Origin: Halobaculum sp. MBLA0143
GTDB taxonomy: Archaea; Halobacteriota; Halobacteria; Halobacteriales; Haloferacaceae
Assembly (NCBI RefSeq): GCF_041361465.1
Contig: NZ_JBGKAC010000001.1
Location: 434,001 to 498,000, forward strand
Direction of reading: 5' to 3'
DNA length: 64,000 bases
Part shown: one piece after another, positions 1 to 64,000 of the stretch
Layout: every line of letters begins with the position of its first letter
Position numbering within the stretch: position 1 is the stretch's first letter
Notes under the pieces: generated by a model
Databases searched by the model: none
What the model was told of the DNA's origin: nothing
What the model saw: the letters and a program-made list of their open reading frames with translations, nothing else
Made by a program: the position numbers and the translations under genes

Positions 1-510
1 GTCGCCGTGTGCGAGCCCGGCGTCGTGGACGGTCGCCAACCGGTCGAACAACGTCGGGGCGAGGTCGGCAATCCGTTCTGCCGGGGCCTCGTCCAACGGC
101 TGGAACCCGTCGAGGTACTCCGAGACGAGCACGCCGAGACCGTCCACCTCCAGGACGCCGAGCGGCTCCGGAGCCGCGACGCCGGCCGCGCGCATCCGTC
201 GAGTCGCCTCGAACTCCCGCCGGGCCATCTCGTAGGGGCTGGCGACGTGTTCGAAGAACCCCTCCGTGCCGGCGGTGACGGCGCCGAGATTGCGGCTGGT
301 GGTCAACACGGCGTGGACGACTGAGTTCTGCCGGCTGATCACCTTCACGAAGAACGCCCCGTCGAGGACGAACGGTGTCGACAGCCAGTTGTCCGCCTCG
401 ATGAACCGGACGTGTCCCACCTCCCGGTCCGTCCGTTCGAGGACCGCCCGGGCGACCGCCTCCAACCGGTCCCAGGCGACGTTCCCCCTGACGAGTCGTC
501 TCACGCCCAT
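1..510 (-). CDS. RIO-type / aminoglycoside-phosphotransferase-fold kinase (3' part cut by window edge)
   Basis: The first 170 codons are present, starting at the ATG whose complement ends at 510; the rest lies outside the window. The frame shows a small kinase N-lobe with a lysine strand (FFVKVIS, about residue 55-61), a long helix ending EMARREFEATRRM, a hinge-like LVSEYLDG, and at the window edge LAHGD, which fits the catalytic HGD loop of RIO, Bud32 and APH-fold kinases. In haloarchaea such proteins are annotated as RIO1-family regulatory kinases; the substrate is unknown. It is transcribed away from the PEP synthase gene, so the two share the 511-707 promoter region. Family assignment is good, role uncertain. 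Confidence 0.7.
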   Translation of the reverse strand, partial: MGVRRLVRGNVAWDRLEAVARAVLERTDREVGHVRFIEADNWLSTPFVLDGAFFVKVISRQNSVVHAVLTTSRNLGAVTAGTEGFFEHVASPYEMARREFEATRRMRAAGVAAPEPLGVLEVDGLGVLVSEYLDGFQPLDEAPAERIADLAPTLFDRLATVHDAGLAHGD

Positions 511-571
511 TCTCGTGTGGTCCCCGGTCGCGGCGGTACAAGAGCCCTCGGGTGCGGTCGACGGACGACCC

Positions 572-680
572 GGATAAAGTATACTCGGAATCGAGTGAGT
601 TACGTTCTCGCTGTAGAGTCGGAAACGAGTAATTTCTCGGGGTCTCACCACCGCTCCGGAGGGTTCGGAAGCTTCTTTGT
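572..680. promoter_or_regulatory. Divergent promoter region of the kinase and PEP synthase genes
   Basis: For the PEP synthase gene a TATA-like TTCTTTGT at 673-680 lies 28-35 bases before the ATG at 708, so the transcript is probably leaderless. On the other strand ACTTTATCC (about 571-579) could serve the kinase gene. A perfect inverted repeat, ACTCG-gaat-CGAGT, sits at 583-596 between the two and is a plausible operator. Seen directly; function inferred. Confidence 0.45.
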
Positions 681-707
681 GTTCTCCGGAGTGGGTTCCG
701 ATACGAG

Positions 708-3074
708 ATGGCTGTACTCTGGCTGGACGAAGTCGACGCGACCGACCTGGAGACGGTCGGGGGGAAGGCAGCCTCGCTCGGTGAACTCACGGGCGCCAGG
801 CTCCCGGTTCCGCCGGGGTTCGTCGTCACCGCGGGGACGTACCGTCGGTTCATCGAGGCCGCCGGGATCGACGAGGAGCTGTTCGCGGCGGTCGACATCG
901 ACCACGAGGACAGTGACGCGCTGGCGGCCGCCCACGAGCGGGCTCGAGAGCTGATCATGGAGACGCCGTTGCCGGACGCGGTCCGCGAGGAGATCCTCGC
1001 CGCCTACCGCGACGTGGGTGACGGCGAGGCGTTCGTCGCCGTCCGGTCGTCGGCGACGGCCGAGGACCTGCCGGACGCCTCCTTCGCCGGCCAACAGGAG
1101 ACGTTCCTCAACGTCCGCGAGGAGGCACTGTTGGAACGGGTCAAGGAGTGCTGGGCGTCGTTGTTCTCCCAGCGGGCGATCTACTACCGCCAGCGCCAGG
1201 GGTTCCCACACGACGAGGTGGACATCGCCGTCGTCGTTCAGCAGATGGTCGACGCCGAGAAGTCCGGCGTGATGTTCACGAGCCACCCCTCCACCGGCGA
1301 CCCCCGGATCATCCTGGAGGCCGCCTGGGGGCTGGGTGAGGCGGTCGTCTCCGGCTCCGTCTCCCCGGACAACTACGAGGTGGACCGCGAGACCGCGACC
1401 GTCGAGACACTCACCGTCGCCGACAAGAAGACGATGATGGTGCGCGACCGGGAGACGGGCGAGACCGTCGAGCAGCCGGTCGAGGAAGACCGCCGGGAAC
1501 GACGGGTCCTGTCGGACGCAGAGATCGAGGAACTCGTGTCGCTCGGGCGGACCGTCGAGGACCACTACGGCGAGCCCCAAGACGTGGAGTGGGCGATCTA
1601 CGAGGGCGACGTGTACATGCTCCAGTCCCGGCCGATCACGACCATCGACGACGCCGACGCCGCGGCGTCGCCGGACGAACGGGAACGCGAGGAGGTCGAC
1701 GCGGCCGGGCAGGCGGCCGCGACGAACGGCGCCGGCGCGTCGACCGCCGACGACGCCGCCAGCGACGGCGGTCGGGGCCAGACGGAGTCGGCCGCGGAGG
1801 GTGACGTGCTCGTCTCCGGGCTCGGCGCCTCCCCCGGCACCGTCTCCGGCGACGTGCGGACCGTCACGAAACTGGACCAACTCGACAAGGTGGCCGAGGG
1901 GGACGTGATCGTCACGGAGATGACGATGCCGGACATGGTGCCGGCGATGAAACGCGCCGTCGGGATCGTCACCGACGAGGGCGGGATGACCTCACACGCC
2001 GCCATCGTCTCCCGGGAGCTGGGCGTCCCGGCGGTCGTCGGCACGAGCGGTGCCACCCACGAACTCGACGACGGGCAGACGATCACCGTCGACGGCGACA
2101 AGGGGACCGTCGTCGCGGGCGGCGACGAGGACACGACGGACGACCACGAGCCGGTGGAGGCGGTCCGGCCGGACACGCCGGTGAAGCCGATGACGGCGAC
2201 GGAGGTGAAGGTGAACGTCTCCATCCCGGCGGCCGCGGAACGGGCTGCCGCCACCGGCGCGGACGGCGTCGGGCTCCTCCGGACGGAACACATGGTGTTG
2301 TCCACCGGGAAGACTCCCGCGCGGTACGTCGACGACCACGGCGCCGACGCCTACGTCGAGGAACTGGTCGACGGCGTCCGCGGCGTCGCCGAGGAGTTCT
2401 ACCCCCGTCCCGTGCGGGTCCGGACGCTGGACGCCCCCACCGACGAGTTCCGCGAACTGGAGGGCGGCGTCGACGAGCCGGTCGAACACAACCCGATGTT
2501 GGGCTGGCGCGGGATCAGACGCTCGCTGGACAAGCCGGACCTGTTCGCCCACGAGCTGGAGGCGTTCGCCCGGCTGTGGGAGATGGGGTACGACAACGTC
2601 GAGCTGATGCTCCCGCTCGTCAACGACGGCGACGACGTGGCCGCCGCGAAGGAACTGATGCGCGAGGCCGGGATCGACCCCACGGCCCGGACCTGGGGCG
2701 TGATGATCGAGACGCCCGCCTCGGCGCTCCAGATCGAGGAGCTCGCTCGGGAGGGGATCGACTTCGCCTCCTTCGGGACGAACGACCTCACCCAGTACAC
2801 CCTGGCGGTCGACCGCAACAACGGGAAGGTCGCAGACCAGTTCGACGAGCTCCACCCCGCCGTGTTGGAGCTGATCGGCGACGTGATCGCCTGTTGCCGC
2901 GAACACGACGTGGCGACGAGCATCTGCGGTCAGGCCGGCTCGAAGCCGGAGATGGTGGACTTCCTCGTGGACGAGGGGGTCACCTCCATCTCCGCCAACA
3001 TCGACGCCGTCCGCGACGTGCAACACGAGGTCAAACGGACGGAACAGAAGCTCATCCTCGACTCCGTCCGCTGA
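708..3074 (+). CDS. ppsA: Phosphoenolpyruvate synthase (pyruvate, water dikinase)
   Basis: Converts pyruvate, ATP and water to PEP, AMP and phosphate, the entry to gluconeogenesis. At 788 residues it has the full family length. The N-terminal ATP-grasp domain (about 5-325, VGGKAASLGEL, VRSSATAEDLPDASFAGQQ) is followed by an Ala/Asp/Gly-rich linker, the swivelling phosphohistidine domain with GGMTSHAAIV (catalytic His about 430), and a C-terminal PEP/pyruvate TIM barrel (LLRTEHM, FGTNDLTQYTL, CGQAGS). The ATG at 708 is preferred because a TATA-like element lies at the leaderless distance. The low-complexity linker between ATP-grasp and His domains is typical of halophile versions. The gene appears monocistronic; the next gene is convergent, three bases away. 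Confidence 0.95.
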   Translation: MAVLWLDEVDATDLETVGGKAASLGELTGARLPVPPGFVVTAGTYRRFIEAAGIDEELFAAVDIDHEDSDALAAAHERARELIMETPLPDAVREEILAAYRDVGDGEAFVAVRSSATAEDLPDASFAGQQETFLNVREEALLERVKECWASLFSQRAIYYRQRQGFPHDEVDIAVVVQQMVDAEKSGVMFTSHPSTGDPRIILEAAWGLGEAVVSGSVSPDNYEVDRETATVETLTVADKKTMMVRDRETGETVEQPVEEDRRERRVLSDAEIEELVSLGRTVEDHYGEPQDVEWAIYEGDVYMLQSRPITTIDDADAAASPDEREREEVDAAGQAAATNGAGASTADDAASDGGRGQTESAAEGDVLVSGLGASPGTVSGDVRTVTKLDQLDKVAEGDVIVTEMTMPDMVPAMKRAVGIVTDEGGMTSHAAIVSRELGVPAVVGTSGATHELDDGQTITVDGDKGTVVAGGDEDTTDDHEPVEAVRPDTPVKPMTATEVKVNVSIPAAAERAAATGADGVGLLRTEHMVLSTGKTPARYVDDHGADAYVEELVDGVRGVAEEFYPRPVRVRTLDAPTDEFRELEGGVDEPVEHNPMLGWRGIRRSLDKPDLFAHELEAFARLWEMGYDNVELMLPLVNDGDDVAAAKELMREAGIDPTARTWGVMIETPASALQIEELAREGIDFASFGTNDLTQYTLAVDRNNGKVADQFDELHPAVLELIGDVIACCREHDVATSICGQAGSKPEMVDFLVDEGVTSISANIDAVRDVQHEVKRTEQKLILDSVR

Positions 3075-3077
3075 CCC

Positions 3078-4046
3078 TCACCCCGCCTCCAGGATCTCGT
3101 CGTCGTCTGCCGGCGGAATCTCGACTGTCCCCTCGAACGCGGTGACGGCACTCCCACCGACCGCCGGCGCCCCCTCGCTGTCGGCGTCCACCTGCACCCG
3201 GACGCGCCCCGGGCGGTCGAGGTAGTGACCCTGTTCGAACAGCATCTCCGCGGGCGTGCCGGTCTCCGCCGACACGTCCGTTCCGCCGGGCGCCGGCGCG
3301 TCCGTCCCGTCGCCACGGAACGCGCCGAAGTGGTCGAGGTACGCCCCGCAGGCGCCCGAGGCGGTCCCGGTGACGGGGTCTTCCGGGACGCCGGCGCCGG
3401 GGACGAAACACCGGCCGTGGAGCGTCGCGTCCGCGGTGAGCGTGTCGAACGTGAACGCGTACACGCCGACGGCGTCGTGGTCGTCCGCCAGCGCCGCGAC
3501 GGCGTCGTCGTCCGGGGTTAACCCCCCGACCCCGTCCAAGAAGCTCACGGGGACGATCAGGAACGGCAGCCCCGTGGAGGCGTACGCCACCGGGAGCGCG
3601 TCGCCGACGCCCGCGAACGCCGACGGCTCCGCCCCGAGCGCGTCGGCCAGCCGGTCGTACTCCACCGGGCGCTCGTACACCGTCGGGGTGTTCTGTGTCA
3701 TCCAGACCGTGTCGTCTGTCACCTCGATGTCGAGCGTGCCGGCCTGCGTCGCCAGCGTGTGCGTGCCCGCCGCGATCCGGTCGTGGTCGCGGAGGTAGGC
3801 GTGTGCCGCCACCGTCGCGTGGCCACACAGGTCCACCTCCGTCGTCGGCGTGAAGTACCGGACCTGTCGGTCCGCGCTCGGGTGGTCGGAGAGAAATGCC
3901 GTCTCGCTGACGGCGAGTTCGCGGGCGACCGCCTGCATCTGTGTGTCCGTCAGGCCGCCCGCGTCCGGGACGACGCCGGCCGCGTTGCCCGTCAGCGGCT
4001 CGTCGGTGAAGGCGTCGACGAGCGCCGCAGTGTAGCTGTCTGTCAC
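3078..4046 (-). CDS. PhzF family isomerase-like protein
   Basis: PhzF proteins have a diaminopimelate-epimerase-like double hotdog fold; most members have no proven reaction. Recognisable motifs are the N-terminal ALVDAFTDEPLTGNAAGVV, SETAFL, the central DLCGHATVAAH and the C-terminal DPVTGTASGACGAY. The start chosen is GTG at 4046 (MTDSYTAALVDAF). In-frame extension upstream would cross the AT-rich promoter and uses non-family residues. At 322 residues it is slightly longer than usual (about 260-300); the extra length is an acidic Gly/Ala/Pro-rich insert near the C-terminus (PGGTDVSAETG). It converges on ppsA and has its own promoter region. Confidence 0.85.
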   Translation of the reverse strand: MTDSYTAALVDAFTDEPLTGNAAGVVPDAGGLTDTQMQAVARELAVSETAFLSDHPSADRQVRYFTPTTEVDLCGHATVAAHAYLRDHDRIAAGTHTLATQAGTLDIEVTDDTVWMTQNTPTVYERPVEYDRLADALGAEPSAFAGVGDALPVAYASTGLPFLIVPVSFLDGVGGLTPDDDAVAALADDHDAVGVYAFTFDTLTADATLHGRCFVPGAGVPEDPVTGTASGACGAYLDHFGAFRGDGTDAPAPGGTDVSAETGTPAEMLFEQGHYLDRPGRVRVQVDADSEGAPAVGGSAVTAFEGTVEIPPADDDEILEAG

Positions 4047-4105
4047 AGACTCGGGGTCGGTCGCGTCGGTGTTAGTCGTGACGACCGCGCCGCAGAACCG
4101 GATAG

Positions 4106-4201
4106 GAAAAACTAAAGATATTGTATTCACAGCAGTAATTCGGCAAACTGGTGCGGAGGGAACTAAGCGAACTGTACCCGCGGCAGTCGTTTGGCAAACT
4201 A
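4106..4201 (-). promoter_or_regulatory. Upstream region of the PhzF gene: TATA-like box plus direct repeat
   Basis: On the complement, TTTAGTTTTT (about 4106-4115) is TATA-like. Upstream of it lie two copies of an 18-base element, 4133-4150 and 4184-4201, 51 bp apart (about five helical turns), matching at 14 of 18 positions and sharing the core GGCAAACT. Their location upstream of TATA would suit an activator. Seen directly; regulatory role is inferred. Confidence 0.35.
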
Positions 4202-4250
4202 CGAACGCGAGAACCACTGGCGGCCTCTGGACAGCCGGCTTTCTACGCGA

Positions 4251-5675
4251 CTACCGATTCAGCGTGTGGATCGCCTGTTCTTCGGCGTTCTCGGCGGCCT
4301 CCATCACGGTCTCGGACAGCGTCGGGTGGGTGTGGATCGTCGACCCCAGGTCCTCCAGCGTCGCGCCCATCTCGACGGCGAGACCGATCTCGCCGATCAG
4401 CTCCGAGGCCTCCGGGCCGACGACGGTGCCGCCGAGCACGAACCCGGTGTCGCCGTCGGCGACGATCTTCGTGAACCCCTCCGTGTGGTTCGTGGTGAGT
4501 GCGCGGCCGGAGGCGTTGAACGGCATCTCGCCGACGACGGGGTCGAACCCGGCCTCTTCGGCCTCCGACGCCGTCATGCCGACGGTGCCGATCTCGGGGT
4601 CGGTGAACACCGCCGCCGGAATCGCCTGGTAGTCGAGTGCGGCCGACTCGCCGGCGGCCACCTCGGCGGCGACGATCCCCTCCTTGCTGGCGACGTGTGC
4701 GAGCATCGGCTCGCCGGCCACGTCGCCGACGGCGAAGATGTGGTCCCGCTCCGTGCGGGCGCGGTCGTCCGTCTGGAGGAACCCGTTCTCGTCCGGCTCC
4801 AGGCCGGCCTCTTCGACGTCGAGGGTGTCCGTGACGGGCTGGCGGCCGACGGCGACGAGCACGCGGTCGGTCGCGTACTCGGAGGTCTCGCCGTCTTCCG
4901 TCTCCGTCTGGACGACGATCCCGTCGCCGGTCTCGTGCCAGCCGGCGGCCCCCTCCCCGAACTGGAAGTCGACGCCCAACTCCGTCGCGCGCTTGCGGAT
5001 CACCCGCTTCACCTCGTCGTCGTAGGCGGGGAGCACGTCGTCCAACATCTCCACGACGGTCACGTCGACGCCGAGCTTGGTGAACGTCGTCGACAGCTCC
5101 ATGCCGATGTAGCCCGCGCCGACGACGACGAGCCGGTCGGGGAGCGTGTCGAGCGCGAGCGCGCCGCGCGAGGACAGAACGGGCTCGGCGTCGAACTCGA
5201 AGTTGGGCACCTGGATCGGGCGCGAGCCGGTGGCGACGATGGCGCGTTCGAACTCCAGCGTCTCGGAGCCCTGACCGTCGCCGGCGTGTTCGACACGGAG
5301 GCTGTTCTCTCCGGTGAACTTCGCCGTTCCCTCGATGAGGTTGACGCCGTTGGCCTTACACAGCTTCTCGACGCCGCCGGTGAGCTGGTCGACCACGTCC
5401 GACTTCCACGACTGCATCTGGCCCATGTCGACGGCCGGGTCGGCGTGGACGCCGAGCTCCTCGGCGTTTGCAGCCTCCCAGGCCAGGCTGGAGCCGTGGA
5501 TGAACGCCTTCGAGGGGATACAGCCGTAGTTGAGGCAGGTCCCGCCGTAGGCGTCCCGCTCGATCAGTGTGGTGTCGAGTCCGCGCTGTGCCGCGCGGAT
5601 CGCGGCGACGTACCCGCCCGGCCCGGCGCCGATCACGGCTACGTCCGTTCCCGTAGAGATGTCTCCGACGACCAT
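4251..5675 (-). CDS. lpdA: Dihydrolipoyl dehydrogenase (E3)
   Basis: A flavoprotein that reoxidises dihydrolipoamide with NAD+, serving 2-oxoacid dehydrogenase complexes and glycine cleavage. 474 residues, normal length. Visible parts are the N-terminal FAD-binding VIGAGPGGYVAA, the redox disulfide GGTCLNYGCIPSK, the NAD-binding VVVGAGYIGME, the second FAD motif (IFAVGDVA) and the C-terminal interface HTHPTLSE with the catalytic His-Glu pair. The ATG at 5675 is the only start that places the FAD motif correctly (MVVGDISTGTDVAVIG); the frame stays open further upstream but with arginine-rich non-coding sequence. No E1/E2 genes are adjacent, though gcvT begins at the far end of the window. Confidence 0.95.
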   Translation of the reverse strand: MVVGDISTGTDVAVIGAGPGGYVAAIRAAQRGLDTTLIERDAYGGTCLNYGCIPSKAFIHGSSLAWEAANAEELGVHADPAVDMGQMQSWKSDVVDQLTGGVEKLCKANGVNLIEGTAKFTGENSLRVEHAGDGQGSETLEFERAIVATGSRPIQVPNFEFDAEPVLSSRGALALDTLPDRLVVVGAGYIGMELSTTFTKLGVDVTVVEMLDDVLPAYDDEVKRVIRKRATELGVDFQFGEGAAGWHETGDGIVVQTETEDGETSEYATDRVLVAVGRQPVTDTLDVEEAGLEPDENGFLQTDDRARTERDHIFAVGDVAGEPMLAHVASKEGIVAAEVAAGESAALDYQAIPAAVFTDPEIGTVGMTASEAEEAGFDPVVGEMPFNASGRALTTNHTEGFTKIVADGDTGFVLGGTVVGPEASELIGEIGLAVEMGATLEDLGSTIHTHPTLSETVMEAAENAEEQAIHTLNR

Positions 5676-5770
5676 CGTACCACACGGTTCGACCGCCGAG
5701 GTATAAACTGGCAGGAATTGCGGTCGGGCGAGAACGCCGTCTGCGCGGCGAGACGCGGATCCGGGCGACG

Positions 5771-5959
5771 CTACCGGCTCGCGCGGTACTCCCCGTGTTT
5801 GACGCCCAGCACGATCATGAGCACACCGAAGACGACGACGGAGGGCACCACCATCATGAGGACGGTGCTCGTCGACATCGGTGTGAAGGTCATCCCGACT
5901 GCCGCCAGCGCGACGACGGCTACGAACACTCCGGCCGTGGTCGCCGTGTCGAACTCCAT
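5771..5959 (-). CDS. Small two-helix membrane protein, function unknown
   Basis: 62 residues. Two hydrophobic segments (about 8-26 and 31-52) are separated by a short Thr/Ser turn, with a charged C-terminus (KHGEYRASR). The codon pattern is haloarchaeal (G/C at third positions). It lies on the same strand as the small membrane protein just upstream (6005-6118) and lpdA downstream. Small two-TM proteins of this kind are common and uncharacterised in haloarchaea. I assign no function. Confidence 0.6.
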   Translation of the reverse strand: MEFDTATTAGVFVAVVALAAVGMTFTPMSTSTVLMMVVPSVVVFGVLMIVLGVKHGEYRASR

Positions 5960-6004
5960 AGGCGTCGTAGCGGGTCGGCTGGCTTGAACGTCGCGGTCGC
6001 CGGA

Positions 6005-6118
6005 CTACACGGAGGTGACGATCACCACGACGACCGTCCCGACGACGAGCAACGCCACGAGCACGGCGATGGCGTTCAACACCCGCCACACCGGGTCGCG
6101 TCCGTCACTGTCGGCCAT
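6005..6118 (-). CDS. Very small single-pass membrane protein
   Basis: 37 residues: a charged N-terminus (MADSDGRDPVWR), then one long Val/Ile/Leu-rich helix (about 13-35), stop TAG. The start ATG and stop are clear. This composition is typical of haloarchaeal microproteins that sit in the membrane. It may be co-transcribed with 5771-5959. No function can be assigned. Confidence 0.5.
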   Translation of the reverse strand: MADSDGRDPVWRVLNAIAVLVALLVVGTVVVVIVTSV

Positions 6119-6244
6119 ACGCCGCCGGTAGCTCTGCGGGCGAGAAGACTCTGACGACTCCGAGCGGCGACCCGGACGACGACGGCGCAGTCCGCCCGAG
6201 AAACTCTTTTGTACGCCTCACGACCGTGTCCGAACGAGAGCGCA

Positions 6245-6292
6245 CATGGACGAGTCACAGACACAGTCGGCTGCCAGCGGGTCGTCGTCGTG
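6245..6292 (+). CDS. 15-residue leader ORF coupled to the permease-PrsW gene
   Basis: ATG at 6245 opens a 15-codon polar peptide (MDESQTQSAASGSSS) whose TGA overlaps the GTG start of the next gene (GTGA at 6290-6293). A TATA-like CTCTTTTG around 6204-6211 would start transcription before it. The downstream genes of this operon also join by short overlaps, so this mini-ORF may be translated and coupled. Alternatively it is the stub of a lost upstream gene, or marks a sequencing frameshift so that it really forms the N-terminus of the next protein. Confidence 0.35.
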
Positions 6293-8254
6293 AATCTCCG
6301 GAAGCTCCTCCGGATCGCGCGCTGGGAGGCGAGTCGAACGGCCGGCAGTCTCGACCGACGCGCCGCTCTGTTGGGGCTGGCGGCGCTGGCGGTCGCCGGC
6401 GCGGCCGCGGGCGGCGCCGTCGCCGGCTTCGGCACCCCGCCCAACGAGGGACTGTACCCGGTCGCTGTGGACGACGACAGCCCGTTCGCGGCGCCGGTCG
6501 CCGACGCGACGGCGTTAGAGCCCGTTCCGCCGGGCTCGGAGACGGCGGTCCTGACGGTCGTGGACACGGACCCGACGGACCGGACCGCGGAGGTCCGTGC
6601 CGAACGGAGTCGACGCGGCCGCGCGGCCGCCTCCGTCTACCACGACGCCGTCCGGCAGTACAACACGGCACTGATGCGGCTGGAGCCGAACCAGAGCGCC
6701 GCCTTCCCCGTGCTCGTCACCGTCGAGTACGTCCAACAGGAAGTGACCGACCCGGCCGCCGTGGCCGGCGGGAACGACTCCGCGGGGGGTGGGGGGCCGA
6801 CGGGCGCGGACGAGGGGACGGCCGGCGGCATCGAAGACGAGACGGCAGTCGCCGGGAACGACGCGACGGCGACACCCGACGGCGAGACGACGGCGACGGA
6901 CGGGTCGGCGGCGGACGACGAGACGACGCTCGGCACGCCGACGGCCACGCCGGCGAGCCCCCGCGACACTGCCACGCCGGAGGGGACCAGCGGAGCAGAC
7001 GACGACGGTCTCGGGCTCCCCGAGGTCGGTGGCGGTGGCGGGCTGCCGGACCTGGGCGGCGGGGGGAGCCCGGTGTCGGGGCTGTTCGGCGGCCAGTCCA
7101 CGGGGTCGCCGGCGACGATCTCGCCGCCGTTCCCGTTCGCGTCGCTAATCCTGGCGTTCGCGTTCCTCGTGCCGATGAACTTCGTCGTCCAGGCGTACGG
7201 CTCGACGATTCTGGACGAACGGATCGACCGCCGTGGCGAGCTCCTGCTCGTGTCGCCGGTGTCGCGGCTGGACATCGTCGCCGGCAAGACGCTGCCGTAC
7301 CTGGCGGCGCTCGTCGTCGCGACGGCGCTCGTCGCGTTCGGCGTCGGCGGCGGTCTGATCTCCGTGTTCGCGGTGTTGCCGGTCGCGCTCGTCTACCTGA
7401 GCGCGACGTTCCTGGGGGCGATGTTCGCCCGCTCGTTCAAGGAACTCACGTTCGTGACGGTGACGATCACCGTGTTCGTGACGACGTACGTGTTCGTCCC
7501 GGCGATCTTCACGACCGTGATCCCGGTGGCGCTGATCTCGCCGCTGACGATCGTCGTCCGCGACCTCCAAGCCGGCGCCCCGGTCACGACCGCCGGTGAG
7601 TTCCTCTTCGCCACTGGGCCCTTCTTCGTCGCCGCGGGGATGTTGTTCCTGCTGGGCGCCGGGATCTACCGCGAAGAGGACATGTTCACCCAGCGCCCGG
7701 TGCCGTCGAAGTTCCTGGACGCCCTAGACGCACAGCTTCGCGGACGCCTGTCCGTCGGACTGCTGTCGGCGGCGCTGATCCCGTTCGTGATCGTGGCCGA
7801 ACTGCTGGGGATCGCGTTGCTGGTGGCGTTCCCAGAGGAACTCGCGGTGCCGGTGTTGTTGCTCGTCGTCGCGGTCGTCGAGGAGACGGCGAAGAGCGTG
7901 GGCCTGTTCGCGGCGTTCCAACGCGACCGGTTCCGGTCGACGCTCGTCGGCGCGACCCTCCTGGGGGTGATCTCCGGTGTCGGCTTCTTCCTCGGCGAGA
8001 AGGCGACCGCGGTCGCGCAGTTGGTCGGGCTGGATCGGCTCCCGCTCGGGGAGACGGTCGTCGCCACCGCCGGCGTCGGCGCCGGCGAGGCACTGGGGCT
8101 GTTGTTGGCGCCGTTGGCGCTGCACACGGTCGCGGGCGCCGTCGCGGCCGTCGGCGCCAGCCGCGGCGGCCGGAGCTACCTCCTCGGGCTCGTCGCCGCG
8201 ATCGTGATTCACTACGCGTACGACTTCGCCGTGGTGGTGGTGTTCCTTGGTTGA
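6290..8254 (+). CDS. ABC-2 type permease fused to a PrsW-like intramembrane protease
   Basis: 654 residues in two modules. The N-terminal half (about 1-500) is an ABC-2/NatB-like permease: TM1 near residue 25-45, a large outside loop with a Gly/Thr/Asp-rich low-complexity insert (about 180-290), then five or six helices including the permease region NLRKLLRIARWE...DERIDRRGELLLVSPV. The C-terminal 170 residues are a PrsW/CAAX-type membrane protease: VVEETAKS (paired acidic residues of the first motif), FLGEKAT, and a late IVIHYAYD histidine. GTG at 6290 gives MNLRKLLRIARWE, a sensible permease N-terminus. The gene is followed by a second permease overlapping 8 bases. No ATPase gene is present in the operon. 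The fusion is clear from one uninterrupted frame; its substrate is unknown. Confidence 0.75.
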   Translation: MNLRKLLRIARWEASRTAGSLDRRAALLGLAALAVAGAAAGGAVAGFGTPPNEGLYPVAVDDDSPFAAPVADATALEPVPPGSETAVLTVVDTDPTDRTAEVRAERSRRGRAAASVYHDAVRQYNTALMRLEPNQSAAFPVLVTVEYVQQEVTDPAAVAGGNDSAGGGGPTGADEGTAGGIEDETAVAGNDATATPDGETTATDGSAADDETTLGTPTATPASPRDTATPEGTSGADDDGLGLPEVGGGGGLPDLGGGGSPVSGLFGGQSTGSPATISPPFPFASLILAFAFLVPMNFVVQAYGSTILDERIDRRGELLLVSPVSRLDIVAGKTLPYLAALVVATALVAFGVGGGLISVFAVLPVALVYLSATFLGAMFARSFKELTFVTVTITVFVTTYVFVPAIFTTVIPVALISPLTIVVRDLQAGAPVTTAGEFLFATGPFFVAAGMLFLLGAGIYREEDMFTQRPVPSKFLDALDAQLRGRLSVGLLSAALIPFVIVAELLGIALLVAFPEELAVPVLLLVVAVVEETAKSVGLFAAFQRDRFRSTLVGATLLGVISGVGFFLGEKATAVAQLVGLDRLPLGETVVATAGVGAGEALGLLLAPLALHTVAGAVAAVGASRGGRSYLLGLVAAIVIHYAYDFAVVVVFLG

Positions 8255-9305
8255 GACCGACCCGCGGGCCGTGATCGCCCGCCGCGAGGTGCGTTCGCTC
8301 GTCTCCGAGAAGACGATCGTACTCGCGCTCGTGATCCAACTGTTCATCGCCGGCTTCTCCTCGTTCCTCGTCGTCGGGCTGGTGTCGCTGTACAGCCCCG
8401 GCGACGGCCCGTCGGCGAGCGTGGACGCGGCCGTCGCCGGCGACGACGTGGGTAACCTCCAGGCGGCGCTCGCACAGACGCCCGGCGTCGACGTGCGACG
8501 GTACGACTCGCCGGACGACGCCCGACTCGACTTCCAGACGAGCGCGGTGGATACGGCGTTGTTGGTCGAGGCGGCCGACCGGGGTCGCGTGCGCGCAACA
8601 GTCCTCGCACCCGACTCCAACATCAAGACGACCGTCGTCGTCACGCAGGTCAGGCGGGCGCTGCGGAGCTACGAGGCGACGGAACGGGCCGAACGCGCGG
8701 ACTCGTTGGAGCGTGTCACGCTGACGGCACCGCCAGACGCCGGCGGCAACACCTACTTCGGGTTCACCTACACCGTGTTGGTGCCGTTGTTGTTGTTCCT
8801 CCCCGTCTTCCTCGCGGGGTCGATCACCGTCGACTCCCTGACGGAGGAGTTGGACCGCGGAACGATGGAACTACTCCGGGTCGCACCCGTCACTGCGACG
8901 GAGATCGTCGAGGGGAAGCTCCTGTCCGTGGCGGCGATTACTCCCGCCCAGGCGCTGGCGTGGATGTTCCTCCTGCGGCTCAACGGCACCACCGTCCGCA
9001 ACGTCCCGTCGCTACTGGGGGTCGTCGTCGGCGCGACGCTGTTGGTCGTCGTCGGGAGCGCGGTGTTGGCGACCGCCGTCCCGGACCGCCGGATCGCACA
9101 GACGCTGTACTCGCTCGGGGCGTTGGGGCTGTTCGGGCTCGCCGGACTGACACCGTTGTCGCCGCCCAACGCCGTCGCCCGCCTGGCCGTCGGCAGTCCC
9201 TCGTCGACCGCGTACGTCTCCGTCGGCCTGGCGGTCGTCGTCGGGTTCGTCTGTCTGGCGGTCGTCCGACGGACGGTCGACTGGGAGCGACTCCTGGTGA
9301 GGTGA
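8247..9305 (+). CDS. ABC-2 type transporter permease (NatB-like)
   Basis: 352 residues. A cytoplasmic start (ETDPRAVIARREVRSLVSEKT) leads into TM1 (about 25-50), a long extracellular domain (about 55-165) and five further helices, the layout of NatB/ABC-2 export permeases; SITVDSLTEELDRGTMELLRVAPV is the conserved cytoplasmic loop that contacts the ATPase. The start is TTG at 8247, inside the previous gene; the next gene begins in GTGA at 9302, so three genes are translationally coupled. It probably forms a heterodimer with the permease half of the preceding protein. The partner ATPase must come from elsewhere in the genome. Confidence 0.8.
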   Translation: MVETDPRAVIARREVRSLVSEKTIVLALVIQLFIAGFSSFLVVGLVSLYSPGDGPSASVDAAVAGDDVGNLQAALAQTPGVDVRRYDSPDDARLDFQTSAVDTALLVEAADRGRVRATVLAPDSNIKTTVVVTQVRRALRSYEATERAERADSLERVTLTAPPDAGGNTYFGFTYTVLVPLLLFLPVFLAGSITVDSLTEELDRGTMELLRVAPVTATEIVEGKLLSVAAITPAQALAWMFLLRLNGTTVRNVPSLLGVVVGATLLVVVGSAVLATAVPDRRIAQTLYSLGALGLFGLAGLTPLSPPNAVARLAVGSPSSTAYVSVGLAVVVGFVCLAVVRRTVDWERLLVR

Positions 9306-10624
9306 CACGCGTGCGCGGACAGACGGGTGGCACGGCCGGCCGGACGGCGACGCTCCTCGCCGAGGTCGGGATCCTCTGTCTCGTCGCCGTCGGGCTCGTC
9401 GCCGCACACCGGGCGCTCCCGACGGGCGTCCGGGCGGACCTGATCCTCTCACACCGCGACCCGGCGACGCTCGCGCTGTGGACGACCCACTTCGTCCACG
9501 CTAGCCGAGGTCACGTCCTGAACAACGCCGTCGGCTTCCTGCTCGTCGCCGTCCCGGCGCTCGCGGTCGCCCGGCGCACCGCCCACCGACAGTTCTTCTG
9601 GACGGCGCTGTCGGTCGGGTTCGTCGTGTTGCCGGTTCCGTTGTCCGTCGCCACCATCGTCTGGTACCGAGTGGTGTCGCCGCTGACGGTAGGGAGTTCA
9701 CTCGGCTTCTCCGGGTTCGTCGGCGCGGGCGCCGGTCTCCTGACGACCCTCCTGGTCGTCGGCTGGACCAGACACGCGGGCGGGGCGGCGACGAGCGTCG
9801 CCGTCGGGGGCGCGGTCACCGTCGCCGCCGCCGGAGTCGGCTTCGCGGTCCCCGTGGACCGACTGCTGTTGTTCGGGGGGCTGGCGACCGTCGCGGCCGT
9901 CGGTGTCGGCGCCGGCGCCGACTCCCCGCGACCGCGACTCGTCACACTCGGCGTGCTCACGGCCGGCACCGCCGCGCTGGCGGTGACGCTCCGAGCGCTG
10001 CTCCCTGGGTCGCTCGCGGGTGGACTCCCGCCGTCGACGGCGGTTCACGGCCTCGGCGTCGTCGTCGGGCTGAGCTGGAGCGTCGGCCTCCTGGTCGCGT
10101 TGACCGCACTGGACGACGGTCGGCGGGTCGGCGAACTGCTCGCCGGTCCGTCGACGTCCCGAGCGACGACGGACGACCGACCCCCGGAGAGCGGTGTGAC
10201 GGTCGTCCGTGGATACACCGCTCTGCCGGCGCGCCGGCGGTCGTCGCGCCCACCGGTCGGCCGCCGACCGACGCCGTTCACCCCGCACCACCCCGACCGC
10301 CGACTCTCCCGTGCTAGGCCTTCACGTACTCCGATTATCAGTTCTAATGGCGACGGCGTAGCCTATTTACGTTGTATGGACCGACAGGGAGACGCGAGGC
10401 ACCGCGACGGTGTCTACACAACAGACAATGATCCGCGACACACTACGCGAGCGGGTAGACGCTCTCGGAGAGCGTCTCCCCAGTACGGAACGGGGGCAGG
10501 TCGGGATCGGAACGCTCATCGTGTTCATCGCCATGGTTCTCGTGGCGGCGATCGCGGCGGGCGTCCTGATCAACACGGCCGGGTTCCTCCAGTCGAAGTC
10601 TCAACAGACCGGCGAGGAGAGTAG
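9302..10624 (+). CDS. Rhomboid-family intramembrane serine protease (C-terminal tail doubtful)
   Basis: Starts with GTG in a 4-base GTGA overlap. The rhomboid core is visible: [14 protein letters not shown] (His/Asn cluster of TM2), GFSGF (GxSG with the catalytic Ser, near residue 135-140) and [10 protein letters not shown] (catalytic His helix, near residue 250). About seven hydrophobic segments are spread over residues 15-275. After roughly residue 285 the frame turns arginine-rich and basic, unlike a halophile protein, and runs on to 10624, 197 bases into the following archaellin gene and across its promoter. The true end is likely near 10150-10320, with a frameshift or decayed C-terminus as the simplest explanation. 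Protease identity is good, 3' boundary poor. Confidence 0.65.
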
Positions 10625-11819
10625 TGCGCAGGTAACGAATCAGCTGCAGGTCGTCAGTGAGACCGGGATCGTCAACAACGGCGACCAGTCGTCGGCGGAC
10701 TTGGTCGTTCTGAACGGAGACGTTCCGGTCGACTCTGGCGACGTTGTCAACATTGACGTAACGACGACAACTGACGGCCACGAACGGTCCGTGGAGCTAT
10801 CGACCGGTGGGTCTAGCGGCGGTGTCGTCGTTGGTGACGGTGTCACGGGCGGTACGGAAACCGACACGGTGGCGGTGAAGTTCGAGGTCGTCTCGGGCGA
10901 TGAGGTCCTATTGACGAACACGGAGACGGGTGCGTCCCTCCAGTTCGACCCTAGTAGCCAGGACCTGGACGTGACGCCCACGGACAGCCAGTCCGGACAA
11001 ATCTCGGGCATCGACTACCAGTTCACCGACAGTGAGTTCGGTGACACGACCGTCTCCGCGTCCGGCACGCCGCTGTCGGGCGCGGACGCGCTGACGGTGT
11101 CGGCGACGACGCGGACGGAACAGTTCGCACAGATCGAGGGCGGCTCTGGTACCAACCTCCTGGTCAACAGCAGCGAGACGGTTACCGTAGGCAGCTCCAC
11201 GGACGGCGATCTTATCGCTGGTGGTGAAACCCTCTCGATCTCGAGTGGCGACGAACTGAAGTTCACCTTCCCGAGTGCCGCCGAGATCAAGATCAAGAAC
11301 CTCGCAACCAGTGCGTCGGTGGTGTTCAACGGGAACACTGACACGCTGGAGGCCACCAGTTCGAACACAGTCGCGCTGAAGACGGACGGCAGCACTGCTA
11401 GTGTCACTAGTGGTGGTAGCTTCGTCAAGACGAGTTCTCGGTTCCTGTTCGCTCGCTCGCTCGCCGACGGGAACGCCGTCACACAGGTCGACCTACTGGT
11501 CGCCTCCAGCGCGGGCGCAGGTGACATCGACCTGACGCAGACGGTAATCTCGGCACGGACGCCGAAGGGCTCGTTCACGCTGAACTACGGCCAGACGACC
11601 GTCGAGAACGAGCAGTTCACGATCACCGCAGTGCAGGACGAGGACGACACGGCCCCCGTCCTGACCTCCGGCGACCGGTTCGAACTGAACCTCGACCTGG
11701 GCACCCTAGAGGGCGGTGACACGGTCGAGCTCCGGATCACGACCGGATCTGGTGCGACGAAGGTCGTCCAGCTCCGTGTCCCGAACTCGCTGGCGAACAA
11801 GGAAGCCGTCGGCCTGTAA
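10428..11819 (+). CDS. Archaellin (archaeal flagellin), large variant 1
   Basis: Structural subunit of the archaellum filament. The ATG at 10428 ([13 protein letters not shown]) gives 463 residues; a GTG at 10410 adds six. A class III signal ends RGQ, with cleavage by prearchaellin peptidase expected after RGQ or one residue before, followed by the conserved hydrophobic assembly helix [20 protein letters not shown] and [13 protein letters not shown]. The middle (about 80-340) is a long Ser/Thr/Asp-rich variable domain facing solvent; one NSS sequon is present. The C-terminus is conserved ([19 protein letters not shown]...). It is over twice the roughly 200 residues of Halobacterium archaellins. 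The N-terminal DNA is identical over 81 bp to the second archaellin. Likely transcribed from its own promoter inside the rhomboid frame (TATTTAC near 10365). Confidence 0.92.
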
Positions 11820-11986
11820 CGGGCACGGCTCCGAGCGGTTCGACGCGGCTCTTCTCTTTCGACGCCACGCCGACCAGCGGCAGCGCAGTTTCTCAGACTC
11901 GGTCAGTTCCAGCGTGTAGAGACACGACGACAGCGCCGTCGAGAGCCGTCGTCTGTGAATAGTTATCGAAACTGATTCTATCGTGG

Positions 11987-12043
11987 TAACTGTTTTATCC
12001 CTCTCTGATCAATTCGACTCCAACAAGCGCAGGCTACGCGCTT
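11987..12043 (+). promoter_or_regulatory. Promoter and leader hairpin of archaellin 2
   Basis: A TATA-like TGTTTTATC (about 11991-11999) lies roughly 55 bases before the ATG at 12054, implying a short leader, unusual beside the many leaderless genes here. The leader contains a 6-bp hairpin, AAGCGC (12025-12030) pairing with GCGCTT (12038-12043) around a 7-base loop, ending ten bases before the start codon. It could modulate translation or stabilise an abundant mRNA. Structure seen; function inferred. Confidence 0.4.
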
Positions 12044-12053
12044 GGCACAAGAC

Positions 12054-13469
12054 ATGTTGGGAGACACACTCAGCGACGGAGTACCGAGCCTCCCCGACCC
12101 CGACGACGAGGATCGGGGCCAGGTGGGGATCGGGACACTGATCGTGTTCATCGCCATGGTTCTCGTGGCGGCGATCGCGGCGGGCGTCCTGATCAACACG
12201 GCCGGGTTCCTCCAGTCGAAGGCACAGCAGACGGGCGAAGAGAGCAGCGCGCAGGTCACCAACCAGCTCCAGATCCTGAGTCGGACCGGGATCATCGCCG
12301 AGTCGTCGGCCGAAGCGGACACGAAGGCGATCGTCCTGCACCCGGTCGACAGCGTCGCAGTCGACGGCGGTGACGAGCGCAACACCCTCGTCCTCGACAG
12401 CGGCGACACGGTCTCTGTCACCGTCGACAACGGCGACACCGACACCGAACTGTCCGGCGACAGCACCACCGGTGTGGTCGCAGTCGCCGACGGTGAGACG
12501 CTGAAGTTCACCCGCGACACCGACACGATCACCATCTCGAACGTCGACACCGGTAGCTCGGTCACCATCGGCGCCGACGAGTCGATCACCGTCGGTGACG
12601 GCGACGCGAGCATCGGTGACGTGACGCTCGACTACAGCACGACGGAGAACTCCGAACTGACGCTCGGTCCGATCACGGAAGACACCAACACCGGTGGCAA
12701 CGCCGACATCGGTGCCGAGCTGTTCACTCGGACGGAGAGTTTCCTGACGATCCAGGACGACGCGAGTCCGACACAGACGCTGGTCATCAACGACTCCTCG
12801 ACGACGACTGTCGCGTCCGCCACCGACGGCGGCAGTGGCACGACTCTGCTCACCGGCGGTGGGAGTGACTCCGGCACCCTCGCCGTCAAGACGGGCGACA
12901 CGCTCTCGTTCGGCGTCTCGACGGATCAGCAGAGCGAGGTGACAGTGACCAACGAGCGCACGTCCGCCTCGATCGTGTTCGACCCGACGAACGGGCTTGA
13001 GACGGACGAAGCCAGTGAGACGGTCACGCTGGCCGACGGCGTGGCGGTGACTGGCGACATCGAGATCCAGAACGGCGGCGAGTCGGCGAACATCTTCACC
13101 CGGTCGATCTCGGACGGCACCGCGATCACCCAGATCGAACTGGTGATCGGGCGTGGCGCCGGCTCCGGCGACATCGACATGAGTGGAACGGTCATCTCGA
13201 TGCGCGCCCCGGACGGCTCCTTCACGCTGACGTACGCCCCGAGCGGTGCCACGGAGGACGCCACCTTCGGCCTCCAGGCCGTGCGCGACGAGGACGACAC
13301 CCTGCCCGTCCTCTCTTCGGGTGACCGCTTCAACCTCGTGATCGACCCCGGAAAGATCGCCGCCGGCGAGACGATCGAGATGACGATCACCACCGGCTCC
13401 GGCGCGAAGCGTGTGCTCCAACTGCGCGTGCCCGACTCGCTGGCCAACGAGAACGCGGTCGGTCTCTGA
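12054..13469 (+). CDS. Archaellin (archaeal flagellin), large variant 2
   Basis: 471 residues from ATG at 12054. It has the same layout as the preceding archaellin: short acidic leader ending DRGQ, assembly helix starting [13 protein letters not shown], a very long Thr/Ser/Asp/Gly-rich variable region (about 80-350), and a conserved C-terminal part ([19 protein letters not shown]). One NDS sequon is visible. The N-terminal 27 codons and the C-terminal segment closely match the first copy, whereas the centre differs strongly. Tandem archaellins often form one filament with differing proportions or are expressed alternately; this gene has its own promoter, so independent expression is possible. 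Confidence 0.92.
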
Positions 13470-13825
13470 GGCAGGCGACTCGGCAGCCGACTTCTCGTTT
13501 CTTCCACAGGACCACAGCGACGTGTCTCCCGCCTTCGCCGTCACCCCTGGCGACGGTTCGGACGCCCGTGGTGACCGTCTGGCCGACTGTCGTCGCGCTG
13601 CCGACACGCCGCGGTCCCCACGGCGGACGAGACGGGTCCGAGACCGGCGGCCGTCTCGCTCGTGACGGCGGCCGGCGCCACACGCCGTCCGACGAGACGG
13701 TGGAGTCACCCACGCCACGAGGCGGCGGCGAGCCACTCGTGTGCGCCGTTGGACTGCCCCGGCCGTGGTCGGAGACGAGCCGTGGCGGCGACGGGCGCCG
13801 GCGGGTGCCGCGATCCCGGCCGGGA
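13470..13825. other. Intergenic region between convergent genes
   Basis: About 356 bases between the archaellin stop and the stop of the opposing stalk-protein gene. Frames here are open only because of high GC; the translations are Arg/Pro-rich and have no start or promoter support. A T-rich stretch shortly after the archaellin stop (CTTCTCGTTTCTTCC, about 13489-13503) could act as its terminator. Nothing else is recognisable. Confidence 0.4.
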
Positions 13826-15619
13826 TCAGCCCCGGAGCCGGACGCGAAGTCCGGCCACGAACGCGACCAGGAGCGCCGTCAAGAGGACGCTGCCGCCGAG
13901 GACACCGCCGGACGGAGCGAGGAAGCCGGAGGAACTACCGGGCGTCCCGCCGAGGCCGAGCGTCTCCGTCGCGGGCGTGACGGCGACGGTCTCGCTGGGG
14001 CTGGTGCCCGGCACGGTCGTCGCGCCCGGTGGCGTGTCGGTCCCCGTCGTCGTGGTCGTCCCCGGCGGCGACCCGGTCGGCGACGCCGTTCCGGTAGTCG
14101 TCGTGGTCGTCGTGGTCGGCGTCGTCGACGTGCGCGGTATCGGGGTCCCCGCCGGCGTCGGCGTCGGGGTGCCGGGTGCGTCGTCGTAGACGACGAACCC
14201 ACTCTCTGTCCGGTTGCCGACGAGGAACGCCTCCCGGCCGCGGCTGACGACGAGGCTCGCGGTGTGGACGTTGCCGACGGCGTCTTCGACGGTGACGATC
14301 AGCCGCGTTCGGCGCTCCTGGATCGGGAGTGTCCGGTTGGAGACGACACGGCTGCGGTTCTCCCCGTCGTGTGCGACGTAGACGAACCCGGTGTCCTGTG
14401 TCGTCAGTCCCTTTGCTTCGACGACGACGGACCGGACACTGCCGTCGGTCACCTCGACGTAGAACTGCGTCCGGTTGCCGTCCACCCGCGAGCGGTTGCG
14501 GTAGAAGCGAACCTCCGGGCGGACCCGTTCGGCAAGCGTGATCGGGTCGTACACGACGCGGTAGTCCGTCCGGTTCTCGTTCCCGAACACGTCCGTGACG
14601 GTGAGATTGATGTAGTTGGCTCCGGGGTCCAACGGCACCCGCTGGGCGACGTTGACGCTCCGACGGCCGCTCGTCCGGTTGTCGGCCGGCGGCCGGACGA
14701 GCCGGAGGAACCGGTTGTTGCCGGAGGCGTCGGTCAGGTCCGCCGACACCCTGTCGACGGCGACGGGGTCGGTCACCGTTCCGCGCCAGACGAACTGTGG
14801 CCGTTCGGTGGTCAGCGTCTCGGTCCCGTTGACGACAGTGAAGTTCGCTCCCGTCGTTGTCACGGCCGGCGCGGTCCCGTCGTCCGTGACGACCACGTCG
14901 ATCTCCTTTCGACGGACGTTGCCGAACTCGTCTTCGGTCTCGACGACGATCCGGTTGGTGCCCGGCCCGACGAGGAGCTGGCGGTCGAACTGCCGTCTCG
15001 AACTGTTCAGTTCGATGGTCTGAGTCTCCACCGGACGGCCGGCGGTCCCGTCGGCGTCGTTCGAGACGTTGAGCGACCGGTCCGCGTAGTAGACGACCGA
15101 CACCTCCACTCGGCTGATCGAGACGAAGTCGCGGGTCCGGAAGGAGATGGGGTACCGAGAGCGGTTGGTCTCCACTCGTTCGACCGTACCCAGCGAGACG
15201 TTCGCGGGCCGAGTGAACTGGATCACCGGTCCCTGGAGGTCGCGCACGTACTGGAACTGGAAGCTCCGGGTCTGCTCGTTCGTCGAGACGATCACCGTCA
15301 CGTCGTGGCGGCCGGGACCGATCCGTAGTCGTCGAGTGAGATTGTACCGGTTGGACTCTACCGAGAGGTTTCTGACCTCGTCTTCGCCGTCGATCCGGAG
15401 GAAGACGGCCTGGATCTCGCGGTCGGCCGCGACGGAGACGTTGAGGTTCGGTTGTTCGGGCGCGACCAGTCGGTCCCCCTCGGCCACCGGCTCCCCGTCG
15501 ACGGTCGCGTCGATCTGAATCTCGTCGGCCTGACCCGCCGTCGCCTCCGGGAGTCCCCCCACCCCCACGAGGAGGCAGCCGACCACTAGAATCAGAACTG
15601 AGAGACGGAGACGTTCCAT
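13826..15619 (-). CDS. Secreted, sequon-rich surface protein with Thr/Pro stalk and C-terminal anchor
   Basis: 597 residues. An N-terminal Sec signal (MERLRLSVLILVVGC then a hydrophobic run, likely cleavage after ATA near residue 30) leads to a large beta-rich ectodomain with several Ig/cadherin-like repeats (patterns such as ADREIQAVFLRIDG, GPGRHDVTVIV, DPGANYINLTVTD, VEDAVGNVHTASLVV). I count 17 N-X-S/T sequons, far above average, so heavy N-glycosylation is likely. Then comes a Thr/Pro/Gly-rich stalk (about 480-565) and a terminal hydrophobic helix ending RVRLRG, which anchors it in the membrane. The V-V-G-C near residue 15 resembles a lipobox, but hydrophobic sequence continues after it. 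Exact role unknown; probably a cell-envelope protein. Confidence 0.7.
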   Translation of the reverse strand: MERLRLSVLILVVGCLLVGVGGLPEATAGQADEIQIDATVDGEPVAEGDRLVAPEQPNLNVSVAADREIQAVFLRIDGEDEVRNLSVESNRYNLTRRLRIGPGRHDVTVIVSTNEQTRSFQFQYVRDLQGPVIQFTRPANVSLGTVERVETNRSRYPISFRTRDFVSISRVEVSVVYYADRSLNVSNDADGTAGRPVETQTIELNSSRRQFDRQLLVGPGTNRIVVETEDEFGNVRRKEIDVVVTDDGTAPAVTTTGANFTVVNGTETLTTERPQFVWRGTVTDPVAVDRVSADLTDASGNNRFLRLVRPPADNRTSGRRSVNVAQRVPLDPGANYINLTVTDVFGNENRTDYRVVYDPITLAERVRPEVRFYRNRSRVDGNRTQFYVEVTDGSVRSVVVEAKGLTTQDTGFVYVAHDGENRSRVVSNRTLPIQERRTRLIVTVEDAVGNVHTASLVVSRGREAFLVGNRTESGFVVYDDAPGTPTPTPAGTPIPRTSTTPTTTTTTTTGTASPTGSPPGTTTTTGTDTPPGATTVPGTSPSETVAVTPATETLGLGGTPGSSSGFLAPSGGVLGGSVLLTALLVAFVAGLRVRLRG

Positions 15620-15758
15620 CGTCGGAGCGTATCCCACACAGTCACAAATAGCTGTCCGTTACTCTGGTGTTCCCGGGCGCCGGGACCCACGGGTCGCTCG
15701 CGCCGTCGCGGGCTCCTCGTGTCAGAGATTTATAATCGCGGCGTCGATACCGTGGCGT

Positions 15759-16487
15759 ATGATCGAGACGTCGACACGGGCGTTGATCGCACTCACACTG
15801 GTCACGGCGGTCGGGAGCGGGTTCGCGTCGTTCGGCTACGACCTCGCGGACCGACTCGTCTCCTGGGTGGGGTGGGTGGCGGGCGTGGTCGGCGGGGGAG
15901 CGGCCGGCTGGCTGTTCCTCCCTCGGGTGGCCGCCGTCGGCACCCAGACCCGTGTCGGTGGGGCGGCGTTGTTGGCACTCGTCGGTGCGGTCGTCGGGCG
16001 GGCCGCCGTCCCGTTGGTCAGCCGGCTGGCGGTCGTCCTCGGGGGCGCACTCGCCACCGGTGGCGCCGTGCTGGTGGTGTTGGCGGGCGGTCAGGTGACG
16101 AACGCGGTCGTCGGGCTCGACGCCTCGACCGTGGCGACACTCGGGCGTCTGCAGTCGCTGCCGGTGTTGGCCGGGCCACGGTTCCGCGAGTCGTTGCTGA
16201 TCGCGACGGCCGCCGGGCTGTTGGGTGGGGCGGCGGCGGCCCGTTACTACCGTGCCATCGTCACGACCGCCGTCACCGCGCTCGGGGCGGCGTTGCTGGG
16301 CGCGGCGGTGCCGATGTGGCAACGGGCCGTGACCGGTGGTGTCCGCTTCGGCGGCGGACTCGGCCGGATCTCGACGCTGTGGTTCGCCGTCGCGCTCGCC
16401 GTCGGCGTCGCCGTCCAGGCGTACCGCCACCGCGAGACGCTCCGCGACGCGACGGAGTCGAGGCCCGGCGAGCGGCCGCTCCAGTGA
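15759..16487 (+). CDS. Polytopic membrane protein, function unknown
   Basis: 242 residues with about seven hydrophobic segments rich in Gly, Ala, Val and Leu, and a short basic/acidic C-terminal tail. A TATA-like TTTATAATC about 30 bases before the ATG supports a leaderless transcript and the chosen start. Glycine-patterned helices recall DUF4203/TMEM198-like proteins, but the match is too loose to name a family. The gene stands alone between the divergent stalk-protein gene and the AI-2E-type transporter, with 51 bases to the latter. Confidence 0.65.
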   Translation: MIETSTRALIALTLVTAVGSGFASFGYDLADRLVSWVGWVAGVVGGGAAGWLFLPRVAAVGTQTRVGGAALLALVGAVVGRAAVPLVSRLAVVLGGALATGGAVLVVLAGGQVTNAVVGLDASTVATLGRLQSLPVLAGPRFRESLLIATAAGLLGGAAAARYYRAIVTTAVTALGAALLGAAVPMWQRAVTGGVRFGGGLGRISTLWFAVALAVGVAVQAYRHRETLRDATESRPGERPLQ

Positions 16488-16538
16488 GTCGCCGACGGAC
16501 GGGGTAGCTTTTTCTCCCGGGGCGACCCCTCTCGAGAC

Positions 16539-17729
16539 ATGGTAGCGTGGCCGGAACGGAGCCGGGTGTTGTGGGCGGGGTTCGGCCTCTGTCTGGCGGC
16601 GGCGCTCGGGTACGTCGTCTACGCCTTCGTCGGGACGGTGGTGTTCGGCGGGTTCCTCTACTACGCCACCCGGCCGGTGTTCGTCCGTATCCGACGCCGG
16701 ATCGGCCACCCGACCGTCGCTGCGGTGGTCGCGCTGCTGGCGCTGACGGCGCCGGCGTTACTCCTGGTGTCGTACGCGTTGCTGATCGTCGTCACGGAAG
16801 CCGAGCAGCTGCTGGGCGCCGTGGACGTGCTCGACCCGGCGACGGTCCCCGGCGTCGACGAGGCGACGCTGGAGCTGTTGTCGGACCCCGAGGCGCTGGC
16901 GGGACTCGACTGGGAGACGTACCTCTCGGCGGACGCGGTCGGATCCGTGCTGTCGGGTGCGGGCAACGCACTCGACACGGTCACGTTCTTCGGCACCGGG
17001 CTGATCCACGTGTTCGTCGTGTTCGCGCTCGCTTTCTACCTCCTGCGGGACGGCGACCGGCTCCGACGCTGGCTCGGCCGGTTCACGGACGACCGGGGGG
17101 TGTTGTTGGCGTACGCCGAGCGGGTCGACCGGGACTACCAGAACGTGTTCTTCGGCAACATCCTCAACGCGGCGCTGACGGGCACCATCGGCGTGATCGC
17201 CTACACGGGGTTGAACCTGTTCGCCCCGGACGGCGCCGCGATCCCGGCGGCGGCGCTCGTCGGGCTGCTCGCGGGCGTCGCCAGCCTCGTGCCGGTCGTC
17301 GGGATGAAGCTCGTCTACGTCCCGGTGGTCGCGGGGATGGCCGGCCGGGCGGCGTTCGCGGGCACACCGGGGACGCTGTGGTTCGTCGCCGGCTTCGCGG
17401 TCGTGTCGTTCGTGATCGTGGACACGGTGCCGGACCTCGTGCTCCGGCCGTACGTCTCCGGACGGTCGCTCCACGTCGGTGCCGTGATGTTGGCGTACAC
17501 CCTCGGCCCGTTGTTGTTCGGGTGGTACGGCATCTTCCTGCTGCCGATGTTCCTGGTGTTGCTCGTGCGGTTCGTCCAGATCGTCCTCCCGGAGCTGGCA
17601 CGCGGAGAGGAGCTTCGCCCGTACAGTGTCGATCCGACGTACCTGGAACCGGACGCGACGGGCGGCGAGACAGAGACGGTGGACGAGGAGTCGGCGGCGG
17701 TCTCGGACGGCGGGGACCCCGTGGAGTAG
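16539..17729 (+). CDS. AI-2E family transporter (PerM/TqsA-like)
   Basis: 396 residues. The family topology is recognisable: two pairs of N-terminal helices (about 10-75), an extracytoplasmic region with acidic helices (about 85-140), then conserved helices including NVFFGNILNAALTGTIG, LLAGVASLVPVVGMKLVYVPV and a C-terminal LGPLLFGWYGIFLLPMFLVL. The C-terminal 50 residues are acidic and cytoplasmic. Family members export small solutes or peptides; despite the name most do not move autoinducer-2. GCTTTTTC about 30 bases upstream is TATA-like. It converges on the PadR-type regulator gene with no gap. Confidence 0.85.
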   Translation: MVAWPERSRVLWAGFGLCLAAALGYVVYAFVGTVVFGGFLYYATRPVFVRIRRRIGHPTVAAVVALLALTAPALLLVSYALLIVVTEAEQLLGAVDVLDPATVPGVDEATLELLSDPEALAGLDWETYLSADAVGSVLSGAGNALDTVTFFGTGLIHVFVVFALAFYLLRDGDRLRRWLGRFTDDRGVLLAYAERVDRDYQNVFFGNILNAALTGTIGVIAYTGLNLFAPDGAAIPAAALVGLLAGVASLVPVVGMKLVYVPVVAGMAGRAAFAGTPGTLWFVAGFAVVSFVIVDTVPDLVLRPYVSGRSLHVGAVMLAYTLGPLLFGWYGIFLLPMFLVLLVRFVQIVLPELARGEELRPYSVDPTYLEPDATGGETETVDEESAAVSDGGDPVE

Positions 17730-18011
17730 CTACTCGGCGGCCTCGACGTAGCTCCGTTCCCACTCCCGGCGAGCGTCGAGCTCGCGGCTGCCACGGCGCG
17801 TCAGCGTGTAGAAGTTGGTCCGGCGGTCGCGTTCACCCTTCTCGACGAGACCCTTGTCGACGAGGGTGTCGAGGTTGGGGTAGAGCCGACCGTGGTGAAT
17901 CTCCTTCTCGTAGTACTCTTCCAGCTCTTCTTTGACCGCCAGCCCGTGTGGGTCGTCTAGACCGGCGATCACGTACAACAGGTCTCGCTGGAAGCCTGTC
18001 AGGTCGTACAT
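17730..18011 (-). CDS. PadR-family winged-helix regulator
   Basis: 93 residues. A compact winged helix: FQRDLLYVIAGL (helix 1), LAVKEELEEYYEKEIHHGRLYPNL (helices 2-3; the GRLYPNLDTLVDKGLVEKG element is the PadR recognition helix and start of the wing) and RRTNFYTLTRRG (wing). The C-terminal helix is short, as in minimal haloarchaeal PadR proteins; the family includes the oxidative-stress regulator RosR of Halobacterium, but I cannot tell whether this is its orthologue. Promoter: AT-rich GGTATGTTTATTTC on the complement around 18047-18060. The target genes are not evident from context. Confidence 0.85.
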   Translation of the reverse strand: MYDLTGFQRDLLYVIAGLDDPHGLAVKEELEEYYEKEIHHGRLYPNLDTLVDKGLVEKGERDRRTNFYTLTRRGSRELDARREWERSYVEAAE

Positions 18012-18275
18012 CGGTGATGTCTGTCAGACCGTTAGTGTCGAACAGAAATAAACATACCGACGACTCTCACTGAAAGCCCATCCACCCGGCGTCTCCCGCC
18101 GTCTCCCGCCCGCTCGCCGTCCGCCGAACCCGTCAACCGACTGTGACGAATTCCGTCGTCCGCCCGTCCACCCGCGGCCGTCGCCGTAACTAACAGAAAT
18201 CCGACACTCGTGGCGAGGGGTCGAGCGGACCGAATCGACTGGATTTAAGCGGCCGGTTCCCCCCAGTCCAGACGC

Positions 18276-19421
18276 ATGCGACTCCACGAGCACCAGGCGA
18301 AGGACGTCTTCTCCGAGGCTGGGGTTCCGATCCCGGGGTCGGCGCTGGCGACGACGACCGACGAGGTCGTCGACAGTGCCACGGAGATCGGGTTCCCGGC
18401 CGCGGTCAAGGCGCAGGTCCACGTCGGCGGTCGCGGCAAGGCCGGCGGGATCGAGATCGTCGAGAGCGCCGACGAGGCCCGTGCGGCCGCAGACCGCATC
18501 CTCGGGATGGATCTCAAGGGGTACACCGTCGAGAAAGTCCTCGTCGAGGCCGCCGTCGACTTCGTGAACGAACTGTACGTCGGGATCACGATGGACCGCG
18601 GCGCGGGGAAGCCGGTCCTGATGGTGTCGACGGAGGGCGGCGTCGACATCGAGCAGGTCGCCGAGGAGACGCCGGAGGCGATCGCGCGTGTCCACGTCGA
18701 CCCCGTCGCCGGACTGCGGCCGTACCAGGCCCGGAAGGCCGTCTACGAGGCGGGTGTCCCGGACGACGTAGCCCTGGACGTGGCGGGCGTCCTCTCGACG
18801 CTGTACGACCTGTTCGACGAGCGTGACGCCTCCGAGATCGAGATCAACCCGGTGATGGTGACTGACGACCGCGAGGTCGTCGCCGCCGACGCCGTGATGA
18901 ACGTCGACGACGACGCCCTCTTCCGCCAGGAGGAGCTGGCAGCCCTCGAAGAGGAGTCGTACACGAACGACCTCGAACGGAAGGCCGGCGAGTACGGCTT
19001 CGACTACGTCCGGCTGGACGGCAACGTCGGGATCGTCGGCAACGGCGCCGGGCTCGTCATGACGACGCTGGACCTGGTCGACTACTTCGGCGGGGCGCCA
19101 GCGAACTTCCTCGACATCGGCGGCGGGGCGAAGGCCGAACGGGTCGCCAACGCGCTGGACGTGGTGTTCTCCGACGAGAACGTCGACAGCGTGGTGTTCA
19201 ACATCTTCGGCGGGATCACCCGTGGCGACGAGGTCGCGGAGGGGATCAACACCGCCCTGGAACAGCTCGAGGAGATCCCGAAGCCGGTGACGGTACGGCT
19301 CGCCGGGACGAACGCAGAAGAGGGGATGGAGATTCTGAACACGGACCTCGTCCAGGTGGAGGCGACACTGGAGGACGCGGTCGAGCGTGCGGTGGCCGAC
19401 GCCACGGAGGTGGACGAATGA
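18276..19421 (+). CDS. sucC: Succinate-CoA ligase (ADP-forming), beta subunit
   Basis: TCA-cycle enzyme converting succinyl-CoA to succinate with ATP formation. 381 residues, usual length. The ATP-grasp N-terminus ([35 protein letters not shown]) and the CoA-ligase C-terminal domain ([42 protein letters not shown]) are intact. TTTAAG about 30 bases upstream marks a leaderless promoter. The stop overlaps the alpha-subunit start by four bases (ATGA), so the two subunits are coupled. Confidence 0.96.
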
Positions 19422-20284
19422 GCATTCTCGTCGACGACGACACTCGTGTGGTGGTCCAGGGGATCACCGGCGGGGAAGGGAAGTTCCACACGGAACAGAT
19501 GCTAGCGTACGGCACGAACGTGGTCGCGGGCGCGGTGCCCGGCCGTGGCGGCCAGGAGGTGGCGGGTGTCCCGGTGTACGACACCGTCACCCGGGCCGCC
19601 GAGGCCGAAGACGCCGACGCGAGCGTGATCTTCGTCCCGCCGGCGTTCGCCGCCGACGCGATCTTCGAGGCACTGGACGCGCCGATCGACCTCGCGGTCG
19701 CCATCACCGAGGGGATCCCCACCCAGGACATGGCTGCGGTGAACTCCGAGCTGTCGGACACGGACACGACGCTGGTGGGTCCCAACTGCCCCGGACTGAT
19801 CACACCCGGCGCGGCGAAGCTGGGGATCCTGCCGGGCAACATCTTCGAGGCCGGCAACGTCGGGCTGGTCTCCCGCTCGGGGACGCTCACCTACCAGGTC
19901 GTCTCCAACCTCACCGACCGCGGGCTCGGCCAGTCGACGGCCGTCGGGATCGGCGGCGACCCGATCATCGGCACCTCCTTCGTGGACGCGTTGGAGCTGT
20001 TCGAGGCGGACCCGGAGACGGACGCCATCGTCATGTGCGGCGAGATCGGCGGCGAAGACGAGGAACAGGCGGCCGCGTTCATCGACGAGCACGTCGACAC
20101 GCCGGTGGCGGGCTTCATCGCCGGCCGCACCGCCCCGCCGGGCAAGCGGATGGGCCACGCCGGCGCGATCGTCTCCGGCTCCGGCACCGGGACGGCACAG
20201 TCGAAGATCGACGCGCTGAACGACGCGGGCGTCCCGGTCGGCGACACCCCCGAGGAGGTCGCAGACCTCGTCGAAGGGTTCTGA
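19418..20284 (+). CDS. sucD: Succinate-CoA ligase (ADP-forming), alpha subunit
   Basis: 288 residues. The CoA-binding Rossmann domain ([19 protein letters not shown]) is followed by the ligase domain with [11 protein letters not shown] and the phosphohistidine loop near the end ([19 protein letters not shown]), where the His carries the phosphoryl group passed between subunits. It begins inside the sucC stop codon (ATGA). Together the two genes form the complete heterotetrameric enzyme of the TCA cycle. Confidence 0.96.
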
Positions 20285-20335
20285 GTCGGGCGCTGGCGGC
20301 CCCGAACTTTTAACCCCCGGAACTGTCGCTGGGGT

Positions 20336-21262
20336 ATGGTCGGTGTCTCACCCGTCCCCGCCGGGGGCAGTGTGCTGTTGCAGAGCGGCGACATCGTGTT
20401 CCAACTGTTCGGAATCTCACAGGAGGAGCTCGGGAGGCAACTACTCGACGTCGCGACGGCGGCGGTGACGTTCGTCCTGGCGTTCACCGCGGTGTACGTG
20501 GCCGGGTCGCGGCTGTTGTCACCGTTGGCGGCCCGGGCGATGTCGAGCCGGGAGTTCGACGACACGGTCCAGAGTCTCGCCGAGAGCGTGGTGAACGCGG
20601 CCGTCCTGTTCGCGGCCGTCGCCGTCGCGTTCACCGTCGCCGGCTTCGGGTCGTTCCTGACGGCGTTCGCCACGTTCGGGTCGGCGTTGGCGCTGGCAGT
20701 CGGCTTCGCCGCCCAGGATCTCGTCGCCAACTTCGTCGCCGGGATCTTCATCCTGAAGGACAAGCCGTTCGAGGTGGGTGACTGGATCGAGTGGTCCGGC
20801 GGCTCCGGGCGTGTCCGCGACATCGACCTCCGGGTGACCCGGATCCAGACGTTCGACAACGAACGGATCACGGTGCCCAACTCCGACCTGGCGAACGACG
20901 CCCTCGTCAACCCGGTCGCCTACCAGACGCTCCGCGGGAAGTTCACCTTCGGGATCGGCTACGACGACGACATCGACCACGCGACGGACTGTATCCTCGA
21001 CGAGGCAGAGAACGTCGACGACGTGCTCTCGGACCCGGCGCCGTCCGTCCGGGTGACGGAGCTGGGCGACTCCGCCGTCGGGCTCCAGGCCCGTTACTGG
21101 ATCGACGAGCCGAGCCGCGGCGACTACGTTCGAGTGCGGTCGGAGCTCGTCTCGGCGGTGAAACGTCGGTTCGACGCCGAGGGGATCGACATGCCGTACG
21201 TCCACCGGGAACTCACCGGTGACGTCGAGGTGATCGAGCAGGCCGTCGAGGAGCCCGTCTGA
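20336..21262 (+). CDS. MscS-type mechanosensitive channel
   Basis: 308 residues. Two N-terminal helices (about 40-65 and 80-110), then the pore helix with Gly/Ala packing (FGSALALAVGFAAQDLVANFVAGIFI), directly followed by the MscS beta domain (PFEVGDWIEW...GRVRDIDLRVTRIQTFDNERITVPNSDL) and the C-terminal alpha/beta domain. The motif spacing is canonical. It opens upon membrane tension to release osmolytes during hypo-osmotic shock. TTTTAAC about 28 bases before the ATG supports the start. Confidence 0.9.
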   Translation: MVGVSPVPAGGSVLLQSGDIVFQLFGISQEELGRQLLDVATAAVTFVLAFTAVYVAGSRLLSPLAARAMSSREFDDTVQSLAESVVNAAVLFAAVAVAFTVAGFGSFLTAFATFGSALALAVGFAAQDLVANFVAGIFILKDKPFEVGDWIEWSGGSGRVRDIDLRVTRIQTFDNERITVPNSDLANDALVNPVAYQTLRGKFTFGIGYDDDIDHATDCILDEAENVDDVLSDPAPSVRVTELGDSAVGLQARYWIDEPSRGDYVRVRSELVSAVKRRFDAEGIDMPYVHRELTGDVEVIEQAVEEPV

Positions 21263-21391
21263 CGCCGTCTGAACGTCGCCGGTCGGAGCGCCGCGCCGGC
21301 GACGTGACCCCCACCCCGAGACGCGCTGGCGGCCGACCACCGCGACGTATCTCACAAAACACATTAGGAGGCCGGTCGGAATCGTACCGTA

Positions 21392-22330
21392 GTGACTGAC
21401 AGGGGCCGACTCCGCGGGCTGGTCCACGGGGCCTACGAGCGACTCCTCCGCCGCGAGATCGACGGTGCGCCGACACACGTCGCCATCATCCAGGACGGCA
21501 ACCGACGGTACGCTCGTTCGAACGGCGGAGACGCACCGGACGGCCACCGGGCCGGAGCCGAGACGACAGAGCAGGTGTTAGACTGGTGTAGCGAACTGGG
21601 CGTGGAGGAGCTGACGCTGTACGCCTTCTCGACGGAGAACTTCCAACGGCCGGACGAGGAGCTGGAGCCGTTGTTCGACCTGTTGGAGCGGAAGCTCCGC
21701 GAGTTCGCGGACGCCGACCGGGTCCACGACCAGGGGGTCCAGATCCGCGCACTCGGCGACGTGGCGATGTTGCCCGAACAGGTGCGGTCGGCCGTCGACT
21801 ACGCCGAGCGCCGGACACGGGAGTACGACCAGTTTCGGCTCAACGTCGCGCTGGCGTACGGCGGTCGGAACGAACTGCTGTCCGCGGTGCGGGCGGTCGC
21901 GGGCGACGTGGCCGCCGGGGAGCTGTCGCCGTCGGCCGTCGACACCACCGAGATCGAGTCGCGACTGTACGACCGCCCGGTGCGGGACGTGGACCTGATC
22001 GTCCGGACCGGAGGGGACGAACGCACCTCCAACTTCCTGCCGTGGCACGCCAACGGGAACGAGGCGGCGGTGTACTTCTGTACCCCGTACTGGCCGGAGT
22101 TCTCGAAGGTGGACTTCCTCCGGGCGATCCGCACCTACGAGGCCCGCGAGGAGTCGTGGCGACGAGCGCGGGTCGAACGAGCGGTCGCACTCCTCCAGGC
22201 CGTCGCGCAGGCGGAGTTGGCGGAGGCGCGGACGGTCGCGGGACGGCTCCGCGACCGGCTCCCCGGCGGGACGGAGGAGGCGGTCACGGAGGCGCTGGAG
22301 TCGACAGAGCCGACGGAGCCGGCCGACTGA
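21392..22330 (+). CDS. uppS: Cis-prenyltransferase (undecaprenyl/polyprenyl diphosphate synthase)
   Basis: Elongates an allylic diphosphate with isopentenyl units in cis to make the polyprenol carrier used for glycan assembly. 312 residues including a C-terminal acidic/Ala-rich tail longer than in bacteria. Signature motifs: IQDGNRRYA (pyrophosphate-binding Asp-Gly-Asn), TLYAFSTENFQRP, LIVRTGGDERTSNFLPWH and YWPEFSKVDFLRAI. GTG at 21392 is the only start near the N-terminus. Dolichol-type lipid from this enzyme would feed the glycosyltransferase pair at 23173-24439 and archaellin N-glycosylation. Confidence 0.92.
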   Translation: MTDRGRLRGLVHGAYERLLRREIDGAPTHVAIIQDGNRRYARSNGGDAPDGHRAGAETTEQVLDWCSELGVEELTLYAFSTENFQRPDEELEPLFDLLERKLREFADADRVHDQGVQIRALGDVAMLPEQVRSAVDYAERRTREYDQFRLNVALAYGGRNELLSAVRAVAGDVAAGELSPSAVDTTEIESRLYDRPVRDVDLIVRTGGDERTSNFLPWHANGNEAAVYFCTPYWPEFSKVDFLRAIRTYEAREESWRRARVERAVALLQAVAQAELAEARTVAGRLRDRLPGGTEEAVTEALESTEPTEPAD

Positions 22331-22338
22331 CCTCCCGA

Positions 22339-22785
22339 CTACGCCGGCTCCGTCTCCTCGCGCAGCGTCGACAACACCTCGTGGGCGTTCTCGACGGCGT
22401 TCTCGTGGCGTGCCGGGTACGCCTCCACCTTCGCGCGGAGGGTGAGCCCCTCGCCGAGGCTGACCCGGCCACCGAAGGCGTCCTGTTTGTCGAGTCGGAG
22501 GAACAACGAGCAGTTGTCGTCGACCCGGTCGTCCAACTCCGACAGCACGCGGTCGATCTCCGCGAGGCTGGCGAGCCGCGAGAGGACGTGTCGCACGTCG
22601 TCGGCGTTCTCGACGCGGGTAGAGAGGGTCCGGATCCGGTCGCCGTTGTGTCCCTCGACGGTGTCCCGATCGATGTCGAACTCCTCCGGGAGGAACGTCC
22701 GGAGGGCGTCCTCGACGCGACGGTCGTCCTCCGTGGCGTACGAGAACGTCCGGAGATCGACGTAGTGGAAGGGTACACGAGCCAT
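22339..22785 (-). CDS. RNA-binding domain protein of the archaeal exosome-associated family (COG1325-like)
   Basis: 148 residues starting MARVPFHYVDLRTFSY, a beginning typical of the haloarchaeal proteins annotated as RNA-binding/exosome subunit. The pattern FSYATEDDRRVEDALRTF and the C-terminal LTLRAKVEAYPARHENAVENAHEVL fit this small alpha/beta family. A TATA-like CCCTTTTTGA (complement, about 22809-22818) lies about 28 bases before the ATG, so the mRNA is leaderless and earlier in-frame codons are excluded. It is convergent with uppS, eight bases apart. Molecular role in RNA processing is inferred from the family. Confidence 0.7.
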   Translation of the reverse strand: MARVPFHYVDLRTFSYATEDDRRVEDALRTFLPEEFDIDRDTVEGHNGDRIRTLSTRVENADDVRHVLSRLASLAEIDRVLSELDDRVDDNCSLFLRLDKQDAFGGRVSLGEGLTLRAKVEAYPARHENAVENAHEVLSTLREETEPA

Positions 22786-22837
22786 ACCGGTCGCTACGCG
22801 ACTCGGGGTCAAAAAGGGCCGACTCTGTAGCGGGCGA

Positions 22838-23065
22838 CTACTCCTCGTCGGCGTCCGTGTCGGCTCCGCCCGCGTCGCCGTCGGACTCGACGAGTTCGAG
22901 CTGGTCTGCGGGGATTCCCTGCTCTTGGCCGTCTTCGAACGAGACCGTGTAGGTGGCGTCGCCGAACATCGTCTCCATCACCTGGGTGACGGTGCCGGTC
23001 TCCCCGTCGAAGTCGCTGTGTTCGTCCGAGAGTTCCACGCTGTCGTCCTCTTCGAACTCGGTCAT
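22838..23065 (-). CDS. Small SH3-like (DUF1918-type) acidic protein
   Basis: 75 residues. The central part, EDDSVELSDEHSDFDGETGTV and ATYTVSFEDGQEQGIPADQLELV, has the beta-strand rhythm of small KOW/SH3-like domains annotated DUF1918 in haloarchaea: a 'G.TG.V' turn and a 'Y.V.F.DG....P...LE' wing. The last 18 residues are a disordered Asp/Gly/Ala tail. ATG at 23065 is chosen, since upstream in-frame sequence is Arg/Cys-rich. Function unknown. Confidence 0.6.
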   Translation of the reverse strand: MTEFEEDDSVELSDEHSDFDGETGTVTQVMETMFGDATYTVSFEDGQEQGIPADQLELVESDGDAGGADTDADEE

Positions 23066-23172
23066 GCGGCAGGCTTCGACGCGCCGGTACAAAAGCGTCG
23101 TGAAACGCTGGCTCGCCGGTGTCGTCCCGCGAGTCCGTACGGTTTTTGTCCAGCCCCGGAGAAGACCGCTCC

Positions 23173-23967
23173 ATGTCGAACAGTGTCGGGGTGGTGGTGC
23201 CGGCCTACCGGCCCGACCCAGACCGGCTCCGTTCGTACCTCCGTGCCCTCCGCGAGACGGTCGCCCCGGAGACGATCCGGGTGGAACTGGACGCCCCCGA
23301 CCCCGGCGGGGTCGACTTCTCGCTCCCGCAGTGGGTCGACGTGGACGTCTCTCGGCGCCGCCGCGGCAAGGGCGGCGCGATCACGGACGGGTTCGAGGCA
23401 CTGTCGACGGACGTGCTCGTCTTCGCCGACGCCGACGGCGCGACCCCGGCGTCCTCGCTCGCGGCCGTGATCGACGCCGTCCGCGCGGACGGGGGGCTGG
23501 CGGTCGGCTCCCGCCGACACCCGGAGGCGTCGATCCGGTCACACCAGACGTTCGCTCGGCGGTTCCTCGGCGACGGCTTCGCCTGGATCGCCCGCCGGCT
23601 GTTGGACGCACAGCTGTACGACTACCAGTGTGGCGCGAAGGCGATCGACGCGACCGTCTGGCAGGCCGTGCGCCCACACCTCTACGAGCCGGGGTTCGCC
23701 TGGGACATCGAGCTGGTCGCCGTCACGGCGGCGATGGAGTACCCCGTCGCGGAGGTGCCGGTGACGTGGGAGGACCAGCCGGGCTCTACCGTCTCGCCCG
23801 TCCGTGACGGGCTGGCGATGGCCCAGGGACTGCTCGTCGCCCGCCACCGCGCCCGACTCCTACGGAACGACCGCCTCCACCGGCTGTTCGACAGCGGCGA
23901 CGACACCGCGCTCGTCGACCGCGACCCACACTCGGCAGACGAGCCCGGAGGTGTCGACGGTGAGTGA
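23173..23967 (+). CDS. Family 2 glycosyltransferase (polyprenyl-phosphate sugar synthase type)
   Basis: 264 residues. The GT-A fold is shown by GVVVPAYRPDPDRL (first strand), RGKGGAITDGFE, the metal-binding FADADGATP and AVGSRRHPE, all close to dolichol-phosphate glucose/mannose synthases (ALG5/DPM1 type). No C-terminal membrane helices are present in this protein; instead the next gene, overlapping by eight bases, encodes a GtrA membrane protein, a common split arrangement for making and flipping a lipid-linked sugar. ATG at 23173 is supported by a TATA-like GGTTTTTGTC about 30 bases upstream. Confidence 0.85.
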   Translation: MSNSVGVVVPAYRPDPDRLRSYLRALRETVAPETIRVELDAPDPGGVDFSLPQWVDVDVSRRRRGKGGAITDGFEALSTDVLVFADADGATPASSLAAVIDAVRADGGLAVGSRRHPEASIRSHQTFARRFLGDGFAWIARRLLDAQLYDYQCGAKAIDATVWQAVRPHLYEPGFAWDIELVAVTAAMEYPVAEVPVTWEDQPGSTVSPVRDGLAMAQGLLVARHRARLLRNDRLHRLFDSGDDTALVDRDPHSADEPGGVDGE

Positions 23968-24439
23968 CGACCGGACGACGGCGCCGGACGGCGGAGAGTC
24001 GTCGACCGGCACCGTCGACGCGTTGCTGTCCGGCACCCGGATCGGTCAGTTCCTCTCCGTCGGCGTCGCCGGCGCGACCCTGGAGACGGTCGTGTTGTCC
24101 CTGTTGGACCCCGTGCTCGGACTGCCGTTCCTGGTCGCCAAGGCCGTCGGTGCGGAGGCGTCGATCACGCTGATGTTCCTGTTGAACGACAACTGGACGT
24201 TCGACGGCGAGTCCGACGCCTCCGTGGTCCGGCGGTGGCTCCGGTCGAACTCCGTCCGGATCGTCGGCGTCGGGATCGCCGCCGGGATCGGCCAGGCGCT
24301 CGTCACCTTCGTCGACCCCGGGGTGGTCGTCGCCGGCTTCGACGTCTGGGCGCCCGTCGCCAACCTCGCCGGTATCGGGGTTGCGATGGTCGTCAACTAC
24401 GTCGCCGAGAGCCTGTTCACCTGGCGAATCGGCGTGTGA
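23960..24439 (+). CDS. GtrA-family membrane protein (putative lipid-linked sugar flippase)
   Basis: 159 residues. After an acidic N-terminus come four hydrophobic helices in the GtrA layout: IGQFLSVGVAGATLETVVL, FLVAKAVGAEASITLMFLLNDNWTF (the conserved N-W-F after helix 2), VRIVGVGIAAGIGQALV and LAGIGVAMVVNYVAESLFTWR. GtrA proteins move polyprenyl-phosphate sugars across the membrane. GTG at 23960 (MSDDRTT) gives an eight-base overlap with the glycosyltransferase; GTG at 23951 is an alternative. Coupling with that gene supports a shared pathway. Confidence 0.85.
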   Translation: MSDDRTTAPDGGESSTGTVDALLSGTRIGQFLSVGVAGATLETVVLSLLDPVLGLPFLVAKAVGAEASITLMFLLNDNWTFDGESDASVVRRWLRSNSVRIVGVGIAAGIGQALVTFVDPGVVVAGFDVWAPVANLAGIGVAMVVNYVAESLFTWRIGV

Positions 24440-24521
24440 CCGACGGACCGTGGTGTGTGACCGCGGGACAGCGTCGACTCCTAACGCAACCCTTACAAGT
24501 CGCGCAGCGTTCGTACCTGGT

Positions 24522-24596
24522 AGCGGGATGGGATAGCCAGGAGATTCCGCCGGGCTCATAACCCGGAGATCGGTAGTTCAAATCTACCTCCCGCTA
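24522..24596 (+). tRNA. Initiator tRNA-Met (CAT)
   Basis: A full cloverleaf can be drawn: acceptor AGCGGGA pairing with TCCCGCT, discriminator A; D arm around GGGATAGCCAGGAGATTCC; anticodon stem CCGGG/CCCGG with CTCATAA loop; T arm GGTAG-TTCAAAT-CTACC. The three consecutive G-C pairs at the bottom of the anticodon stem and the A1:U72 pair mark an archaeal initiator rather than an elongator. The promoter lies upstream (CTTACAAG about 24492). CCA is not encoded. Confidence 0.95.
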
Positions 24597-24724
24597 CTCC
24601 TCTGGTGACCGACGCCCCCCAGCGTCGGGTCCGTCCCTGCCTCCGTTCTCGCTCGTGACTGTGTCCCAGGACGGCGTCCTTTCGGAACGATTAAGTCTGG
24701 GACGGCGATACGTCGTGGTGAAGC

Positions 24725-24797
24725 GCCGGTGTAGCTCAGCTGGCAGAGCGATTCCTTCGTAAGGAATAGGCCGAGGGTTCAAATCCCTCCACCGGCT
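24725..24797 (+). tRNA. tRNA-Thr (CGT)
   Basis: Cloverleaf: acceptor GCCGGTG with CACCGGC and discriminator T; D arm GCTC-AGCTGGCA-GAGC; anticodon stem ATTCC/GGAAT with loop TTCGTAA, so the anticodon is CGT (threonine ACG codons); T arm GAGGG-TTCAAAT-CCCTC. An upstream GATTAAGT (about 24687-24694) fits a TATA box. Its 3' end is duplicated 157 bp downstream at the border of the accessory island, showing this gene was an integration target and remained intact. Confidence 0.95.
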
Positions 24798-24954
24798 TCC
24801 TGCCGTGAACGAATGTGAACAGCGGAAGCCGTGCGGAGTGGTTTGAACCAGGGAACGGAGTGTGTGGCCGGGTCTGAGATCCGTGGCAACGCGACTGATT
24901 TCGGGCAGGGAACGAACGCAGTGAGCGACCGTGGTTCAAATTCCTCCACCGGCT
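24776..24954 (+). repeat. Direct repeat of tRNA-Thr 3' end (att-like integration scar)
   Basis: The last 22 bases of tRNA-Thr (24776-24797) recur at 24933-24954 with one mismatch (21 of 22): GGTTCAAAT, then C or T, then CCTCCACCGGCT. Tyrosine integrases of archaeal elements use tRNA 3' ends as attachment sites, so the pair most likely marks one or two insertion events. The 135 bases between contain no gene. No integrase is visible and no third copy was found at the right side of the island. Confidence 0.7.
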
Positions 24955-25459
24955 GTACGACGGAGGTTCGATGTCCGAGGAGGCACCGACGCACAGATTG
25001 AATCTCCGGCGTGTCGTCTCCCGCCCGACCTCCGAGATTCGGGCTGCACAGGAGCGTTGGGCACGGCTGGTGTTGATCGCCGGCGTGGTGATGGGTACCA
25101 ACAGAGAACTGCTACGGCCACTGTCGGAAGGAGAGCGCCGATTCAGCCAGCAAGCCTCCGCAGGGAACGTCGGCGACCGTTCCGGGTTGATCTGACGGCC
25201 ATCGGTGAAGCCGGTGGTGTCGGTACCCAAGCGGAGTGTAACTCCTCCGAGGAGCTGCGTTGTCTCGTCACAAGAACGGCGGTGACGCGGCAGGTCATCA
25301 GAAATCCAGACTTCTCCCGGTCGTTCGCGGCCAAGCACGGTGTCTCTCCGTCAGTTGTCGTCGGCTGTAACGATCGATTCGAGCTCGGGTCTGCACTCGA
25401 AGCCGAACTCTGGAGACGAACCACCCGGCGTCAAAACCCCGATGGAACGACAGGATCCG
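24955..25459. other. Island border, no convincing gene
   Basis: About 500 bases between the att-like repeat and the PLD gene. A 74-codon plus-strand frame (24971-25195, MSEEAPTHRLNLRRVV) has haloarchaeal-like residues at its start but no family features, and minus-strand frames are Arg/Ser-rich. Base composition is lower in GC than neighbouring core genes. It probably contains remnants left by the integrated element. Confidence 0.35.
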
Positions 25460-25906
25460 TCACCAGTCCAGCTGTAGTTCCGCGTCGAGGAACGCTTCCA
25501 CACTCCCGTACTCGTTCTCGACGACCTCGCACAGTTCGCGGTTGTCCCGGAGCCCGCCGCGGGTGATGTTCGCCGATCCGACGTAACGGAACTCCGGTGT
25601 GACAATCGCCTTCGCGTGAAGGTCATCGACGCTCTCGACACGGACGCGTTCGGGGAGCCGGCGCCGGACGTAATCGTTGTGTGACTCGCCCTCGCGCAGG
25701 TACACTTGGACTTCCGTCTCGACCACGGAGAGTGCAGTCGAGAGGCGTACTCGCCGCGGTAAACCACGCTCGGGGTCGGTCACTGGTAGCGAAATCCGCA
25801 CGTCGCTCAGCCACGGAGAGACGACGGCGACCCTCTCCGACCGCACCAGTGCGAATCCGAGGAGCGCTCCCAGCGCGTCAGAAGTCGAGGAAAATGCTCG
25901 TGTCAT
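25460..25906 (-). CDS. PLD-superfamily phosphodiesterase/nuclease (DpdK/DrmC-like)
   Basis: 148 residues with one HKD-type motif: HAKAIVTPEFRYVGSANITRGG (residues near 95-116), i.e. His-x-Lys followed by Gly-Ser-x-Asn; the usual Asp of HxKxxxxD is replaced. VAVVSPWLSD near residue 30 matches the first strand of PLD nucleases that dimerise to form one active site. ATG at 25906 overlaps the 3' end of the helicase gene by 29 bases, so both are co-translated. Small PLD proteins beside helicases occur as DpdK in dpd clusters and DrmC in DISARM. Predicted effector nuclease of the island. Confidence 0.75.
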   Translation of the reverse strand: MTRAFSSTSDALGALLGFALVRSERVAVVSPWLSDVRISLPVTDPERGLPRRVRLSTALSVVETEVQVYLREGESHNDYVRRRLPERVRVESVDDLHAKAIVTPEFRYVGSANITRGGLRDNRELCEVVENEYGSVEAFLDAELQLDW

Positions 25907-28900
25907 CGAACTCTGCCGCAGGTGTGGTTTCGAGGCCGAACATCGTCTCGACCGTCGCACTCGCGTCGACACTCCGGAGGAGGTGGTTGCGGAGTCGCTC
26001 GGCAACGACGTAGCTAAGCCCGTCGCCCTGCTCGACGCCAGCGATACAGCCCGACAGCTGAAGCGTCTCGACACAGTCGTCTACGTCCGGAGAGTGGAAC
26101 AGCGTCTCTAGTCGGTCGTGATCGACGCTGTCGTCGACGAGGGTGTCGACGGCCGACTCGGGGTACTCGCGCTCCCCGCCCAACTGGGCCTCGGCGACAG
26201 TGTGTTTGATCCTGAGCGCAGTCGTAGTCGACAGTGTCTCCGAGTCGCGCCCGAGCTGCCGACAGCGGTCGACCCCCGCCAACACCTCTTGTGTCACCTG
26301 GTCGACGACGTACTCGAACGGGGTGTCGAGCGTGGCGTCAACGGCGGCTCGAACGCCTGACTCGGCGATGTCTGGAGAGAGCCGGTCGACGAACGCTTCG
26401 CTGGTCCACAGCCGTTCGGCTTCGACCTGTGGGTTGTAGCCGACACGGAGAAGCGACTCCAGAACGCTCCCTGGGTCGCGGTCGATCTCCTCGAAGGCGA
26501 GGTCAACGACACCCTGGCCCCCTTCGGTCCGTTCGAACACGTACACCTCCCGTTCGGCTTCGTCGAACCCGTACAGGAGACTCGTCGTGTTGACACTGCT
26601 CACGTCGGCGACGAGCTGAAGCAGGAAGTGCGCGGCCGTGTGGTGGACCAGATACTCGAACGGTACGTCGGCGTCCTCGGGCTGGTACTGCTCTACGGCC
26701 GCTCGGACACCGTCACCGAGGCTGTCGAGGAACGGTCCGAGGTCGAACACGAGCCCCCGGGTGTTCAGGTGAAATCCCAGCGGGCGCTCCGGGCTCTCGA
26801 TCCGGCGTTCGTCTCGCTCGGATGCGAACCGGTACACCCACTCGCCGTCGACCTGTATCGGATCCGCGGGCGTGATTTCGAGTGTGACCCCTTCGAGCGT
26901 GACTGTGGGCGACACGTCCGCGAGTGCGAGGTTGCCGACCTGTTCGTCGACGTGCCGGTCTCGCAACTGGGTGGCGACTTCCGGTTCGGCGTGGATCTTT
27001 CCCTCTTCGTAAGTGTCGTGCCGGAGACAGTCTCCGTCGGTGTGGGTCAGACAGACCGGACAGTACTGGACGACGTTCTGCGCCTCGTCGCCGGCGAGAT
27101 CTTCGTACTCCGTGAGCCGGATCTCGTCGGGGACGAGGACACCGTCCTCCTGACGGCCGTCGACACTCTCGGTGAGCGTGAACTGGACGGTGCCGTCGTC
27201 GGTGACCTCCGTCCGCGGGAGGAAGGCACGAAGCGTGCCCTGGTCGGACCGGTACTCGCTGCGGTACGGAACGTACGTGCTGAGGATACTGTCGATCGAC
27301 TCCTGGCTACCGTCGACCGCGTTCTGGTCGCCGAAGACAGTGACGAACCGACCGGCAGAGCCGTAGTAGTCCGGTGGGACGAACCAGATCTCTTCGTCCA
27401 CCGACTCGCCGGCCGCTTCCCAAAACCGACTGACGTAGTAACTACACCGGAGAAGGTGTTTGACGCCGTACAAGCTCTTGTACGGCTGCTCGCTCAGGTC
27501 GATGTACGCTTCGAGTTCGTCGACTGCTTCACCGAGATAGAACAGTTGGGTCCGTTGGTCGAAGTACCGTTCCAATCGGCCGTCCGACTGGAGATCACGG
27601 AGCCGTTCGAGCACGTCGTCCACCTCGTCGAGTCGACCGGCGTTCACCCGGGGGACAGCCCCGTCGTCGGCACGGTCGGCCGCCCGTTGGATCGGACGCA
27701 TCCGCCCCGAGACACCGAACAGCCTGTCGACGACGCTCTCGAACTCGGAGACCGACTCGGTCGGTGTCCACGACCCGCGCGTCGCCGCCGCCGTCTCCTC
27801 TCGTAGCGCCTCGAGTTCGGCTTCGAGTTCCTCCGGGTCTCCCGGCGGTGACTCCCCGGCGCTCTCGATCCGGTCGACGTAGCCCTGAATCTGTCCCCGG
27901 AGGCTGTCGATCAGGTCTCGGAGCTCGTCGCGGACACGGAAGGTGTACTCTCGGACGGCCTCGCTTCCGCGGACGATCGTGTCGCCGTCCCGATCGAAGT
28001 GTTCGGTCAGCTCGGCGAGTTCGGCGTCGACCTCCTCGGCGGTCGCCTCGACGGCGGCCGATAGCCCCCCGGCGACGTGCTCCGACAGCGCTGGCTCGCC
28101 CGGCACGTCGACCGAGCGGTCGAACCACTCGTCGAAGAACGTCTGCGGGTCGGTCACGAACTCGTAGACGGCATCGTAGCCCAACTCCTCACGGAGGAAC
28201 CGGTCGAGAAACTCGAGGTGTTCGTCTCGCTTCGAATCGAACCCGCCGCGGTACTCCGCCTCGACGGCGCTCGCACACTCCGAGTACAGCCGCAACGTCG
28301 AGTGAATCCACTCGACGACGGGGTTGTCGATCTTCAGCGGAGTCCGAATGTCCGATCCGAGGAAGCGTTCGGCCCGGTAGAAGACGTTCGCGTCGTCGGT
28401 GAGGTTCGAGAGGAGCACGACGACGTGAGCGTCGTCTCCACGCTGACGCCCGGCGCGTCCGGCACGCTGGTTGAACGACGACAGGTCCCACGGTGTCCGG
28501 TACTGGGTGACGACGCCGATGTCACCGATGTCGATTCCGACCTCCAAGAACGAGGTGGAAAACAGGAGGTTGCTGTCGGCCGCCTCGCCGGCGTCGAACC
28601 CCTCGTCGGCGTACACGCGGGTCGTGTTCAACGGTCTGTCGACGAACGACCGGCCGAACGACGACGCGACCGCCGGCCAGTTCTCCTCTCCGTCACCGCC
28701 GAAGTGGTAGCGCCACAGCCCCCGGTCTGCGTCTGCCTTCCGGAACTGCGCGGACTTCTGGTTGATCTGGGAGATACTGTCGATGAAGGACAACACCTTA
28801 CTCTCGCTGCCGTCGGCGTCGGGGCCGGTGAGGGTGTGCCCGAGCAGCATCGACTGTTGGATCGCCATTGAGGAGACGGGGACATCCTCGGCCGCAGACA

Positions 28901-29993
28901 GGAAGTAGTAGTGCACACTGTCGTCGTGGCTGTCGTCGTAGTCGCTGTCCGGGGGTTCGACGGTCTCGATCCGGTCGTCGTCGTCGATGCCGAAGATCCG
29001 CCGACCGAACTGTTCGGGGTCGTCGATGGTCGCGCTGGAGCCGATCCACCGCAGCGGGCTCTCGGAGACGCTGTCGACGTTCCGGACGATCCGCGCCGCG
29101 TGAGCTCCCCGAAGCTGAGTGTAGAGGTGGACCTCGTCGAGCACAATCGTGTCGAGGTGGTCGACGAGATCGTAGTTGGGCTTCAGTGCGAAGCTCTCCA
29201 GCGATTCGAGCGTCGTCAGCAGGATGTCGGGACGACTGTCGTGGACGACATCACTGCGCGGGAGGACAACCTGACGGTGGTCGAACCGGTGGCTCGGGTC
29301 GGCCTCACACTGGAGTCGGTAGCCCCGACCGTCACGGGTCACTTCGAAGGCGTTGGGGTCGCCGTCGTCGCCACACCAACAGTTCGTGAGTGCGAGCCGG
29401 TCGGGGCCACCGGCGCTCCGCTCGACGTAGTCTCTCTGGCCCACCTTGTCGTTCCGGTACGGCTGGCCGCCGGTGTAGAGCCCGACGGAGAGGTCTGTCC
29501 CCGTCTGCTCGCCGATCCGGTGGACGTACTCCAGCACACGTTCGAGTTGGTCTTGCAGCAGTGCTCGCCGTGGGTAGACCATCGCCACGCTGTCCTGTCG
29601 ATCGTCGACGAGGTGCTGGAACAACGCCCCCAGGAACGCCTCCGTCTTGCCGAAGCCCGTCGGCGCCGACAGGACGGCCGCGGTCGACGACCCACGACGC
29701 TTCGCCTGGCGGTGGAGCCGATTCACCGTCTGCCAGCTGTCCACTTGGAAGTCGAGCGGATCGAACTCGAAGATGTCCGCCACCCGCTGGACGAACTCGT
29801 CGTCACCGTCGTACGGCGAAGAGGCACGCCGGTCCTGCCGCTCGTGTTCGTACTTCACCGCGTCCGCGACGTACGGACGATCACCCTGATCGTCCGAGTC
29901 GAACAGCTGCCGGTTGGACAACATCGCGTCCAGTAAATCGGCGACTCCGTCGGGGTACCGCGTCTCGTCGGAGGCTCGATCGAAGTAGCGCAC
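25878..29993 (-). CDS. Giant DEAD/DEAH-box helicase with DUF1998-like C-terminus (DpdJ-like)
   Basis: 1371 residues. Superfamily 2 helicase core: Walker A APTGFGKT (Lys 116), DEVH at 286-289, GSSATID (motif III), then helicase lobe 2 with LLFSTSFLEVGIDIGDIG and FNQRAGRAGRQRGD (motifs V and VI). Lobe 1 carries a cysteine cluster between motifs I and II. A long helical region (about 640-900) follows, then YCPVCLTHTDGDC (zinc-ribbon-like) and a DUF1998-like segment (HTAAHFLLQLVADVSSVNT, YVFERTEGGQGVV). GTG at 29993 is chosen since CCTTTTTTAC (complement, 30020-30029) is placed for a leaderless start. It is co-transcribed with the PLD nuclease. It resembles DpdJ; a DISARM DrmA/DrmB-type role is the alternative. 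Confidence 0.75.
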   Translation of the reverse strand: MRYFDRASDETRYPDGVADLLDAMLSNRQLFDSDDQGDRPYVADAVKYEHERQDRRASSPYDGDDEFVQRVADIFEFDPLDFQVDSWQTVNRLHRQAKRRGSSTAAVLSAPTGFGKTEAFLGALFQHLVDDRQDSVAMVYPRRALLQDQLERVLEYVHRIGEQTGTDLSVGLYTGGQPYRNDKVGQRDYVERSAGGPDRLALTNCWCGDDGDPNAFEVTRDGRGYRLQCEADPSHRFDHRQVVLPRSDVVHDSRPDILLTTLESLESFALKPNYDLVDHLDTIVLDEVHLYTQLRGAHAARIVRNVDSVSESPLRWIGSSATIDDPEQFGRRIFGIDDDDRIETVEPPDSDYDDSHDDSVHYYFLSAAEDVPVSSMAIQQSMLLGHTLTGPDADGSESKVLSFIDSISQINQKSAQFRKADADRGLWRYHFGGDGEENWPAVASSFGRSFVDRPLNTTRVYADEGFDAGEAADSNLLFSTSFLEVGIDIGDIGVVTQYRTPWDLSSFNQRAGRAGRQRGDDAHVVVLLSNLTDDANVFYRAERFLGSDIRTPLKIDNPVVEWIHSTLRLYSECASAVEAEYRGGFDSKRDEHLEFLDRFLREELGYDAVYEFVTDPQTFFDEWFDRSVDVPGEPALSEHVAGGLSAAVEATAEEVDAELAELTEHFDRDGDTIVRGSEAVREYTFRVRDELRDLIDSLRGQIQGYVDRIESAGESPPGDPEELEAELEALREETAAATRGSWTPTESVSEFESVVDRLFGVSGRMRPIQRAADRADDGAVPRVNAGRLDEVDDVLERLRDLQSDGRLERYFDQRTQLFYLGEAVDELEAYIDLSEQPYKSLYGVKHLLRCSYYVSRFWEAAGESVDEEIWFVPPDYYGSAGRFVTVFGDQNAVDGSQESIDSILSTYVPYRSEYRSDQGTLRAFLPRTEVTDDGTVQFTLTESVDGRQEDGVLVPDEIRLTEYEDLAGDEAQNVVQYCPVCLTHTDGDCLRHDTYEEGKIHAEPEVATQLRDRHVDEQVGNLALADVSPTVTLEGVTLEITPADPIQVDGEWVYRFASERDERRIESPERPLGFHLNTRGLVFDLGPFLDSLGDGVRAAVEQYQPEDADVPFEYLVHHTAAHFLLQLVADVSSVNTTSLLYGFDEAEREVYVFERTEGGQGVVDLAFEEIDRDPGSVLESLLRVGYNPQVEAERLWTSEAFVDRLSPDIAESGVRAAVDATLDTPFEYVVDQVTQEVLAGVDRCRQLGRDSETLSTTTALRIKHTVAEAQLGGEREYPESAVDTLVDDSVDHDRLETLFHSPDVDDCVETLQLSGCIAGVEQGDGLSYVVAERLRNHLLRSVDASATVETMFGLETTPAAEFDDTSIFLDF

Positions 29994-30181
29994 GTCGCCT
30001 CTCTGGAGGGTGAGAGGGCGTAAAAAAGGTCGGGTCCCGCCGAGTCTACCGGAGATCGCGCGGACCGACGGCGTTGTCACTATCCGCCGTCGCTGGCGTC
30101 GTGGTGGGAATCATCTGTCGTTGGGCGTGACTTTGAGTTTAGACGTAGCTCGCCGCGGGGCGAGCGTCGGTCGGTTCATCG

Positions 30182-30442
30182 CTAGCCTCGGTTCAGGTAC
30201 TTGAGTGCCGCACAGACGAGCGGGACAGCCAGAATCCCGACAGGCACCCACGGGGGCAATGTGAAGCCTATCAGCCAGGCCAATCCTTTGAGGAGACCGA
30301 CCGCTGGGCTAATCCGACAGTAACCCTGCCAAATCTCCTGCATCGGTGTGACCTGCCCACCGTTGGATGGTCCGTCACCGTCGCTGTCGCTGTCAGTTGT
30401 CTCGCTGTTCGCCTCGTTCGTACCTCGTGTCTTCTCAATCAT
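30182..30442 (-). CDS. Small acidic membrane protein with duplicated N-terminus
   Basis: 86 residues: an Asp/Ser/Glu/Thr-rich hydrophilic head (MIEKTRGTNEANSETTDSDS) and a C-terminal half with two hydrophobic stretches (about 48-62 and 64-82, LKGLAWLIGFTLPPWVPVGI). The head is repeated just upstream at 30444-30539. GC is lower than in core genes. No family recognised; it may belong to the integrated element or to the defence cassette. Confidence 0.5.
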   Translation of the reverse strand: MIEKTRGTNEANSETTDSDSDGDGPSNGGQVTPMQEIWQGYCRISPAVGLLKGLAWLIGFTLPPWVPVGILAVPLVCAALKYLNRG

Positions 30443-30539
30443 ATCAGATTTTAGCGCTGGGTAGCCGCCCATCGCCGTCGCTGTCGCTGTCAGTTGTCTC
30501 GTTGTTCGCCTCGCCCGTGCCGCGTGTTGTCTCAGTCAT
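30378..30539 (-). repeat. Imperfect 65-bp direct repeat making two tandem N-termini
   Basis: Bases 30378-30442 and 30475-30539 match at most positions and are offset by 97 bp. Both encode, on the complement, ATG plus about 24 codons of the same acidic head (M-I/T-E-K/T-TRGT...). The upstream copy is a 31-codon ORF (30444-30539) that stops one base before the start of the downstream gene. It looks like a local tandem duplication followed by loss of the first copy's membrane half. Confidence 0.6.
30444..30539 (-). pseudogene. Truncated tandem copy of the small acidic protein
   Basis: 31 codons, MTETTRGTGEANNETTDSDS followed by a short unrelated end and TGA. It matches only the hydrophilic head of the 86-residue neighbour. 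Either a decayed duplicate or a real micropeptide translated ahead of the neighbour, since its stop and the next ATG are separated by a single base. The frame extends upstream to 30878 in basic, low-quality sequence that I do not regard as coding. Confidence 0.45.
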
Positions 30540-31454
30540 CTTTCGATTTGGCTGTTGCTGGTACCCCCGATACACCGGCGTCTGTCGCAGTCGGCTGGAG
30601 CTATCGCTGCTCCTCCGCCCCTGCGGCCGCTTGACACCCTGGCGTCGGGGTGGTGGCCGAGAAGCTTCACGCTTCACGACCACGTCGTGCTGGTTCGCTC
30701 CGCCAGTCCCCTCGCCCACTTCTGTAGCAGGGACAGGTTCTCTTCCGCCTGGCGGTGGTCTCCTCTTCACGCTGACGTACGGCGGACTAGCTCGCCCCTT
30801 CTTGCACCCATCGCCGGGCGCAGCAAGACTTGCCATCCGTTCCCGAGGGTTCTCAATGCCTCGGGGAGTCGCGTACATTCCCGTGTATATAACAGGGAGG
30901 CCATGGTTATAAACCTTTGTTCCAGGATTACAATAGATAGATAAACAAGATAATGTCGACTATATTTTGCCTTGTATGTAGACAGTATGATCAGGAGTAG
31001 AAATTTGAGGATTTCCTGTGGTCTGTGAGGGGAGGGGGAGGGGGGTCCGACGAGGTTGTGTGTGGTATCGAGCCTAAAGTTTGAATCAGACATCCATGGT
31101 TTGGACACAAGTCTCGGCGGGGATGGCTCCTCCTCTTAAATGGGTGTCTTCGCCCAGGTTTATTTGGAATGCTGATGCTTGAAATAATGTTTGAGGGTCG
31201 GACTACTTCTGCAGTGACTCCTACACTTTGGAGGCAGTATTTCATAGTTCTGGAATTCTGGCCCTCCCGTATACTGCCTCTCCAGCCAGCACAATAGCTC
31301 CAAGGGCGCTCTAGAGAGAAATTCGCTCTAAAGAGAGGCTTACGAAGCACAGCAGTAATTCAAGACGCATCAATACAGCCAGTGTAATAGCTATGACATG
31401 AGAGCGCCAATGCAGAGACAAAGATCTTAACCCACACGATCCCCACCACGCTCC
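30540..31454. other. Long AT-richer non-coding region with promoters
   Basis: About 900 bases. 30540-30880 is GC-rich but has no convincing gene. 30885-31440 is strikingly AT-rich (GTGTATATAACA, GGTTATAAACC, GATAAACAAGATAATG) with stop codons in all frames, unlike the rest of the window. A purine tract of G4-A-G5-A-G6 lies at 31029-31045. At the right end GATCTTAA (31423-31430) is placed 25-32 bases before the GTG at 31455 and is the promoter of the TGT operon. Possible decayed insertion sequence or replication/regulatory DNA of the element; nothing more can be identified. Confidence 0.5.
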
Positions 31455-31967
31455 GTGAACACGCTGCTCGTCCAATCCTGCTCTTCTCGGAAGACAGCAA
31501 CGACAGAGCCTCTCCCGGCGATAGAGCTGTACGACGGCTACTTCTACCGCATCCTGAAGAAGGCGCGCCGTGAGACGGATGAACTCCCGGTCGATATCCG
31601 GATTCTGTCTGCCGAACACGGACTACTCCACCCGGAGACGCCCATCGAGCCGTACGACCGAGAGATGGACGCCGAGCGCGCCGCCGAGTTACGCGAGTCC
31701 GTCGTCGCGACGCTCGCCGACCTCGCGGGCGACTACGACCGGGTGGTAATTGTCGGGGGCACACAATACCGCTCCGCGACCGAGGGGCTCGCGGCGGCGA
31801 CGGACACGCCGGTCCACTACGTTCGCGGCGACGGGATCGGGGAGATGGGGGGGAAGCTGAAGCGGTTCCTCCACGGTGACGACGCGGCAGTCGTTGACGA
31901 CACCTCGACGGACGACGATCCACGTCGAGCAGACGAGCAACGACCGTCGAGCTGCGCGGGGGACTGA
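31455..31967 (+). CDS. DUF6884-like protein (ArcS/YaaA-related fold), first gene of the TGT operon
   Basis: 170 residues. The pattern LLVQSCSSRKT...PAIELYDGYFYRILKKAR...DIRILSAEHGLLHPETPIEPYD is that of DUF6884 proteins: an N-terminal Cys-Ser-x-x-Lys strand, a 'LY.g.f' helix and 'SA.HGLl.p...i.pYd'. This resembles the Cys/Lys signature of the ArcS core domain, so it may act on the 7-deazaguanine base or on DNA. GTG at 31455 is fixed by a TATA box at the leaderless distance. The stop TGA overlaps the ATG of the TGT gene by one base, so it is coupled to a base-exchange enzyme. The C-terminal 40 residues are disordered and acidic. Confidence 0.65.
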   Translation: MNTLLVQSCSSRKTATTEPLPAIELYDGYFYRILKKARRETDELPVDIRILSAEHGLLHPETPIEPYDREMDAERAAELRESVVATLADLAGDYDRVVIVGGTQYRSATEGLAAATDTPVHYVRGDGIGEMGGKLKRFLHGDDAAVVDDTSTDDDPRRADEQRPSSCAGD

Positions 31968-33238
31968 TGTCGAACACGCGCACGCACGCGGACGGAGACG
32001 AGCGAGACGGAGACGAGCCACCGTTCGCGTTCACCGTCGAGGCGACCGCCGGCGACGCGCGAGCGGGACGGCTCCGCGTCCGCGACACGGAGCTTCCCAC
32101 CCCGGCGATGTTCCCGGTGGTCAACTTCTACGGCGGTGGTCGCCCGAGAAGCTTCTTCGGCGGGGGGATCTACCGAACCGTGAAGGAACTCGCCGTCGGT
32201 GTCGAGCGTGTCGACGGCGTCGCCGCGCCGGAGTACTTCGACGCTACGATGATGTCCGTCGCCTCGCTCACCGACTACGGAATCTCCGAAGACCTGTTCG
32301 AGACGTACCGCGACACGGAGCTGTTGGAGCGTTCGGAGTTCGAGTCGTTAGAGAGCCTGCTGTTCCTCGACTCGGGCGGGTTCAAGTTCCTCGGCGACGG
32401 CCAGTTGGAGGGGAACGGCTTCGCCGTCGAGATGGACCAGACGGCTGTGTACGAGATTCAACGTGATCTCGGCGGCGACGTGCTCGTCAACCTCGACCAC
32501 CCGATTGCACCGGACGACGACCACGCGACCCGCGTCGAGAAGGCCAGGAAGACCGCCGAGAACGTCGAGACGTTCCTGTCGCTGACGGCCGACAGCGACG
32601 CGGCGCTGTACCTCACTCTCCACGGCTACAACTATTCGATGATGGACGAGTTTTTGGAGACAGTCACGGATGTCGTCCCGGCGTCGGTGCTTCGGGAGGG
32701 GTTCGACGGCATCGCGCTCGGGAGCCTCGTTCCAAAGAAAGACGATCGCGAGGCGTTGATCCAAGCGGTGAGTGACTGCCGTGAAGTGCTCGCCGACTGG
32801 GGAATGCGCGACCGACCATTGCACGTCCTCGGAATCGGCAGCCGTGCTATCCCGCTCCTCGTCGGAATGGGCGTCGACAGCTTCGACTCGACGACGTACG
32901 TCCAGAACGCCATCAACGGGAAGTACCAACAGTCGTTGGTCGACACCGTCCCGCTGGACGACGCCGACTTCGACCGGTGCGACTGTCCGGTGTGTTCTTC
33001 CGACGTGCTCGTCTCGCGGATGCGTGGCGACGCCGAGTACAAGAAAGACGTGCTCGGACCCGTCGCCGTTCACAACCTGATCGTCCAGAAGCGCGACGTG
33101 GCGGCGCTCAGAGAGACCGTCGCGTCGGGCGAGACCGGGCAAGTAATACAGTACCTCGAAGATACACTCGGACACCACGAGACGATGAGGAAACACGCAC
33201 ACGCAGTCGTCAACCGTTCGTTGGGAGGGTACTTCTGA
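31967..33238 (+). CDS. TGT-family transglycosylase, DpdA-like (predicted DNA guanine to preQ0 exchange)
   Basis: 423 residues. The queuine/archaeosine tRNA-ribosyltransferase fold is clear: LFLDSGGFKF (general-acid Asp 135), substrate-pocket strands (LVNLDHPI, YLTLHGYNYS), GIALGSLVPKK, and GMGVDSFDSTTY, where Asp 307 of FDS aligns with the catalytic nucleophile. The zinc site is complete: Cys 338, Cys 340, Cys 343 (CDCPVC) and a His in AVHNL about 25 residues on. There is no PUA domain, and the protein is shorter than archaeal tRNA TGT, as in DpdA. Placed between a DUF6884-like gene and a GHKL ATPase gene (adjacent TGA-ATG) inside a helicase/nuclease island, it more likely acts on DNA than tRNA. 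Confidence 0.8.
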   Translation: MSNTRTHADGDERDGDEPPFAFTVEATAGDARAGRLRVRDTELPTPAMFPVVNFYGGGRPRSFFGGGIYRTVKELAVGVERVDGVAAPEYFDATMMSVASLTDYGISEDLFETYRDTELLERSEFESLESLLFLDSGGFKFLGDGQLEGNGFAVEMDQTAVYEIQRDLGGDVLVNLDHPIAPDDDHATRVEKARKTAENVETFLSLTADSDAALYLTLHGYNYSMMDEFLETVTDVVPASVLREGFDGIALGSLVPKKDDREALIQAVSDCREVLADWGMRDRPLHVLGIGSRAIPLLVGMGVDSFDSTTYVQNAINGKYQQSLVDTVPLDDADFDRCDCPVCSSDVLVSRMRGDAEYKKDVLGPVAVHNLIVQKRDVAALRETVASGETGQVIQYLEDTLGHHETMRKHAHAVVNRSLGGYF

Positions 33239-34771
33239 ATGCTCCGTGAACCGACAGTGAACGAGGTCAACGAGTTTCTGGAGATCGCCTCCGACTTCGA
33301 GGACCCGTTGGAGGTGATCCGGGAGTCGTTGTCGAACGCCTACGACGCCGAGGCGACGACGGTCCGGATCGCCATCGAGCACGCCGAGAACGGCTCCGAC
33401 ATCGTGGTCGCCGACGACGGCCACGGCATGGACGACCGCGACCTCGCGTCGTTCTTCGACCTCGGTAACTCCCGCAAAGAGGACAGTATCGGGTACAAAG
33501 GACACGGAACCAAGATTTTCTACAAGTCCGACCGGATCACAGTCGAGACGGTCCACGACGGGACGGAGCGACGCGCGGTCATGGACGACCCCTGGCGAAA
33601 GCTCAACGACCGTGTCCTCCCGGAGTACGAGGTGACGGAAGACGACACGGACCTCGACGAGATGTCGACTCGAATCCGGATCGAGAACTTCCGGTCTGGC
33701 CAGGGGTTCGACCCGTCGAAGCTCACCTACAACAAGATCGAACACTACCTCTACTGGAAGACAATCGTCGGGTCGACCGCACACCACTTCGGAGACGACC
33801 ACCGTCGGATGCAGGTCGTCGTCGACCTCGACGAGCGAATCGACGACACCCGAGACAGTCTCGACACCCGGACGGGGTTCGAGTTCCCGGACGAACAGCT
33901 CGACCCCGGCGACGGCGACCAGCCGGCGGCGTACATGTGCAAACACTACCCACCCCGGGAGCTGTCGGTCGAGTACGACGGCGGGGAGACGACGGTTCAG
34001 ATGGTCGGGATGGTCGGCGGGAAGGCGGCGCGAAACGAACTCCCGACCTACGGGAAACACTCCGCGCAGTTCGGCGTCTGGCTCGCCAAAGACCACATCA
34101 AAGTCGAACGGATCAACGACACCCTCGCGCACGACAACGAGTTCCTCCACTTCATGTTCGTCGCCAACTGCCAGGACATCGAACTGGCCGCCAACCGGGA
34201 GTCGATCCGGAACAAGGCGAGTCCGGTGTTCGCGGCCATCCGCGAGGAGGTCTCGTACTACATGTCGAAGGTCGCCAACGACCCCTGGTTCGAGACGTAC
34301 CTGGAGGCTCGAAAGCGTGGTCGGTACGAGCGCCGCGTCGACGACGAGGCCGGCGGCGTGTCCGAGCGTCGCGCGGCCGTCGCCGACCGTGGCGGCTTCT
34401 CACCGTCAAACCGCCCGGAGCTGCTGGTCGGCCTCCAGCGTGCTACGGCCCGCGACGACACTCTCGACGTGACCGTCGAAGACTTCGCTCCCGGCTCCGA
34501 GGTCAACGCGCTGCTCACACGCGACGGAACGCTCGAGAACGCCGCCGTCGCACACACCCTCACCGGGCTCCTCGACGACGGCGTGCCACTCGAACCGGTC
34601 GACGTGGTCGTCTGTTGGGAGCAGGGCGACCCGACGGAGCTCCGCGAGTGGGAACGGCGCGACTACTTCGGCGGCAGCCTCGCAGTCGACACCGACGCCG
34701 GACGGCTCACCTACGACTCCGACGGTCGCCACACAGTCGACGTGCTCGAACTCGCACCGTACTTCGAGTGA
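33239..34771 (+). CDS. GHKL (Hsp90/MORC-like) ATPase
   Basis: 510 residues. Bergerat ATP fold: RESLSNAYDAEA (N-box with Glu/Asn, residues about 28-40), DDGHGMDDRDL (D-x-G-x-G, about 59-69) and GYKGHGTKIFYKSD (glycine-rich lid, about 83-96). The middle half is a transducer-like alpha/beta region (FGVWLAKDHIKVERINDT, ANCQDIELAANRESIRNK), typical of MORC/Hsp90-like GHKL proteins in bacterial conflict systems. The C-terminal 120 residues are a separate domain with no match I can name. It begins at the base after the TGT stop codon. Role: ATP-driven clamp or DNA remodelling linked to the modification or defence; inference. Confidence 0.8.
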   Translation: MLREPTVNEVNEFLEIASDFEDPLEVIRESLSNAYDAEATTVRIAIEHAENGSDIVVADDGHGMDDRDLASFFDLGNSRKEDSIGYKGHGTKIFYKSDRITVETVHDGTERRAVMDDPWRKLNDRVLPEYEVTEDDTDLDEMSTRIRIENFRSGQGFDPSKLTYNKIEHYLYWKTIVGSTAHHFGDDHRRMQVVVDLDERIDDTRDSLDTRTGFEFPDEQLDPGDGDQPAAYMCKHYPPRELSVEYDGGETTVQMVGMVGGKAARNELPTYGKHSAQFGVWLAKDHIKVERINDTLAHDNEFLHFMFVANCQDIELAANRESIRNKASPVFAAIREEVSYYMSKVANDPWFETYLEARKRGRYERRVDDEAGGVSERRAAVADRGGFSPSNRPELLVGLQRATARDDTLDVTVEDFAPGSEVNALLTRDGTLENAAVAHTLTGLLDDGVPLEPVDVVVCWEQGDPTELREWERRDYFGGSLAVDTDAGRLTYDSDGRHTVDVLELAPYFE

Positions 34772-34814
34772 CGGCGGGAGGGTCAGTCCGCCACCCGGGT
34801 CACTCTCGGTCAGT

Positions 34815-35498
34815 TCACGACAGCGACAGTTCGACGTACGCCGACAGGTCCGACTCGGCAAGCAGCTCTCGTTCTTCTGCCGACAGATCACCGTAGGTGA
34901 GCCGTTCGTCGTCGAGCAGTCGCTGGACGACCGGCCACACCTCCGTGCCGCGGTACGGACCGAACAGTTCGTCCTGCAGCTCCTGTGAGTGGCCACGGAA
35001 CTCGTCGCCCACCGTCGCTGCGTCGTCGAGCGCAGCCTCGAAGTCGTCCGCGCCGACCTCAACGTTCGCCCGCCAGTTCCAGTCGTCCAACAGAGTCTCG
35101 ATGGCCGCCAGCCGCTCGGGGTCGACCCGCTCCACCCGTTCGTTCAGCCGTTGCATCGCTCGGACGCGATTCAACGCGTCGAGCCGCTTCGGCTGCACCT
35201 CGTTTTCCAGTCGTCGCTTCGCGGCAGACACCTCCGTCGACACGTCGTCGAGTTTCTCGTCTAGGCTCGCGTACGAACCCTCGTCGAGCAGTCCTCGAGC
35301 GTCGTCGACCGCCGCCTGCGCCTCCGGTTCGATTTCGAACTCGGCGTCGAACAACGCTGCCGCGAACGCACGCTGGAGGAGTGTCTCTTCCATCTCCACC
35401 GCGAGGGCCGACAACGACTCCGCCAGGTCTCGTCGCCGATACCGCTCCTGTGTCTGTCTGAGCTGTTCCGCGAAGCCACCCGTCGTATCACTCGACAT
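34815..35498 (-). CDS. Coiled-coil protein of the island (DpdI-like position)
   Basis: 227 residues, highly acidic and almost wholly helical, with a long heptad-rich stretch (LDEKLDDVSTEVSAAKRRLENEV, ALNRVRAMQRLNERVERV) that predicts coiled coil. No catalytic motif seen. Its ATG overlaps the end of the ATPase gene upstream by 11 bases, so the two are translationally coupled. In bacterial dpd clusters dpdG, dpdH and dpdI are consecutive; the size, order and coupling here suggest the DpdI role, but sequence homology cannot be proven by eye. It converges with the GHKL gene. Confidence 0.6.
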   Translation of the reverse strand: MSSDTTGGFAEQLRQTQERYRRRDLAESLSALAVEMEETLLQRAFAAALFDAEFEIEPEAQAAVDDARGLLDEGSYASLDEKLDDVSTEVSAAKRRLENEVQPKRLDALNRVRAMQRLNERVERVDPERLAAIETLLDDWNWRANVEVGADDFEAALDDAATVGDEFRGHSQELQDELFGPYRGTEVWPVVQRLLDDERLTYGDLSAEERELLAESDLSAYVELSLS

Positions 35499-38475
35499 AG
35501 TAGTTGCTCACCTCCGAGAACCGGCCCCCGAGACTGTCGGTCTCACTGCCCGGGTCGAGCGTGACGTTCTGGAACCGCTCGTACGGCTCGCTCCGCCGAA
35601 CGTACACGTCCAACAGCCGCACCCGCAGTTGGTCTAACGGCGACCGACTCTCCGCGAGTTCGAGCGCCCCGTGTGCCGCGTCGATGGTGTCCTCGAACGC
35701 CTCGTCGTCGACCCGGGCGAACTTCGCCAGCGACTCCCGCACCTGCGGGCTGACACTGTCGTACGTTCGGAGCGTCTGGTGGATCTCTCTCACCTCGCCG
35801 AGGTCGATCACCCCGAGTTCGTTGACGACCGTCTCGATTGCCGTAGGGTTACCGCCCGTCTCGATCAGCGCGTCGACACGCTGCCGGAGGTCGTACGCGC
35901 CGTTGGCGACCGATCGGAGCTTCTCGTCGCCGATTCGCACGTCCGTGCTGATGTTCTGGATGTACCCTCGACCGAGGTACTTCAGCACCTCGTGCGGGGG
36001 ACTGTTCGACAGTCGACTACGAAGCTCCGGCAGATCTAACGCCGAGCCGCCGACGCCGAGTAGTTCACCCAGCAGGTCTTCGAGCACACCGGCGTCTTCG
36101 ACCGCCGACTTCAGCTCTCGGAACTCCTCGACCGACAGGCTCTGTTCACACCAGTCGACGACACGGGGGTGGATCTCGAAGTCGTCGGTCTCACCGTACC
36201 GCTCGGCGAACGTCTCCGCGGTCACCGGTCGGGTGGGGTCTTCGAACACCATCGCCGCCGCGTACGTCGAGACGGCGAAGTCCACGAGACCGTAGTCTGC
36301 GTGCCGCTTGTACAGTACGTCGTCGTCTTCGAGGTACGTCGCCCTGAGCGTCCGCCGCCAGGCGTCGGCGTACCCCGTCAGCTGCGTTCCCATCCGGTCG
36401 AACAGTTCGTCGCGCCGCGGCGTCCCCGTTCCTTCCTCACACCGAACACCGTACGCCAGGAGTCGACGGAGCGCAGACGACCGGAAGTCGTCCGGGTCGA
36501 CCTCGATCTGGTACGGTTCCGGCGCGTCGGTCGTGTTGCCGAAGACGAACGGGTCCTGTTGGTTGCTGACGTTGAACGTCAGGTTCGTCCCCTCGTACAG
36601 CGCGAATCCGTCGGTGAGGTACTTCAGCGCGTCACGCAGCCCGGCACGGAGGTAGATCCCCGTCTGGCTGTTCTCGCCCGGTCGTTCCTTCCAGGCACCG
36701 ACGAGCGGCTTGTGTTCGTCGATCTTCTCTTGGACGAGGTCCCGTGTCGTTCCGCCGGTCCCGCTGCCGCCACCACCAGTGCCAGTGCCGCCGCCACCTG
36801 TGCCAGTGCCGCCGCCACCTGTGCCAGTGCCGCCGCCACCCGTGCCAGTGCCGCCGGTGGGGGGCGACCCCCCGCCACCGCTCCCGGAACGAATCCGAAG
36901 TGTTCCGTCGTCGCTGTCGCGGCCCCCTTCGACGTGTTCCGGGAGTTCGTCGACATCGAAGCCGAACGCCATCGGGAACCGGTAGTCGACGTGTATCCAC
37001 CCGTCGTTCTCCTCGCCGTACCACCGGAACACCTCCGCGAGCTCCGGGTGTGCCTCCTCTACGTCGTCGTCGACGAGCAACGGCTGTTTCAGCGTCTTCA
37101 ACGCGCCGGCGCTCGACGGCGCGTCGACGCGACCCTTGTAGTAGTCCTCCAACACCTCGAACACGATCATCACGATCTCTCGTGGCGACTGCTGGCTCTC
37201 GGGCAGTCCGGCGTACACCCGTTCGACGAACCGCTCGTGGAACGGGAACAGATCGCGGAACGACTCGTCACACAGCCCACACGTCGCACAGGTGGTCCCG
37301 TCGGGTGCCGGGCGCAGACGCTCGACGGCCCCGTCCGCGTCGCGGTCGTACGAGACGCTCCCGTCGAGCGACTTGAAGTACCCCAGGTACGGCCTGACGA
37401 AGTCGACGACCGACTCCTCGTCTAGGAACAACACGCTGTTGGAGTCGGGGTCGTTCGTCTGGAAGAACTCGAAGCGGTCCTCTGCAGTCCGCGTGTGGAG
37501 TACTTCCGTAGAGTCGCGAGTGCCGGCGACGACGAAGTCCCAGTTGTCGCCGTCCTTGTCACGCTCCATGTAGTTGCGGAGCTGACGCGCCTCCATCGCG
37601 GTGATGGCGAAGTCCTCGAACACGATCACCGGCCGGGTGTCGTCGAAGGCAGCCCCGACACGTTGGAGCACCTCGTTCAACGACGCCGTGCCGTACCGGT
37701 CACGGATCTCTCGCCACAACTCCGTGTTCAGCGCGTCGATGGCAGTCTCCTCGTCTGGGGCCTCCCCGTCTGTGAACACCTCGAAACAGTCGCGCTGCCG
37801 GTATGCACCCTCGGAGACGAACTTCACCTCCGTCCCGTACTGCTCGCGCTCAACGAGCTGTTGGAGCTGACTCCGGACGTGATCCTGAATGCCGTCCTGT
37901 TGCTCGTTCGTGTAGTCGACGTCGAACCCGCGGTCCGCGAGGTTCAACAACGCGCCCGAGGACGCGTACCGCGCGACGGCGTCGGGCGTCTCGCGGATGT
38001 CCGCCTCCAACTCCTCGAACTCTGTCTTCCCCGGCAGTTCCTCACCGACGTGTTCCTGGTAGAAGTCGGGAATCCGGTCGGTCAGCAACGACATCAGGTC
38101 GTCGTCTTTGTCGACGTGGAGAATCGGCCGGTCGTCGTCGTCGAGCCGGTGGGCGAGGTACGCACACAGCTCCGACTTCCCGGTGCCGACCTCTCCTTCG
38201 ATGACGACGGCGAAGTTACCCCTGCGACTCTCGGAGAACAGTTCGTACACCTCGTCTTCGGAGACGACCGGCGCACTCGACACGTTCGCGCCAGTCGACC
38301 GGTAGACGTCGATCTCTCGGTGCGTGAAGTCGAACAGGTCCCGATCTTCCGACCGTACGGCCGCGACCTTGCTGAACAGTCGCCGGAGCGTCTCCTCTTC
38401 GACGTTGTCGAAGTGTGGACACCGGTCGTACTCCCAGGCGTCCGACTCCGCCGCCGGCGTCGTGTTCTGACTCAC
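35488..38475 (-). CDS. Large P-loop ATPase (DpdH-like)
   Basis: 995 residues. Walker A GEVGTGKSE (Lys 100) with the preceding strand NFAVVIE; Walker B PVIVFEDF near residue 283-290 and a sensor-like VVAGTRDS, consistent with AAA/STAND ATPases. CATCGLCDESF near residue 397 is a possible zinc knuckle. A Gly/Thr-rich hinge of 7-residue repeats (about 540-572) separates the ATPase half from a C-terminal helical half with several winged-helix-like segments. Its start overlaps the upstream gene by four bases (ATGA) and its end overlaps the downstream coiled-coil gene. Size and order match DpdH; PglY/BrxC-type BREX ATPases are the alternative. Predicted restriction motor. Confidence 0.7.
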   Translation of the reverse strand: MSQNTTPAAESDAWEYDRCPHFDNVEEETLRRLFSKVAAVRSEDRDLFDFTHREIDVYRSTGANVSSAPVVSEDEVYELFSESRRGNFAVVIEGEVGTGKSELCAYLAHRLDDDDRPILHVDKDDDLMSLLTDRIPDFYQEHVGEELPGKTEFEELEADIRETPDAVARYASSGALLNLADRGFDVDYTNEQQDGIQDHVRSQLQQLVEREQYGTEVKFVSEGAYRQRDCFEVFTDGEAPDEETAIDALNTELWREIRDRYGTASLNEVLQRVGAAFDDTRPVIVFEDFAITAMEARQLRNYMERDKDGDNWDFVVAGTRDSTEVLHTRTAEDRFEFFQTNDPDSNSVLFLDEESVVDFVRPYLGYFKSLDGSVSYDRDADGAVERLRPAPDGTTCATCGLCDESFRDLFPFHERFVERVYAGLPESQQSPREIVMIVFEVLEDYYKGRVDAPSSAGALKTLKQPLLVDDDVEEAHPELAEVFRWYGEENDGWIHVDYRFPMAFGFDVDELPEHVEGGRDSDDGTLRIRSGSGGGGSPPTGGTGTGGGGTGTGGGGTGTGGGGTGTGGGGSGTGGTTRDLVQEKIDEHKPLVGAWKERPGENSQTGIYLRAGLRDALKYLTDGFALYEGTNLTFNVSNQQDPFVFGNTTDAPEPYQIEVDPDDFRSSALRRLLAYGVRCEEGTGTPRRDELFDRMGTQLTGYADAWRRTLRATYLEDDDVLYKRHADYGLVDFAVSTYAAAMVFEDPTRPVTAETFAERYGETDDFEIHPRVVDWCEQSLSVEEFRELKSAVEDAGVLEDLLGELLGVGGSALDLPELRSRLSNSPPHEVLKYLGRGYIQNISTDVRIGDEKLRSVANGAYDLRQRVDALIETGGNPTAIETVVNELGVIDLGEVREIHQTLRTYDSVSPQVRESLAKFARVDDEAFEDTIDAAHGALELAESRSPLDQLRVRLLDVYVRRSEPYERFQNVTLDPGSETDSLGGRFSEVSNYYVE
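36761..36862 (-). repeat. 21-bp in-frame minisatellite in the ATPase gene
   Basis: Units of 21 bases beginning GTGCCAGTGCCGCCGCCACC start at 36779, 36800, 36821 and 36842; the first three are full copies (the third with one change at its end), the fourth diverges in its last third, and a degenerate partial unit precedes them. Each encodes Gly-Gly-Thr-Gly-Thr-Gly-Gly on the complement, making a flexible linker. Copy-number change by slippage would keep the reading frame and alter linker length. Confidence 0.85.
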
Positions 38476-39296
38476 GACAGCACCTCGATCGTGTTCGCCT
38501 CGGTGTCGATTCCGGACCGTCGCGGCACGTCGTCGAGCCCGACTGCACCCGCGTCACCCCGTTCGACGAGTCGAATCGTGCCGTCACGCACGAGTTCGAA
38601 CAACAGCCGGGCCAGCGGCGCTGGCACGGTCCCCTCCTGGAGCGTGACCGGCAGGAGGTTCGTCTGGAGCCACTCGAAGTACTCCCGAATCCCGAGGTAG
38701 TCGTCGCCGTCGGCCGCGAGCCTGACCGACGCCTCGATCAACTCCGGGGTCGGTCTGACGGCGTGCTCCCGGCCGGTCGTCTTGTACACTAACCCGAGGA
38801 AGTTCGCCTGCCGCGACCAGTTGACGAACTTCGGGTCGTTCAGCGTGATCGACCCCTGTGAGGACTGCGGATCGTAGCTCAGTTCGCTCCGGTACCAGTC
38901 GTCGATTCTGTCGTACAGCCCCGTGTCGTTGTTCTCGAAGTACTGGACATCGTGTTCGAGCATGTACTTGTAGATCAGGAGCACGACTGACTGCTTTCCC
39001 CAGTCGGGGCCCGTACACTCCCGGGCGAGGTTGTGGAGGATCGTCAACCGGAAGTCACGGTCGTCGTCACCGGTGTCGAAAGCGTACTCCACCGTGTGGA
39101 ATTCGTAGTCTTCCTTGCCAATCATCCGATACTGTCGCAGGCCGTTCAGGCCGTCGCTCAGCCGTTCTTCGTCGAACCCCAGTTCCGCTTCGAGTTCGTC
39201 GCGGGCTGTCACTCCACGATCGATTGCGTCGTAGAGGGGTTTGATCGGCTCCGGCGTCTGGAGCGTGTTGAGAACGTACCCCTCACTCGTACTCAT
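38472..39296 (-). CDS. Winged-helix-like island protein (DpdG-like position)
   Basis: 274 residues, no catalytic motif. The N-terminus (EPIKPLYDAIDRGVTARDELEAELGFDEERLSDGLNGLRQYRMIGKE) has the helix-turn-helix plus wing rhythm of a winged-helix domain; the remainder is mixed alpha with aromatic-rich segments (YKYMLEHDVQYF, IREYFEWLQTNLLPV). ATG at 39296 is supported by a TATA-like ATTAATATAC on the complement (39313-39322). It starts the three-gene unit ending at 34815 and overlaps the ATPase gene by ATGA. Order and size suggest DpdG; homology is unproven. Confidence 0.6.
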   Translation of the reverse strand: MSTSEGYVLNTLQTPEPIKPLYDAIDRGVTARDELEAELGFDEERLSDGLNGLRQYRMIGKEDYEFHTVEYAFDTGDDDRDFRLTILHNLARECTGPDWGKQSVVLLIYKYMLEHDVQYFENNDTGLYDRIDDWYRSELSYDPQSSQGSITLNDPKFVNWSRQANFLGLVYKTTGREHAVRPTPELIEASVRLAADGDDYLGIREYFEWLQTNLLPVTLQEGTVPAPLARLLFELVRDGTIRLVERGDAGAVGLDDVPRRSGIDTEANTIEVLS

Positions 39297-39473
39297 ACCC
39301 ACATATCGGCCACGTATATTAATGTAGCTTACTGTCGAGCAGCGACAGTACACCCGACGACCGTCGCGCCCCCGAGGAACACCGAAAAGCGGGGGTCACG
39401 ACGGAGCCACATCGACCACCCGATTGTGCCTGGACCCCCGCGGTCGACGACTGTCACCAGCTACGATCGAGAC

Positions 39474-40418
39474 TCACACGACTGCCGTGAGCGACCGCGT
39501 CAGCCACCCGTGGAGTCGCGCGTCGACCGGCGACGCGTCGGCTCTCAGTCGATCCGCGGCGTCTCGGCCCCGCTTGAGCGCCGGCATCTGGTTCGCGTGT
39601 GCCGGATCGAACGTCTTGCCGTCTCTCCCGACCCGCCTGTTGTACTCGGCGACGATCTCGCGTGCAGTGCCACGGTCCAGCTCCACCCGACGGCGGAGCC
39701 ACCGCGAAACGTCGTCGACGGCGTCGTCCGAGTCCAGCGGCGCGGTACCGTACTCCTCCGGCCGCGAGAACAATGCCGCGAACGTGTCGTACAATGGGAG
39801 GTACGGCGCGTCCGGCAGCGCCTCGAACAGTTCGACGGTGGTGCGGGGCGGCTCGCCTTCCACGAGCTCGTACAGCAGCGCGTTGTCCTGGACGAAGAGG
39901 TTCCGGGTGTCGGACAGCGGGAGGTGGTGGCCGAACCGCTCGTACCGACGCTCGAACGCGTCGAACACGCGGTCGTAGTCGCCGATCCGGTCTGCAAACG
40001 GCTCCTGATCCAACGGACGCTGTCCGCCGACGGGGGTGAACCGCCGGTCGTCCGTCACGACGACGAGCGACCCCTCGTGGGTGTACCGCTCGATTACTGC
40101 CGAGACGGAGTGGGTCGTCTCCGTCTCGTAGTGTCCGTTCGTCACGATACACAGTTCCTCTGGTTGGTCGTCGTCCGGCCCGAGCTCCGAGAGGTGTCGG
40201 TAGGCGAAGTCGAGGTAGTCGTACTGCTCGTACCCCCAAATCTGGCGCCACGTCGTCGGGTACGTCACGTCGACGACACCGAGGTACCGCAACGCCGGAA
40301 CGGCACGCAACAGCCGCCACCGACTGTTGTCCACGGGGTCGTAGACGACCGACACCCGACTCTCGCACAGCCGGGCGAGAACGGGCTCCTCCGGTGACGG
40401 GTCGGACGTGCGGTTCAT
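39474..40418 (-). CDS. Island protein of unknown function coupled to the helicase
   Basis: 314 residues, acidic with many aromatic and Arg residues. Visible pieces: VVYDPVDNSRWRLLRAVPALRYLGVVDVTYPTTWRQIWGYEQYDY, GSLVVVTDDRRF and NLFVQDNALLYELV. The alternation of hydrophobic strands and helices suggests an alpha/beta domain at the N-terminus and an all-helical C-terminus, but I recognise no family. Its ATG overlaps the stop of the upstream helicase (ATGA), so it is expected to work with it. In bacterial systems a helicase partner of this size may guide DNA loading; that is speculation. Confidence 0.6.
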   Translation of the reverse strand: MNRTSDPSPEEPVLARLCESRVSVVYDPVDNSRWRLLRAVPALRYLGVVDVTYPTTWRQIWGYEQYDYLDFAYRHLSELGPDDDQPEELCIVTNGHYETETTHSVSAVIERYTHEGSLVVVTDDRRFTPVGGQRPLDQEPFADRIGDYDRVFDAFERRYERFGHHLPLSDTRNLFVQDNALLYELVEGEPPRTTVELFEALPDAPYLPLYDTFAALFSRPEEYGTAPLDSDDAVDDVSRWLRRRVELDRGTAREIVAEYNRRVGRDGKTFDPAHANQMPALKRGRDAADRLRADASPVDARLHGWLTRSLTAVV

Positions 40419-43400
40419 ACGGTTCCCTCGGCCCCAACACTCGCCGTCTCACCCCGCTGTCCGAAGACGGCCTGGAGGGTGTGTCGGTGGAGGAGGTCGT
40501 TCTCGAGGTAGTGTGCAGGCGTCCGTTCGAGCAGGAGACACTCGTCGCAGTAATCAGTACAGTCACAGTCAGCGACCTGAGTAGCGTTGCGCTCTATCCG
40601 GTTGAGCTGGTCTCGCACCTGTCGCGCGACCCCGTTGCCGCCCTGCCGGGCGTCGACTACGTGGACGAGAACCCGCCCACCACTCGTCCGGGAGACGATC
40701 CGGAAGTCATCGAGGTCGGAGTCGGTGACGACTGAGACCGACCGTCGGAGCGCTTGCTCGAGACTCGTCAACGCCTGCGCCCACGACGCCGTGTCGTGGC
40801 CGACGGCGGCGACCCGACTCCGGAGCTCCGTCTCGTCGAACTCGAGCGTGACCCCGCGGGTCCCGTACTGCTGGCCGACTGGGCGGTACGTCTCCTGTTC
40901 TGCGTCGGCCATCTGCTCGCGCCACGAAGTGGCGTCGGTAGTGGATCCCGAACTGTCCTGTTCGATCAGCGCTTCCGACGGGAGGAGTTCTTTGTCGGGA
41001 CTGCTGCTGTGGTAGCGCTCGAATGCGTACACGAAGTCGGTGACGTTCCGGAGCCCGTACGTGACCGTACAGTCCAGCCCGAACATCGTCGCCTCAGCTG
41101 TCTCTTCGTCGGCACTCGTGTCGGTGTCGACGTAGGTGGTCGTGATCCCTCGAGTGCTGTAGTTGCGCTGGCCTCCCCGCGCGAGCTCACACTCTACCGA
41201 GTCGATTCCGTGGACCGTGGTCTCGGCCAGCTCTGTCTCACAGTGGGGACAGAGGTCTACGTCCGGCTCGTAGCTGTGGAACGGCCGCCCACAGTCGTCG
41301 TTCGTACACAGCTTGACGCTGACGAGCGGCTCTGTCGTCCCTCGCACGTCGTCGACGAGGTACGTGTTACCGTGGAGTGTCACCGCCCCACCCAGCCCAT
41401 TCCCCTCGCCGGGGAACATGTCGTGGAGTCGTCCGCTCCCTTCGAAGCTAACCTCTTCTCGCCTGCCAGAGAAGGTCACGGGGAAGCTCCCACCGAAGCT
41501 CCGGTAGTTCGCCAGGAATCCCAACTGTCGGAGCCACTGGTCCAGCCGTCTGTTCTTCTGGATTACGTCTTCGCCGGCGCCACCCCCGCCGGTGACGAGC
41601 TTCGAGTACGTGTTGTCGACCCGGTGCGTGAGCGACAGCGCGCCGTCACCGTCGAACACCCGTTCGAACACCTCCACGCCGGCTTCGCCGAACACGTTCT
41701 TCAGGTGTCGCCTCAGTGCCGTCGCCCGTTCGTCGAGCGTGAACTGCCGGAGAACGTCCATCCGCTTGCGAACCTCCTCGACGAACGCCTCCGTGCTCTT
41801 GTTCGTCTCCTCGATCTGGTACATCTTCTGGAAGACGTTCTCTTCGTGCGGGTTGCGCGCGAGGTAACCGAACACCTCCGTGACGACGTGGCCGGCGAGC
41901 AGTTCCTCGTACTCGAACGGGTCCGGGACAGAGACTGGCTCCATCGTCTCGAAGAACTCGTCCAAGTCACTGTAGTAGTGGCCGTCCACCGGGTGGTTCC
42001 CACGGATTGCAGTGACGACGAGCGAGGAACTCCCTCGCGAGCGTCCCGTCCGACCGCTCCGTTGGACGTAGTTCGTCAGCGTCGGTGGGATGCCGACCTG
42101 CCCGACCGTCTCCAGCGTCCCGATGTCCACCCCGAGCTCCATCGTCGGCGTGGCACTGACGACGTTCACTTCCGGGTCCTCGCGTCGGAACCCCTCTTCG
42201 ATGGCACCACGGACTGCGTGGGGGGTGTCGCCCTTGTGGATCCCGACGGTGATGAACTCCGGCTCGTCTCCGCCACGGATTGGCGTCGTCACGTCGTGAG
42301 CCCAGTGGTCGAGAGCGTACGACCACTCCGACGAAAGCTCCACGTACCCCGGGTCGGCGACGAGCCCGTCGTCGCCCTCACTGAACCGCTCGGCGACCAC
42401 CAACGACGACCCACAGTCCGGACACCGCTCGACGGTCGTCCCGTCGTCGAACGCCGGGACGGCATCGTAACAGTCCGGACAGACCCCGGCCGTCCGCACG
42501 AGCCGGAGGTCGGAGTCGTCCTTCCGTGTGGTGCGCGTCAGGAGACCGCTCTCGGGGTTGTCGACGACCCCACGCTCCGCCAGCGACTCCTTGGCGTCTT
42601 CGAGGTACTCGCGCACCTCGGCTTTCTTCTCGTCGGCGACGTTCCCCTTCGTGACCCGTTCTCTCACGTCGTTGTGTGACGCTTCGACGAGGATACCGGC
42701 GTCGAGGAACGCCTGGAGAGCGTCGTCGAGCACTGCGCCGATCTGCTCTCGGTCGAAGCCGACCCGAGACTCCAGGCGGTCGAGCAGCTTCGGTCGGGTC
42801 AGCCCGTCGAAGCTCACCTTGTTCATCGTGAACCCCGTGTTGGGGTCGAGCACGAACAACGTGTACAGCCGGTGTCTGACGAGCAGGTCCACCGGGTCGT
42901 CCGTGTCGAAGACGGGCACGGCCGTGACGAGGGCGCTCTCCAGCAGGTGCTCGCAGTTGTACAGCGAGGCCTGTTCCTCGATTCGGTCGCGGTACGCGAC
43001 GAGGAACTTGAACGCCTCCCCGTTCTCGTCCATCTCCGTCTGCATCAGTGGCTCCCAGTACTCCTCGCGGAGTCGGTCGGCGACGGCGCTGTAAGCGTCG
43101 TAGTTGTCGAGCCGCCCCTCGTTTGCCAACAGCTCGCGGACGTACAGCGTCTCCGCCATCAGCCCGTACTCCGTCTCGATAATCTGGTCGGCGACGCTCT
43201 CGGCGGTCGCCCGGGAGTCGGAGAAGACGAGTGTCTTCTCCGAGGGCGTGTCCCGGCTCATCTGCGTCAGCATGTACGAGAACAGCGTCGGCGTCGGCAC
43301 TGTCACGTCCGTCAGATTCGGCGTCCGACCACAGCCCGGACAGGTGCCCGTCTCGACCCACCCCGTCACCGGGCGGAACGACGCTTCGCTGCGGCGGCCG

Positions 43401-45181
43401 GGAGACCCATCTTCGGTCTCGTCTGCCTCGACGTACACCTCGCGGCAGCGCTTACAGAACTGGATCTCCGGAAGCTCGCGGTTACACTCCGGACAACTGT
43501 CCTTCCGTGTTACTTGTTCGCAGTCCCGACACCAGTACACCTGTGCCGGCGGCTTCAGGAACGTGTGATACTTCTCCGTCACAATGCCGGCCAGCCGGCC
43601 GAACGCCATCACGGTCGACAACGCTCCAACGGGGTCGTCTGCCCCCTCGTCGACCGCTCGGCGCCGGAGTTCGTCGTACTCCAGAAACCCGACTTCGCCG
43701 GTCGTGCCTTCGTCGAACCACGCAGCGAATCTCGCCACCTCTGGGACGCGTTCTGTGACGAACGCCACCCAGCCGGAGTCCGTCCCGCTGGCTTCCAACA
43801 CGGCCTCGCTGAGCCGGTTACGCCCTCGGCGCGTCCGGACCACGTCCGCCGCGTCCTCGAACCCCGGCTCCGTCAGCAGCTCGTCGAGCGTCTCGTCGAC
43901 CGGATCACGCAGCCATGGCCCCGCCGCGGATCCGAGACTGAGCGTGTCGCCGGGGCTCAGGAGTCGAACCTCGCGGAGCGTCTCGATTGCTCCGTCGAGT
44001 TCGAACCGCTCGCGAGCGGTCTCGACGCTCACGTCGCCGGCCCGCGCCAGCGCGAGCACCTCCGTGATGTCGTCGACGCTGCAGTTGGCGAACCGACCGA
44101 AGTCCGGCTCGTCTGTTACTCCGAAAGAGCGCCCGGTGAAGGTCACAGCGTCGATGTCCTCTGGCTGTCCACCCGTGAGTCCCGCTGCGAGCTCTCGTGG
44201 GTTGTCGACGGTCGCTGACACCATCGTCACCTGTGGGTCACGGTCGGCGTAGAACTCCTTCAGTCGTCGAGCGAGCAACGAGATTGCTGCACCCTGAATT
44301 CCACTCCAGACGTGGGCCTCGTCGAACACGATGTGTTTCACCGGGTTCGCGCCCGGCTCGTGGCCGAGTATCGACCGCGTGTCCGGATTGTCGGAGACGA
44401 ACATGTAGTCTAACGCCTCCGGGTTCGTCAGGAGAATATCGACACCCTGTCTGATCGACTCTCGTGTCACTCGGAGCCACGGATACTGGTGGCTGTCCGT
44501 CCCGACACCGATGTCGTCGAAAATCTTCAGCTTCGTGTCCTCCTGGCGAGGGCACTCCAGCCCGCGAACGAACGAGCCGTTCTCGATCTCGTAGTCCCGG
44601 GTGCCGACTCGTTGCGGGGTGTCGGAGTCCCAGATTCCGACTGTGATCCGATCACCCGGGTCGCGGTAACGGTTGATCTGGTCGAGGTACGCGACGAACC
44701 GGTTGAGCTGGTCGACACCCAACGTCTTCATGGGGTACAAGATGATAGACTTCAGCCCCGGTTCGTCCGTCTCCAGACAGTGCTGGAGAATCGGGAGGAA
44801 GAACGACTCTGTCTTCCCGGTCGCGGTCGGTACCGCGAGAACATTGTCGTTGTCCGACCTCGCAATATTCTCCATCGTCTCTGCTTGGTGACGGTAGAAC
44901 TGTCCTTCCTCGCCACCGAACAGCTCCTGACGCACGGCGTCGACGACCGCCTCGTCGTACTCCAGTTCCGACAGCAGTTCACTGCCGGATCGGTCGTCGA
45001 ACGCTGGCGCCTCGACGTACTCCACGTACGGTCCCTTCTGTTCGATTAGCTCGTTCTCGACGAACTCTCGAGCGTTCTCGACATCCGGCACGTCGACCAG
45101 TTCCGTAACGTTCCGGTTCCACCAGGTGATCTCTGCGGCCCGGTCGACGGCGTTCCCGAGGGTCTCCTGTGGATCTGTCAT
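40415..45181 (-). CDS. Giant DEAH-box helicase with C-terminal DUF1998/MZB zinc domain
   Basis: 1588 residues. SF2 helicase: Walker A PTATGKTE (Lys 123), DEAH at 287-290, VSATVDN (motif III), TPTMELGVDIG and QRSGRTGRSRG (motifs V, VI). Between the lobes lies a zinc-rich insert: CRDCEQ...CPEC, FCKRCREVY, TCPGCGR and, further on, CPDC...CPDCGS. At the C-terminus CDCTDYCDEC (Cys 1539, 1541, 1545, 1548) is the four-cysteine site seen in DUF1998/MZB helicases such as MrfA/Hrq1. ATG at 45181 (MTDPQETLGNAV). It follows the TGT-ArcS fusion gene by 144 bases and is coupled to the next gene by ATGA. Predicted DNA translocase of the island's restriction or modification arm. Confidence 0.8.
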   Translation of the reverse strand: MTDPQETLGNAVDRAAEITWWNRNVTELVDVPDVENAREFVENELIEQKGPYVEYVEAPAFDDRSGSELLSELEYDEAVVDAVRQELFGGEEGQFYRHQAETMENIARSDNDNVLAVPTATGKTESFFLPILQHCLETDEPGLKSIILYPMKTLGVDQLNRFVAYLDQINRYRDPGDRITVGIWDSDTPQRVGTRDYEIENGSFVRGLECPRQEDTKLKIFDDIGVGTDSHQYPWLRVTRESIRQGVDILLTNPEALDYMFVSDNPDTRSILGHEPGANPVKHIVFDEAHVWSGIQGAAISLLARRLKEFYADRDPQVTMVSATVDNPRELAAGLTGGQPEDIDAVTFTGRSFGVTDEPDFGRFANCSVDDITEVLALARAGDVSVETARERFELDGAIETLREVRLLSPGDTLSLGSAAGPWLRDPVDETLDELLTEPGFEDAADVVRTRRGRNRLSEAVLEASGTDSGWVAFVTERVPEVARFAAWFDEGTTGEVGFLEYDELRRRAVDEGADDPVGALSTVMAFGRLAGIVTEKYHTFLKPPAQVYWCRDCEQVTRKDSCPECNRELPEIQFCKRCREVYVEADETEDGSPGRRSEASFRPVTGWVETGTCPGCGRTPNLTDVTVPTPTLFSYMLTQMSRDTPSEKTLVFSDSRATAESVADQIIETEYGLMAETLYVRELLANEGRLDNYDAYSAVADRLREEYWEPLMQTEMDENGEAFKFLVAYRDRIEEQASLYNCEHLLESALVTAVPVFDTDDPVDLLVRHRLYTLFVLDPNTGFTMNKVSFDGLTRPKLLDRLESRVGFDREQIGAVLDDALQAFLDAGILVEASHNDVRERVTKGNVADEKKAEVREYLEDAKESLAERGVVDNPESGLLTRTTRKDDSDLRLVRTAGVCPDCYDAVPAFDDGTTVERCPDCGSSLVVAERFSEGDDGLVADPGYVELSSEWSYALDHWAHDVTTPIRGGDEPEFITVGIHKGDTPHAVRGAIEEGFRREDPEVNVVSATPTMELGVDIGTLETVGQVGIPPTLTNYVQRSGRTGRSRGSSSLVVTAIRGNHPVDGHYYSDLDEFFETMEPVSVPDPFEYEELLAGHVVTEVFGYLARNPHEENVFQKMYQIEETNKSTEAFVEEVRKRMDVLRQFTLDERATALRRHLKNVFGEAGVEVFERVFDGDGALSLTHRVDNTYSKLVTGGGGAGEDVIQKNRRLDQWLRQLGFLANYRSFGGSFPVTFSGRREEVSFEGSGRLHDMFPGEGNGLGGAVTLHGNTYLVDDVRGTTEPLVSVKLCTNDDCGRPFHSYEPDVDLCPHCETELAETTVHGIDSVECELARGGQRNYSTRGITTTYVDTDTSADEETAEATMFGLDCTVTYGLRNVTDFVYAFERYHSSSPDKELLPSEALIEQDSSGSTTDATSWREQMADAEQETYRPVGQQYGTRGVTLEFDETELRSRVAAVGHDTASWAQALTSLEQALRRSVSVVTDSDLDDFRIVSRTSGGRVLVHVVDARQGGNGVARQVRDQLNRIERNATQVADCDCTDYCDECLLLERTPAHYLENDLLHRHTLQAVFGQRGETASVGAEGTV

Positions 45182-45325
45182 TCTCGTTCGAGTCGCGGCG
45201 CCCAACCGCGGGCACCGTCGTCTGTGATCCTCGTTAGTTCTCGGCACGTAAGAAACCCACCGGACGACGAACACTCTCGGACGACCTCCGTGTCTGACAG
45301 TCCGACGCCTATCGACGACACTCGG

Positions 45326-47311
45326 TCACGCCTGCTCGTCGAGGTACGCCCGGAGCTGCTCGATGTTCGAGTTCCGGAAGTACTCCGACAGCTGGAGTGC
45401 CTCCGGCTCACGGGGGAACACCTCGCCACGCCCGTGGCTCTCGAACGCGTCGACGACGACTTGGCGGTACGTCTTGCTCGTCACGTACGCGAGAATCTGG
45501 TCGTAGGCGCTCCCGTGTTCCTGCAAGAACTCCACGAGTCGGTCGGTCACCCGTCGAATCTGTCGTTCGTCCTCCTTCGCCAGGACGTACTCGTAGCTCA
45601 ACACTGACTCCTCTTCCTCGTACTCCTCGGGCACGGGACCGTACATCCCCGAGACGGACACTTTGTGCACTCGGTCGGTCCGGTCACCGAGCTTGTCCCA
45701 CAACACCCGGTGAGTCCGAGACTCCGAGTACGGTTTCGCCTGACTGCACGGGAGGATCAACAACACGTCTTCGTCCGGAGGGGTGAACGACTGTCGTCGG
45801 AGGTCGAAGCTCTCTGGACCGTACTTCAGTGATACGCTCCGCGCCTCGTCGGTCTCCTCGATTCCACCGCTCCACCGTGAGAGCTTCGTCTGATCGCTCG
45901 TGATCGCCGGACCAGGGAGGTGGTCGTGAGCCCCACGCTCTCGTACCGCCGCCCGAAGGTGTTTGTCACGCCGCTGTGCGTACCGAAGCCCCTTCGCAAT
46001 CTCTTCGTGATCACGGGCGAAGTCGATCAGGTACGACAGCAGTTCTCCTTCACGGATGCGTTCGCGGACTCGCGCCATCTCGTCGTTGTACACCTCGAAG
46101 TTGTGACGCGCCAGCAGCGCGTAGTAGTAGCTCTTCAGCTTCTCGTCCGACTCGTCGCTCCGCCGTCGTTGCATCTCCTCGTAGCCGTAGTCGTCGTTGA
46201 TGCCCTCGACGAGGTCCTGGTAGTCGAATCCATCTGAACCGTACAGCGGGCTGTGATCCATCTCTCCCGGGAAGGATCCGTCCTCTCCGACGACTGCTTC
46301 GAGATCGTCGAGCGTGTACCGCTCCCATGTCTCCGGGTGGATGAACTTCCGGTACTGTGCGGCCTGGACGTGTGTCGAACAGTCGAAGGAGTCGACACCC
46401 AGTAGTGACAGCAGCGAGACCTGCTTACCCCCGATTCCAAACACATGGAGGCCGATTTCGTCTCGCCGACCGTTCGGAATCGCGTCTTTGGCCCCCTGGA
46501 CGATGTCGACGAGCACCTCCGTGCTACTCCGGAGTGGGACCAGAGAGCCGACCGCGAACCCTTCGAACGACCGCGAGACGGACTCCTCTTCGATTCGTTC
46601 GAGGAAGTTCCCGACGTACCAGTTGATAGTCTCGTAGTCGTGACCGTGGAGTGCGACGTAGACGCCCGGATCCTCACCTGCGTCGATTCGCTGTTGCAGC
46701 CGCTCGGCCGCGCGGTCGTTCTTGTCGAACGCCTCGGCGAGCCGTTCCGGTTGCTCCAGTAGCTCCAGGCACTCGACAGCACTCTCGATGCTGTCCCGCA
46801 TCCTCTCGACCTGCTCGGCGTCGTTGAGCTTCGGCGGGATGGGGTAGTCCAGTGTCGCCAGCAGGTCGCCGCCGAAGTCGACCTGTAGTCCGAGGATGCT
46901 CTGCGGGTCCGTGTACAGCCCCCACTCGTTCTCGACTCCTCCCTCGGACGGCGCCTCACCGAACGTGTCGGAGTTCATCAGCTTGAATCCGCCAGAGTCG
47001 ACGAACACCGGCACATCGAGCTCCTCGAACCGCTCGTGGAACGACTGTTCTCGCCACCACTCCAGGTTCTCCGGTGTGACACCGTACTCGGTGAAGCTCA
47101 TCGCCTGGAACATCACTCCTTGGAGCCGATTACTGGTCAGCAGCTCGTCACGGATACGGCTCCAGATTCCACCGGACTTCTTCGTGGTCCCCCCAATAAG
47201 ATTGATAACTGGAAACAGCGCAGGCGTCTCTACTGGGCCATGGGGGATGTCGAGTTCTCCCGTTCGGCCGAAGGCGTCGTCGTCGTCGACAACCGATCGA
47301 AAGGACGGCAT
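45326..47311 (-). CDS. TGT/DpdA-like transglycosylase fused to an ArcS-type (archaeosine synthase) domain
   Basis: 661 residues. The N-terminal domain (about 1-400) is a TGT fold: VFVDSGGFKLM (Asp 105), YVALHGHDYETI, FAVGSLVPLR and LGVDSFDCSTH with Asp 310 in the nucleophile position. The CxCxxC of the TGT zinc site is absent, although an equivalent His (ARHNFEVY) remains. The C-terminal domain (about 500-640) contains LPCSQAKPYSESRTH (residues 520-534), an exact match to the ArcS signature PC-x3-KPY-x2-S-x2-H, followed by VSVSGMYGPVPEEYE and YVTSKTYRQVV. ArcS converts preQ0 in tRNA on the way to archaeosine. In this context the protein is predicted to install and convert a 7-deazaguanine in DNA. 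TATA CCTTTTTCACC lies 30-40 bases upstream. Confidence 0.8.
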   Translation of the reverse strand: MPSFRSVVDDDDAFGRTGELDIPHGPVETPALFPVINLIGGTTKKSGGIWSRIRDELLTSNRLQGVMFQAMSFTEYGVTPENLEWWREQSFHERFEELDVPVFVDSGGFKLMNSDTFGEAPSEGGVENEWGLYTDPQSILGLQVDFGGDLLATLDYPIPPKLNDAEQVERMRDSIESAVECLELLEQPERLAEAFDKNDRAAERLQQRIDAGEDPGVYVALHGHDYETINWYVGNFLERIEEESVSRSFEGFAVGSLVPLRSSTEVLVDIVQGAKDAIPNGRRDEIGLHVFGIGGKQVSLLSLLGVDSFDCSTHVQAAQYRKFIHPETWERYTLDDLEAVVGEDGSFPGEMDHSPLYGSDGFDYQDLVEGINDDYGYEEMQRRRSDESDEKLKSYYYALLARHNFEVYNDEMARVRERIREGELLSYLIDFARDHEEIAKGLRYAQRRDKHLRAAVRERGAHDHLPGPAITSDQTKLSRWSGGIEETDEARSVSLKYGPESFDLRRQSFTPPDEDVLLILPCSQAKPYSESRTHRVLWDKLGDRTDRVHKVSVSGMYGPVPEEYEEEESVLSYEYVLAKEDERQIRRVTDRLVEFLQEHGSAYDQILAYVTSKTYRQVVVDAFESHGRGEVFPREPEALQLSEYFRNSNIEQLRAYLDEQA

Positions 47312-47493
47312 CGAGTTTACTCACGTCTCTCGGAGTTAGGGTGAAAAAGGCGTTTGGATCTGATGTGTCGATGTCCCCTTCACTGTCTGGCTTCAGGTAC
47401 TCCACTCGTCGGAGTACCACAGCGGCGAGGCGTGGGACTCGCCTGTAGTACAGGCGAAATCTGCAGCTGTTCAGCCGTCCGACCGCCGCGGGC

Positions 47494-48111
47494 GTGATGT
47501 GCCGCCGCGACCCACCGTGTCGGCGAGGTGGACGAGCCGTTCGAGCGGCGTCGTCGGCGCTGGACCTCGTCGAGCGCCGCGGTGACGGGCTCCGACTCCG
47601 CCCGCTCGGTGCCGAGGTCGCCCGGGTCACTCGCCGCGTCGAGGGCGGGGTGAGACAGGCACTCGACCGGATCGACGACTGGAGCAGGTCGCGTCGGCGG
47701 TTCTGTGATCTCGCGCCGCGCTGGGGAGACTTGACCCGACGTGTGTTGTACCGGTACCCGGCGACGGAGACACTCGTGACCGAACTCCAACGGCTCGCGG
47801 ACGACGGTGTCGCGTCGCCGACAGTCGTCGACGTCGTGCGTCGACTCCACGAGCTCCGCCCGGCGTTCGCCGTCGAGTTGTTCGTCCGGGGCAGTGACGC
47901 CGCCCGTCGGCGCGTCCTCGACGACGGCGGCGGTCTCCGCGAGGCCGCGCTGACGGAGTCGAGCGTCTATCACTCCCCGACGCTGTTCCAGTACAAGACG
48001 ATGCTGTACCACGCCGGCCTGCTCGCGGAGCGGGGAACGGAGCCGTCGGAGCTGGACGACCCGACGGCGACGAACTGGGGCTTGTGTGAGCCGTTGTCAC
48101 GTGCGGGGTGA
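47494..48111 (+). pseudogene. Probable 5'-truncated winged-helix protein at the island's right edge
   Basis: The frame gives 205 residues from a GTG at 47494, but the first 30 are Arg/Cys-rich and not protein-like. From about residue 22, ALDLVERRGDGLRLRPLGAEVARV looks like the second half of a winged-helix domain, then a well-formed C-terminal domain (PRWGDLTRRVLYRYPATE, YHSPTLFQYKTMLYHAGLLAERG) with haloarchaeal codon use. An in-frame stop lies at 47446, so the missing N-terminus was probably lost at the island insertion. It may still be expressed. Family not named. Confidence 0.5.
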
Positions 48112-48333
48112 CTGTCTGACGAGTCGTCTGTACGAGTGTAACGACCCGCGTTCTGTGCAGGTGAGTGATTCGTCGGTCACACGGGAGCGGGTGAGGACCG
48201 AGGTCGAAAGTCACTCGCCGAAGACGACCGATTGCACAGCCCAGGAGTCCGAGTCCGAACGTGACACGACAGCAGAACACTTCTCTTTTCGGCAGCTTGG
48301 CCCAGCCCGACCACCACCAGTAACTTCACCCTC

Positions 48334-49257
48334 GTGGCCACACCGACAGACGTGTCGCGTTCACCGCTGTCGGAGTCGCTCACCGTCGACGAGACCCTGA
48401 CCCAGGCGGAAGTCGAGTACCGGTTCGACACCAACTTCGGCTACCAGTTCAACGGGATCACATACCGCAACCCCGACGCGGGGCGGTACGTGATCCTCCT
48501 GGCGAACGAGGGTGCCGTCTACGACGACCGCCTCGGCGGCGGCGAGACGTTCACCTACGTCGGCGAGGGGGTGCCGGAGAAGGGGGATCAGGAGGAGACG
48601 CACCGGAACCGGGCGTTGTTGGACGCCGTCGACGAGGCGTTTCCGATCTACCTCTTCACGAGCACGGACGGCGAGGATCGGTACCGCTACGAGGGGCTCG
48701 TCGAGGTGACGGACGCGGCGTACGTCGACGACGGTGACCGGATGGTGTACCGCTTCCAGATGCGTCGTCTCGGCGTCGCGTCGTGGAGTGAGTACACCGA
48801 CGGGGTGACCGAGATCGAACGGCAGTCGAGGGAGCCGCCGACACTGAACGCGGACCGAGAGACGAGTCGGGGGGAGCGAGTCACGCGCAGCGCCGCGTTC
48901 GCGCGGCGCGTGAAGGAGCTGTACGACGACCGTTGTGTCGCCTGCGGCGCGCGACGACGTTCGCCCGAGGGCACACCGGAGGTCGAGGCCGCACACGTCT
49001 ACCCCGTCGCGGAGGGCGGGCCGGACGACCTCCGGAACGGGATCGCGCTGTGTCGCACCCACCACTGGGCGTTCGACCACGGGTGGTTCGCGGTCGACGA
49101 CGACCGACGGATGCTCGTCCGCGAGACGGATCGAGAGCCGCCCGCGACGGTCGCCCGCCTGGCCGGCGACAGGCTCCGCGAACCGTCGGATCCGGCGTTC
49201 GCGCCACACCCCGACTACCTCGCCGCACACCGAGCGTATCGGGGGTTCGAGCGCTGA
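48334..49257 (+). CDS. SRA/YDG-like domain plus HNH endonuclease (modification-dependent, McrA-like)
   Basis: 307 residues. The N-terminal two-thirds match the SRA/YDG base-flipping fold: AVYDDRLGGGETFTYVGEG, GDQEETHRNRALLDA, YRYEGLVEVTDAAYVDDGDRMVYRFQMRRL. The C-terminal part is an HNH nuclease: CVACGARR (zinc Cys pair), EAAHVYPVAEGGPDDLRNGIALCRTHHWAFD (His, Asn, His). Such SRA-HNH proteins are type IV-like enzymes that cut DNA carrying modified bases. GTG at 48334 is the chosen start; there is no ATG nearby. It lies directly right of the modification island and may be a companion or an independent defence gene. Confidence 0.8.
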   Translation: MATPTDVSRSPLSESLTVDETLTQAEVEYRFDTNFGYQFNGITYRNPDAGRYVILLANEGAVYDDRLGGGETFTYVGEGVPEKGDQEETHRNRALLDAVDEAFPIYLFTSTDGEDRYRYEGLVEVTDAAYVDDGDRMVYRFQMRRLGVASWSEYTDGVTEIERQSREPPTLNADRETSRGERVTRSAAFARRVKELYDDRCVACGARRRSPEGTPEVEAAHVYPVAEGGPDDLRNGIALCRTHHWAFDHGWFAVDDDRRMLVRETDREPPATVARLAGDRLREPSDPAFAPHPDYLAAHRAYRGFER

Positions 49258-49353
49258 GTCGGGTCGAGCGATCACGGGGCGTTCACTCGCCGGACGGCAA
49301 CACGCCCGCCGCTCTAGACGAAGTTCCACGCCCGTAGCGGACCTCACACCCAG

Positions 49354-50094
49354 CTACGACCCACCACCGTCGCCGGCCGCGCCCCCCGACGACACGCCCG
49401 GACCGGGACCAGACACACGCTCCGGCTCGCCCGCGTCGAACTCCGAACGCAGCGCTTCCAGGTCGTCGATGGCCCCCTCCAGCGCCTCGCGGGCGGTCGC
49501 CTCGTCGTAGAAGTTCGCCAGCGAGTGGAGACGGTTCTCGACGGCCTTCTGGCAGGCGTCGATCTCGTCGTACCAGTCGTGGCCGTTCTGTTTCATCAGG
49601 TAGTGGATCGACACCCAGTCGCCGACGCCGGCCGGGTTCTCCTCGCTCGGCTCGGCGACGGCCGGGAGGTCCTCCTCGAACTCCTCCAACAGGTGGACGG
49701 TCGTCCGGGCGATCAGGGGGCGCAGCCGGAAGCTGCGGTCGCCGCCCACCGGGCCGAAGTTGTCGAGCATCTTCTCGCGGGCGCTGTCGTACGGACTGTC
49801 CGCGTCCGCCCACGGTGTCACCTCGACCGTGTCGAGCAGTCCCTCCTCTCGCAGTCGCTCCCAGCGGTCGCGTTCCGCCTCGACGACCGGCGCCGGGTCC
49901 TCCCCGGTCACGACCAACACGACCCCGCCGCCGTCGACGGTCTCTCCCTCGGCGAGTTCGACCGGCGGCTCGTGTCGGGCCACGTCGCCGAACCGCCAGA
50001 AGTACGCCGAGCCGACGGCCGAGTGGGCGTCGAACCGGTCCCACGCCGCCGTCAGGTACTGTCGGAGGAACGCTCGTTCTCGATTCAGTCGCAT
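49354..50094 (-). CDS. Conserved-looking acidic protein, function unknown
   Basis: 246 residues from ATG at 50094 (MRLNRERAFLRQYLTAAW). Mostly helical and acidic, with aromatic-rich segments (FDAHSAVGSAYFWRFGDVA, WVSIHYLMKQNGHDWYDEIDACQKAVENRLHSLANFYDEATA) and a disordered Gly/Ser tail. GC and codon use are those of the core genome. The frame extends upstream to 50205, but those codons (Cys/Arg/Gln-rich) are not supported. No family is recognised; adjacency to an HTH regulator is not informative. Confidence 0.65.
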   Translation of the reverse strand: MRLNRERAFLRQYLTAAWDRFDAHSAVGSAYFWRFGDVARHEPPVELAEGETVDGGGVVLVVTGEDPAPVVEAERDRWERLREEGLLDTVEVTPWADADSPYDSAREKMLDNFGPVGGDRSFRLRPLIARTTVHLLEEFEEDLPAVAEPSEENPAGVGDWVSIHYLMKQNGHDWYDEIDACQKAVENRLHSLANFYDEATAREALEGAIDDLEALRSEFDAGEPERVSGPGPGVSSGGAAGDGGGS

Positions 50095-50262
50095 CCGAAA
50101 CGTCACCTGGACGCTCTGCACGCTACACACCCCGGCCGCCGGAGTGAAAACTGCTCGTAGAAACGAGTTTCTAAAAGTCTGCTGACACGTCTGGCGACAG
50201 TTCACCGGAGCACTCGACGCGGTCGGCGACGGTGTCGGGGGCGGCGCCGAGAGTCGCCGGCG

Positions 50263-50616
50263 TCAGGCGTGCTCGGCGAGGTGGACGTGGACCAGTCGGT
50301 CGCAGTCCGTCTCGCCACACACCGGACAGGCGCCGTCGTCGGTCGGCTCGGTCTCGACGCGCACGCCGCCCTTGCCGGCGACGACGAGCCCTTCGCCACG
50401 GTAAGTGAGGGTGTACCCCTCCTCCGTCCGGCGGACGAAGTGTTCCCGGAGTTCGCCGAGGTGGTAGTTGAACCGTCCGGGGTCGGCGACGTCGACGCGC
50501 GACTTCAGCTCGGTGAACGTCAGCGGGGCGTCGGCGTCCGCGAGTGCCCGGAGCACCTCCACCCGGGCCTCGTGAGTGAGCGCCGATAACGCCCCCGTGA
50601 ACTCCTGGTCGACCAC
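50263..50616 (-). CDS. ArsR-like winged-helix regulator with C-terminal zinc knuckle
   Basis: 117 residues from GTG at 50616. Winged helix: GALSALTHEARVEVLRALADADAPLTFTELKSRVDVADPGRFNYHLGELREHFVRRTEEGYTLTYRG, i.e. four helices and a wing, the layout of haloarchaeal ArsR/DUF7347-type regulators. The C-terminal CPVCGETDCDRLVHVHL offers Cys, Cys, Cys and His ligands for zinc. The TG-rich sequence right upstream (GGTAGTGTAG) may be its promoter. Targets unknown; possibly autoregulated. Confidence 0.7.
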   Translation of the reverse strand: MVDQEFTGALSALTHEARVEVLRALADADAPLTFTELKSRVDVADPGRFNYHLGELREHFVRRTEEGYTLTYRGEGLVVAGKGGVRVETEPTDDGACPVCGETDCDRLVHVHLAEHA

Positions 50617-51097
50617 GACTACACTACCGCCACGCACCGTGGTGTAGTTTGTGGGCCGTCGGTACACGCACCACGCGAGGGAAGAACAGGAACCGTGTCA
50701 CGGACGGTCGCCGTCCGCGGTGGGCGCTCTGTTCGCGCCCGTCGGCGTCACCTGGGCGGCCGTCGAATCACTGGCGGCACGACCGTCACCCGGACCGTCT
50801 CCCAGCGGGCTCCGCGGCGAGGCACTGCGGGTAGACGCGCCGCTGTCAGTGTTCGCGGGCGGCGTCGGCAGCGTCGCCGGCGGGCTTGTACTCGTCGACG
50901 CTGTACTCGTCGCGGCGCTGCGCGGGATCTCGGCGAAGACGCGAATGACGACGGAGGGGGCAGATGTCGGGCAGGAACAGTAGACCGACGACCACCGTGA
51001 TCGGTGATCCTGATCTACGAGTACAGCATCACAGTGACACTACCGACAGACGCGGACGACAACCCGTCGGCAACGGGGAGGTAGTCGCCAACCCAGA
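50617..51097. other. Intergenic region without a convincing gene
   Basis: About 480 bases. Plus-strand frames of up to 110 codons exist (50651-50983), one with a hydrophobic stretch near its C-terminus, but they start inside the promoter of the regulator, use unusual residues (HHAREEQEPCHGR) and lack promoter support. From 51000 rightwards GC falls, marking the start of a compositionally different patch. Confidence 0.35.
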
Positions 51098-51334
51098 TCA
51101 CAGAGACCCGAGGAGTTCGTATACGAAGTCTGAGCCCGTCGCCAGCGAGAGAAACAACACAGTGAAGATTATGGCGAGACTCAAGCTGAACGTCAGCAAC
51201 AGGCCAACCGGCCCAACCTCAAGTGCGATGAGCGGAAACGTAGCTGCTCCCAGAAGTACGACAGCGGCCAACGTGTTAGCGTACCAATCGACTGCCGACC
51301 GCCTGAGCCCAGACGCGTTTCCACTTCGATTCAT
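51098..51334 (-). CDS. Small two-helix membrane protein in a low-GC patch
   Basis: 78 residues: Arg/Asn-rich start (MNRSGNASGLRRSAVDWYA), then two hydrophobic helices (about 20-42 and 46-66) and a short acidic end. Lower GC and more A/T-ending codons than neighbours suggest recent acquisition together with 51413-52081. AT-rich sequence upstream (around 51335-51360) can hold its promoter. No function assigned. Confidence 0.5.
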   Translation of the reverse strand: MNRSGNASGLRRSAVDWYANTLAAVVLLGAATFPLIALEVGPVGLLLTFSLSLAIIFTVLFLSLATGSDFVYELLGSL

Positions 51335-51412
51335 GCTTATTGTACTTGATAGCGCTACCGAAGTCGCCCTATACGTTCTAGAGTAGGATCTAATGGATAA
51401 AGAATCTTTTGT

Positions 51413-52081
51413 CTAGTCCTCTCTCTCCCACCCGAAACCCGCACCGTATCCTCTTCCGTGTTCTCGTACGGTGTGCCTAGTACTGTCGTGAGCTCCCTCG
51501 GATACCTCGTCGCTGCTCTCCCTGGCCGATTCCTTCTGGTTCGTAGATGGGACCGGATCCGTCTCCTCCCGCCCCCGACTCTCGCTTGCCAAGGCGAGTA
51601 CTGGAGCGAAGCACGAGAGAATGAAGGAGAGTCCCGTGAACAGGAGTGCCCAGACGAACGACACCTGTGTAAAAATCTTTAGACTGGCAACTACAGCCAG
51701 GAACGCCGACACAGAGACAAAGAGGAGTGCTAAAAGCACCACGAGAAACAGTAGCTTGTCGTTCTCGGCATCGAACCGGGAAGACGAGTCCATGAACCGA
51801 AACGCGGCGACGATCACAGCGAAGTACAAGACGGCGACCTGCATCAGACGAGGGGCCATTTCGAGCCGTGTGCCAGGTCTGTAACTAGGCGACACTGTCG
51901 GCACGTCCACGTTGAACGAGACCACGAGACTGTTCAGAGACTGCGAGATCGCAGGCACGACGTACAGATCTATGAGGGCGATCGGCACGGATAGTAAAAC
52001 CGACGCAAGAAAGGTGTAGACCAGTAGTCGTACATCGGCCGTACCTGTTCTAGCCTCTCTGTCCTCGCCTTCACTAGTCAT
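51413..52081 (-). CDS. Membrane protein with four helices in a low-GC patch
   Basis: 222 residues. Four hydrophobic segments (about 18-45, 80-98, 110-130, 140-165), a mid loop between first and second, and a long hydrophilic tail rich in Ser, Glu, Arg and His (about 170-222). Codon use is less GC-biased than in the core genome. It could be an accessory envelope protein or the membrane part of a small conflict system; no motif supports either. ATG at 52081; AT-rich sequence upstream. Confidence 0.55.
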   Translation of the reverse strand: MTSEGEDREARTGTADVRLLVYTFLASVLLSVPIALIDLYVVPAISQSLNSLVVSFNVDVPTVSPSYRPGTRLEMAPRLMQVAVLYFAVIVAAFRFMDSSSRFDAENDKLLFLVVLLALLFVSVSAFLAVVASLKIFTQVSFVWALLFTGLSFILSCFAPVLALASESRGREETDPVPSTNQKESARESSDEVSEGAHDSTRHTVREHGRGYGAGFGWERED

Positions 52082-52200
52082 ATTTGTCTTCGTCGTATTG
52101 AGAGACGACTAGCACACCAGTAAGATAGTAACGATCCTCTCCGCCACTCCCACCCCGACTCTAAACGCTTATTTCCCTGCCAGTGCCACTACCGGGCGGA

Positions 52201-52893
52201 ATGAGCGATCTCCCGGAGGAGTTCGACTGCACGATCACGAACTGGGAGTACATCTACGACCTCTGTCGTGAGGTGTCGAACCAGGTGAAGGCGGACAACT
52301 TCGAGCCGGACGTGGTCGTCGCGCTCGCCCGCGGGGGGTGGTTCGCGGGCCGCGTCGTCTGTGACTTCCTGGGACTGAACGACCTGACGAGTCTGAAGAT
52401 GGAACACTACGTCGGGACGGGCGAGAAGTCCGGCGAGCCGACGGTGCGGTACCCGATGCCGGAGGGGAGCGTCGAGGGGAAGGACGTGCTCATCATCGAC
52501 GACATCGCGGACACGGGCGGCTCCATCGAGCGCGCCCACGAGTACGTCACCGACCGCGACGCGGCGGCGGTGCGGACGGCGACCCTCCAGTTGCTCCAGA
52601 CCTCGGAGTTCGAGCCGGAGTTCGTCGGCGAGCGGCTGTCGGAGTGGACCTGGGTCGTCTACCCGTGGAACTTCCTCGAGGACATGGTGGACCTGACCGC
52701 GAGCGTGTTGGAGAAGGGTGACGGCGGACCGTACGGCCGCGAGGAGATCAGGAGTCTGTTGTCGGAACACCACGGAATCGACCGGATGGAGATGGAGATC
52801 GCCCAGCCCGGTCGCCTGGGGGAGGTGTTAGACGAGATGGTCCGCCGAGACGTGGCGGCGGAGGCCGGCGACGGCTACCGGCTCGTCGACTGA
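52201..52893 (+). CDS. PRPP-dependent phosphoribosyltransferase with C-terminal extension
   Basis: 230 residues. Type I PRTase fold: VVVALARGGWFAGRVVCDFLGL (strand-loop near the base site) and the PRPP signature VLIIDDIADTGGS (about 98-110). WVVYPWNF is the C-terminal hood seen in the xanthine/hypoxanthine-type group. The last 55 residues (REEIRSLLSEHHGIDRMEMEIAQPGRLGEVLDEMVRRDVAAE) form a winged-helix-like extension that haloarchaeal members often carry. ATG at 52201. It salvages a purine base or serves as a regulator; the exact base is not clear. Confidence 0.8.
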   Translation: MSDLPEEFDCTITNWEYIYDLCREVSNQVKADNFEPDVVVALARGGWFAGRVVCDFLGLNDLTSLKMEHYVGTGEKSGEPTVRYPMPEGSVEGKDVLIIDDIADTGGSIERAHEYVTDRDAAAVRTATLQLLQTSEFEPEFVGERLSEWTWVVYPWNFLEDMVDLTASVLEKGDGGPYGREEIRSLLSEHHGIDRMEMEIAQPGRLGEVLDEMVRRDVAAEAGDGYRLVD

Positions 52894-52975
52894 CGGCGAC
52901 GCCGCCCGGTGCCGACGACGGTCGTCTCGCGCGCGGTCGGACGGTCGACACCGAGAGCGGCGTGTCCCGCGCCGG

Positions 52976-53509
52976 TCAGGCGTACACGTCGTCGGCTTCG
53001 ACCTCCCGTTCCCGGCGGTACTGATCGACGAACTCCGTCACGTCGAACTCCAGCATCCGTTCTTCGAACGACGAGACGGCGTTCGGGTCGTCGCTGTGGG
53101 AGACGGCGTGTTCCATCAGTTCGACGACCAACTCCACGATCACCTCGTGGAGCCGGCGGGCGTCGAACGTCGACACCCAAAGCATCGTGTAGCCGATCTC
53201 CTGGTCGTCGCTCACGTCGACGACGGCCACCTCGCTCGGGAACTCCTCCAACACGATCCCGAGGAGGTGTGGCGTGCCGAACTCCGGCATCTCCTCGCTG
53301 GTCGTCTCGACAGCCTCTTGAAGCGTCCCGACGAGGAACTCCGGCAGGAATCGGTCGGGGGGGTGAACGTCCGTCACGACGGCGTGGGTCTCTCCGCAGT
53401 CACAGTCGAACTCCCGCATCCCCATGTCGACGTCGCGGAGGCGCAGCGTCTCGCCACACGGGAGGTCCGTCGTCTCCCCACCGCCGCCCGGCACTCGCGG
53501 CTCTGTCAT
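52976..53509 (-). CDS. Conserved haloarchaeal protein (DUF5815-like)
   Basis: 177 residues from ATG at 53509. Features: LPCGETLRLRDVDMGMREFDCDCGETHAVVTDVHPPDRFLPEFLV, where Cys residues (CG, C-x-CG) suggest a zinc or metal knuckle, then helices rich in Glu/Val (VIVELVVELMEHAVSHSDD) and a conserved FDVTEFVDQYRRE near the end. Such proteins are annotated DUF5815 in haloarchaea; I rely on memory of the pattern. Core-genome composition. No known function. Confidence 0.65.
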   Translation of the reverse strand: MTEPRVPGGGGETTDLPCGETLRLRDVDMGMREFDCDCGETHAVVTDVHPPDRFLPEFLVGTLQEAVETTSEEMPEFGTPHLLGIVLEEFPSEVAVVDVSDDQEIGYTMLWVSTFDARRLHEVIVELVVELMEHAVSHSDDPNAVSSFEERMLEFDVTEFVDQYRREREVEADDVYA

Positions 53510-53652
53510 ACTGTCGTCGCCTACGAGTGCGACGGGCATAAAAGCCGAACTTTCCCGCCACCGTGTCGCCTCCGACGAGCGACAGGTCCGTCGGCGCGCC
53601 GACCTGGTCGCGGTTCCACAAGCGACTTACTCCGGCCACGCGCACACGGCGT

Positions 53653-55044
53653 ATGATCGGAATCGTCGGCGGCGGGCTCGCCGGGCTGGCGGCGGCCTAC
53701 CGACTCCAGCAGCACGGTCACGAGGTGACCGTCTACGAGGCTGGCGGGCCGGAGGCGCTCGGTGGACTCGCCCGGACGTACGAGACGAGCGGGGACGACG
53801 TCGAACAGTTCTACCACCACCTCTCGAAGAACGAACAGACGATCGTCGACCTCGCGGGAGAGATCGGCGTCGGCGACGAAGTGGAGTGGCTCGTCGGCAA
53901 GAACGCCTACTACGTCGACGGGACGGTGTACCCGATGGACACGCCGTGGGAGCTGTTGGCGTTCCCGTACTGGAGTCTGTACGACACGTTCCGCCTGGGG
54001 ATGTTGACGCTGGACGTGGACGTGCGCGGCGGGGTGCCCTCTCTCGACACCTACGAGAACCTCACGGACTTCGAGGACCAGACTGCAGTGGAGTTCGCCC
54101 GCGAGCACACCACGGACAACGTGTACGAGACGTTCTTCGACCCCCTGCTGGAGGCGAAGTTCGGGTCGCTCAAAGAGGAGGTGAGCGCGGCCTGGCTGTT
54201 GGGCCGGATCAAGTTCCGCGGCGAGCGGGACCTGTTGCGCGGGGAGATCCTGGGTTACTTCCAGGGTGGGTTCCGGACGTTCCTCGACGCCTTGGTCGAC
54301 GCGGTGGGACGCGAGAACATCGTCACTCGTGCGCGCGTGAACGACCTCCACACGGCGGACGGCGCGGTCGAGGCGCTCACGGTCGAGCGGGCCACCGAGC
54401 CGGTCGCGGCCGACGGCGCCGGCGAGGCGACCGAGGGGGCCGGCGAGACGGAACCGCCGGCGACGGAGACGGTCACGGAGTCCGTCGACGACGTGGTCGT
54501 GGCGGCGATGCCGAACGTCCTGGAGGAGCTGACGGGCTACCCCTGTGACGTGCAGTTCCAGGCGTCGGTGTGTGCGGTCGTCACCCTGTCGGAGGGGGTG
54601 ACGGACACCTACTGGCTCAACGTCGCCGACGACGCGCCGTTCGGGGCGTTGATCGAACACACCAACTTCGTCCCGCCCGAACGGTACGGCGGCGACCACC
54701 TGTTGTACCTCGCCAGCTACGTGCAGGAGGAGTCGGAGTGGCTGTGGCAGGCGGACGACGACGAGGTGGAAGAACGGTGGCTGTCGGGGGTCGAGGAGCT
54801 GTTCCCCGGGTTCGACCGGTCGACGGTGGAGTCGTTCCGGTTGGCCCGCGCGCCGCGGGCGGCCCCGGTGTACGAGTGTGGCTACCTCGACTTGGTCGTC
54901 CCGTACGACCTCGCGGACGATGTCGCGGACGGGCTCTACTACGCCGGGATGGCGAGCGAGGCGCAGTACCCGGAGCGGTCGACGAACGGCGCCGTGCTCG
55001 CCGGCTACGAGTGTGCAGACCGGATCGACGAACGGCGGAACTGA
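53653..55044 (+). CDS. FAD-dependent amine-oxidase-like oxidoreductase (protoporphyrinogen-oxidase/desaturase type)
   Basis: 463 residues. The N-terminal dinucleotide motif IGIVGGGLAGLAAAYRLQQHGHEVTVYEA is complete, followed by LGGLARTYE (FAD pyrophosphate loop). Mid-region HHLSKNEQTIVDLAGEIG and FYHHL fit the 'NAD(P)/FAD-dependent oxidoreductase' family near HemY/CrtI; the C-terminal YYAGMASEAQYPERSTNGAVLAG is the FAD-closing motif. A low-complexity insert (GAGEATEGAGETEPPATET) interrupts the middle. Substrate unknown; in other genomes this type lies near glycan or lipid synthesis genes. ATG at 53653. Confidence 0.8.
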   Translation: MIGIVGGGLAGLAAAYRLQQHGHEVTVYEAGGPEALGGLARTYETSGDDVEQFYHHLSKNEQTIVDLAGEIGVGDEVEWLVGKNAYYVDGTVYPMDTPWELLAFPYWSLYDTFRLGMLTLDVDVRGGVPSLDTYENLTDFEDQTAVEFAREHTTDNVYETFFDPLLEAKFGSLKEEVSAAWLLGRIKFRGERDLLRGEILGYFQGGFRTFLDALVDAVGRENIVTRARVNDLHTADGAVEALTVERATEPVAADGAGEATEGAGETEPPATETVTESVDDVVVAAMPNVLEELTGYPCDVQFQASVCAVVTLSEGVTDTYWLNVADDAPFGALIEHTNFVPPERYGGDHLLYLASYVQEESEWLWQADDDEVEERWLSGVEELFPGFDRSTVESFRLARAPRAAPVYECGYLDLVVPYDLADDVADGLYYAGMASEAQYPERSTNGAVLAGYECADRIDERRN

Positions 55045-55120
55045 CGGGAGCCGGTCGCTCTCGCCGAGCTCCACCGCAGACACCCAGACGACTCTTGCCG
55101 ACGGAGACCGTAGTCTGTTC

Positions 55121-55870
55121 GTGTCACAGCAACTCGGCGAGGCGGTCTGGCGGATCGAGGGGTCGGCGGCCAACGTGTTCCTGACGGTCGACCACGCGGC
55201 TCCAGTCGACGAGGACGACGCCGTCCGGACCGGCGACGACGGGCCGACCGGGGCCCTGGTGTTGGTGGACGCCGGGACACCCGGCGACGCCGACACGATC
55301 CGGCGCGGGGTCGAGTCGGCCGGGTTCGCCGTCGGGGACGTGTCTCGGGTGTTGCTCACACACTACGACTACGACCACGTCGGCGCGCTGTCGAAACTGG
55401 ACGAGCTGTCGGCGACCGTCTACGCCCACGAGCCGGACGCCTCGTTTCTGGACGGGAGCGACAGCCCGGGGCTGTGGCCACACAAGGCGTTGCTCCAACG
55501 GGCGACGGCGCGGTTCCTCGACACGCCGGGGCTGTCCGTCGAGCGGGTGCGCGACGGGGACACGGTCGGGAGCTACACCGCCTACCACACCCCCGGCCAC
55601 GGGCCGGGGCACCTCGCGTGGGTGAGTGAGACGGCACGGACGGCGTTCCTCGGCGATCTGGTGCGGGAGTCCGGCGGGCAGCTGTCGCCGTCCCCGTGGC
55701 TCGTCAGCTACGACACGGACGCGGTCCGGGACAGCGTCGGGGAGTTGGCCCGGCGGGCACCGTCGTTCGACACGGCCGGGGTCGGCCACGGCGCGCCGTT
55801 GTCGTCGGACGCAGACGAGGCGCTCGCGGCGCTGGCGACGGAGCTATCGAATTCACCACACTCCGAGTGA
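55121..55870 (+). CDS. Metallo-beta-lactamase fold hydrolase
   Basis: 249 residues from GTG at 55121 (MSQQLGEAVWRIEGSAANVFL). The di-metal motif LLTHYDYDHVGAL (H-x-D-x-D-H), the later GHGPGHL and FLGDLV (third and fourth ligand positions), and a final GVGHGAPL give the MBL fold of glyoxalase-II-like hydrolases; note TYAHEPDA instead of the usual His. It starts 76 bases after the oxidoreductase and may be co-transcribed. Substrate unknown. Confidence 0.8.
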   Translation: MSQQLGEAVWRIEGSAANVFLTVDHAAPVDEDDAVRTGDDGPTGALVLVDAGTPGDADTIRRGVESAGFAVGDVSRVLLTHYDYDHVGALSKLDELSATVYAHEPDASFLDGSDSPGLWPHKALLQRATARFLDTPGLSVERVRDGDTVGSYTAYHTPGHGPGHLAWVSETARTAFLGDLVRESGGQLSPSPWLVSYDTDAVRDSVGELARRAPSFDTAGVGHGAPLSSDADEALAALATELSNSPHSE

Positions 55871-55898
55871 ATCACGGACGGCACCGAGAAGATACATC

Positions 55899-55949
55899 CA
55901 GCCTGTGGTGTGAGAAACGCTCCCGAACTGTTTTATCACAGCCTGTGGT
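55899..55949 (+). promoter_or_regulatory. Operator-like palindrome and promoter of the HTH regulator
   Basis: CAGCCTGTGGT occurs twice, at 55899-55909 and 55939-55949, 40 bp apart. The second lies in a perfect 11-base palindrome CACAG-C-CTGTG (55937-55947), immediately after a TATA-like TTTTATC (55931-55937) and about ten bases before the ATG. Binding there would block transcription start, so negative autoregulation by the encoded regulator is likely. Confidence 0.5.
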
Positions 55950-55959
55950 ACGTATCCGT

Positions 55960-56619
55960 ATGTCGGAGCCGATGCCGTCGGAGCCGGACGACTCCGGCCG
56001 AGACGGGGAGCCACCGGAGACCGACGGTGGCGTCGTCCGCCAGTCTCCCGGCGGGGTCGTCGGCGAGGAGACGGCCGGTGAGCCGGACACGTCTGCCCGG
56101 ATCTGTTGGCTCGACGACGACGACGCCGAGGACGTGATCTGTGCGTTGTCGTCGGACACTGCGCGGTCGATTCTCTCGGCGATCCACGAGCGCGACCGGA
56201 CGGCCTCTGAACTGGCGGAGGCGGCCGACACCTCCGTCCAGAACGTTCGTCACCACCTCGACAACCTCTCGCAGGCGGGGCTGGCAGAGGTAACTGACAC
56301 GCGGTACTCCGTCAAGGGCCGCGAGATGGACGTGTACGGTCCGCCCGAAGAGCAGACGGTCGTCGCCGTCGGCCGGGAGTCGGAGTCGACCTCGCTGTTC
56401 GACTCGCTGCGCGACCTCCTCGGTGGACTGGCGGCGCTGGGTGGCGTGAGCCTGTTGATCCAGGCGTGGGCGACCCGGACCCCGACGGGTGCGTCGCGGG
56501 TGCCCGACGCCGTCGGCGCGCCGGCGACCGGGGCCGGGCTCCCGCCGGGGCTGCTCGTGTTGCTCGGCGGGCTCGCGTTGTTGACCGGAGTCGCGGTCGT
56601 CGCTCGGCTGTCGGCGTAG
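55960..56619 (+). CDS. Membrane-anchored ArsR-type HTH regulator
   Basis: 219 residues. Disordered acidic N-terminus (1-50), then an ArsR-like winged helix (ICALSSDTARSILSAIHERDRTASELAEAADTSVQNVRHHLDNLSQAGLAEVTDTRYSVKGREMDVYG) and, after a linker, two C-terminal hydrophobic helices (about 145-165 and 192-215), so it may sit on the membrane. Its stop abuts the start of the subtilisin-like gene. This pairing suggests regulation coupled to an envelope process. Operator repeats precede the ATG. Confidence 0.75.
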   Translation: MSEPMPSEPDDSGRDGEPPETDGGVVRQSPGGVVGEETAGEPDTSARICWLDDDDAEDVICALSSDTARSILSAIHERDRTASELAEAADTSVQNVRHHLDNLSQAGLAEVTDTRYSVKGREMDVYGPPEEQTVVAVGRESESTSLFDSLRDLLGGLAALGGVSLLIQAWATRTPTGASRVPDAVGAPATGAGLPPGLLVLLGGLALLTGVAVVARLSA

Positions 56620-57978
56620 GTGGTGATCGTGATCGGGGCAGACCGTGGGACGGCCGGCGGCTCGGGGTCGCGCCGTCGCGCGTACCTCGCGGTCGTGTTG
56701 CTCGTGGCCGTGACGACCAGCGGCGCGGGCGTCGCGAGCCCCGGCGGGCTCGGTGGGCTCCCGGGCGCGACCGTCGTCGGCGGGGAGTCGGCGGCGGCCG
56801 TGGCCGCGGCCCAGGGGGACGACCCGGTTCGGGTCGGCGTGATCGGCAGCGCGTTCGCTCCCGAACGGGGTGCCGTCGCACAGCGGGTGGTCGCACAGCA
56901 CGATGTCGGCGGCGGTCTCGGCTGGGGCCGGCCGACCGCCCACGACACGGCCGTCGCGGAGGTGGTGGCCGAACGGTCGCCGTCGGCGGCGCTGTACCTC
57001 GCTGGCGTCGGGAGTCGACCGACGGCCGACCGCTACGCGGCCGCCGTGGAGTGGCTCCTGGAGCGTGAGGTCGACGTGATCGTAGACGCAGGGAGCTACT
57101 TCCCGCGGACGGCCGCGGGGCTGGAACGGTTCGAGGCGGCCGCACGGTCTGTGTCGGCCGCCGGCGCCGTCTTCGTCACGTCGGCGGGCAACTACGCCGA
57201 CCGCCACTGGCGCGGGAGCACGCCCGCCGACGACTGGGTGCAGTTCCGAACGGGCGTGACCCGGAACCGACTCGCGGCGACGGACGGTCGGGTCGCCGGT
57301 CCGGTGACGCTCCGGCTGTACTGGCAGGGGGAGGCGGACTACGACCTGTACCTCTACCGCGATGTCACCGACGGCCCGGACCACCTGGTCGCTCGCTCCG
57401 TCCGCGAGACCGGAACGGCGGAGGCGATCGACACACAGGTACGGCCGGGCGACTACTACGTCCGTGTGCACGCAGACGAGGGGACGGCACCGGTCGACCT
57501 GTTCGCCGCTCGCCACGACCTCACACACGCCGCCGGGGGCGGCGGGACGCTCCCCCCGGCGACGGCGCCCGGGGTGGTCTCGGTCGGGGCGGTGACGAAC
57601 GGTGGGACGGTGGCGTCGTACTCCGGCGACGGCGACGTGAGCGCCGTGGACACGGTCGTGACCGACGCCGCGGGGGAGTTCCGCGGCACCTCGGCGGCCA
57701 CGCCGGTCGTCGCCGGGACGGTGACGGAGGTGGTCGCCACCACCGACGGCAGACTCTCGCCCGGCGAGGTGGAGACGATCATCCGGGAGACTGCAGACGG
57801 GGAGTACCGACAGCTCGATCCGGACGCCGCGCTGGCGCGTGCCAACCGGGTCGGCAACTGGAGCCGGCCGTCGCGTCGAACCGGCAGTCGTGACACTGCC
57901 TCGACGGGGGCGGACGGCGACGAGACGGACGGCAACGACACCGGCAACGAGACGGACGGCACGAACGAGGCCGACTGA
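56620..57978 (+). CDS. Secreted subtilisin-like (S8) protein with degenerate triad
   Basis: 452 residues. An N-terminal signal/anchor (YLAVVLLVAVTTSGAGVAS) leads into an S8-like fold: strand VRVGVIGSAF where active enzymes read V-x-V-I-D-S-G, HDTAVAEVVAE (His position; HGT in classical enzymes), VFVTSAGNYAD (oxyanion Asn) and GTSAATPVVAGTV (catalytic Ser). The Asp appears replaced by Gly. A pre-peptidase C-terminal-like beta domain (GPVTLRLYWQGEADYDLYLYRD, PGDYYVRVHADEG) is inserted before the Ser motif. The acidic Asn/Asp/Thr tail has NDT and NET sequons. GTG start directly follows the regulator's stop. Likely a pseudoprotease or an enzyme with an altered triad. Confidence 0.7.
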   Translation: MVIVIGADRGTAGGSGSRRRAYLAVVLLVAVTTSGAGVASPGGLGGLPGATVVGGESAAAVAAAQGDDPVRVGVIGSAFAPERGAVAQRVVAQHDVGGGLGWGRPTAHDTAVAEVVAERSPSAALYLAGVGSRPTADRYAAAVEWLLEREVDVIVDAGSYFPRTAAGLERFEAAARSVSAAGAVFVTSAGNYADRHWRGSTPADDWVQFRTGVTRNRLAATDGRVAGPVTLRLYWQGEADYDLYLYRDVTDGPDHLVARSVRETGTAEAIDTQVRPGDYYVRVHADEGTAPVDLFAARHDLTHAAGGGGTLPPATAPGVVSVGAVTNGGTVASYSGDGDVSAVDTVVTDAAGEFRGTSAATPVVAGTVTEVVATTDGRLSPGEVETIIRETADGEYRQLDPDAALARANRVGNWSRPSRRTGSRDTASTGADGDETDGNDTGNETDGTNEAD

Positions 57979-57979
57979 C

Positions 57980-58375
57980 GTGGTACTCCGTTCACTGGAC
58001 GACCGCGAACTGACGGCCCGTGTCGGGGAGTACTGGGACTGGATCGCCGTCGCTCTGTTCCTGCTGACGACGGTGGACCTGTTGACGACGTTGTTGGCGG
58101 CCGCGGCCGTCGGCGTCGCCTACGAGGGGAACCCGTTGGTGCGGTGGTTGTTGCGTCGGTCGCTGCCGGCGTTGGTGGCGGTGAACCTCCTGGCGGTCGC
58201 GGCCGGCGCCGTCGGCTTCCGGGCGGTCGTCGCCACGCTCCGCCGGACGCCGCCGCGGATCCGGCCGTACTACGCGCTCGTCGTCGAGGTCTGGCTCGGA
58301 CTGTTGGTCGCCGCCGGGCTGTCCGTGTTCGCCAACAACGTCTCGGTGATCCTGTTGGGCCGGAGTCTGCTGTGA
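57980..58375 (+). CDS. Four-helix membrane protein (DUF5658-like)
   Basis: 131 residues from GTG at 57980, one base after the stop of the subtilisin-like gene. Hydrophobic helices at about 18-45, 58-80, 88-105 and 108-128. AYEGNPLVRWLLRRS matches the 'E-G-N-P' signature of small haloarchaeal membrane proteins annotated DUF5658. Tight linkage with the protease-like gene and the membrane HTH regulator suggests a three-gene envelope module. Confidence 0.6.
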   Translation: MVLRSLDDRELTARVGEYWDWIAVALFLLTTVDLLTTLLAAAAVGVAYEGNPLVRWLLRRSLPALVAVNLLAVAAGAVGFRAVVATLRRTPPRIRPYYALVVEVWLGLLVAAGLSVFANNVSVILLGRSLL

Positions 58376-58435
58376 CCGGCTGCGTTCCGACGGTTCGACG
58401 GCCTTAAGAGGCTCGTGACCGACTCCTGGAACGAG

Positions 58436-58496
58436 ACAGGCAAACGCCTGTTTCACTGACCCGTAGGAGCGTTCCTGCGTACTACGGAGGTGAAAG
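58436..58496 (+). promoter_or_regulatory. Structured leader of the L1-L10-L12 operon, with strong Shine-Dalgarno
   Basis: Upstream of rpl1 lies a perfect hairpin ACAGGC-aaac-GCCTGT (58436-58451), a second short stem AGGA/TCCT (58464-58475), and GGAGGTGA (58486-58493) four bases before the ATG, an unusually strong ribosome-binding site for this genome. In haloarchaea and methanogens protein L1 represses its own mRNA by binding a structure that mimics its 23S rRNA site; the leader fits that role. Structures are seen; the L1 binding is inferred. Confidence 0.6.
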
Positions 58497-59135
58497 ATGG
58501 CAAATTCGATAGAAGACGCAGTCTCCCAGGCGCTCGAGGAGGCCCCCGGTCGCAACTTCACCGAGACCGTGGACCTCGCAGTCAACTTGCGCGATCTGGA
58601 TCTTAACGACCCGTCGAACCGTGTCGACGAGGAGGTCGTCCTGCCGGCCGGAACCGGCCAGGAGACCTCTATCGTCGTCATTGCGGAGGGCGAGACAGCC
58701 CTCCGTGCAGAAGACGTCGCCGACGAAGTGCTGTCCGGTGACGACCTCGGTGACCTCGCCGACGACGAGGACGAGGCGAAGGACCTGGCGGAGGAGACGG
58801 ACTTCTTCGTCGCCGAAGAGGCGCTGATGCAGGACGTGGCCTCGAACCTCGGTCGAATCCTCGGCCCTCGTGGGAAGATGCCGACCCCGTTGGGCGTAGA
58901 CGAGGACGTCGTCGAGACGGTCAACCGGATGACCAACACCGTCCAGTTGCGGTCCGGCGACCGCCGAACCTTCCACACCCGCGTCGGTGCGGAAGACATG
59001 TCCGCGGACGAAGTGGGAGAGAACATCGACGTGATCATGCGCCGGCTGGAGGCGGACCTGGAGAAGGGGCCGCTCAACATCGACACCGTCTACGTCAAGA
59101 CGACGATGGGGCCGGCGGTGGAGGTGCCCGCATGA
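58497..59135 (+). CDS. rpl1: 50S ribosomal protein L1
   Basis: 212 residues, normal for archaeal L1. Forms the L1 stalk that helps release deacylated tRNA. Characteristic regions: [21 protein letters not shown] near the N-terminus, [15 protein letters not shown] (rRNA-binding loop) and the C-terminal [18 protein letters not shown]. Its stop overlaps the L10 start by four bases (ATGA). Preceded by a structured leader likely used for autoregulation. L11 is not upstream here. Confidence 0.96.
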
Positions 59136-60196
59136 GCGACGCAGACACCAGCCACAAGACCGCGAACGTCCCGCAGTGGAAGCGCGAGGAGGTGGACGAA
59201 CTCGTCGAGTTCGTCGACTCGTACGACGCGGTCGGCGTGGTGGATCTCACGGGGATCCCCTCCCGGCAGCTCCAGGACATGCGCCGTGAGCTCCACGGCC
59301 AGGCGTCGCTGCGGATGAGTCGGAACACGCTCACCGTGCGCGCCTTGGAGGAGGTCGGCGACGGAGTCGCCGACCTCACGGAGGAGATGACCGGCCACGT
59401 CGGACTGATCGGGACGAACGACAACCCGTTCGGCCTGTACAAGCAGCTGGAGGCGTCGAAGACCTCGGCACCCATCGGTGCCGGCGAGGTCGCCCCCAGC
59501 GAGGTCGTCATCCCGGAGGGGGACACGGGGGTCGACCCCGGTCCGTTCGTCGGTGAGCTCCAACAGGTGGGCGCAGACGCGCGCATCCAGGAGGGGTCGA
59601 TCCAGGTGTTGTCGGACTCCGTCGTCGCCGAGCCCGGCGACGAGGTGAGCGCCGACCTCGCCAACGTGCTCGGAGAGCTCGGTATCGAGCCGAAGGAGGT
59701 CGGACTCGACCTCCGTGCCGTCGTCGCCGACGGCGTCGTGTTCGAGCCGGACGACCTGGCGATCGACGTCGACGAGTACCGCGCGGACGTCGAGGCGGCG
59801 GCCGCCGGCGCTCGGAACCTCTCGATCAACGCCGCAGTCCCGACCGCCCGGACGGCCGGCGCGCTGCTCGGGAAGGCGGCCGGCGAGGCGAAGAGTCTCG
59901 GGCTGTTCGCGGCCGTGGAAGACGAGGACCTGATGCCGGACCTCGTCGCCAAGGCCGACTCGCAGGTCCGTGCACTCGCCGCCGAGATCGACGACGAGGA
60001 GGCGCTTCCGGAGGAACTGCGCGGTGTCGAGCCCGCAGCCGCCGAGCCGGACGACACGGAGTCCGAGCCGGACGCGGAGCCGGACGCCGAGGAGACGGCA
60101 GACGAAGACGCACAGGAGACGGCAGACGACGCCGAGGAAGACGACACCGACGACGACGACGGTGCTGCCGGACTCGGCGACATGTTCGGAGACTAA
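59132..60196 (+). CDS. rpl10: 50S ribosomal protein L10 (acidic stalk protein P0)
   Basis: 354 residues. The base of the lateral stalk. The N-terminal rRNA-binding domain ([46 protein letters not shown]) and P0 core ([17 protein letters not shown]) are typical; the C-terminal 60 residues are a Glu/Asp/Ala-rich hinge ending [10 protein letters not shown], the tip shared with L12 that recruits translation factors. Start is coupled to rpl1 by ATGA; L12 follows after 15 bases. Confidence 0.96.
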
Positions 60197-60211
60197 CAAC
60201 GGAGGACAAAG

Positions 60212-60568
60212 ATGGAGTACGTCTACGCAGCACTCATCCTGAACGAGGCGGGCGCAGAGATCGCAGAAGACAACGTGACCGAGGTCCTGGAGGCCGCGGG
60301 CGTCGACGTGGAGGAGTCCCGCGTCAAGGCGCTGACCGCAGCCCTGGAGGACGTCGACATCGAGGAGGCCGTCGAGACGGCCGCCGCGGCCCCGGCAGCC
60401 GGCGCAGCCCCGGCTGGCGGCGCCGACGCCGACGAGGCCGACGAGGCAGAAGACGACGCCGAAGAGGAGGCCGACGAGGCCGACGAGGCCGAGGAAGCCG
60501 CCGACGAGGCGGACGACGACGACGACGACGACGCCGCGGGCGAGGGCCTGGGCGAGCTGTTCGGCTGA
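60212..60568 (+). CDS. rpl12: 50S ribosomal protein L12 (P1-type stalk protein)
   Basis: 118 residues. [54 protein letters not shown] is the dimerisation domain that binds L10; an Ala/Gly hinge and a long Glu/Asp/Ala run follow, ending GEGLGELFG, the factor-binding tip. GGAGGACAAAG just before the ATG gives a clear ribosome-binding site, as for rpl1. Completes the L1-L10-L12 operon. Confidence 0.96.
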
Positions 60569-60693
60569 TCGGCGGCGACGAACCACCAGTCGCGGTCGCG
60601 GTCACGACTTCTTTCGACGCGACTCTCCAGTGACGCCGCTCCCCAGCGACACGCCCCCCAACGTTCAAATCCTGGCGGGCGACCACACCCCCG

Positions 60694-61902
60694 GTGACGG
60701 ACGGCACGGCGCTCGCGGCGGCGACGGTGGCGGGCTGTGGGCTCGGACTCTGTAGCGGGCTGGTCCCGGGGTTGCACGCCAACAACCTCGCAGTGCTCCT
60801 GTTGGCGGCGGCGCCGCGGCTCGGCGCCCCGCCGCTCGTGCTCGGGTGTGCGATGCTGTCGGCCGGCGTAGTCCACACGTTCTTGGACGTGGTGCCGTCG
60901 CTCGTGCTGGGCGTGCCGGACGCCGCGATGGCTGCGAGCGCGCTGCCGGGCCACGAACTCGTGTTGGGCGGGCGGGGCCGGGAGGCGTTGCGGCTGTCGG
61001 CCGTCGGGAGTGGGCTGGCGCTGGCGACGGCCGTCCCCGTCGCGCTGCCGCTGACGGCCGTCGCCGTGGATCTGTACCCACGGCTCCGGCCACACCTCCC
61101 ACTGTTGCTCGCCGGGGTGGCGGTCGTCGGAGTAGCGACGGAGCCGACGTGGCGCCGACGCGGCGTGGCGGCGGTCTCGTTCCTGTTGGCCGCACTGCTG
61201 GGGGCGGCGACGCCGGAACGGACGCCGACGGCGCTGGTGGCCGTCGGTGGCACGCTCACGCCGTTGTTCGCCGGGCTGTTCGGCGTGCCGGTGCTCGTGG
61301 ACGCGTTGGACGGCGGCGGTGTGCCGCCGCAGGCGGACGCGCGGCTCGCGTTGGCTCCACGGGCGGTCGGGGTCGCGGCCGGGGCGGGCACGGGCGCGGG
61401 CGCGGCGGTCGGCTACCTCCCCGGCGTGTCGGCGGGCGTGGCGGCGACGCTGGCGCTGCCGTTCACGACCGGGCGTGACCCCGCCAGAGAGTACATCGTC
61501 GCCACGAGCGGGGCGAACACGGCGACGGCGGTGTTCGCACTGTTCGCGTTCGTCGCCCTGGGTACTCCGCGGTCCGGCGTACTCGTCGCGATGTCGGAGG
61601 CCGGGGTCCCGCCCCGACTCCCGCCGTTGCTCGCGGCGACGGTCGTCGCCGGCGGCGTCGGGGTGTTGGGGGTGACGCTCGCCGGCGACGCGGCGTTCGC
61701 GGTCGCCCGCCGCGTGCCACAGCGAGAGCTGGTCGTCGCCGTCTTGGGGTTCGTGACGGCGTTGTCGGCGGCGTTCGCCGGTGTCACCGGCGTGGTCGCG
61801 CTGGCGGCCGCCGGCGCCGTCGGCTTCCTCCCCGCTCGGTTCGGCTGTCGACGGGTCCACCTCATGGGGGTGTTGTTGGGGCCGATCGTCGTCGGTGCCT
61901 GA
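60694..61902 (+). CDS. TctA/DUF112-like integral membrane protein
   Basis: 402 residues, about eleven hydrophobic segments. The N-terminal [22 protein letters not shown] carries the conserved G-L-x-P-G-x-H-x-N of archaeal DUF112 proteins, related to the TctA subunit of tripartite tricarboxylate transporters; a second internal copy reads [20 protein letters not shown]. Most archaeal members lack partner TctB/TctC subunits, as here. GTG at 60694. Role as a carboxylate transporter is inferred from the family. Confidence 0.8.
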
Positions 61903-61975
61903 CGGTACCACGTGCAGTCCCGTCGGCCGCGCACGAAAGACAACGGTTAAAGCCCACGGCGCGGTTCGTACGCAC

Positions 61976-62158
61976 ATGAGCGACGCACGAACGGACGACA
62001 CCGAGCGCCGGTGTGTCTCCTGTGGCGTCAACGTCGCGAGCCTGTCGGCCGCGTCGTTCGACTGCCCGGAGTGTGGCACCGGCATCCACCGCTGTGGCAC
62101 CTGTCGAAAACAGAGCAAGCTGTACGAGTGTCCGGACTGCGGATTCAGGGGGCCGTAA
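61976..62158 (+). CDS. HVO_2753-type zinc finger protein
   Basis: 60 residues with four Cys pairs: CVSCGVN, CPECG, CGTC and CPDCGF, giving two zinc knuckles, as in the small HVO_2753 family of Haloferax. GGTTAAAG about 30 bases before the ATG is the promoter. It lies two bases before the aEF1-beta gene, the same linkage known from other haloarchaea. Probably nucleic-acid binding; linked to translation by position. Confidence 0.9.
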
Positions 62159-62160
62159 CG

Positions 62161-62427
62161 ATGGGGAAGGTCGCCGCACAGCTGAAAGTGATGCCGGAGA
62201 GCCCCGAGATCGACCTCGACGGACTCCAGGAGACGCTGGAGGAGGCGCTGCCGGAGGGCGCCGAGATCAGCGGCATCGAACGTGACGACGTCGCGTTCGG
62301 GTTGGTCGCGCTGCTCCCGACCGTCATCGTTGCCGACGACGAGGGCGGGACGGAGGCCGTCGAGAAGGCGTTCGCGGAGCTGGACGACGTGGAGTCCGTC
62401 TCCGTGGAGTCCGTCGGCCGGCTGTAA
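62161..62427 (+). CDS. aef1B: Translation elongation factor 1-beta (aEF1B)
   Basis: 88 residues. Nucleotide exchange factor for aEF1-alpha. The small alpha/beta fold shows in [45 protein letters not shown] and the C-terminal [19 protein letters not shown]. Length and motifs match the archaeal family. Starts two bases after the zinc-finger gene's stop, so both are co-transcribed. Confidence 0.95.
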
Positions 62428-62460
62428 GCGACGACGCCGGACCACCCTCTCAGTGTTCCC

Positions 62461-62853
62461 GTGACCACTGTCGACCAGCGACTGAGCCGCGTGGCCGTCT
62501 CCGTCGTCGCCGGAGCGCTGGGGTTCTACGCGCTGTCGGAGCCGTTCTTACGGGCCAGCGGCGTCACCGGTCGCCGGGCTGTCCCGGTGTTAGTCGGCTG
62601 TGCCGTCGGTCCGGCGTTGGTCGCCCGGGTACTGTACCCGGGCGTGCGTTCGAGACTGTCGGGACCGGCCCGGGTGACACTCGCCCGGGCGTTCTACTTC
62701 GCGTCGTCGTTCGCGGTGTTCTTCGGCGTCGGCGCGAGCGTGGCGTACGTCGCCGGGACACAGTTCCTCCCTGGGGTGGGGCTGTCGACGCTCACGGCGG
62801 TCTGTGGAACGCTCTCGGGTGTCGGGCTCTCCGTGGTGTTCTGGCGGGACTGA
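62461..62853 (+). CDS. Four-helix membrane protein, unknown function
   Basis: 130 residues from GTG at 62461. Four hydrophobic helices (about 10-28, 38-55, 70-95, 104-128) with Gly-rich packing and very short loops; the last residues are FWRD. It follows aEF1-beta by 33 bases and may be on the same transcript. No family is recognised. Confidence 0.6.
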   Translation: MTTVDQRLSRVAVSVVAGALGFYALSEPFLRASGVTGRRAVPVLVGCAVGPALVARVLYPGVRSRLSGPARVTLARAFYFASSFAVFFGVGASVAYVAGTQFLPGVGLSTLTAVCGTLSGVGLSVVFWRD

Positions 62854-62858
62854 CGCCG

Positions 62859-63674
62859 TTACAGCCGCACCGGAACGCCACGCTCGTCGAGGTACTGCTT
62901 CACCTCGTCGATGCCGAACTCGTCGAAGTGGAAGATCGACGCCGCCAGCCCGGCGTCCGCGTCGGCCTCGGTGAACACCTCGTGCATGTCTTCGGGGCCG
63001 CCACAGCCGGAGGAGGCGATGACGGGCGTGGAGACGGTGTCACACACCGCCCGGGTGAGCGGGATGTCGTAGCCGTCCTTGGTGCCGTCGGCGTCGATGG
63101 AGTTGACGAACAGCTCGCCGGCGCCCCGGTCTTCCGCCTCGGCGACCCACTCGATCACGTCCACGTCCGTCCCCTCGCGGCCGCCCTTCACGGTACACTC
63201 GAACCAACAGGACTCGCCGTCGACCTCGGCGTAGTGTTCTCCCTGTTCGTCGAACCGACGGCGGGCGTCGACACTGACGACGATACACTGGCTGCCGAAG
63301 GCGGCGGCACCCTCCTCGATCAGCGCCGGACGAGCGATGGCGCCGGAGTTGATCGACACCTTGTCCGCGCCCGCCCGGAGCGTCTCCCGCACGTCGTCTC
63401 TGGTACGGATGCCGCCGCCGACGGTCAACGGGATGAACACCTCGTCTGCGACCCGTTCGACGGTGTCCAGCATCGTCTCGCGCCCCTCGGCGCTGGCGGT
63501 GATGTCGAGGAAGACGAACTCGTCTGCGCCGGCAGCGTCGTACTTCCGGGCCATCTCCACCGGGTCCCCGGTGAACTCCAGGCTCTCGAAGTTCACGCCG
63601 GTGTAGACGGCCGCGTTCCCGTCGTCGTCCAAGTCCACGTCGATACACGGGATGATCCGTTTCGTGAGTGTCAC
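62859..63674 (-). CDS. hisF: Imidazole glycerol phosphate synthase, cyclase subunit
   Basis: 271 residues. Histidine biosynthesis: cyclises PRFAR with ammonia from HisH into imidazole glycerol phosphate and AICAR. TIM barrel with the catalytic Asp in RIIPCIDVD near the N-terminus and the second in VSVDARR; phosphate loops GGGIRTRDDV and ASSGCGG are present. GTG at 63674 is chosen because the protein begins MTLTKRIIPCIDVD; upstream frame to 63737 is not conserved-looking. No other his gene lies adjacent. Divergent from gcvT. Confidence 0.95.
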   Translation of the reverse strand: MTLTKRIIPCIDVDLDDDGNAAVYTGVNFESLEFTGDPVEMARKYDAAGADEFVFLDITASAEGRETMLDTVERVADEVFIPLTVGGGIRTRDDVRETLRAGADKVSINSGAIARPALIEEGAAAFGSQCIVVSVDARRRFDEQGEHYAEVDGESCWFECTVKGGREGTDVDVIEWVAEAEDRGAGELFVNSIDADGTKDGYDIPLTRAVCDTVSTPVIASSGCGGPEDMHEVFTEADADAGLAASIFHFDEFGIDEVKQYLDERGVPVRL

Positions 63675-63764
63675 TGTCGGGGGATTCGCCGGACGCCCGC
63701 TTGTCGGTTTCGGCTCCCCGGTCGCTTCGCAAGGCATTACTCGATTCCCTCCGACCGCGGAAAC

Positions 63765-64000
63765 GTGACACTACGAAAGCCCCCGCTGCGAGACCACCAC
63801 GCCGACCGAACGGGAAAGTTCACCGAGTTCGGCGGCTGGGACATGCCGGTGGAGTTCGACTCCATCACGACGGAACACCGGGCAGTCCGGCAGTCGGCCG
63901 GGATCTTCGACGTCTCGCACATGGGCGAGATCGAGGTGGCCGGCCCGGACGCGACCACCCTGATGCAACGGCTCACCACCAACGACGTGACGACGATCCA
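63765..64000 (+). CDS. gcvT: Glycine cleavage system T protein (5' part, cut by window edge)
   Basis: The first 78 codons: MTLRKPPLRDHHADRTGKFTEFGGWDMPVEF, then TTEHRAVRQSAGIFDVSHMGEIEV and MQRLTTNDV, the standard aminomethyltransferase N-terminus binding folate. GTG at 63765 is preferred. The gene starts 90 bases from the divergent hisF start. T protein transfers the methylene group of glycine to tetrahydrofolate; the E3 subunit of the same system could be the lpdA product at 4251-5675. Confidence 0.92.
   Translation, partial: MTLRKPPLRDHHADRTGKFTEFGGWDMPVEFDSITTEHRAVRQSAGIFDVSHMGEIEVAGPDATTLMQRLTTNDVTTI

What the first reader, a model, noticed from the sequence alone, without database searches (positions are those of the whole stretch)
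31967..33238. Two diverged transglycosylases, only one with the TGT zinc site
The 31967 protein keeps CxCxxC...H (Cys 338/340/343) and the nucleophile Asp 307; the 45326 protein keeps both catalytic Asp positions (105, 310) but has lost CxCxxC. Eukaryotic TGT works as a dimer of unequal subunits, so these may form a heterodimer, or may act at different sequence sites or on different bases.
Basis: partly seen in the sequence, partly recalled or inferred. Interest (0 to 1): 0.75.

Follow-up and report, generated by a model that had tools for sequence, protein, structure and literature searches.

The report
Paired DNA-base-swapping enzymes in archaeal defence island
A salt-loving archaeon carries an antiviral island with two sister enzymes that each look able to swap guanine in DNA for a modified base, each with its own finishing partner; the missing zinc site that drew attention is a loss seen only in this one genome, not a sign of unequal halves of one enzyme.

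Summary
The 31967 protein ("A") has Asp135, Asp307 and Cys338/340/343-His369; the 45326 protein ("B") has Asp105 and Asp310 and no zinc cysteines. The zinc asymmetry is not a property of the pair. Of 28 haloarchaeal B proteins, 13 keep CxCxxC, 13 have C-x4-C-x2-C, one has two cysteines, and only the window's copy has none; all 14 bacterial B proteins keep CxCxxC. The eukaryotic analogy is inverted: QTRT2 keeps zinc and loses the aspartates.

A and B are sister clades, separate from tRNA TGT, ArcTGT, ArcS and DpdA. Each has its own YaaA-fold partner: A a DpdC-like DUF6884 gene directly upstream (30 of 30 loci), B a fused ArcS-type DUF5591 domain. They co-occur strongly (34 of 40 carriers), yet each is found alone: A in five genomes, B in one haloarchaeon and in bacteria. 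With DpdJ-, DpdK- and DpdH-like genes and a YprA/MZB helicase, the locus fits the published haloarchaeal BRIGADE type I system, a Dpd-like 7-deazaguanine DNA modification and restriction island.

Best reading: two catalytically intact DNA transglycosylase modules in one island, not an obligate QTRT1/QTRT2-like heterodimer. A facultative A:B complex is not excluded.

The parts
31967..33238 (+). Protein A: TGT-fold transglycosylase, 423 aa; D135, D307, C338/C340/C343, H369
   Evidence: Pfam TGT 1.5e-22; NCBIfam DpdA only 32.7 bits against a cut-off of 200
31455..31967 (+). DUF6884 (YaaA-fold, DpdC-like) partner gene, directly upstream of A in 30 of 30 loci; motifs CxxxK and LSAxxG kept
   Evidence: DUF6884 3.8e-16; PADLOC DpdC 1.5e-6; PMC11701544; PMC11888242 links DUF6884 with dpdC
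33239..34771 (+). GHKL (Hsp90/MutL-type) ATPase, third gene of the conserved triad
   Evidence: HATPase_c_3 2.3e-15
45326..47311 (-). Protein B: TGT domain with D105 and D310 plus C-terminal ArcS-type DUF5591 domain (PCSxxKPYxxS); zinc cysteines replaced by Gly/Ser/Tyr in this copy only
25878..30080 (-). DpdJ-like DEAD/YprA-type helicase, 1400 aa
   Evidence: PADLOC DpdJ 1.2e-49; DEAD 5.7e-18
25460..26074 (-). PLD-family nuclease, DpdK-like, 204 aa; its open frame overlaps the end of the DpdJ-like gene, so the true start may lie further in
   Evidence: PLDc_2 3.9e-6; DpdK 1.7e-11
35488..38475 (-). AAA/STAND-like NTPase, weak DpdH similarity, 995 aa
   Evidence: DpdH 3.7e-5; kept in relatives
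38472..39353 (-). Conserved unknown gene next to the DpdH-like gene
   Evidence: no Pfam or PADLOC match; kept beside the DpdH-like gene in relatives
39474..40418 (-). Unknown gene between the DpdH-like cluster and the YprA helicase
   Evidence: no family match
40415..45274 (-). YprA-family helicase with MZB (MrfA zinc-binding) domain, Druantia/DISARM-like, 1619 aa
   Evidence: DruE 3.4e-47, DrmA 1.7e-16; MZB 4.9e-10
24725..24797 (+). tRNA-Thr at the low edge of the island, a possible insertion site; no second copy of its 3' end was found

Best explanation
The island is a haloarchaeal Dpd-like DNA modification and restriction system of the kind named BRIGADE type I. It contains two sister transglycosylase modules. 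Module 1 is DUF6884 + protein A + GHKL ATPase; module 2 is protein B, a TGT domain fused to an ArcS-type DUF5591 domain. In each module the TGT domain most likely exchanges guanine in DNA for preQ0, which the cell already makes for its tRNA, and the YaaA-fold partner then changes the nitrile group: DpdC-like for module 1, ArcS-like for module 2. The marks label self DNA, and the DpdJ/DpdK/DpdH-like and YprA proteins attack unmarked DNA. A and B are two complete, self-sufficient modules that probably act at different sites or leave different final bases; they are not the catalytic and accessory halves of one QTRT1/QTRT2-type enzyme. Shown by sequence: gene content, conserved active-site residues, phylogeny, co-occurrence and separate occurrence. 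Inferred: DNA as substrate, preQ0 as donor, the chemistry of each partner, and the division of labour.
For: Both aspartates and the guanine-binding Asp (Z. mobilis D156) are kept in every A and B examined. A and B are sister clades (96/93) apart from DpdA, ArcTGT, ArcS and tRNA Tgt; most share a Lys after DSGGF and, with one exception in A, a His at the Q203 position. DUF6884-A-GHKL is conserved in 30 of 30 loci. B's DUF5591 domain and the DUF6884 protein are homologous (hhalign 93.5%, E=2.3e-7), and DUF6884 also matches the domain fused to cyanobacterial and haloarchaeal DpdA (93.9% and 95.3%; Pfam DUF6884 in Picosynechococcus DpdA), so a TGT with a YaaA-fold partner is a recurring unit. Each module exists alone: A in five genomes, all of which carry a second DUF6884 gene and no B; B in one haloarchaeon and in cyanobacteria, Poribacteria and Chloroflexota with no A, DUF6884 or GHKL detected nearby, and as the only non-tRNA TGT in 7 of 11 bacterial genomes. 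Restriction-type neighbours: DpdJ 1.2e-49, DpdK 1.7e-11, DpdH 3.7e-5, DruE 3.4e-47. preQ0 genes QueC and QueD lie elsewhere in the genome. BRIGADE description: PMC12458937.
Against: A and B usually travel together (34 of 40 carriers) and their distance matrices correlate (Mantel r=0.77, 0 of 2000 permutations), which also fits a complex. The A-only genomes all belong to one family and may reflect a single loss. In 13 plasmid dpdA loci a second TGT occurs exactly where DpdB-type DGQHR genes are absent, which could mean that the second TGT stands in for an insertion partner.
Confidence: 0.58

Rival explanations
1. A and B form a heterodimer: after duplication of a homodimeric ancestor, one subunit binds and positions DNA and the other exchanges the base.
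For: A and B are sister paralogues, co-occur in 34 of 40 carriers and show correlated divergence. TGTs are dimers (PMC6165067), and in dpdA loci a second TGT appears where the accessory DpdB is missing.
Against: Each occurs without the other. Both keep complete catalytic residues, whereas QTRT2 lost them. The zinc asymmetry is private to the window. A's distances follow the neighbouring GHKL gene more closely (r=0.92) than B (r=0.77).
Confidence: 0.22
2. Sequential pathway: A inserts preQ0 into DNA and B is an ArcS-like enzyme whose DUF5591 domain converts it to an archaeosine-like base, its TGT domain serving only to bind the modified site.
For: B carries the ArcS catalytic domain with the PCSxxKPY motif; T. 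kodakarensis ArcS adds lysine to preQ0 (PMC11298593, abstract); a phage with an ArcS homologue has dG+ and dPreQ0 in its DNA (PMC6884629).
Against: B's TGT domain keeps all catalytic and base-pocket residues, while the genome's own ArcS has lost pocket ones (D156 to Pro, Q203 to Asp). In bacteria B is often the only non-tRNA TGT, so it must insert the base itself. A already has a DpdC-like partner.
Confidence: 0.14
3. One or both are ordinary or moonlighting tRNA-modifying TGT/ArcS enzymes.
For: Same Pfam family; best solved-structure match is archaeosine TGT.
Against: Scores far below the NCBIfam equivalog cut-offs for TgtA, Tgt and ArcS; the genome has canonical ArcTGT and ArcS; no PUA domain matched; embedded in a restriction-type island that is patchily distributed (39 of 392 genomes).
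Confidence: 0.03

Closest known systems
BRIGADE type I (Bell et al. 2025 preprint, PMC12458937)
   Same: Halophilic archaeon; one ARMADA/Druantia-like and one Dpd-branch helicase; PLD nuclease; predicted 7-deazaguanine genes
   Different: The readable main text does not mention TGT proteins by name, two of them, or their DUF6884/DUF5591 partners; the supplement could not be read
Bacterial Dpd system (dpdA-K)
   Same: TGT-fold enzyme, DUF6884/DpdC-like gene, DpdJ, DpdK and DpdH-like genes
   Different: Two non-DpdA TGTs instead of one DpdA; no DpdB (DGQHR); DSGG instead of DpdA's DCGA; QueC and QueD lie outside the island
ArcS (archaeosine synthase)
   Same: TGT-like domain followed by DUF5591 with PCSxxKPY motif (B only)
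   Different: B keeps the guanine-pocket residues that this genome's ArcS has lost; no PUA domain matched; 98.7 bits against an ArcS cut-off of 440
Eukaryotic TGT, QTRT1/QTRT2
   Same: Two unequal TGT-fold paralogues in one cell
   Different: There one subunit is catalytically dead and both keep zinc; here both keep the aspartates and zinc loss is private to one copy
DpdA plus short second TGT pairs (Picosynechococcus, Nostoc, Paenibacillus, haloarchaeal plasmids)
   Same: Two TGTs in one Dpd-like locus without DpdB
   Different: Those pair a true DpdA with a 307-344 aa TGT; here A and B are sisters and neither is DpdA

Membership tests
BRIGADE type I | ARMADA/Druantia-like YprA helicase | tested here: met
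   40415-45274: DruE 3.4e-47, MZB 4.9e-10; position in the YprA tree not tested
BRIGADE type I | Second YprA helicase of the Dpd branch | tested here: met
   25878-30080: DpdJ 1.2e-49; tree position not tested
BRIGADE type I | PLD or PD-(D/E)xK nuclease nearby | tested here: met
   25460-26074: PLDc_2 3.9e-6, DpdK 1.7e-11
BRIGADE type I | 7-deazaguanine gene cluster | tested here: met
   Two TGTs, DUF6884 and DUF5591; QueC and QueD lie outside the island
BRIGADE type I | Halophilic archaeal host | tested here: met
   Close homologues all haloarchaeal
BRIGADE type I | Antiviral activity and DNA base modification | not testable with these tools
   needs experiment
DpdA (NCBIfam NF041059 equivalog) | Score above the curated cut-off of 200 bits | tested here: not met
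   A 32.7 bits; B no match
DpdA | Falls in the DpdA clade; DCGA motif | tested here: not met
   Separate clade; A and B have DSGG, the seven DpdA compared have DCGA
ArcS (NCBIfam NF040592) | Score above 440 bits | tested here: not met
   B 98.7 bits
ArcS | DUF5591 with PCSxxKPY motif | tested here: met
   P521 C522 S523 K526 P527 Y528 S531 invariant in 28 of 28
ArcS | C-terminal PUA domain | tested here: not met
   Pfam finds only TGT and DUF5591 in B
tRNA TGT (TgtA, Tgt) | Scores above equivalog cut-offs (350, 306.75) | tested here: not met
   A 102.5 and 41.2 bits; B 92 and 44 bits
QTRT1/QTRT2-type heterodimer | One subunit lacks catalytic aspartates, both keep zinc | tested here: not met
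   Both keep the aspartates; reference PMC6165067
QTRT1/QTRT2-type heterodimer | Physical association of the two proteins | not testable with these tools
TGT superfamily | Pfam TGT above cut-off with DSGG and nucleophile Asp | tested here: met

The most novel reading that the evidence does not exclude
Dpd-like systems come in two designs, DpdA with a DpdB helper or two transglycosylases. In the A/B design one archaeal genome writes two different 7-deazaguanine marks into its DNA, one finished by a DpdC-like and one by an ArcS-like enzyme, so that self-recognition depends on a double mark that includes an archaeosine-type DNA base.
Probability: 0.27. Interest if true: 0.78.

Novelty: new member of a known kind. 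Interest (0 to 1): 0.5.

Why it matters
If both modules are active, a cellular archaeal genome would carry two enzyme lines that write 7-deazaguanines into DNA, one of them probably archaeosine-like, a base first known from archaeal tRNA and later measured in the DNA of phages and a halovirus (PMC6884629). It would make testable why Dpd-like loci hold either DpdB or a second transglycosylase, and which partner decides the final base. It also shows that a zinc-site difference read from one genome can mislead: the wider family keeps the site.

Tried and rejected
Zinc asymmetry as a mark of unequal subunits: rejected after the B family was aligned. B as an ArcS orthologue: rejected. A as a DpdA orthologue: rejected. 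Viral origin: no A or B in IMG/VR or in the phage records. Frameshift or indel as the cause of the lost cysteines: not seen, three in-frame replacements. Direct repeat of the tRNA-Thr 3' end at the far side of the island: none found. The original Dpd papers (PMC4801273, PMC6207457, PMC10164549) are not held, so statements on DpdB and DpdC rest on later papers. Mirror-tree correlation was computed but says little about contact, since all linked genes correlate.

Full report
OBSERVATION. The ORF at 31967-33238 (+) encodes 423 aa and matches Pfam TGT (1.5e-22). Its start overlaps the stop of a DUF6884 gene by one base and the next gene begins right after its stop. It has D135 in a DSGG motif, D307, C338, C340, C343 and H369, all invariant in 30 homologues. 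The ORF at 45326-47311 (-) encodes 661 aa, a TGT domain (1e-22) followed by DUF5591 (3.6e-17). It has D105, D310 and H403, invariant in 28 homologues, and no cysteine in the zinc region. I call the two proteins A and B.

THE ZINC SITE. In 28 haloarchaeal B proteins, 13 keep CxCxxC, 13 have C-x4-C-x2-C, one has two cysteines and only the window copy has none. All 14 bacterial B proteins keep CxCxxC. The two B proteins of a Haladaptatus plasmid have CxCxxC and C-x4-C-x2-C. In the window the three positions read Gly GGA, Ser AGC and Tyr TAC, in frame. This is a private loss in one lineage, not a feature of the pair. In the eukaryotic enzyme the non-catalytic QTRT2 keeps zinc and has lost the aspartates (PMC6165067), so the analogy runs the wrong way.

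WHAT A AND B ARE. A maximum-likelihood tree of 67 TGT domains puts all A in one clade (100/100), all haloarchaeal B with bacterial B in another (100/99), and the two as sisters (96/93); DpdA, ArcTGT, ArcS, tRNA Tgt and the short second TGTs fall outside (some branches there are long and unsure). Most A and B share a lysine after DSGGF and, with one exception in A, a histidine at the Q203 position. Neither reaches the NCBIfam cut-off for DpdA, TgtA, Tgt or ArcS. The genome has its own ArcTGT at C1:2040263 and ArcS at C1:2043133; that ArcS has lost guanine-pocket residues that B keeps.

PARTNERS. In 30 of 30 loci the order is DUF6884, A, GHKL ATPase. DUF6884 is a YaaA-like fold with CxxxK and LSAxxG motifs (PMC11701544), both kept here, and is the domain reported for dpdC (PMC11888242); the window protein has a weak PADLOC DpdC match (1.5e-6). 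B's DUF5591 domain matches ArcS (hhalign 97.8%, E=8.7e-13) and the DUF6884 family (93.5%, E=2.3e-7); DUF6884 in turn matches domains fused to cyanobacterial and haloarchaeal DpdA. So several separate TGT lines come with a YaaA-fold partner: as a neighbouring gene (A), C-terminal (B), or fused to DpdA at either end. This is the strongest hint of function: insert a 7-deazaguanine, then change its side group.

TOGETHER AND APART. In 392 genomes of the order, A is in 39, B in 35, both in 34, A alone in 5 and B alone in 1; Fisher p=1.7e-42 without correction for relatedness. The five A-only genomes are of one family and all carry a second DUF6884 gene just upstream of the triad and no B. The B-only haloarchaeon has a DpdJ-like gene and no A, DUF6884 or GHKL within the stretches read. 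In cyanobacteria, Poribacteria and Chloroflexota, B-type proteins stand without A, DUF6884 or GHKL detected nearby, twice followed by a DpdJ-like helicase, and B is the only non-tRNA TGT in 7 of 11 of these genomes. An obligate A:B enzyme is therefore unlikely; a facultative complex is not excluded.

THE ISLAND. Around the pair are a DpdJ-like helicase (1.2e-49), a DpdK-like PLD nuclease (1.7e-11), a weak DpdH match (3.7e-5) and a YprA/MZB helicase (DruE 3.4e-47). The stretch begins beside a tRNA-Thr and has lower G+C (about 0.61-0.65) than most of its flanks (about 0.67-0.72, with one dip to 0.62 at 51-54 kb). A genome of the same genus lacks both A and B. Bell et al. (PMC12458937) named such haloarchaeal systems BRIGADE; type I has one ARMADA-like and one Dpd-branch YprA helicase, usually a PLD or PD-(D/E)xK nuclease, and a predicted 7-deazaguanine cluster. 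The locus meets each of these as far as I could test. The main text names no TGT, so whether the pair was noticed there is unknown; its supplement was not readable.

A WIDER PATTERN. Among plasmid dpdA loci read here, nine hold a second short TGT and no DGQHR (DpdB/DndB family) gene, four hold DGQHR and no second TGT, and one isolated dpdA has neither. No DndB-family gene was found in the window's genome or in eight other haloarchaeal genomes tested. The loci are not independent and the sample is small, but it suggests that a second transglycosylase and DpdB are alternatives. This is the best argument left for a partnership between two TGTs and is why I keep the heterodimer at 0.22.

MECHANISM. 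Most likely each module exchanges guanine in DNA for preQ0, available from the host's tRNA pathway (QueC and QueD), and its YaaA-fold partner finishes the base; the helicase and nuclease genes act against unmarked DNA. Shown: gene content, residues, phylogeny, distribution. Inferred: substrate, donor, chemistry, defence.

VERDICT. The locus is a member of a recently described defence class, with a pair of sister transglycosylases, each with its own finishing domain, that I did not find described in what I could read.

Noticed in passing
plasmid loci L104, L105, L197-L208: In dpdA loci a second short TGT and a DGQHR (DpdB/DndB) gene look mutually exclusive: nine with the first only, four with the second only, one with neither.
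   Followed up: partly
L102:26731-28695 and L102:29409-31430 (Haladaptatus sp. YSMS36 plasmid): One locus with the A triad and two different B-type proteins, three TGTs in all; one B has CxCxxC, the other C-x4-C-x2-C.
   Followed up: partly
L088:8340-8777, L089, L090, L187, L188: All five A-only genomes carry a second DUF6884 gene directly upstream of the DUF6884-A-GHKL triad and lack B.
   Followed up: yes
window 48334-49257 (+): SRA-HNH protein (HNH_2 1.5e-13, SAD_SRA 1.2e-8), type IV restriction-like, at the far edge of the island.
   Followed up: no
window 24725-24797: tRNA-Thr at the low edge of the island, where G+C drops; no repeat of its 3' end found further on.
   Followed up: partly
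L105:706-2781 and L104:3702-6611: DUF6884 is fused N-terminally to DpdA in Picosynechococcus, and a related domain C-terminally in the Haloarcula DpdA.
   Followed up: yes
L105:5791-6714 and L199:14169-15116: The short second TGTs of Picosynechococcus and Nostoc lack the zinc cysteines altogether but keep both aspartates.
   Followed up: partly
L128, L134: Bacterial B-type TGT genes followed by a DpdJ-like helicase with no other Dpd gene detected by the queries used, a possible minimal system.
   Followed up: no

What the first reader, a model, noticed from the sequence alone, without database searches (positions are those of the whole stretch)
31455..34771. Operon of DUF6884-like protein, TGT and GHKL ATPase
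The three genes overlap or abut (TGA/ATG sharing one base; TGA-ATG), behind one leaderless promoter (31423-31430). A GHKL/MORC-like ATPase coupled to a DNA base exchanger is not part of the classical dpdA-K set. It might open or clamp DNA for base exchange, or sense unmodified DNA. The DUF6884-like protein shares a Cys-x-x-x-Lys strand with ArcS and could be a second base-tailoring enzyme.
Basis: partly seen in the sequence, partly recalled or inferred. Interest (0 to 1): 0.72.

Follow-up and report, generated by a model that had tools for sequence, protein, structure and literature searches.

The report
Haloarchaeal 7-deazaguanine DNA-marking gene cassette
Salt-loving archaea carry a fixed three-gene cassette that most likely swaps guanine in their own DNA for a chemically altered guanine and tailors it, probably driven by an ATPase that descends from a DNA-cutting enzyme, and it sits beside several interchangeable sets of virus-blocking genes.

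Summary
Three genes (DUF6884, tRNA-guanine-transglycosylase, GHKL ATPase) abut at the stated coordinates. They recur in the same order in all 30 haloarchaeal regions I fetched. The TGT and GHKL genes co-occur, adjacent and co-oriented, in 42 of 391 Halobacteria genomes; the only exception is one genome with a broken GHKL. A fourth, dedicated protein is usually nearby (window 45326-47311): a TGT domain fused to the ArcS catalytic motif, without the tRNA-binding PUA domain. preQ0-synthesis genes flank the cassette in 13 of 30 regions, so 7-deazaguanine chemistry is the best reading.

DUF6884 is a DpdC/YaaA/ArcS-fold enzyme with an invariant Cys-x3-Lys. GHKL is a MORC-fold ATPase. Its bacterial relatives carry an intact D...ExK nuclease motif that the haloarchaeal copies have lost. 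It is inherited with the TGT (r=0.96) more than with the restriction genes (0.69-0.73). DpdB is absent from all 31 genomes tested. I propose that GHKL is the modification-side ATPase standing in for DpdB.

The cassette sits beside interchangeable restriction modules: Dpd-type, Pbe, GmrSD, HerA. It is not a member of the DpdA family. No modified base has been measured. Verdict: new variant of a known kind (Dpd-like modification-restriction); mechanism inferred.

The parts
31423..31433 (+). putative TATA-like element of a leaderless promoter
   Evidence: A/T-rich gatcttaac about 25-32 bp before the GTG; similar position in most of 17 relatives; not tested experimentally
31455..31967 (+). DUF6884 / DpdC-YaaA-ArcS-fold enzyme, predicted nitrile-processing (preQ0-tailoring) enzyme
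   Evidence: Pfam 3.8e-16; PADLOC DpdC 1.5e-6; C9 and K13 invariant in 51/51; model Z 10.8 to YaaA, 10.1 to ArcS-like 2Q07
31967..33238 (+). DNA-type TGT (base exchanger), no PUA domain
   Evidence: Pfam TGT 1.5e-22; both catalytic Asp and CxCxxC...H zinc ligands kept; separate clade from DpdA and TgtA
33239..34771 (+). GHKL-S5 (MORC-like) ATPase with a degenerate nuclease-like C-terminal domain
   Evidence: N-box E/N 51/51 intact; nuclease motif residues lost in haloarchaea but kept in 22 bacterial relatives; model Z 20.8 to MORC3
45326..47311 (-). TGT2: TGT domain fused to an ArcS (DUF5591) domain with PC-x3-KPY-x2-S-x2-H, no PUA
   Evidence: sister clade to the trio TGT (100/99); zinc ligands lost in this copy
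34815..35498 (-). 227-aa protein at the DpdI position (after DpdH)
   Evidence: gene order as in a bacterial dpd locus; no detectable sequence similarity to DpdI
35488..38475 (-). DpdH-like AAA ATPase
   Evidence: PADLOC DpdH 3.7e-5; hhalign to DpdH E 1e-3 over 593 columns; 26 of 29 genomes with it carry the trio
38472..39353 (-). 293-aa protein at the DpdG position
   Evidence: overlaps the DpdH-like start as DpdG does in bacteria; weak collinear hhalign E 0.05
39474..40418 (-). 314-aa protein of the restriction block, unknown
   Evidence: co-inherited with DpdH-like, r 0.96
40415..45274 (-). 1619-aa DEAD/DEAH helicase with MZB domain (Druantin/DpdJ-like)
25878..30080 (-). DpdJ-like helicase
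   Evidence: NCBIfam DpdJ 5e-49; hhalign to bacterial DpdJ about 1e-44
25460..25906 (-). DpdK-like PLD (HKD) nuclease, short overlap with DpdJ
   Evidence: PLDc_2 3e-6; homologous cluster hits PADLOC DpdK 2e-16; translation with HAK...GSAN; start inferred

Best explanation
The trio plus the TGT-ArcS fusion (TGT2) is a haloarchaeal DNA-modification cassette. The TGT exchanges guanine in DNA for preQ0. The two Cys-x3-Lys enzymes, DUF6884 (DpdC-like) and the ArcS domain of TGT2, then work on its nitrile, giving an amide (dADG) and/or, with the host radical-SAM partner of ArcS, deoxyarchaeosine. The GHKL ATPase descends from a GHKL-nuclease that lost its cutting residues. It now uses ATP-driven dimer closure to clamp or distort DNA for the TGT, taking the place of DpdB. 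The mark labels self DNA, which neighbouring restriction modules read: here DpdH/J/K-like, elsewhere Pbe, GmrSD or HerA types. Shown: conserved gene set and order, co-inheritance, folds, conserved active-site residues, loss of nuclease residues, absence of DpdB. Inferred: DNA as substrate, the product base, the role of ATP, the coupling to restriction.
For: Trio 30/30 in order and TGT+GHKL in the same 42 of 391 genomes, adjacent. Island QueC+QueE in 13/30 regions, plus QueD and FolE in some. TGT catalytic residues intact and no PUA. TGT2 carries the ArcS motif; the five genomes found without TGT2 all have a tandem second DUF6884. DUF6884 fold = YaaA/ArcS, DpdC hit. GHKL N-box residues 51/51 kept, nuclease motif lost versus 22 bacterial relatives, MORC fold. 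DpdB absent from 31/31 trio genomes while both bacterial controls score. On the same 17 genomes GHKL follows TGT (r 0.96) more than the restriction genes (0.69-0.73). Restriction-type genes in 28/30 neighbourhoods; DpdH-like in 26 trio genomes of 29. In bacterial Dpd systems base insertion uses the DpdB ATPase, and DpdC makes dADG (as summarised in PMC12839542).
Against: No chemical or genetic data; no modified DNA from any of these strains is known to me. The TGT could act on RNA. In the window copy TGT2 has lost its zinc ligands, so its TGT half may be inactive. The grouping of trio TGT/TGT2 relative to TgtA is weakly supported (81/68). ATPase-exchange coupling is analogy with DpdB, and DpdB is said to be dispensable in some Dpd clusters (PMC12839542).
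Confidence: 0.6

Rival explanations
1. The GHKL protein belongs to the restriction side: a MORC-like sensor that recognises unmodified DNA and loops or hands it to helicases and nucleases, and is merely encoded next to the TGT.
For: MORC/paraMORC proteins are described mainly in R-M operons with helicases and nucleases (PMC2292703); bacterial relatives carry an intact nuclease-like motif; DpdJ-, GmrSD- or HerA-type genes lie nearby.
Against: It is adjacent to the TGT in all 42 genomes while the restriction partners change; two regions have none of the recognised modules (G259, G335); distances follow TGT (0.96) more than restriction genes (0.69-0.73); its nuclease residues are gone.
Confidence: 0.22
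2. The cassette modifies RNA (tRNA or a viral RNA), not DNA, as a second archaeosine pathway.
For: The closest characterised relatives by profile are archaeal tRNA enzymes (TIGR00432 1.7e-29; ArcS NF040592 3.1e-28).
Against: Housekeeping TgtA and ArcS are encoded elsewhere in the same genome; no PUA domain in either island enzyme, while the chromosomal ArcS has one; patchy distribution, plasmid location and Dpd/Pbe/GmrSD neighbours fit DNA defence.
Confidence: 0.12
3. An archaeal offshoot of the classical bacterial Dpd system that simply diverged, with GHKL an optional accessory and the TGT able to work alone.
For: DpdJ, DpdH and DpdK homologs and a matching G-H-I-J-K gene order; phages that encode DpdA carry 7-deazaguanine DNA without a dpdB being described (PMC6884629).
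Against: The TGT is not in the DpdA clade and falls far below the DpdA cut-off (32.7 of 200 bits); the restriction block is inherited partly apart from the modification block; GHKL was never missing from a TGT-bearing genome in 42.
Confidence: 0.2

Closest known systems
Bacterial Dpd system (dpdA-K, e.g. Salmonella Montevideo)
   Same: TGT homolog + DpdC-like Cys-x3-Lys enzyme; preQ0 genes nearby; DpdH-, DpdJ-, DpdK-like restriction genes in a matching order
   Different: TGT outside the DpdA clade; no DpdB; GHKL ATPase instead; extra TGT-ArcS fusion; restriction module often replaced by or joined with Pbe, GmrSD or HerA types; archaeal
Phage/archaeal-virus dG+ and dPreQ0 pathways (phage 9g, HVTV-1)
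   Same: preQ0-based DNA base exchange; amidotransferase-type tailoring (Gat-QueC, QueF-L, ArcS)
   Different: no tblastn match of this TGT in 50,697 phage records; cellular, with GHKL and restriction genes
paraMORC3 (GHKL + restriction-endonuclease-fold C-terminus; Iyer et al. 2008, PMC2292703)
   Same: GHKL-S5 core and a C-terminal region aligning with the bacterial D...ExK region; bacterial relatives standalone, as described for paraMORC3
   Different: haloarchaeal copies lack the nuclease residues and are tied to a TGT gene; identity with paraMORC3 not tested on that paper's sequences
BREX-Related Capture (BRC) systems (PMC12839542)
   Same: TGT in a defence locus without DpdB, with another NTPase suggested as DpdB substitute
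   Different: BRC is built on PglZ, DUF6079, STAND NTPase, DUF4007 and HerA with optional TGT/GNAT; no DpdC; PglZ, DUF6079 and HerA were not found among the window genes scanned
Archaeosine synthase ArcS
   Same: TGT2 carries the DUF5591 domain with PC-x3-KPY-x2-S-x2-H
   Different: TGT2 has a full-length TGT domain closer to the trio TGT, lacks TGT_C2 and PUA, scores 98.7 of 440 bits on the ArcS equivalog

Membership tests
Dpd system | DpdA-family TGT (NCBIfam NF041059) | tested here: not met
   32.7 bits against cut-off 200; no match in the genome of relative L096; separate clade in tree
Dpd system | DpdB ATPase | tested here: not met
   0 of 31 trio genomes, both bacterial controls positive
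Dpd system | DpdC-type (DUF6884/YaaA) enzyme | tested here: met
   Pfam DUF6884 3.8e-16, PADLOC DpdC 1.5e-6, hhalign to two bacterial DpdC E 4e-5, YaaA fold; superfamily level only
Dpd system | DpdD-K restriction module | tested here: inconclusive
   DpdJ clear (5e-49), DpdH weak, DpdK present, DpdG/I by position only, no DpdD/DpdE recognised
Dpd system | 7-deazaguanine in DNA | not testable with these tools
   needs mass spectrometry
TGT superfamily | two catalytic Asp and zinc site | tested here: met
   DSGG Asp, SFD Asp and CxCxxC...H kept in the trio TGT sequences aligned
ArcS (for TGT2, 45326-47311) | PC-x3-KPY-x2-S-x2-H catalytic motif | tested here: met
   Cys, Lys, Tyr and Ser invariant in 44/44, final His in 41/44; the same motif stands in the chromosomal ArcS
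ArcS (for TGT2, 45326-47311) | TGT_C2 and PUA domains / equivalog score | tested here: not met
   absent in the window protein, present in housekeeping ArcS; 98.7 of 440 bits
GHKL-S5 / MORC-like ATPase | GHKL motifs with S5 domain fold | tested here: met
   N-box E/N 51/51; model Z 20.8, rmsd 3.4 over 293 residues to MORC3, tied with MORC2, TopoVI-B, MutL
MORC family proper | family-specific GhXhhpXXRhl motif in the S5 domain | not tested
   motif described in PMC2292703; not checked residue by residue
paraMORC3 | C-terminal RE-fold nuclease with D...ExK | tested here: not met
   D and E 22/22, K 21/22 in bacterial relatives; in 51 haloarchaeal sequences E in none, D in 2, K not among the 46 residues listed at that site
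BRC system | PglZ, DUF6079, HerA core | tested here: not met
   no such domains among the window island genes scanned; HerA-type gene near the trio in only 4 of 30 regions

The most novel reading that the evidence does not exclude
Haloarchaea mark their own chromosome with deoxyarchaeosine through a TGT plus TGT-ArcS pair of a lineage distinct from DpdA, powered by a former GHKL restriction nuclease that was disarmed and recruited as the base-exchange ATPase; the mark serves as a common self-label read by at least four unrelated restriction modules, including Pbe systems noted to lack a modification partner.
Probability: 0.35. Interest if true: 0.87.

Novelty: new variant of a known kind. Interest (0 to 1): 0.72.

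Why it matters
If true, it extends 7-deazaguanine modification-restriction to archaeal chromosomes by a separate TGT lineage. It offers a likely answer to what powers base exchange when DpdB is missing. It also gives a testable modification partner for some 'solitary' Pbe loci (165 of 553 PbeAC loci had no modification genes nearby, PMC6459918). The cassette is small and genetically tractable haloarchaeal hosts exist, so each step can be tested.

Tried and rejected
(1) Island-type TGT in viruses: no hit in IMG/VR or in phage records. (2) Bacterial loci with the same GHKL: about 42 relatives found, but none has a TGT, DUF6884 or TGT2 recognised nearby; so GHKL-TGT coupling is, on this evidence, haloarchaeal. 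(3) 'ArcS2 is a duplicate of chromosomal ArcS': rejected; its TGT half is sister to the trio TGT. (4) GHKL related to DpdB: no similarity. (5) Homology of the 314-aa protein and the 227-aa protein to DpdD/G/I by sequence: not found. (6) Loss of TGT2 in some genomes as a fetch artefact: of nine trio genomes searched, four carry it elsewhere (one with a stop codon) and five lack it. (7) The literature library held no report of this cassette; subscription papers, the 2023 Dpd biochemistry paper and the 2024 7-deazaguanine review were not held.
Full report
WHAT IS THERE. The window lies in a haloarchaeal genome (G000, 3.58 Mb). The three ORFs stand exactly as described, with a TGATG overlap and a TGA|ATG junction. 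Profiles identify DUF6884, TGT and a GHKL ATPase. An A/T-rich element about 25-32 bp before the GTG has counterparts at similar distance in most of 17 relatives, so one leaderless promoter is plausible but untested.

CONSERVATION. A GHKL relative occurs in 43 of 391 Halobacteria genomes (26 of 86 genera) and the island-type TGT in 42 of 391. These are the same genomes; the 43rd, G039, holds only GHKL fragments. In all 42 the TGT precedes GHKL on the same strand, with matched segments 2-37 bp apart. In 30 regions of about 40 kb (a few cut short by contig ends) the order DUF6884-TGT-GHKL is kept 30/30, at roughly 37-63% identity. The TGT-GHKL pair also sits on plasmids. Haladaptatus plasmid NZ_CP119784.1 carries the trio, further TGT genes of TGT2 size, DpdJ- and DpdK-type genes and the restriction block together.

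A FOURTH COMPONENT. Window 45326-47311 (-) looks like ArcS at first sight but is a fusion (called TGT2 here). The N-terminal TGT domain is sister to the trio TGT (100/99). The C-terminal DUF5591 domain carries PC-x3-KPY-x2-S-x2-H, with Cys and Lys in 44/44. It lacks the TGT_C2 and PUA domains of the chromosomal ArcS. Housekeeping TgtA and ArcS are encoded 1.5 Mb away. TGT2 lies in 25 of 30 regions. Of nine trio genomes searched because no nearby copy had been seen, four hold it elsewhere (one with a stop codon) and five lack it; those five carry a second DUF6884 gene directly upstream of the first. So nearly every cassette examined has two Cys-x3-Lys enzymes. The window copy of TGT2 has lost its zinc ligands although its Asp residues remain.

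CHEMISTRY. Trio TGT keeps both catalytic Asp and the CxCxxC...H site. QueC and QueE sit nearby in 13 of 30 regions, with QueD in at least 9 and FolE in at least 4, which points to preQ0. DUF6884 has invariant C9 and K13 (51/51). Its predicted fold (pLDDT 89) matches YaaA 5CAJ (Z 10.8, rmsd 3.3, 147 residues) and 2Q07 (Z 10.1), with the next row at 6.8. 2Q07 (AF0587) is ArcS-like: the chromosomal ArcS matches it at 1e-41. Bacterial dpdC is described as DUF328/YaaA-like (PMC12839542) and as DUF6884 (PMC11888242). Attack of the conserved Cys on the nitrile of preQ0 is my inference from these families.

THE ATPASE. The model (pLDDT 84) matches MORC3 (Z 20.8, 293 residues), tied with MORC2, TopoVI-B, MutL and others; residues 6-362 are covered. 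Bacterial relatives (24-28% over full length) are standalone and have a C-terminal GID...ExK motif (D and E 22/22, K 21/22). In 51 haloarchaeal sequences E is kept in none, D in 2, and K is not among the 46 residues listed at its site, while the N-box E and N are 51/51. This fits the paraMORC3 description (PMC2292703), with the nuclease disarmed. I did not test it against that paper's own sequences, and the C-terminal domain was not folded alone.

WHICH SIDE DOES GHKL SERVE? On the same 17 genomes, distance correlations are: GHKL-TGT 0.96, GHKL-DUF6884 0.87, GHKL-TGT2 0.83; within the restriction block 0.93-0.96; GHKL to the restriction block 0.69-0.73. Restriction partners vary: Dpd-type genes in 17 of 30 regions, PbeA and/or PbeC in 8, GmrSD in 9, HerA plus a 1280-aa protein in 4, and none recognised in 2 (names). 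Neighbourhood presence does not prove functional coupling, and some of these genes may be unrelated defence-island neighbours; only for the DpdH-like gene was co-occurrence with the trio tested genome-wide (26 of 29; Fisher 2e-26). DpdB is absent from 31 trio genomes while two bacterial dpd controls score. I therefore place GHKL with modification and propose that it replaces DpdB. A similar replacement by a STAND NTPase was proposed for BRC systems (PMC12839542), so the idea of substitution is not new; the GHKL case is, as far as the open literature held here shows.

RELATION TO DPD. The window also holds DpdJ-like (5e-49), DpdH-like (weak) and DpdK-like genes, and two small genes at the DpdG and DpdI positions. 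By strict tests it is not a DpdA system: the TGT fails the DpdA model and lies outside its clade, and DpdB is missing. It most likely works like one. The deeper placement of the TGT/TGT2 clade next to TgtA is weak (81/68) and long branches are involved.

LIMITS. No base was measured. Substrate, product and ATP role are inferred. Genome sampling and partial contigs may hide components. Absence from the literature was checked only in open-access papers. The distance correlations compare related genomes and are descriptive. The restriction-type genes were named by profile or tblastn hits to a single representative per cluster.

Noticed in passing
L213 (NZ_CP119784.1), 2393-32208: A Haladaptatus plasmid (MPF_T typed) holds the restriction block, DpdJ, DpdK, DUF6884, TGT, GHKL and two TGT2-sized genes in about 30 kb: a compact complete locus for experiments.
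   Followed up: partly
L038, L040-L041, L062 (G326, G002, G132 regions; G152 likewise): PbeC (with PbeA in G326 and G002) near the trio, with no Dnd modification genes noticed among the clusters examined: candidate modification partner for 'solitary' Pbe loci.
   Followed up: partly
L089:1768-5610 and L074:5826-7064: A HerA-type ATPase next to a 1280-aa protein with only a weak AAA hit accompanies the trio in four genomes; unknown defence module.
   Followed up: partly
L050:13524-14498, L046:13359-14201, L072:11405-12349 and neighbours: A recurring set of three to five genes (280-324 aa plus two others) near the trio in up to six genomes; the three scanned have no Pfam match.
   Followed up: partly
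L061:2881-3813: A 310-aa protein without Pfam, PADLOC or NCBIfam match precedes the tandem DUF6884 genes in the three TGT2-less regions fetched.
   Followed up: partly
window 45326-47311: The window copy of TGT2 has lost the TGT zinc ligands that several other copies keep, so its TGT half may be a partner subunit rather than an enzyme.
   Followed up: no
window 36752-36856: 21-bp tandem repeat encoding a Gly/Thr-rich linker inside the DpdH-like gene.
   Followed up: no
window 30372-30442 and 30469-30539: 71-bp direct repeat (86%) in two small minus-strand ORFs between the DpdJ-like gene and the trio; origin unknown.
   Followed up: no
window 24522-24797: tRNA-Met and tRNA-Thr genes lie at the left edge of the island, a plausible integration site; the empty site in relatives was not checked.
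   Followed up: no

Follow-up and report, generated by a model that had tools for sequence, protein, structure and literature searches.

The window, as we call the whole 64,000-nucleotide stretch of Halobaculum sp. MBLA0143 DNA analysed here, encodes a TGT-DUF5591 fusion protein (FUS), which we read as a bifunctional enzyme of a Dpd-like restriction-modification island, combining a DNA-guanine transglycosylase with a modifier of the preQ0 nitrile; the probability of this reading is put at about 0.74. FUS probably marks the DNA of the cell as self by introducing an altered guanine. The DNA substrate, the chemistry of FUS and the restriction by the island are what we infer from the evidence given below. 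The protein and its parts are the following:

45326..47311, minus strand: FUS, TGT-DUF5591 fusion, 661 aa (open frame, Pfam, conservation in 38 of 391 genomes)
45926..47311, minus strand: TGT domain of FUS, residues 1-462 (Pfam; AlphaFold2 model compared with 1iq8)
45428..45793, minus strand: DUF5591 (ArcS-type) domain of FUS, residues 507-628 (Pfam PF17884, E 3.6e-17, far over the cut-off)
45710..45751, minus strand: motif PCSQAKPYSESRTH, residues 521-534 of FUS (motif search)

The frame begins with ATG and its 661 codons contain no internal stop. Residues 13-324 matched the Pfam TGT family (PF01702) with an E value of 1e-22, far over the cut-off. An AlphaFold2 model of FUS was computed from an alignment of 33 homologues (mean pLDDT 81.6), and its residues 1-462 could be superimposed on the Pyrococcus ArcTGT (1iq8) with a Z score of 34.2 over 347 residues at 2.9 A. 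The preliminary description of this DNA had proposed a 661-codon frame with a TGT fold, and had suggested structure prediction with superposition on TGT; the frame was borne out and the fold was found to be complete. The active-site positions are occupied by D105 (in DSGGF), D155, H222 and D310 (in SFDC, at the position of the nucleophile), and the homologues show no variation at either catalytic Asp, at D155 or in the glycine loop. FUS shares with ArcTGT (TgtA, TIGR00432) the TGT fold, the catalytic Asp pair and, probably, preQ0 as the donor, but it lacks a PUA domain, falls in a separate clade and, like TGT2, the second TGT of the island, has HG where ArcTGT and bacterial Tgt have QG.

The zinc site of TGT consists of three Cys and a His. 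In the window FUS the Cys positions are taken by G349, S354 and Y357, while the catalytic residues are retained; all three Cys are kept in 38 of the 40 aligned sequences, and no copy other than that of the window lacks all three. Since nearly all relatives retain the zinc cysteines that are missing here, the window copy may be impaired.

The DUF5591 domain gave a phmmer match to the AF0587 structure (2q07, E 4e-7). Since the structural alignment of the full FUS model (VIA-align) listed TGT chains only, the fold of this half rests on sequence, that is, on Pfam and on 2q07 by phmmer. The pattern PC-x3-KPY-x2-S-x2-H occurs a single time across the six frames of the window, as PCSQAKPYSESRTH, exactly at the residues where it had been placed before, and its chance expectation in shuffled FUS is approx. 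1.5e-8. Across the 33 aligned homologues C522, S523, K526, P527, Y528 and S531 are invariant and H534 is nearly so. No PUA domain was found in FUS by Pfam, and the C-terminus extends about 30 aa beyond the DUF5591 match. Naming the motif the ArcS signature was correct insofar as it matches ArcS, but it is no proof of an archaeosine product, since stand-alone DUF5591 proteins of about 200-250 aa, in methanogens and others, carry the full motif without TGT or PUA, and the motif alone is therefore not diagnostic for archaeosine. ArcS is also present in most genomes having such stand-alone proteins (loci L160-L174).

ArcS (NF040592; TgtA2) acts on preQ0 at position 15 of tRNA, and has the same domain order as FUS, a TGT-like half followed by DUF5591, as well as the same motif. 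However, the TGT half of ArcS is degenerate and groups with ArcTGT, a PUA domain is present and the substrate is tRNA, whereas FUS has an intact TGT half (D105, D155, D310) and no PUA. Only the C-terminal portion of the TGT model aligned to ArcS, which does not have the catalytic residue set of FUS. With the NCBIfam equivalog of ArcS (NF040592) FUS scored 98.7 bits, the cut-off being 440, and the best match was in the DUF5591 part. The preliminary description had not mentioned that ArcS itself already joins a TGT-like half, though a degenerate one, to DUF5591 and PUA.

In the phylogenetic tree the TGT half of FUS and TGT2 formed two clades, which joined to the exclusion of ArcTGT, the union having moderate support (89/68). 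When the tree was limited to the C-terminal region of the barrel, ArcS grouped with ArcTGT (98/91) and not with FUS, and the union of FUS and TGT2 was lost. FUS, ArcS and the stand-alone proteins made three clades in the DUF5591 tree. Since both halves branch apart from ArcS/ArcTGT, FUS did not arise recently as a copy of ArcS; a mere duplicated ArcS was rejected because the TGT half splits from both ArcS and ArcTGT.

The other genes of the island in the window are the following:

25508..25888, minus strand: DpdK-like phospholipase-D-fold segment, in the ORF 25460-26074 (NCBIfam DpdK E 3.8e-12, 46 bits, cut-off 100)
25878..30080, minus strand: DpdJ-like helicase (NCBIfam DpdJ E 5e-49, 167 bits, cut-off 800)
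31455..31967, plus strand: DUF6884 protein, DpdC-like, with CxxxK and LSAxxG (Pfam E 3.8e-16; PADLOC DpdC 1.5e-6; AlphaFold2 model)
31967..33238, plus strand: TGT2, DpdA-like, with a CxCxxC...H zinc site (Pfam E 1.5e-22; PADLOC DpdA 2e-8; invariant residues)
33239..34771, plus strand: GHKL-type ATPase (Pfam HATPase_c_3 E 2.3e-15; collinear with TGT2 in nearly all loci)
34815..35498, minus strand: U227, restriction-block gene without family name (conserved in the block)
35488..38475, minus strand: DpdH-like P-loop ATPase (PADLOC DpdH E 3.7e-5; NCBIfam DpdH 1.1e-3, under the cut-off)
38472..39353, minus strand: U293, restriction-block gene without family name (conserved in the block)
39474..40418, minus strand: U314, restriction-block gene without family name (conserved in the block)
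40415..45274, minus strand: large DEAD/Helicase_C/MZB helicase, DruE/DpdJ-like (immediately downstream of FUS, in the same orientation)

The second TGT and the DpdC-like gene had not appeared in the preliminary description. The DpdH-, DpdJ- and DpdK-like matches are significant and all below the curated cut-offs, the DpdK-like segment comes after the DpdJ-like helicase, and further restriction genes of dpdD-K are unnamed. U227, U293 and U314 received no name from Pfam, PADLOC or NCBIfam, and their related copies had no Dpd match. The DpdC component was weak by the DpdC model and good by DUF6884; TGT2 scored 32.7 bits with the NCBIfam DpdA model (cut-off 200), the DpdA models of NCBIfam and PADLOC did not match FUS, and neither did any other PADLOC model. 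The bacterial Dpd system (dpdA-C for synthesis, dpdD-K for restriction) likewise brings together a TGT, a DUF6884/DpdC-like protein and DpdH/J/K-like proteins. In contrast with it, the haloarchaeal island resides in an archaeal host, has a GHKL ATPase and two TGTs, one of them fused to DUF5591, matches the Dpd models below their cut-offs and yielded no DpdB (DndB-like) match in PADLOC or NCBIfam among its ten main proteins. Since the defining features of ArcS, DpdA and canonical Dpd were each looked for and found lacking, FUS and its island are assigned to none of these classes.

The G+C content of the island (25878-47311) is 0.59-0.66 in 2-kb bins, somewhat under that of most flanking DNA. 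At one edge, genes for tRNA-Met and tRNA-Thr lie at a distance of about 1 kb; a search of the rest of the window for repeats of either tRNA was negative, and an attachment site is thus not shown. Beside the island, at 48334-49257, there is a gene of the modification-dependent type with SRA (SAD_SRA) and HNH endonuclease domains; it does not recur beside FUS in other genomes and was rejected as a component of the system.

Full-length relatives of FUS were found in 38 of 391 haloarchaeal genomes, in 25 of 86 genera, with the architecture at full length in 12 named genomes and on two sequenced plasmids. In a phylum-wide genome sample the relatives were confined to the same order, and none was detected in phage records or in IMG/VR viral contigs; TGT2 had no relatives in the phage records either. 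FUS and TGT2 occurred together in 37 genomes, FUS without TGT2 in a single one (G236), TGT2 alone in 5 and neither in 348, the kinship of the genomes being uncorrected in these counts. A Haladaptatus plasmid (L112) has two divergent FUS copies on opposite strands (20001-22022 and 22736-24700) with a gene for a GIY-YIG-like protein between them.

The neighbourhood of FUS, approx. 37 kb in each case, was surveyed in 30 genomes. Of the 30 loci, 25 have the DUF6884-TGT2-GHKL trio no more than 18 kb from FUS, and 4 of the remaining 5 have TGT2 elsewhere in the genome, 26-180 kb off. The restriction-like block helicase-U314-U293-DpdH-like-U227 was near FUS in 17 loci and the DpdJ-like helicase in 14; about 40% of the loci have no restriction block inside 18 kb. 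Since the order and orientation of the blocks vary, the trio and the restriction block behave as two movable modules.

In all five TGT2-only loci (L205-L209) two further genes lie directly beside the trio. One encodes a second DUF6884 protein; the other encodes a protein of 310 aa, for which the phage collection contained a single relative, the annotated DpdA of Halorubrum tailed virus 29 (26.8% identity, E 1e-12). This HRTV-29-type DpdA homologue was present in none of the 39 FUS loci. The viral-type DpdA proteins are 83-95% alike among the five loci, and these replacements are probably one event. A DpdA-type transglycosylase together with a CxxxK-fold protein thus seems able to take the place of FUS. 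The replacement is our best argument that FUS acts on DNA and that its two halves perform two consecutive steps. In at least three of the five variant loci the neighbouring genes include one for an 829-aa restriction protein of the GmrSD type (type IV). On a Haloarcula sinaiiensis plasmid (L113, 6602-15094) a different TGT, of 344 aa, occurs with QueE, QueD, an EVE-domain protein and a BREX-type ATPase, possibly another 7-deazaguanine DNA system.

In the dG+ pathway of phage 9g and Vibrio phage nt-1, DpdA places a 7-deazaguanine in DNA, as is proposed for FUS, and in nt-1 ArcS is a protein apart. Phages have the amidotransferase (Gat-QueC, QueF-L or ArcS) on a protein of its own (PMC6884629), and FUS was detected neither in phage records nor in viral contigs. 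On a Picosynechococcus plasmid (L158, 1074-7082), a bacterial parallel with two TGTs, the annotated DpdA is a DUF6884-TGT fusion and the second TGT lies between two helicases; this DpdA resembles FUS in joining a TGT to a CxxxK-fold domain, with the difference that its DUF6884 is N-terminal and the DUF5591 of FUS is C-terminal.

Because of the Dpd-like neighbours, the replacement by the viral-type DpdA and the lack of PUA, FUS most likely acts on DNA. From the intact active site and the fold, the TGT half would excise a guanine from DNA through a covalent Asp310 intermediate and insert preQ0 from the archaeosine pathway of the host; QueC was found in the host genome. The DUF5591 half, with its Cys522/Lys526 site, would by homology then attack the nitrile of the DNA-bound preQ0 to give the final base. 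If this is a lysine adduct, it could be converted into deoxyarchaeosine by the chromosomal RaSEA of the host (431.7 bits, cut-off 212). The ArcS of T. kodakarensis transfers lysine to a preQ0 nucleoside 5'-phosphate without requiring the tRNA body, is active only in complex with RaSEA, and its product, preQ0-Lys, resists reverse exchange (PMC11298593). Fusion of both activities would trap the base against reverse exchange. The split pair of TGT2 and DUF6884, with the GHKL ATPase, would complete the modification module, and restriction, as an attack on unmarked DNA, is the likely task of the helicase/DpdH-like/PLD block. Points that weigh against our reading are the missing DpdB match, the position of the Dpd matches of the restriction block below the cut-offs, the loci lacking that block, the lost zinc cysteines, the probable single origin of the five replacements and the dependence of ArcS on RaSEA.

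By analogy with ArcS, the final base has about an even chance of being the lysine adduct, convertible to deoxyarchaeosine. By analogy with DpdC it could, with distinctly lower probability, be the amide dADG, and otherwise something else. If FUS makes dADG, its DUF5591 half would perform a DpdC-like nitrile hydration and the island would function like any Dpd system of the dADG type, only with two TGTs, which is possible although we do not favour it. The Dpd member of the YaaA/DpdC/DUF6884 group makes dADG. The AlphaFold2 model of the DUF6884 protein (pLDDT 89.7) matched E. coli YaaA (DUF328, DpdC family) with Z 10.9 and the ArcS-type AF0587 with Z 10.2, apparently one fold, the rest being at 6.8 or below. 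CxxxK and LSAxxG motifs of DUF6884 and its kinship to YaaA were noted by the authors of Pfam (PMC11701544), and the dpdC proteins of bacterial islands carry DUF6884 (PMC11888242), which also speaks for dADG; from these links and the model matches DUF5591, DUF6884 and DpdC/YaaA look like one superfamily. The replacement pair in the five loci, furthermore, has a second DUF6884 and not DUF5591. On the other hand, FUS has the full PC-x3-KPY-x2-S-x2-H of ArcS/DUF5591 and DUF6884 has CxxxK only, and a second hydrolase would be redundant with the separate DUF6884 already in the module. The earlier proposal of an archaeosine-type base made in DNA by a fused enzyme is thus supported as regards the TGT/ArcS-type fusion, the DNA-defence context and DNA as the likeliest target, but archaeosine or a lysine adduct as the product is not established, given the stand-alone motif carriers and the fold common with YaaA/DpdC/DUF6884.

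The role of FUS in the exchange itself could also be different. If TGT2 inserts preQ0, FUS could be its non-exchanging partner, as in QTRT2/QTRT1, contributing half of a heterodimer and the ArcS-type chemistry. The two proteins almost always co-occur, TGTs function as dimers (PMC6884629) and the window FUS has lost its zinc ligands; nevertheless, we consider this unlikely, since the invariant catalytic Asp pair, D155 and glycine loop are needless in a non-catalytic partner and G236 has FUS without TGT2. Still less probable is that FUS, as an ArcTGT/ArcS paralogue, modifies another position of tRNA or another RNA. ArcS, the characterised protein with a TGT-like part and DUF5591, works on tRNA (PMC11298593), and the helicase block is unlinked in some genomes. 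However, besides the missing PUA, the separate branching of the TGT half, the Dpd-like neighbours and the exchange with the viral-type DpdA, the host keeps its own ArcTGT and ArcS, and FUS is found in only about 10% of the genomes, being mobile and also carried on plasmids. Within our preferred reading, a bifunctional enzyme acting on DNA, the most specific version is tentative, its chances falling somewhat short of even: FUS alone would swap guanine for preQ0 in chromosomal DNA and finish it to the lysine adduct or deoxyarchaeosine with the RaSEA of tRNA metabolism, giving an archaeosine-type self-mark in a two-transglycosylase restriction system.

DNA marks of the 7-deazaguanine type are known from bacteria, from phages and from viruses of archaea; a survey of the bacterial dpd islands covered eight phyla (PMC11888242). 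In the literature searched, which did not extend to several of the core Dpd and ArcS papers, so that a prior mention is possible, no description of an altered-guanine self-mark in archaeal chromosomes was found. Several named strains in culture would allow the proposal to be examined directly by mass spectrometry. If it is true, the 7-deazaguanine systems would extend to archaeal cells by means of a conserved one-protein exchange-and-finish enzyme, which might be why a halovirus without its own DpdA shows dADG and dG+ in traces (PMC6884629), and the archaeosine chemistry of tRNA would be linked to DNA immunity.
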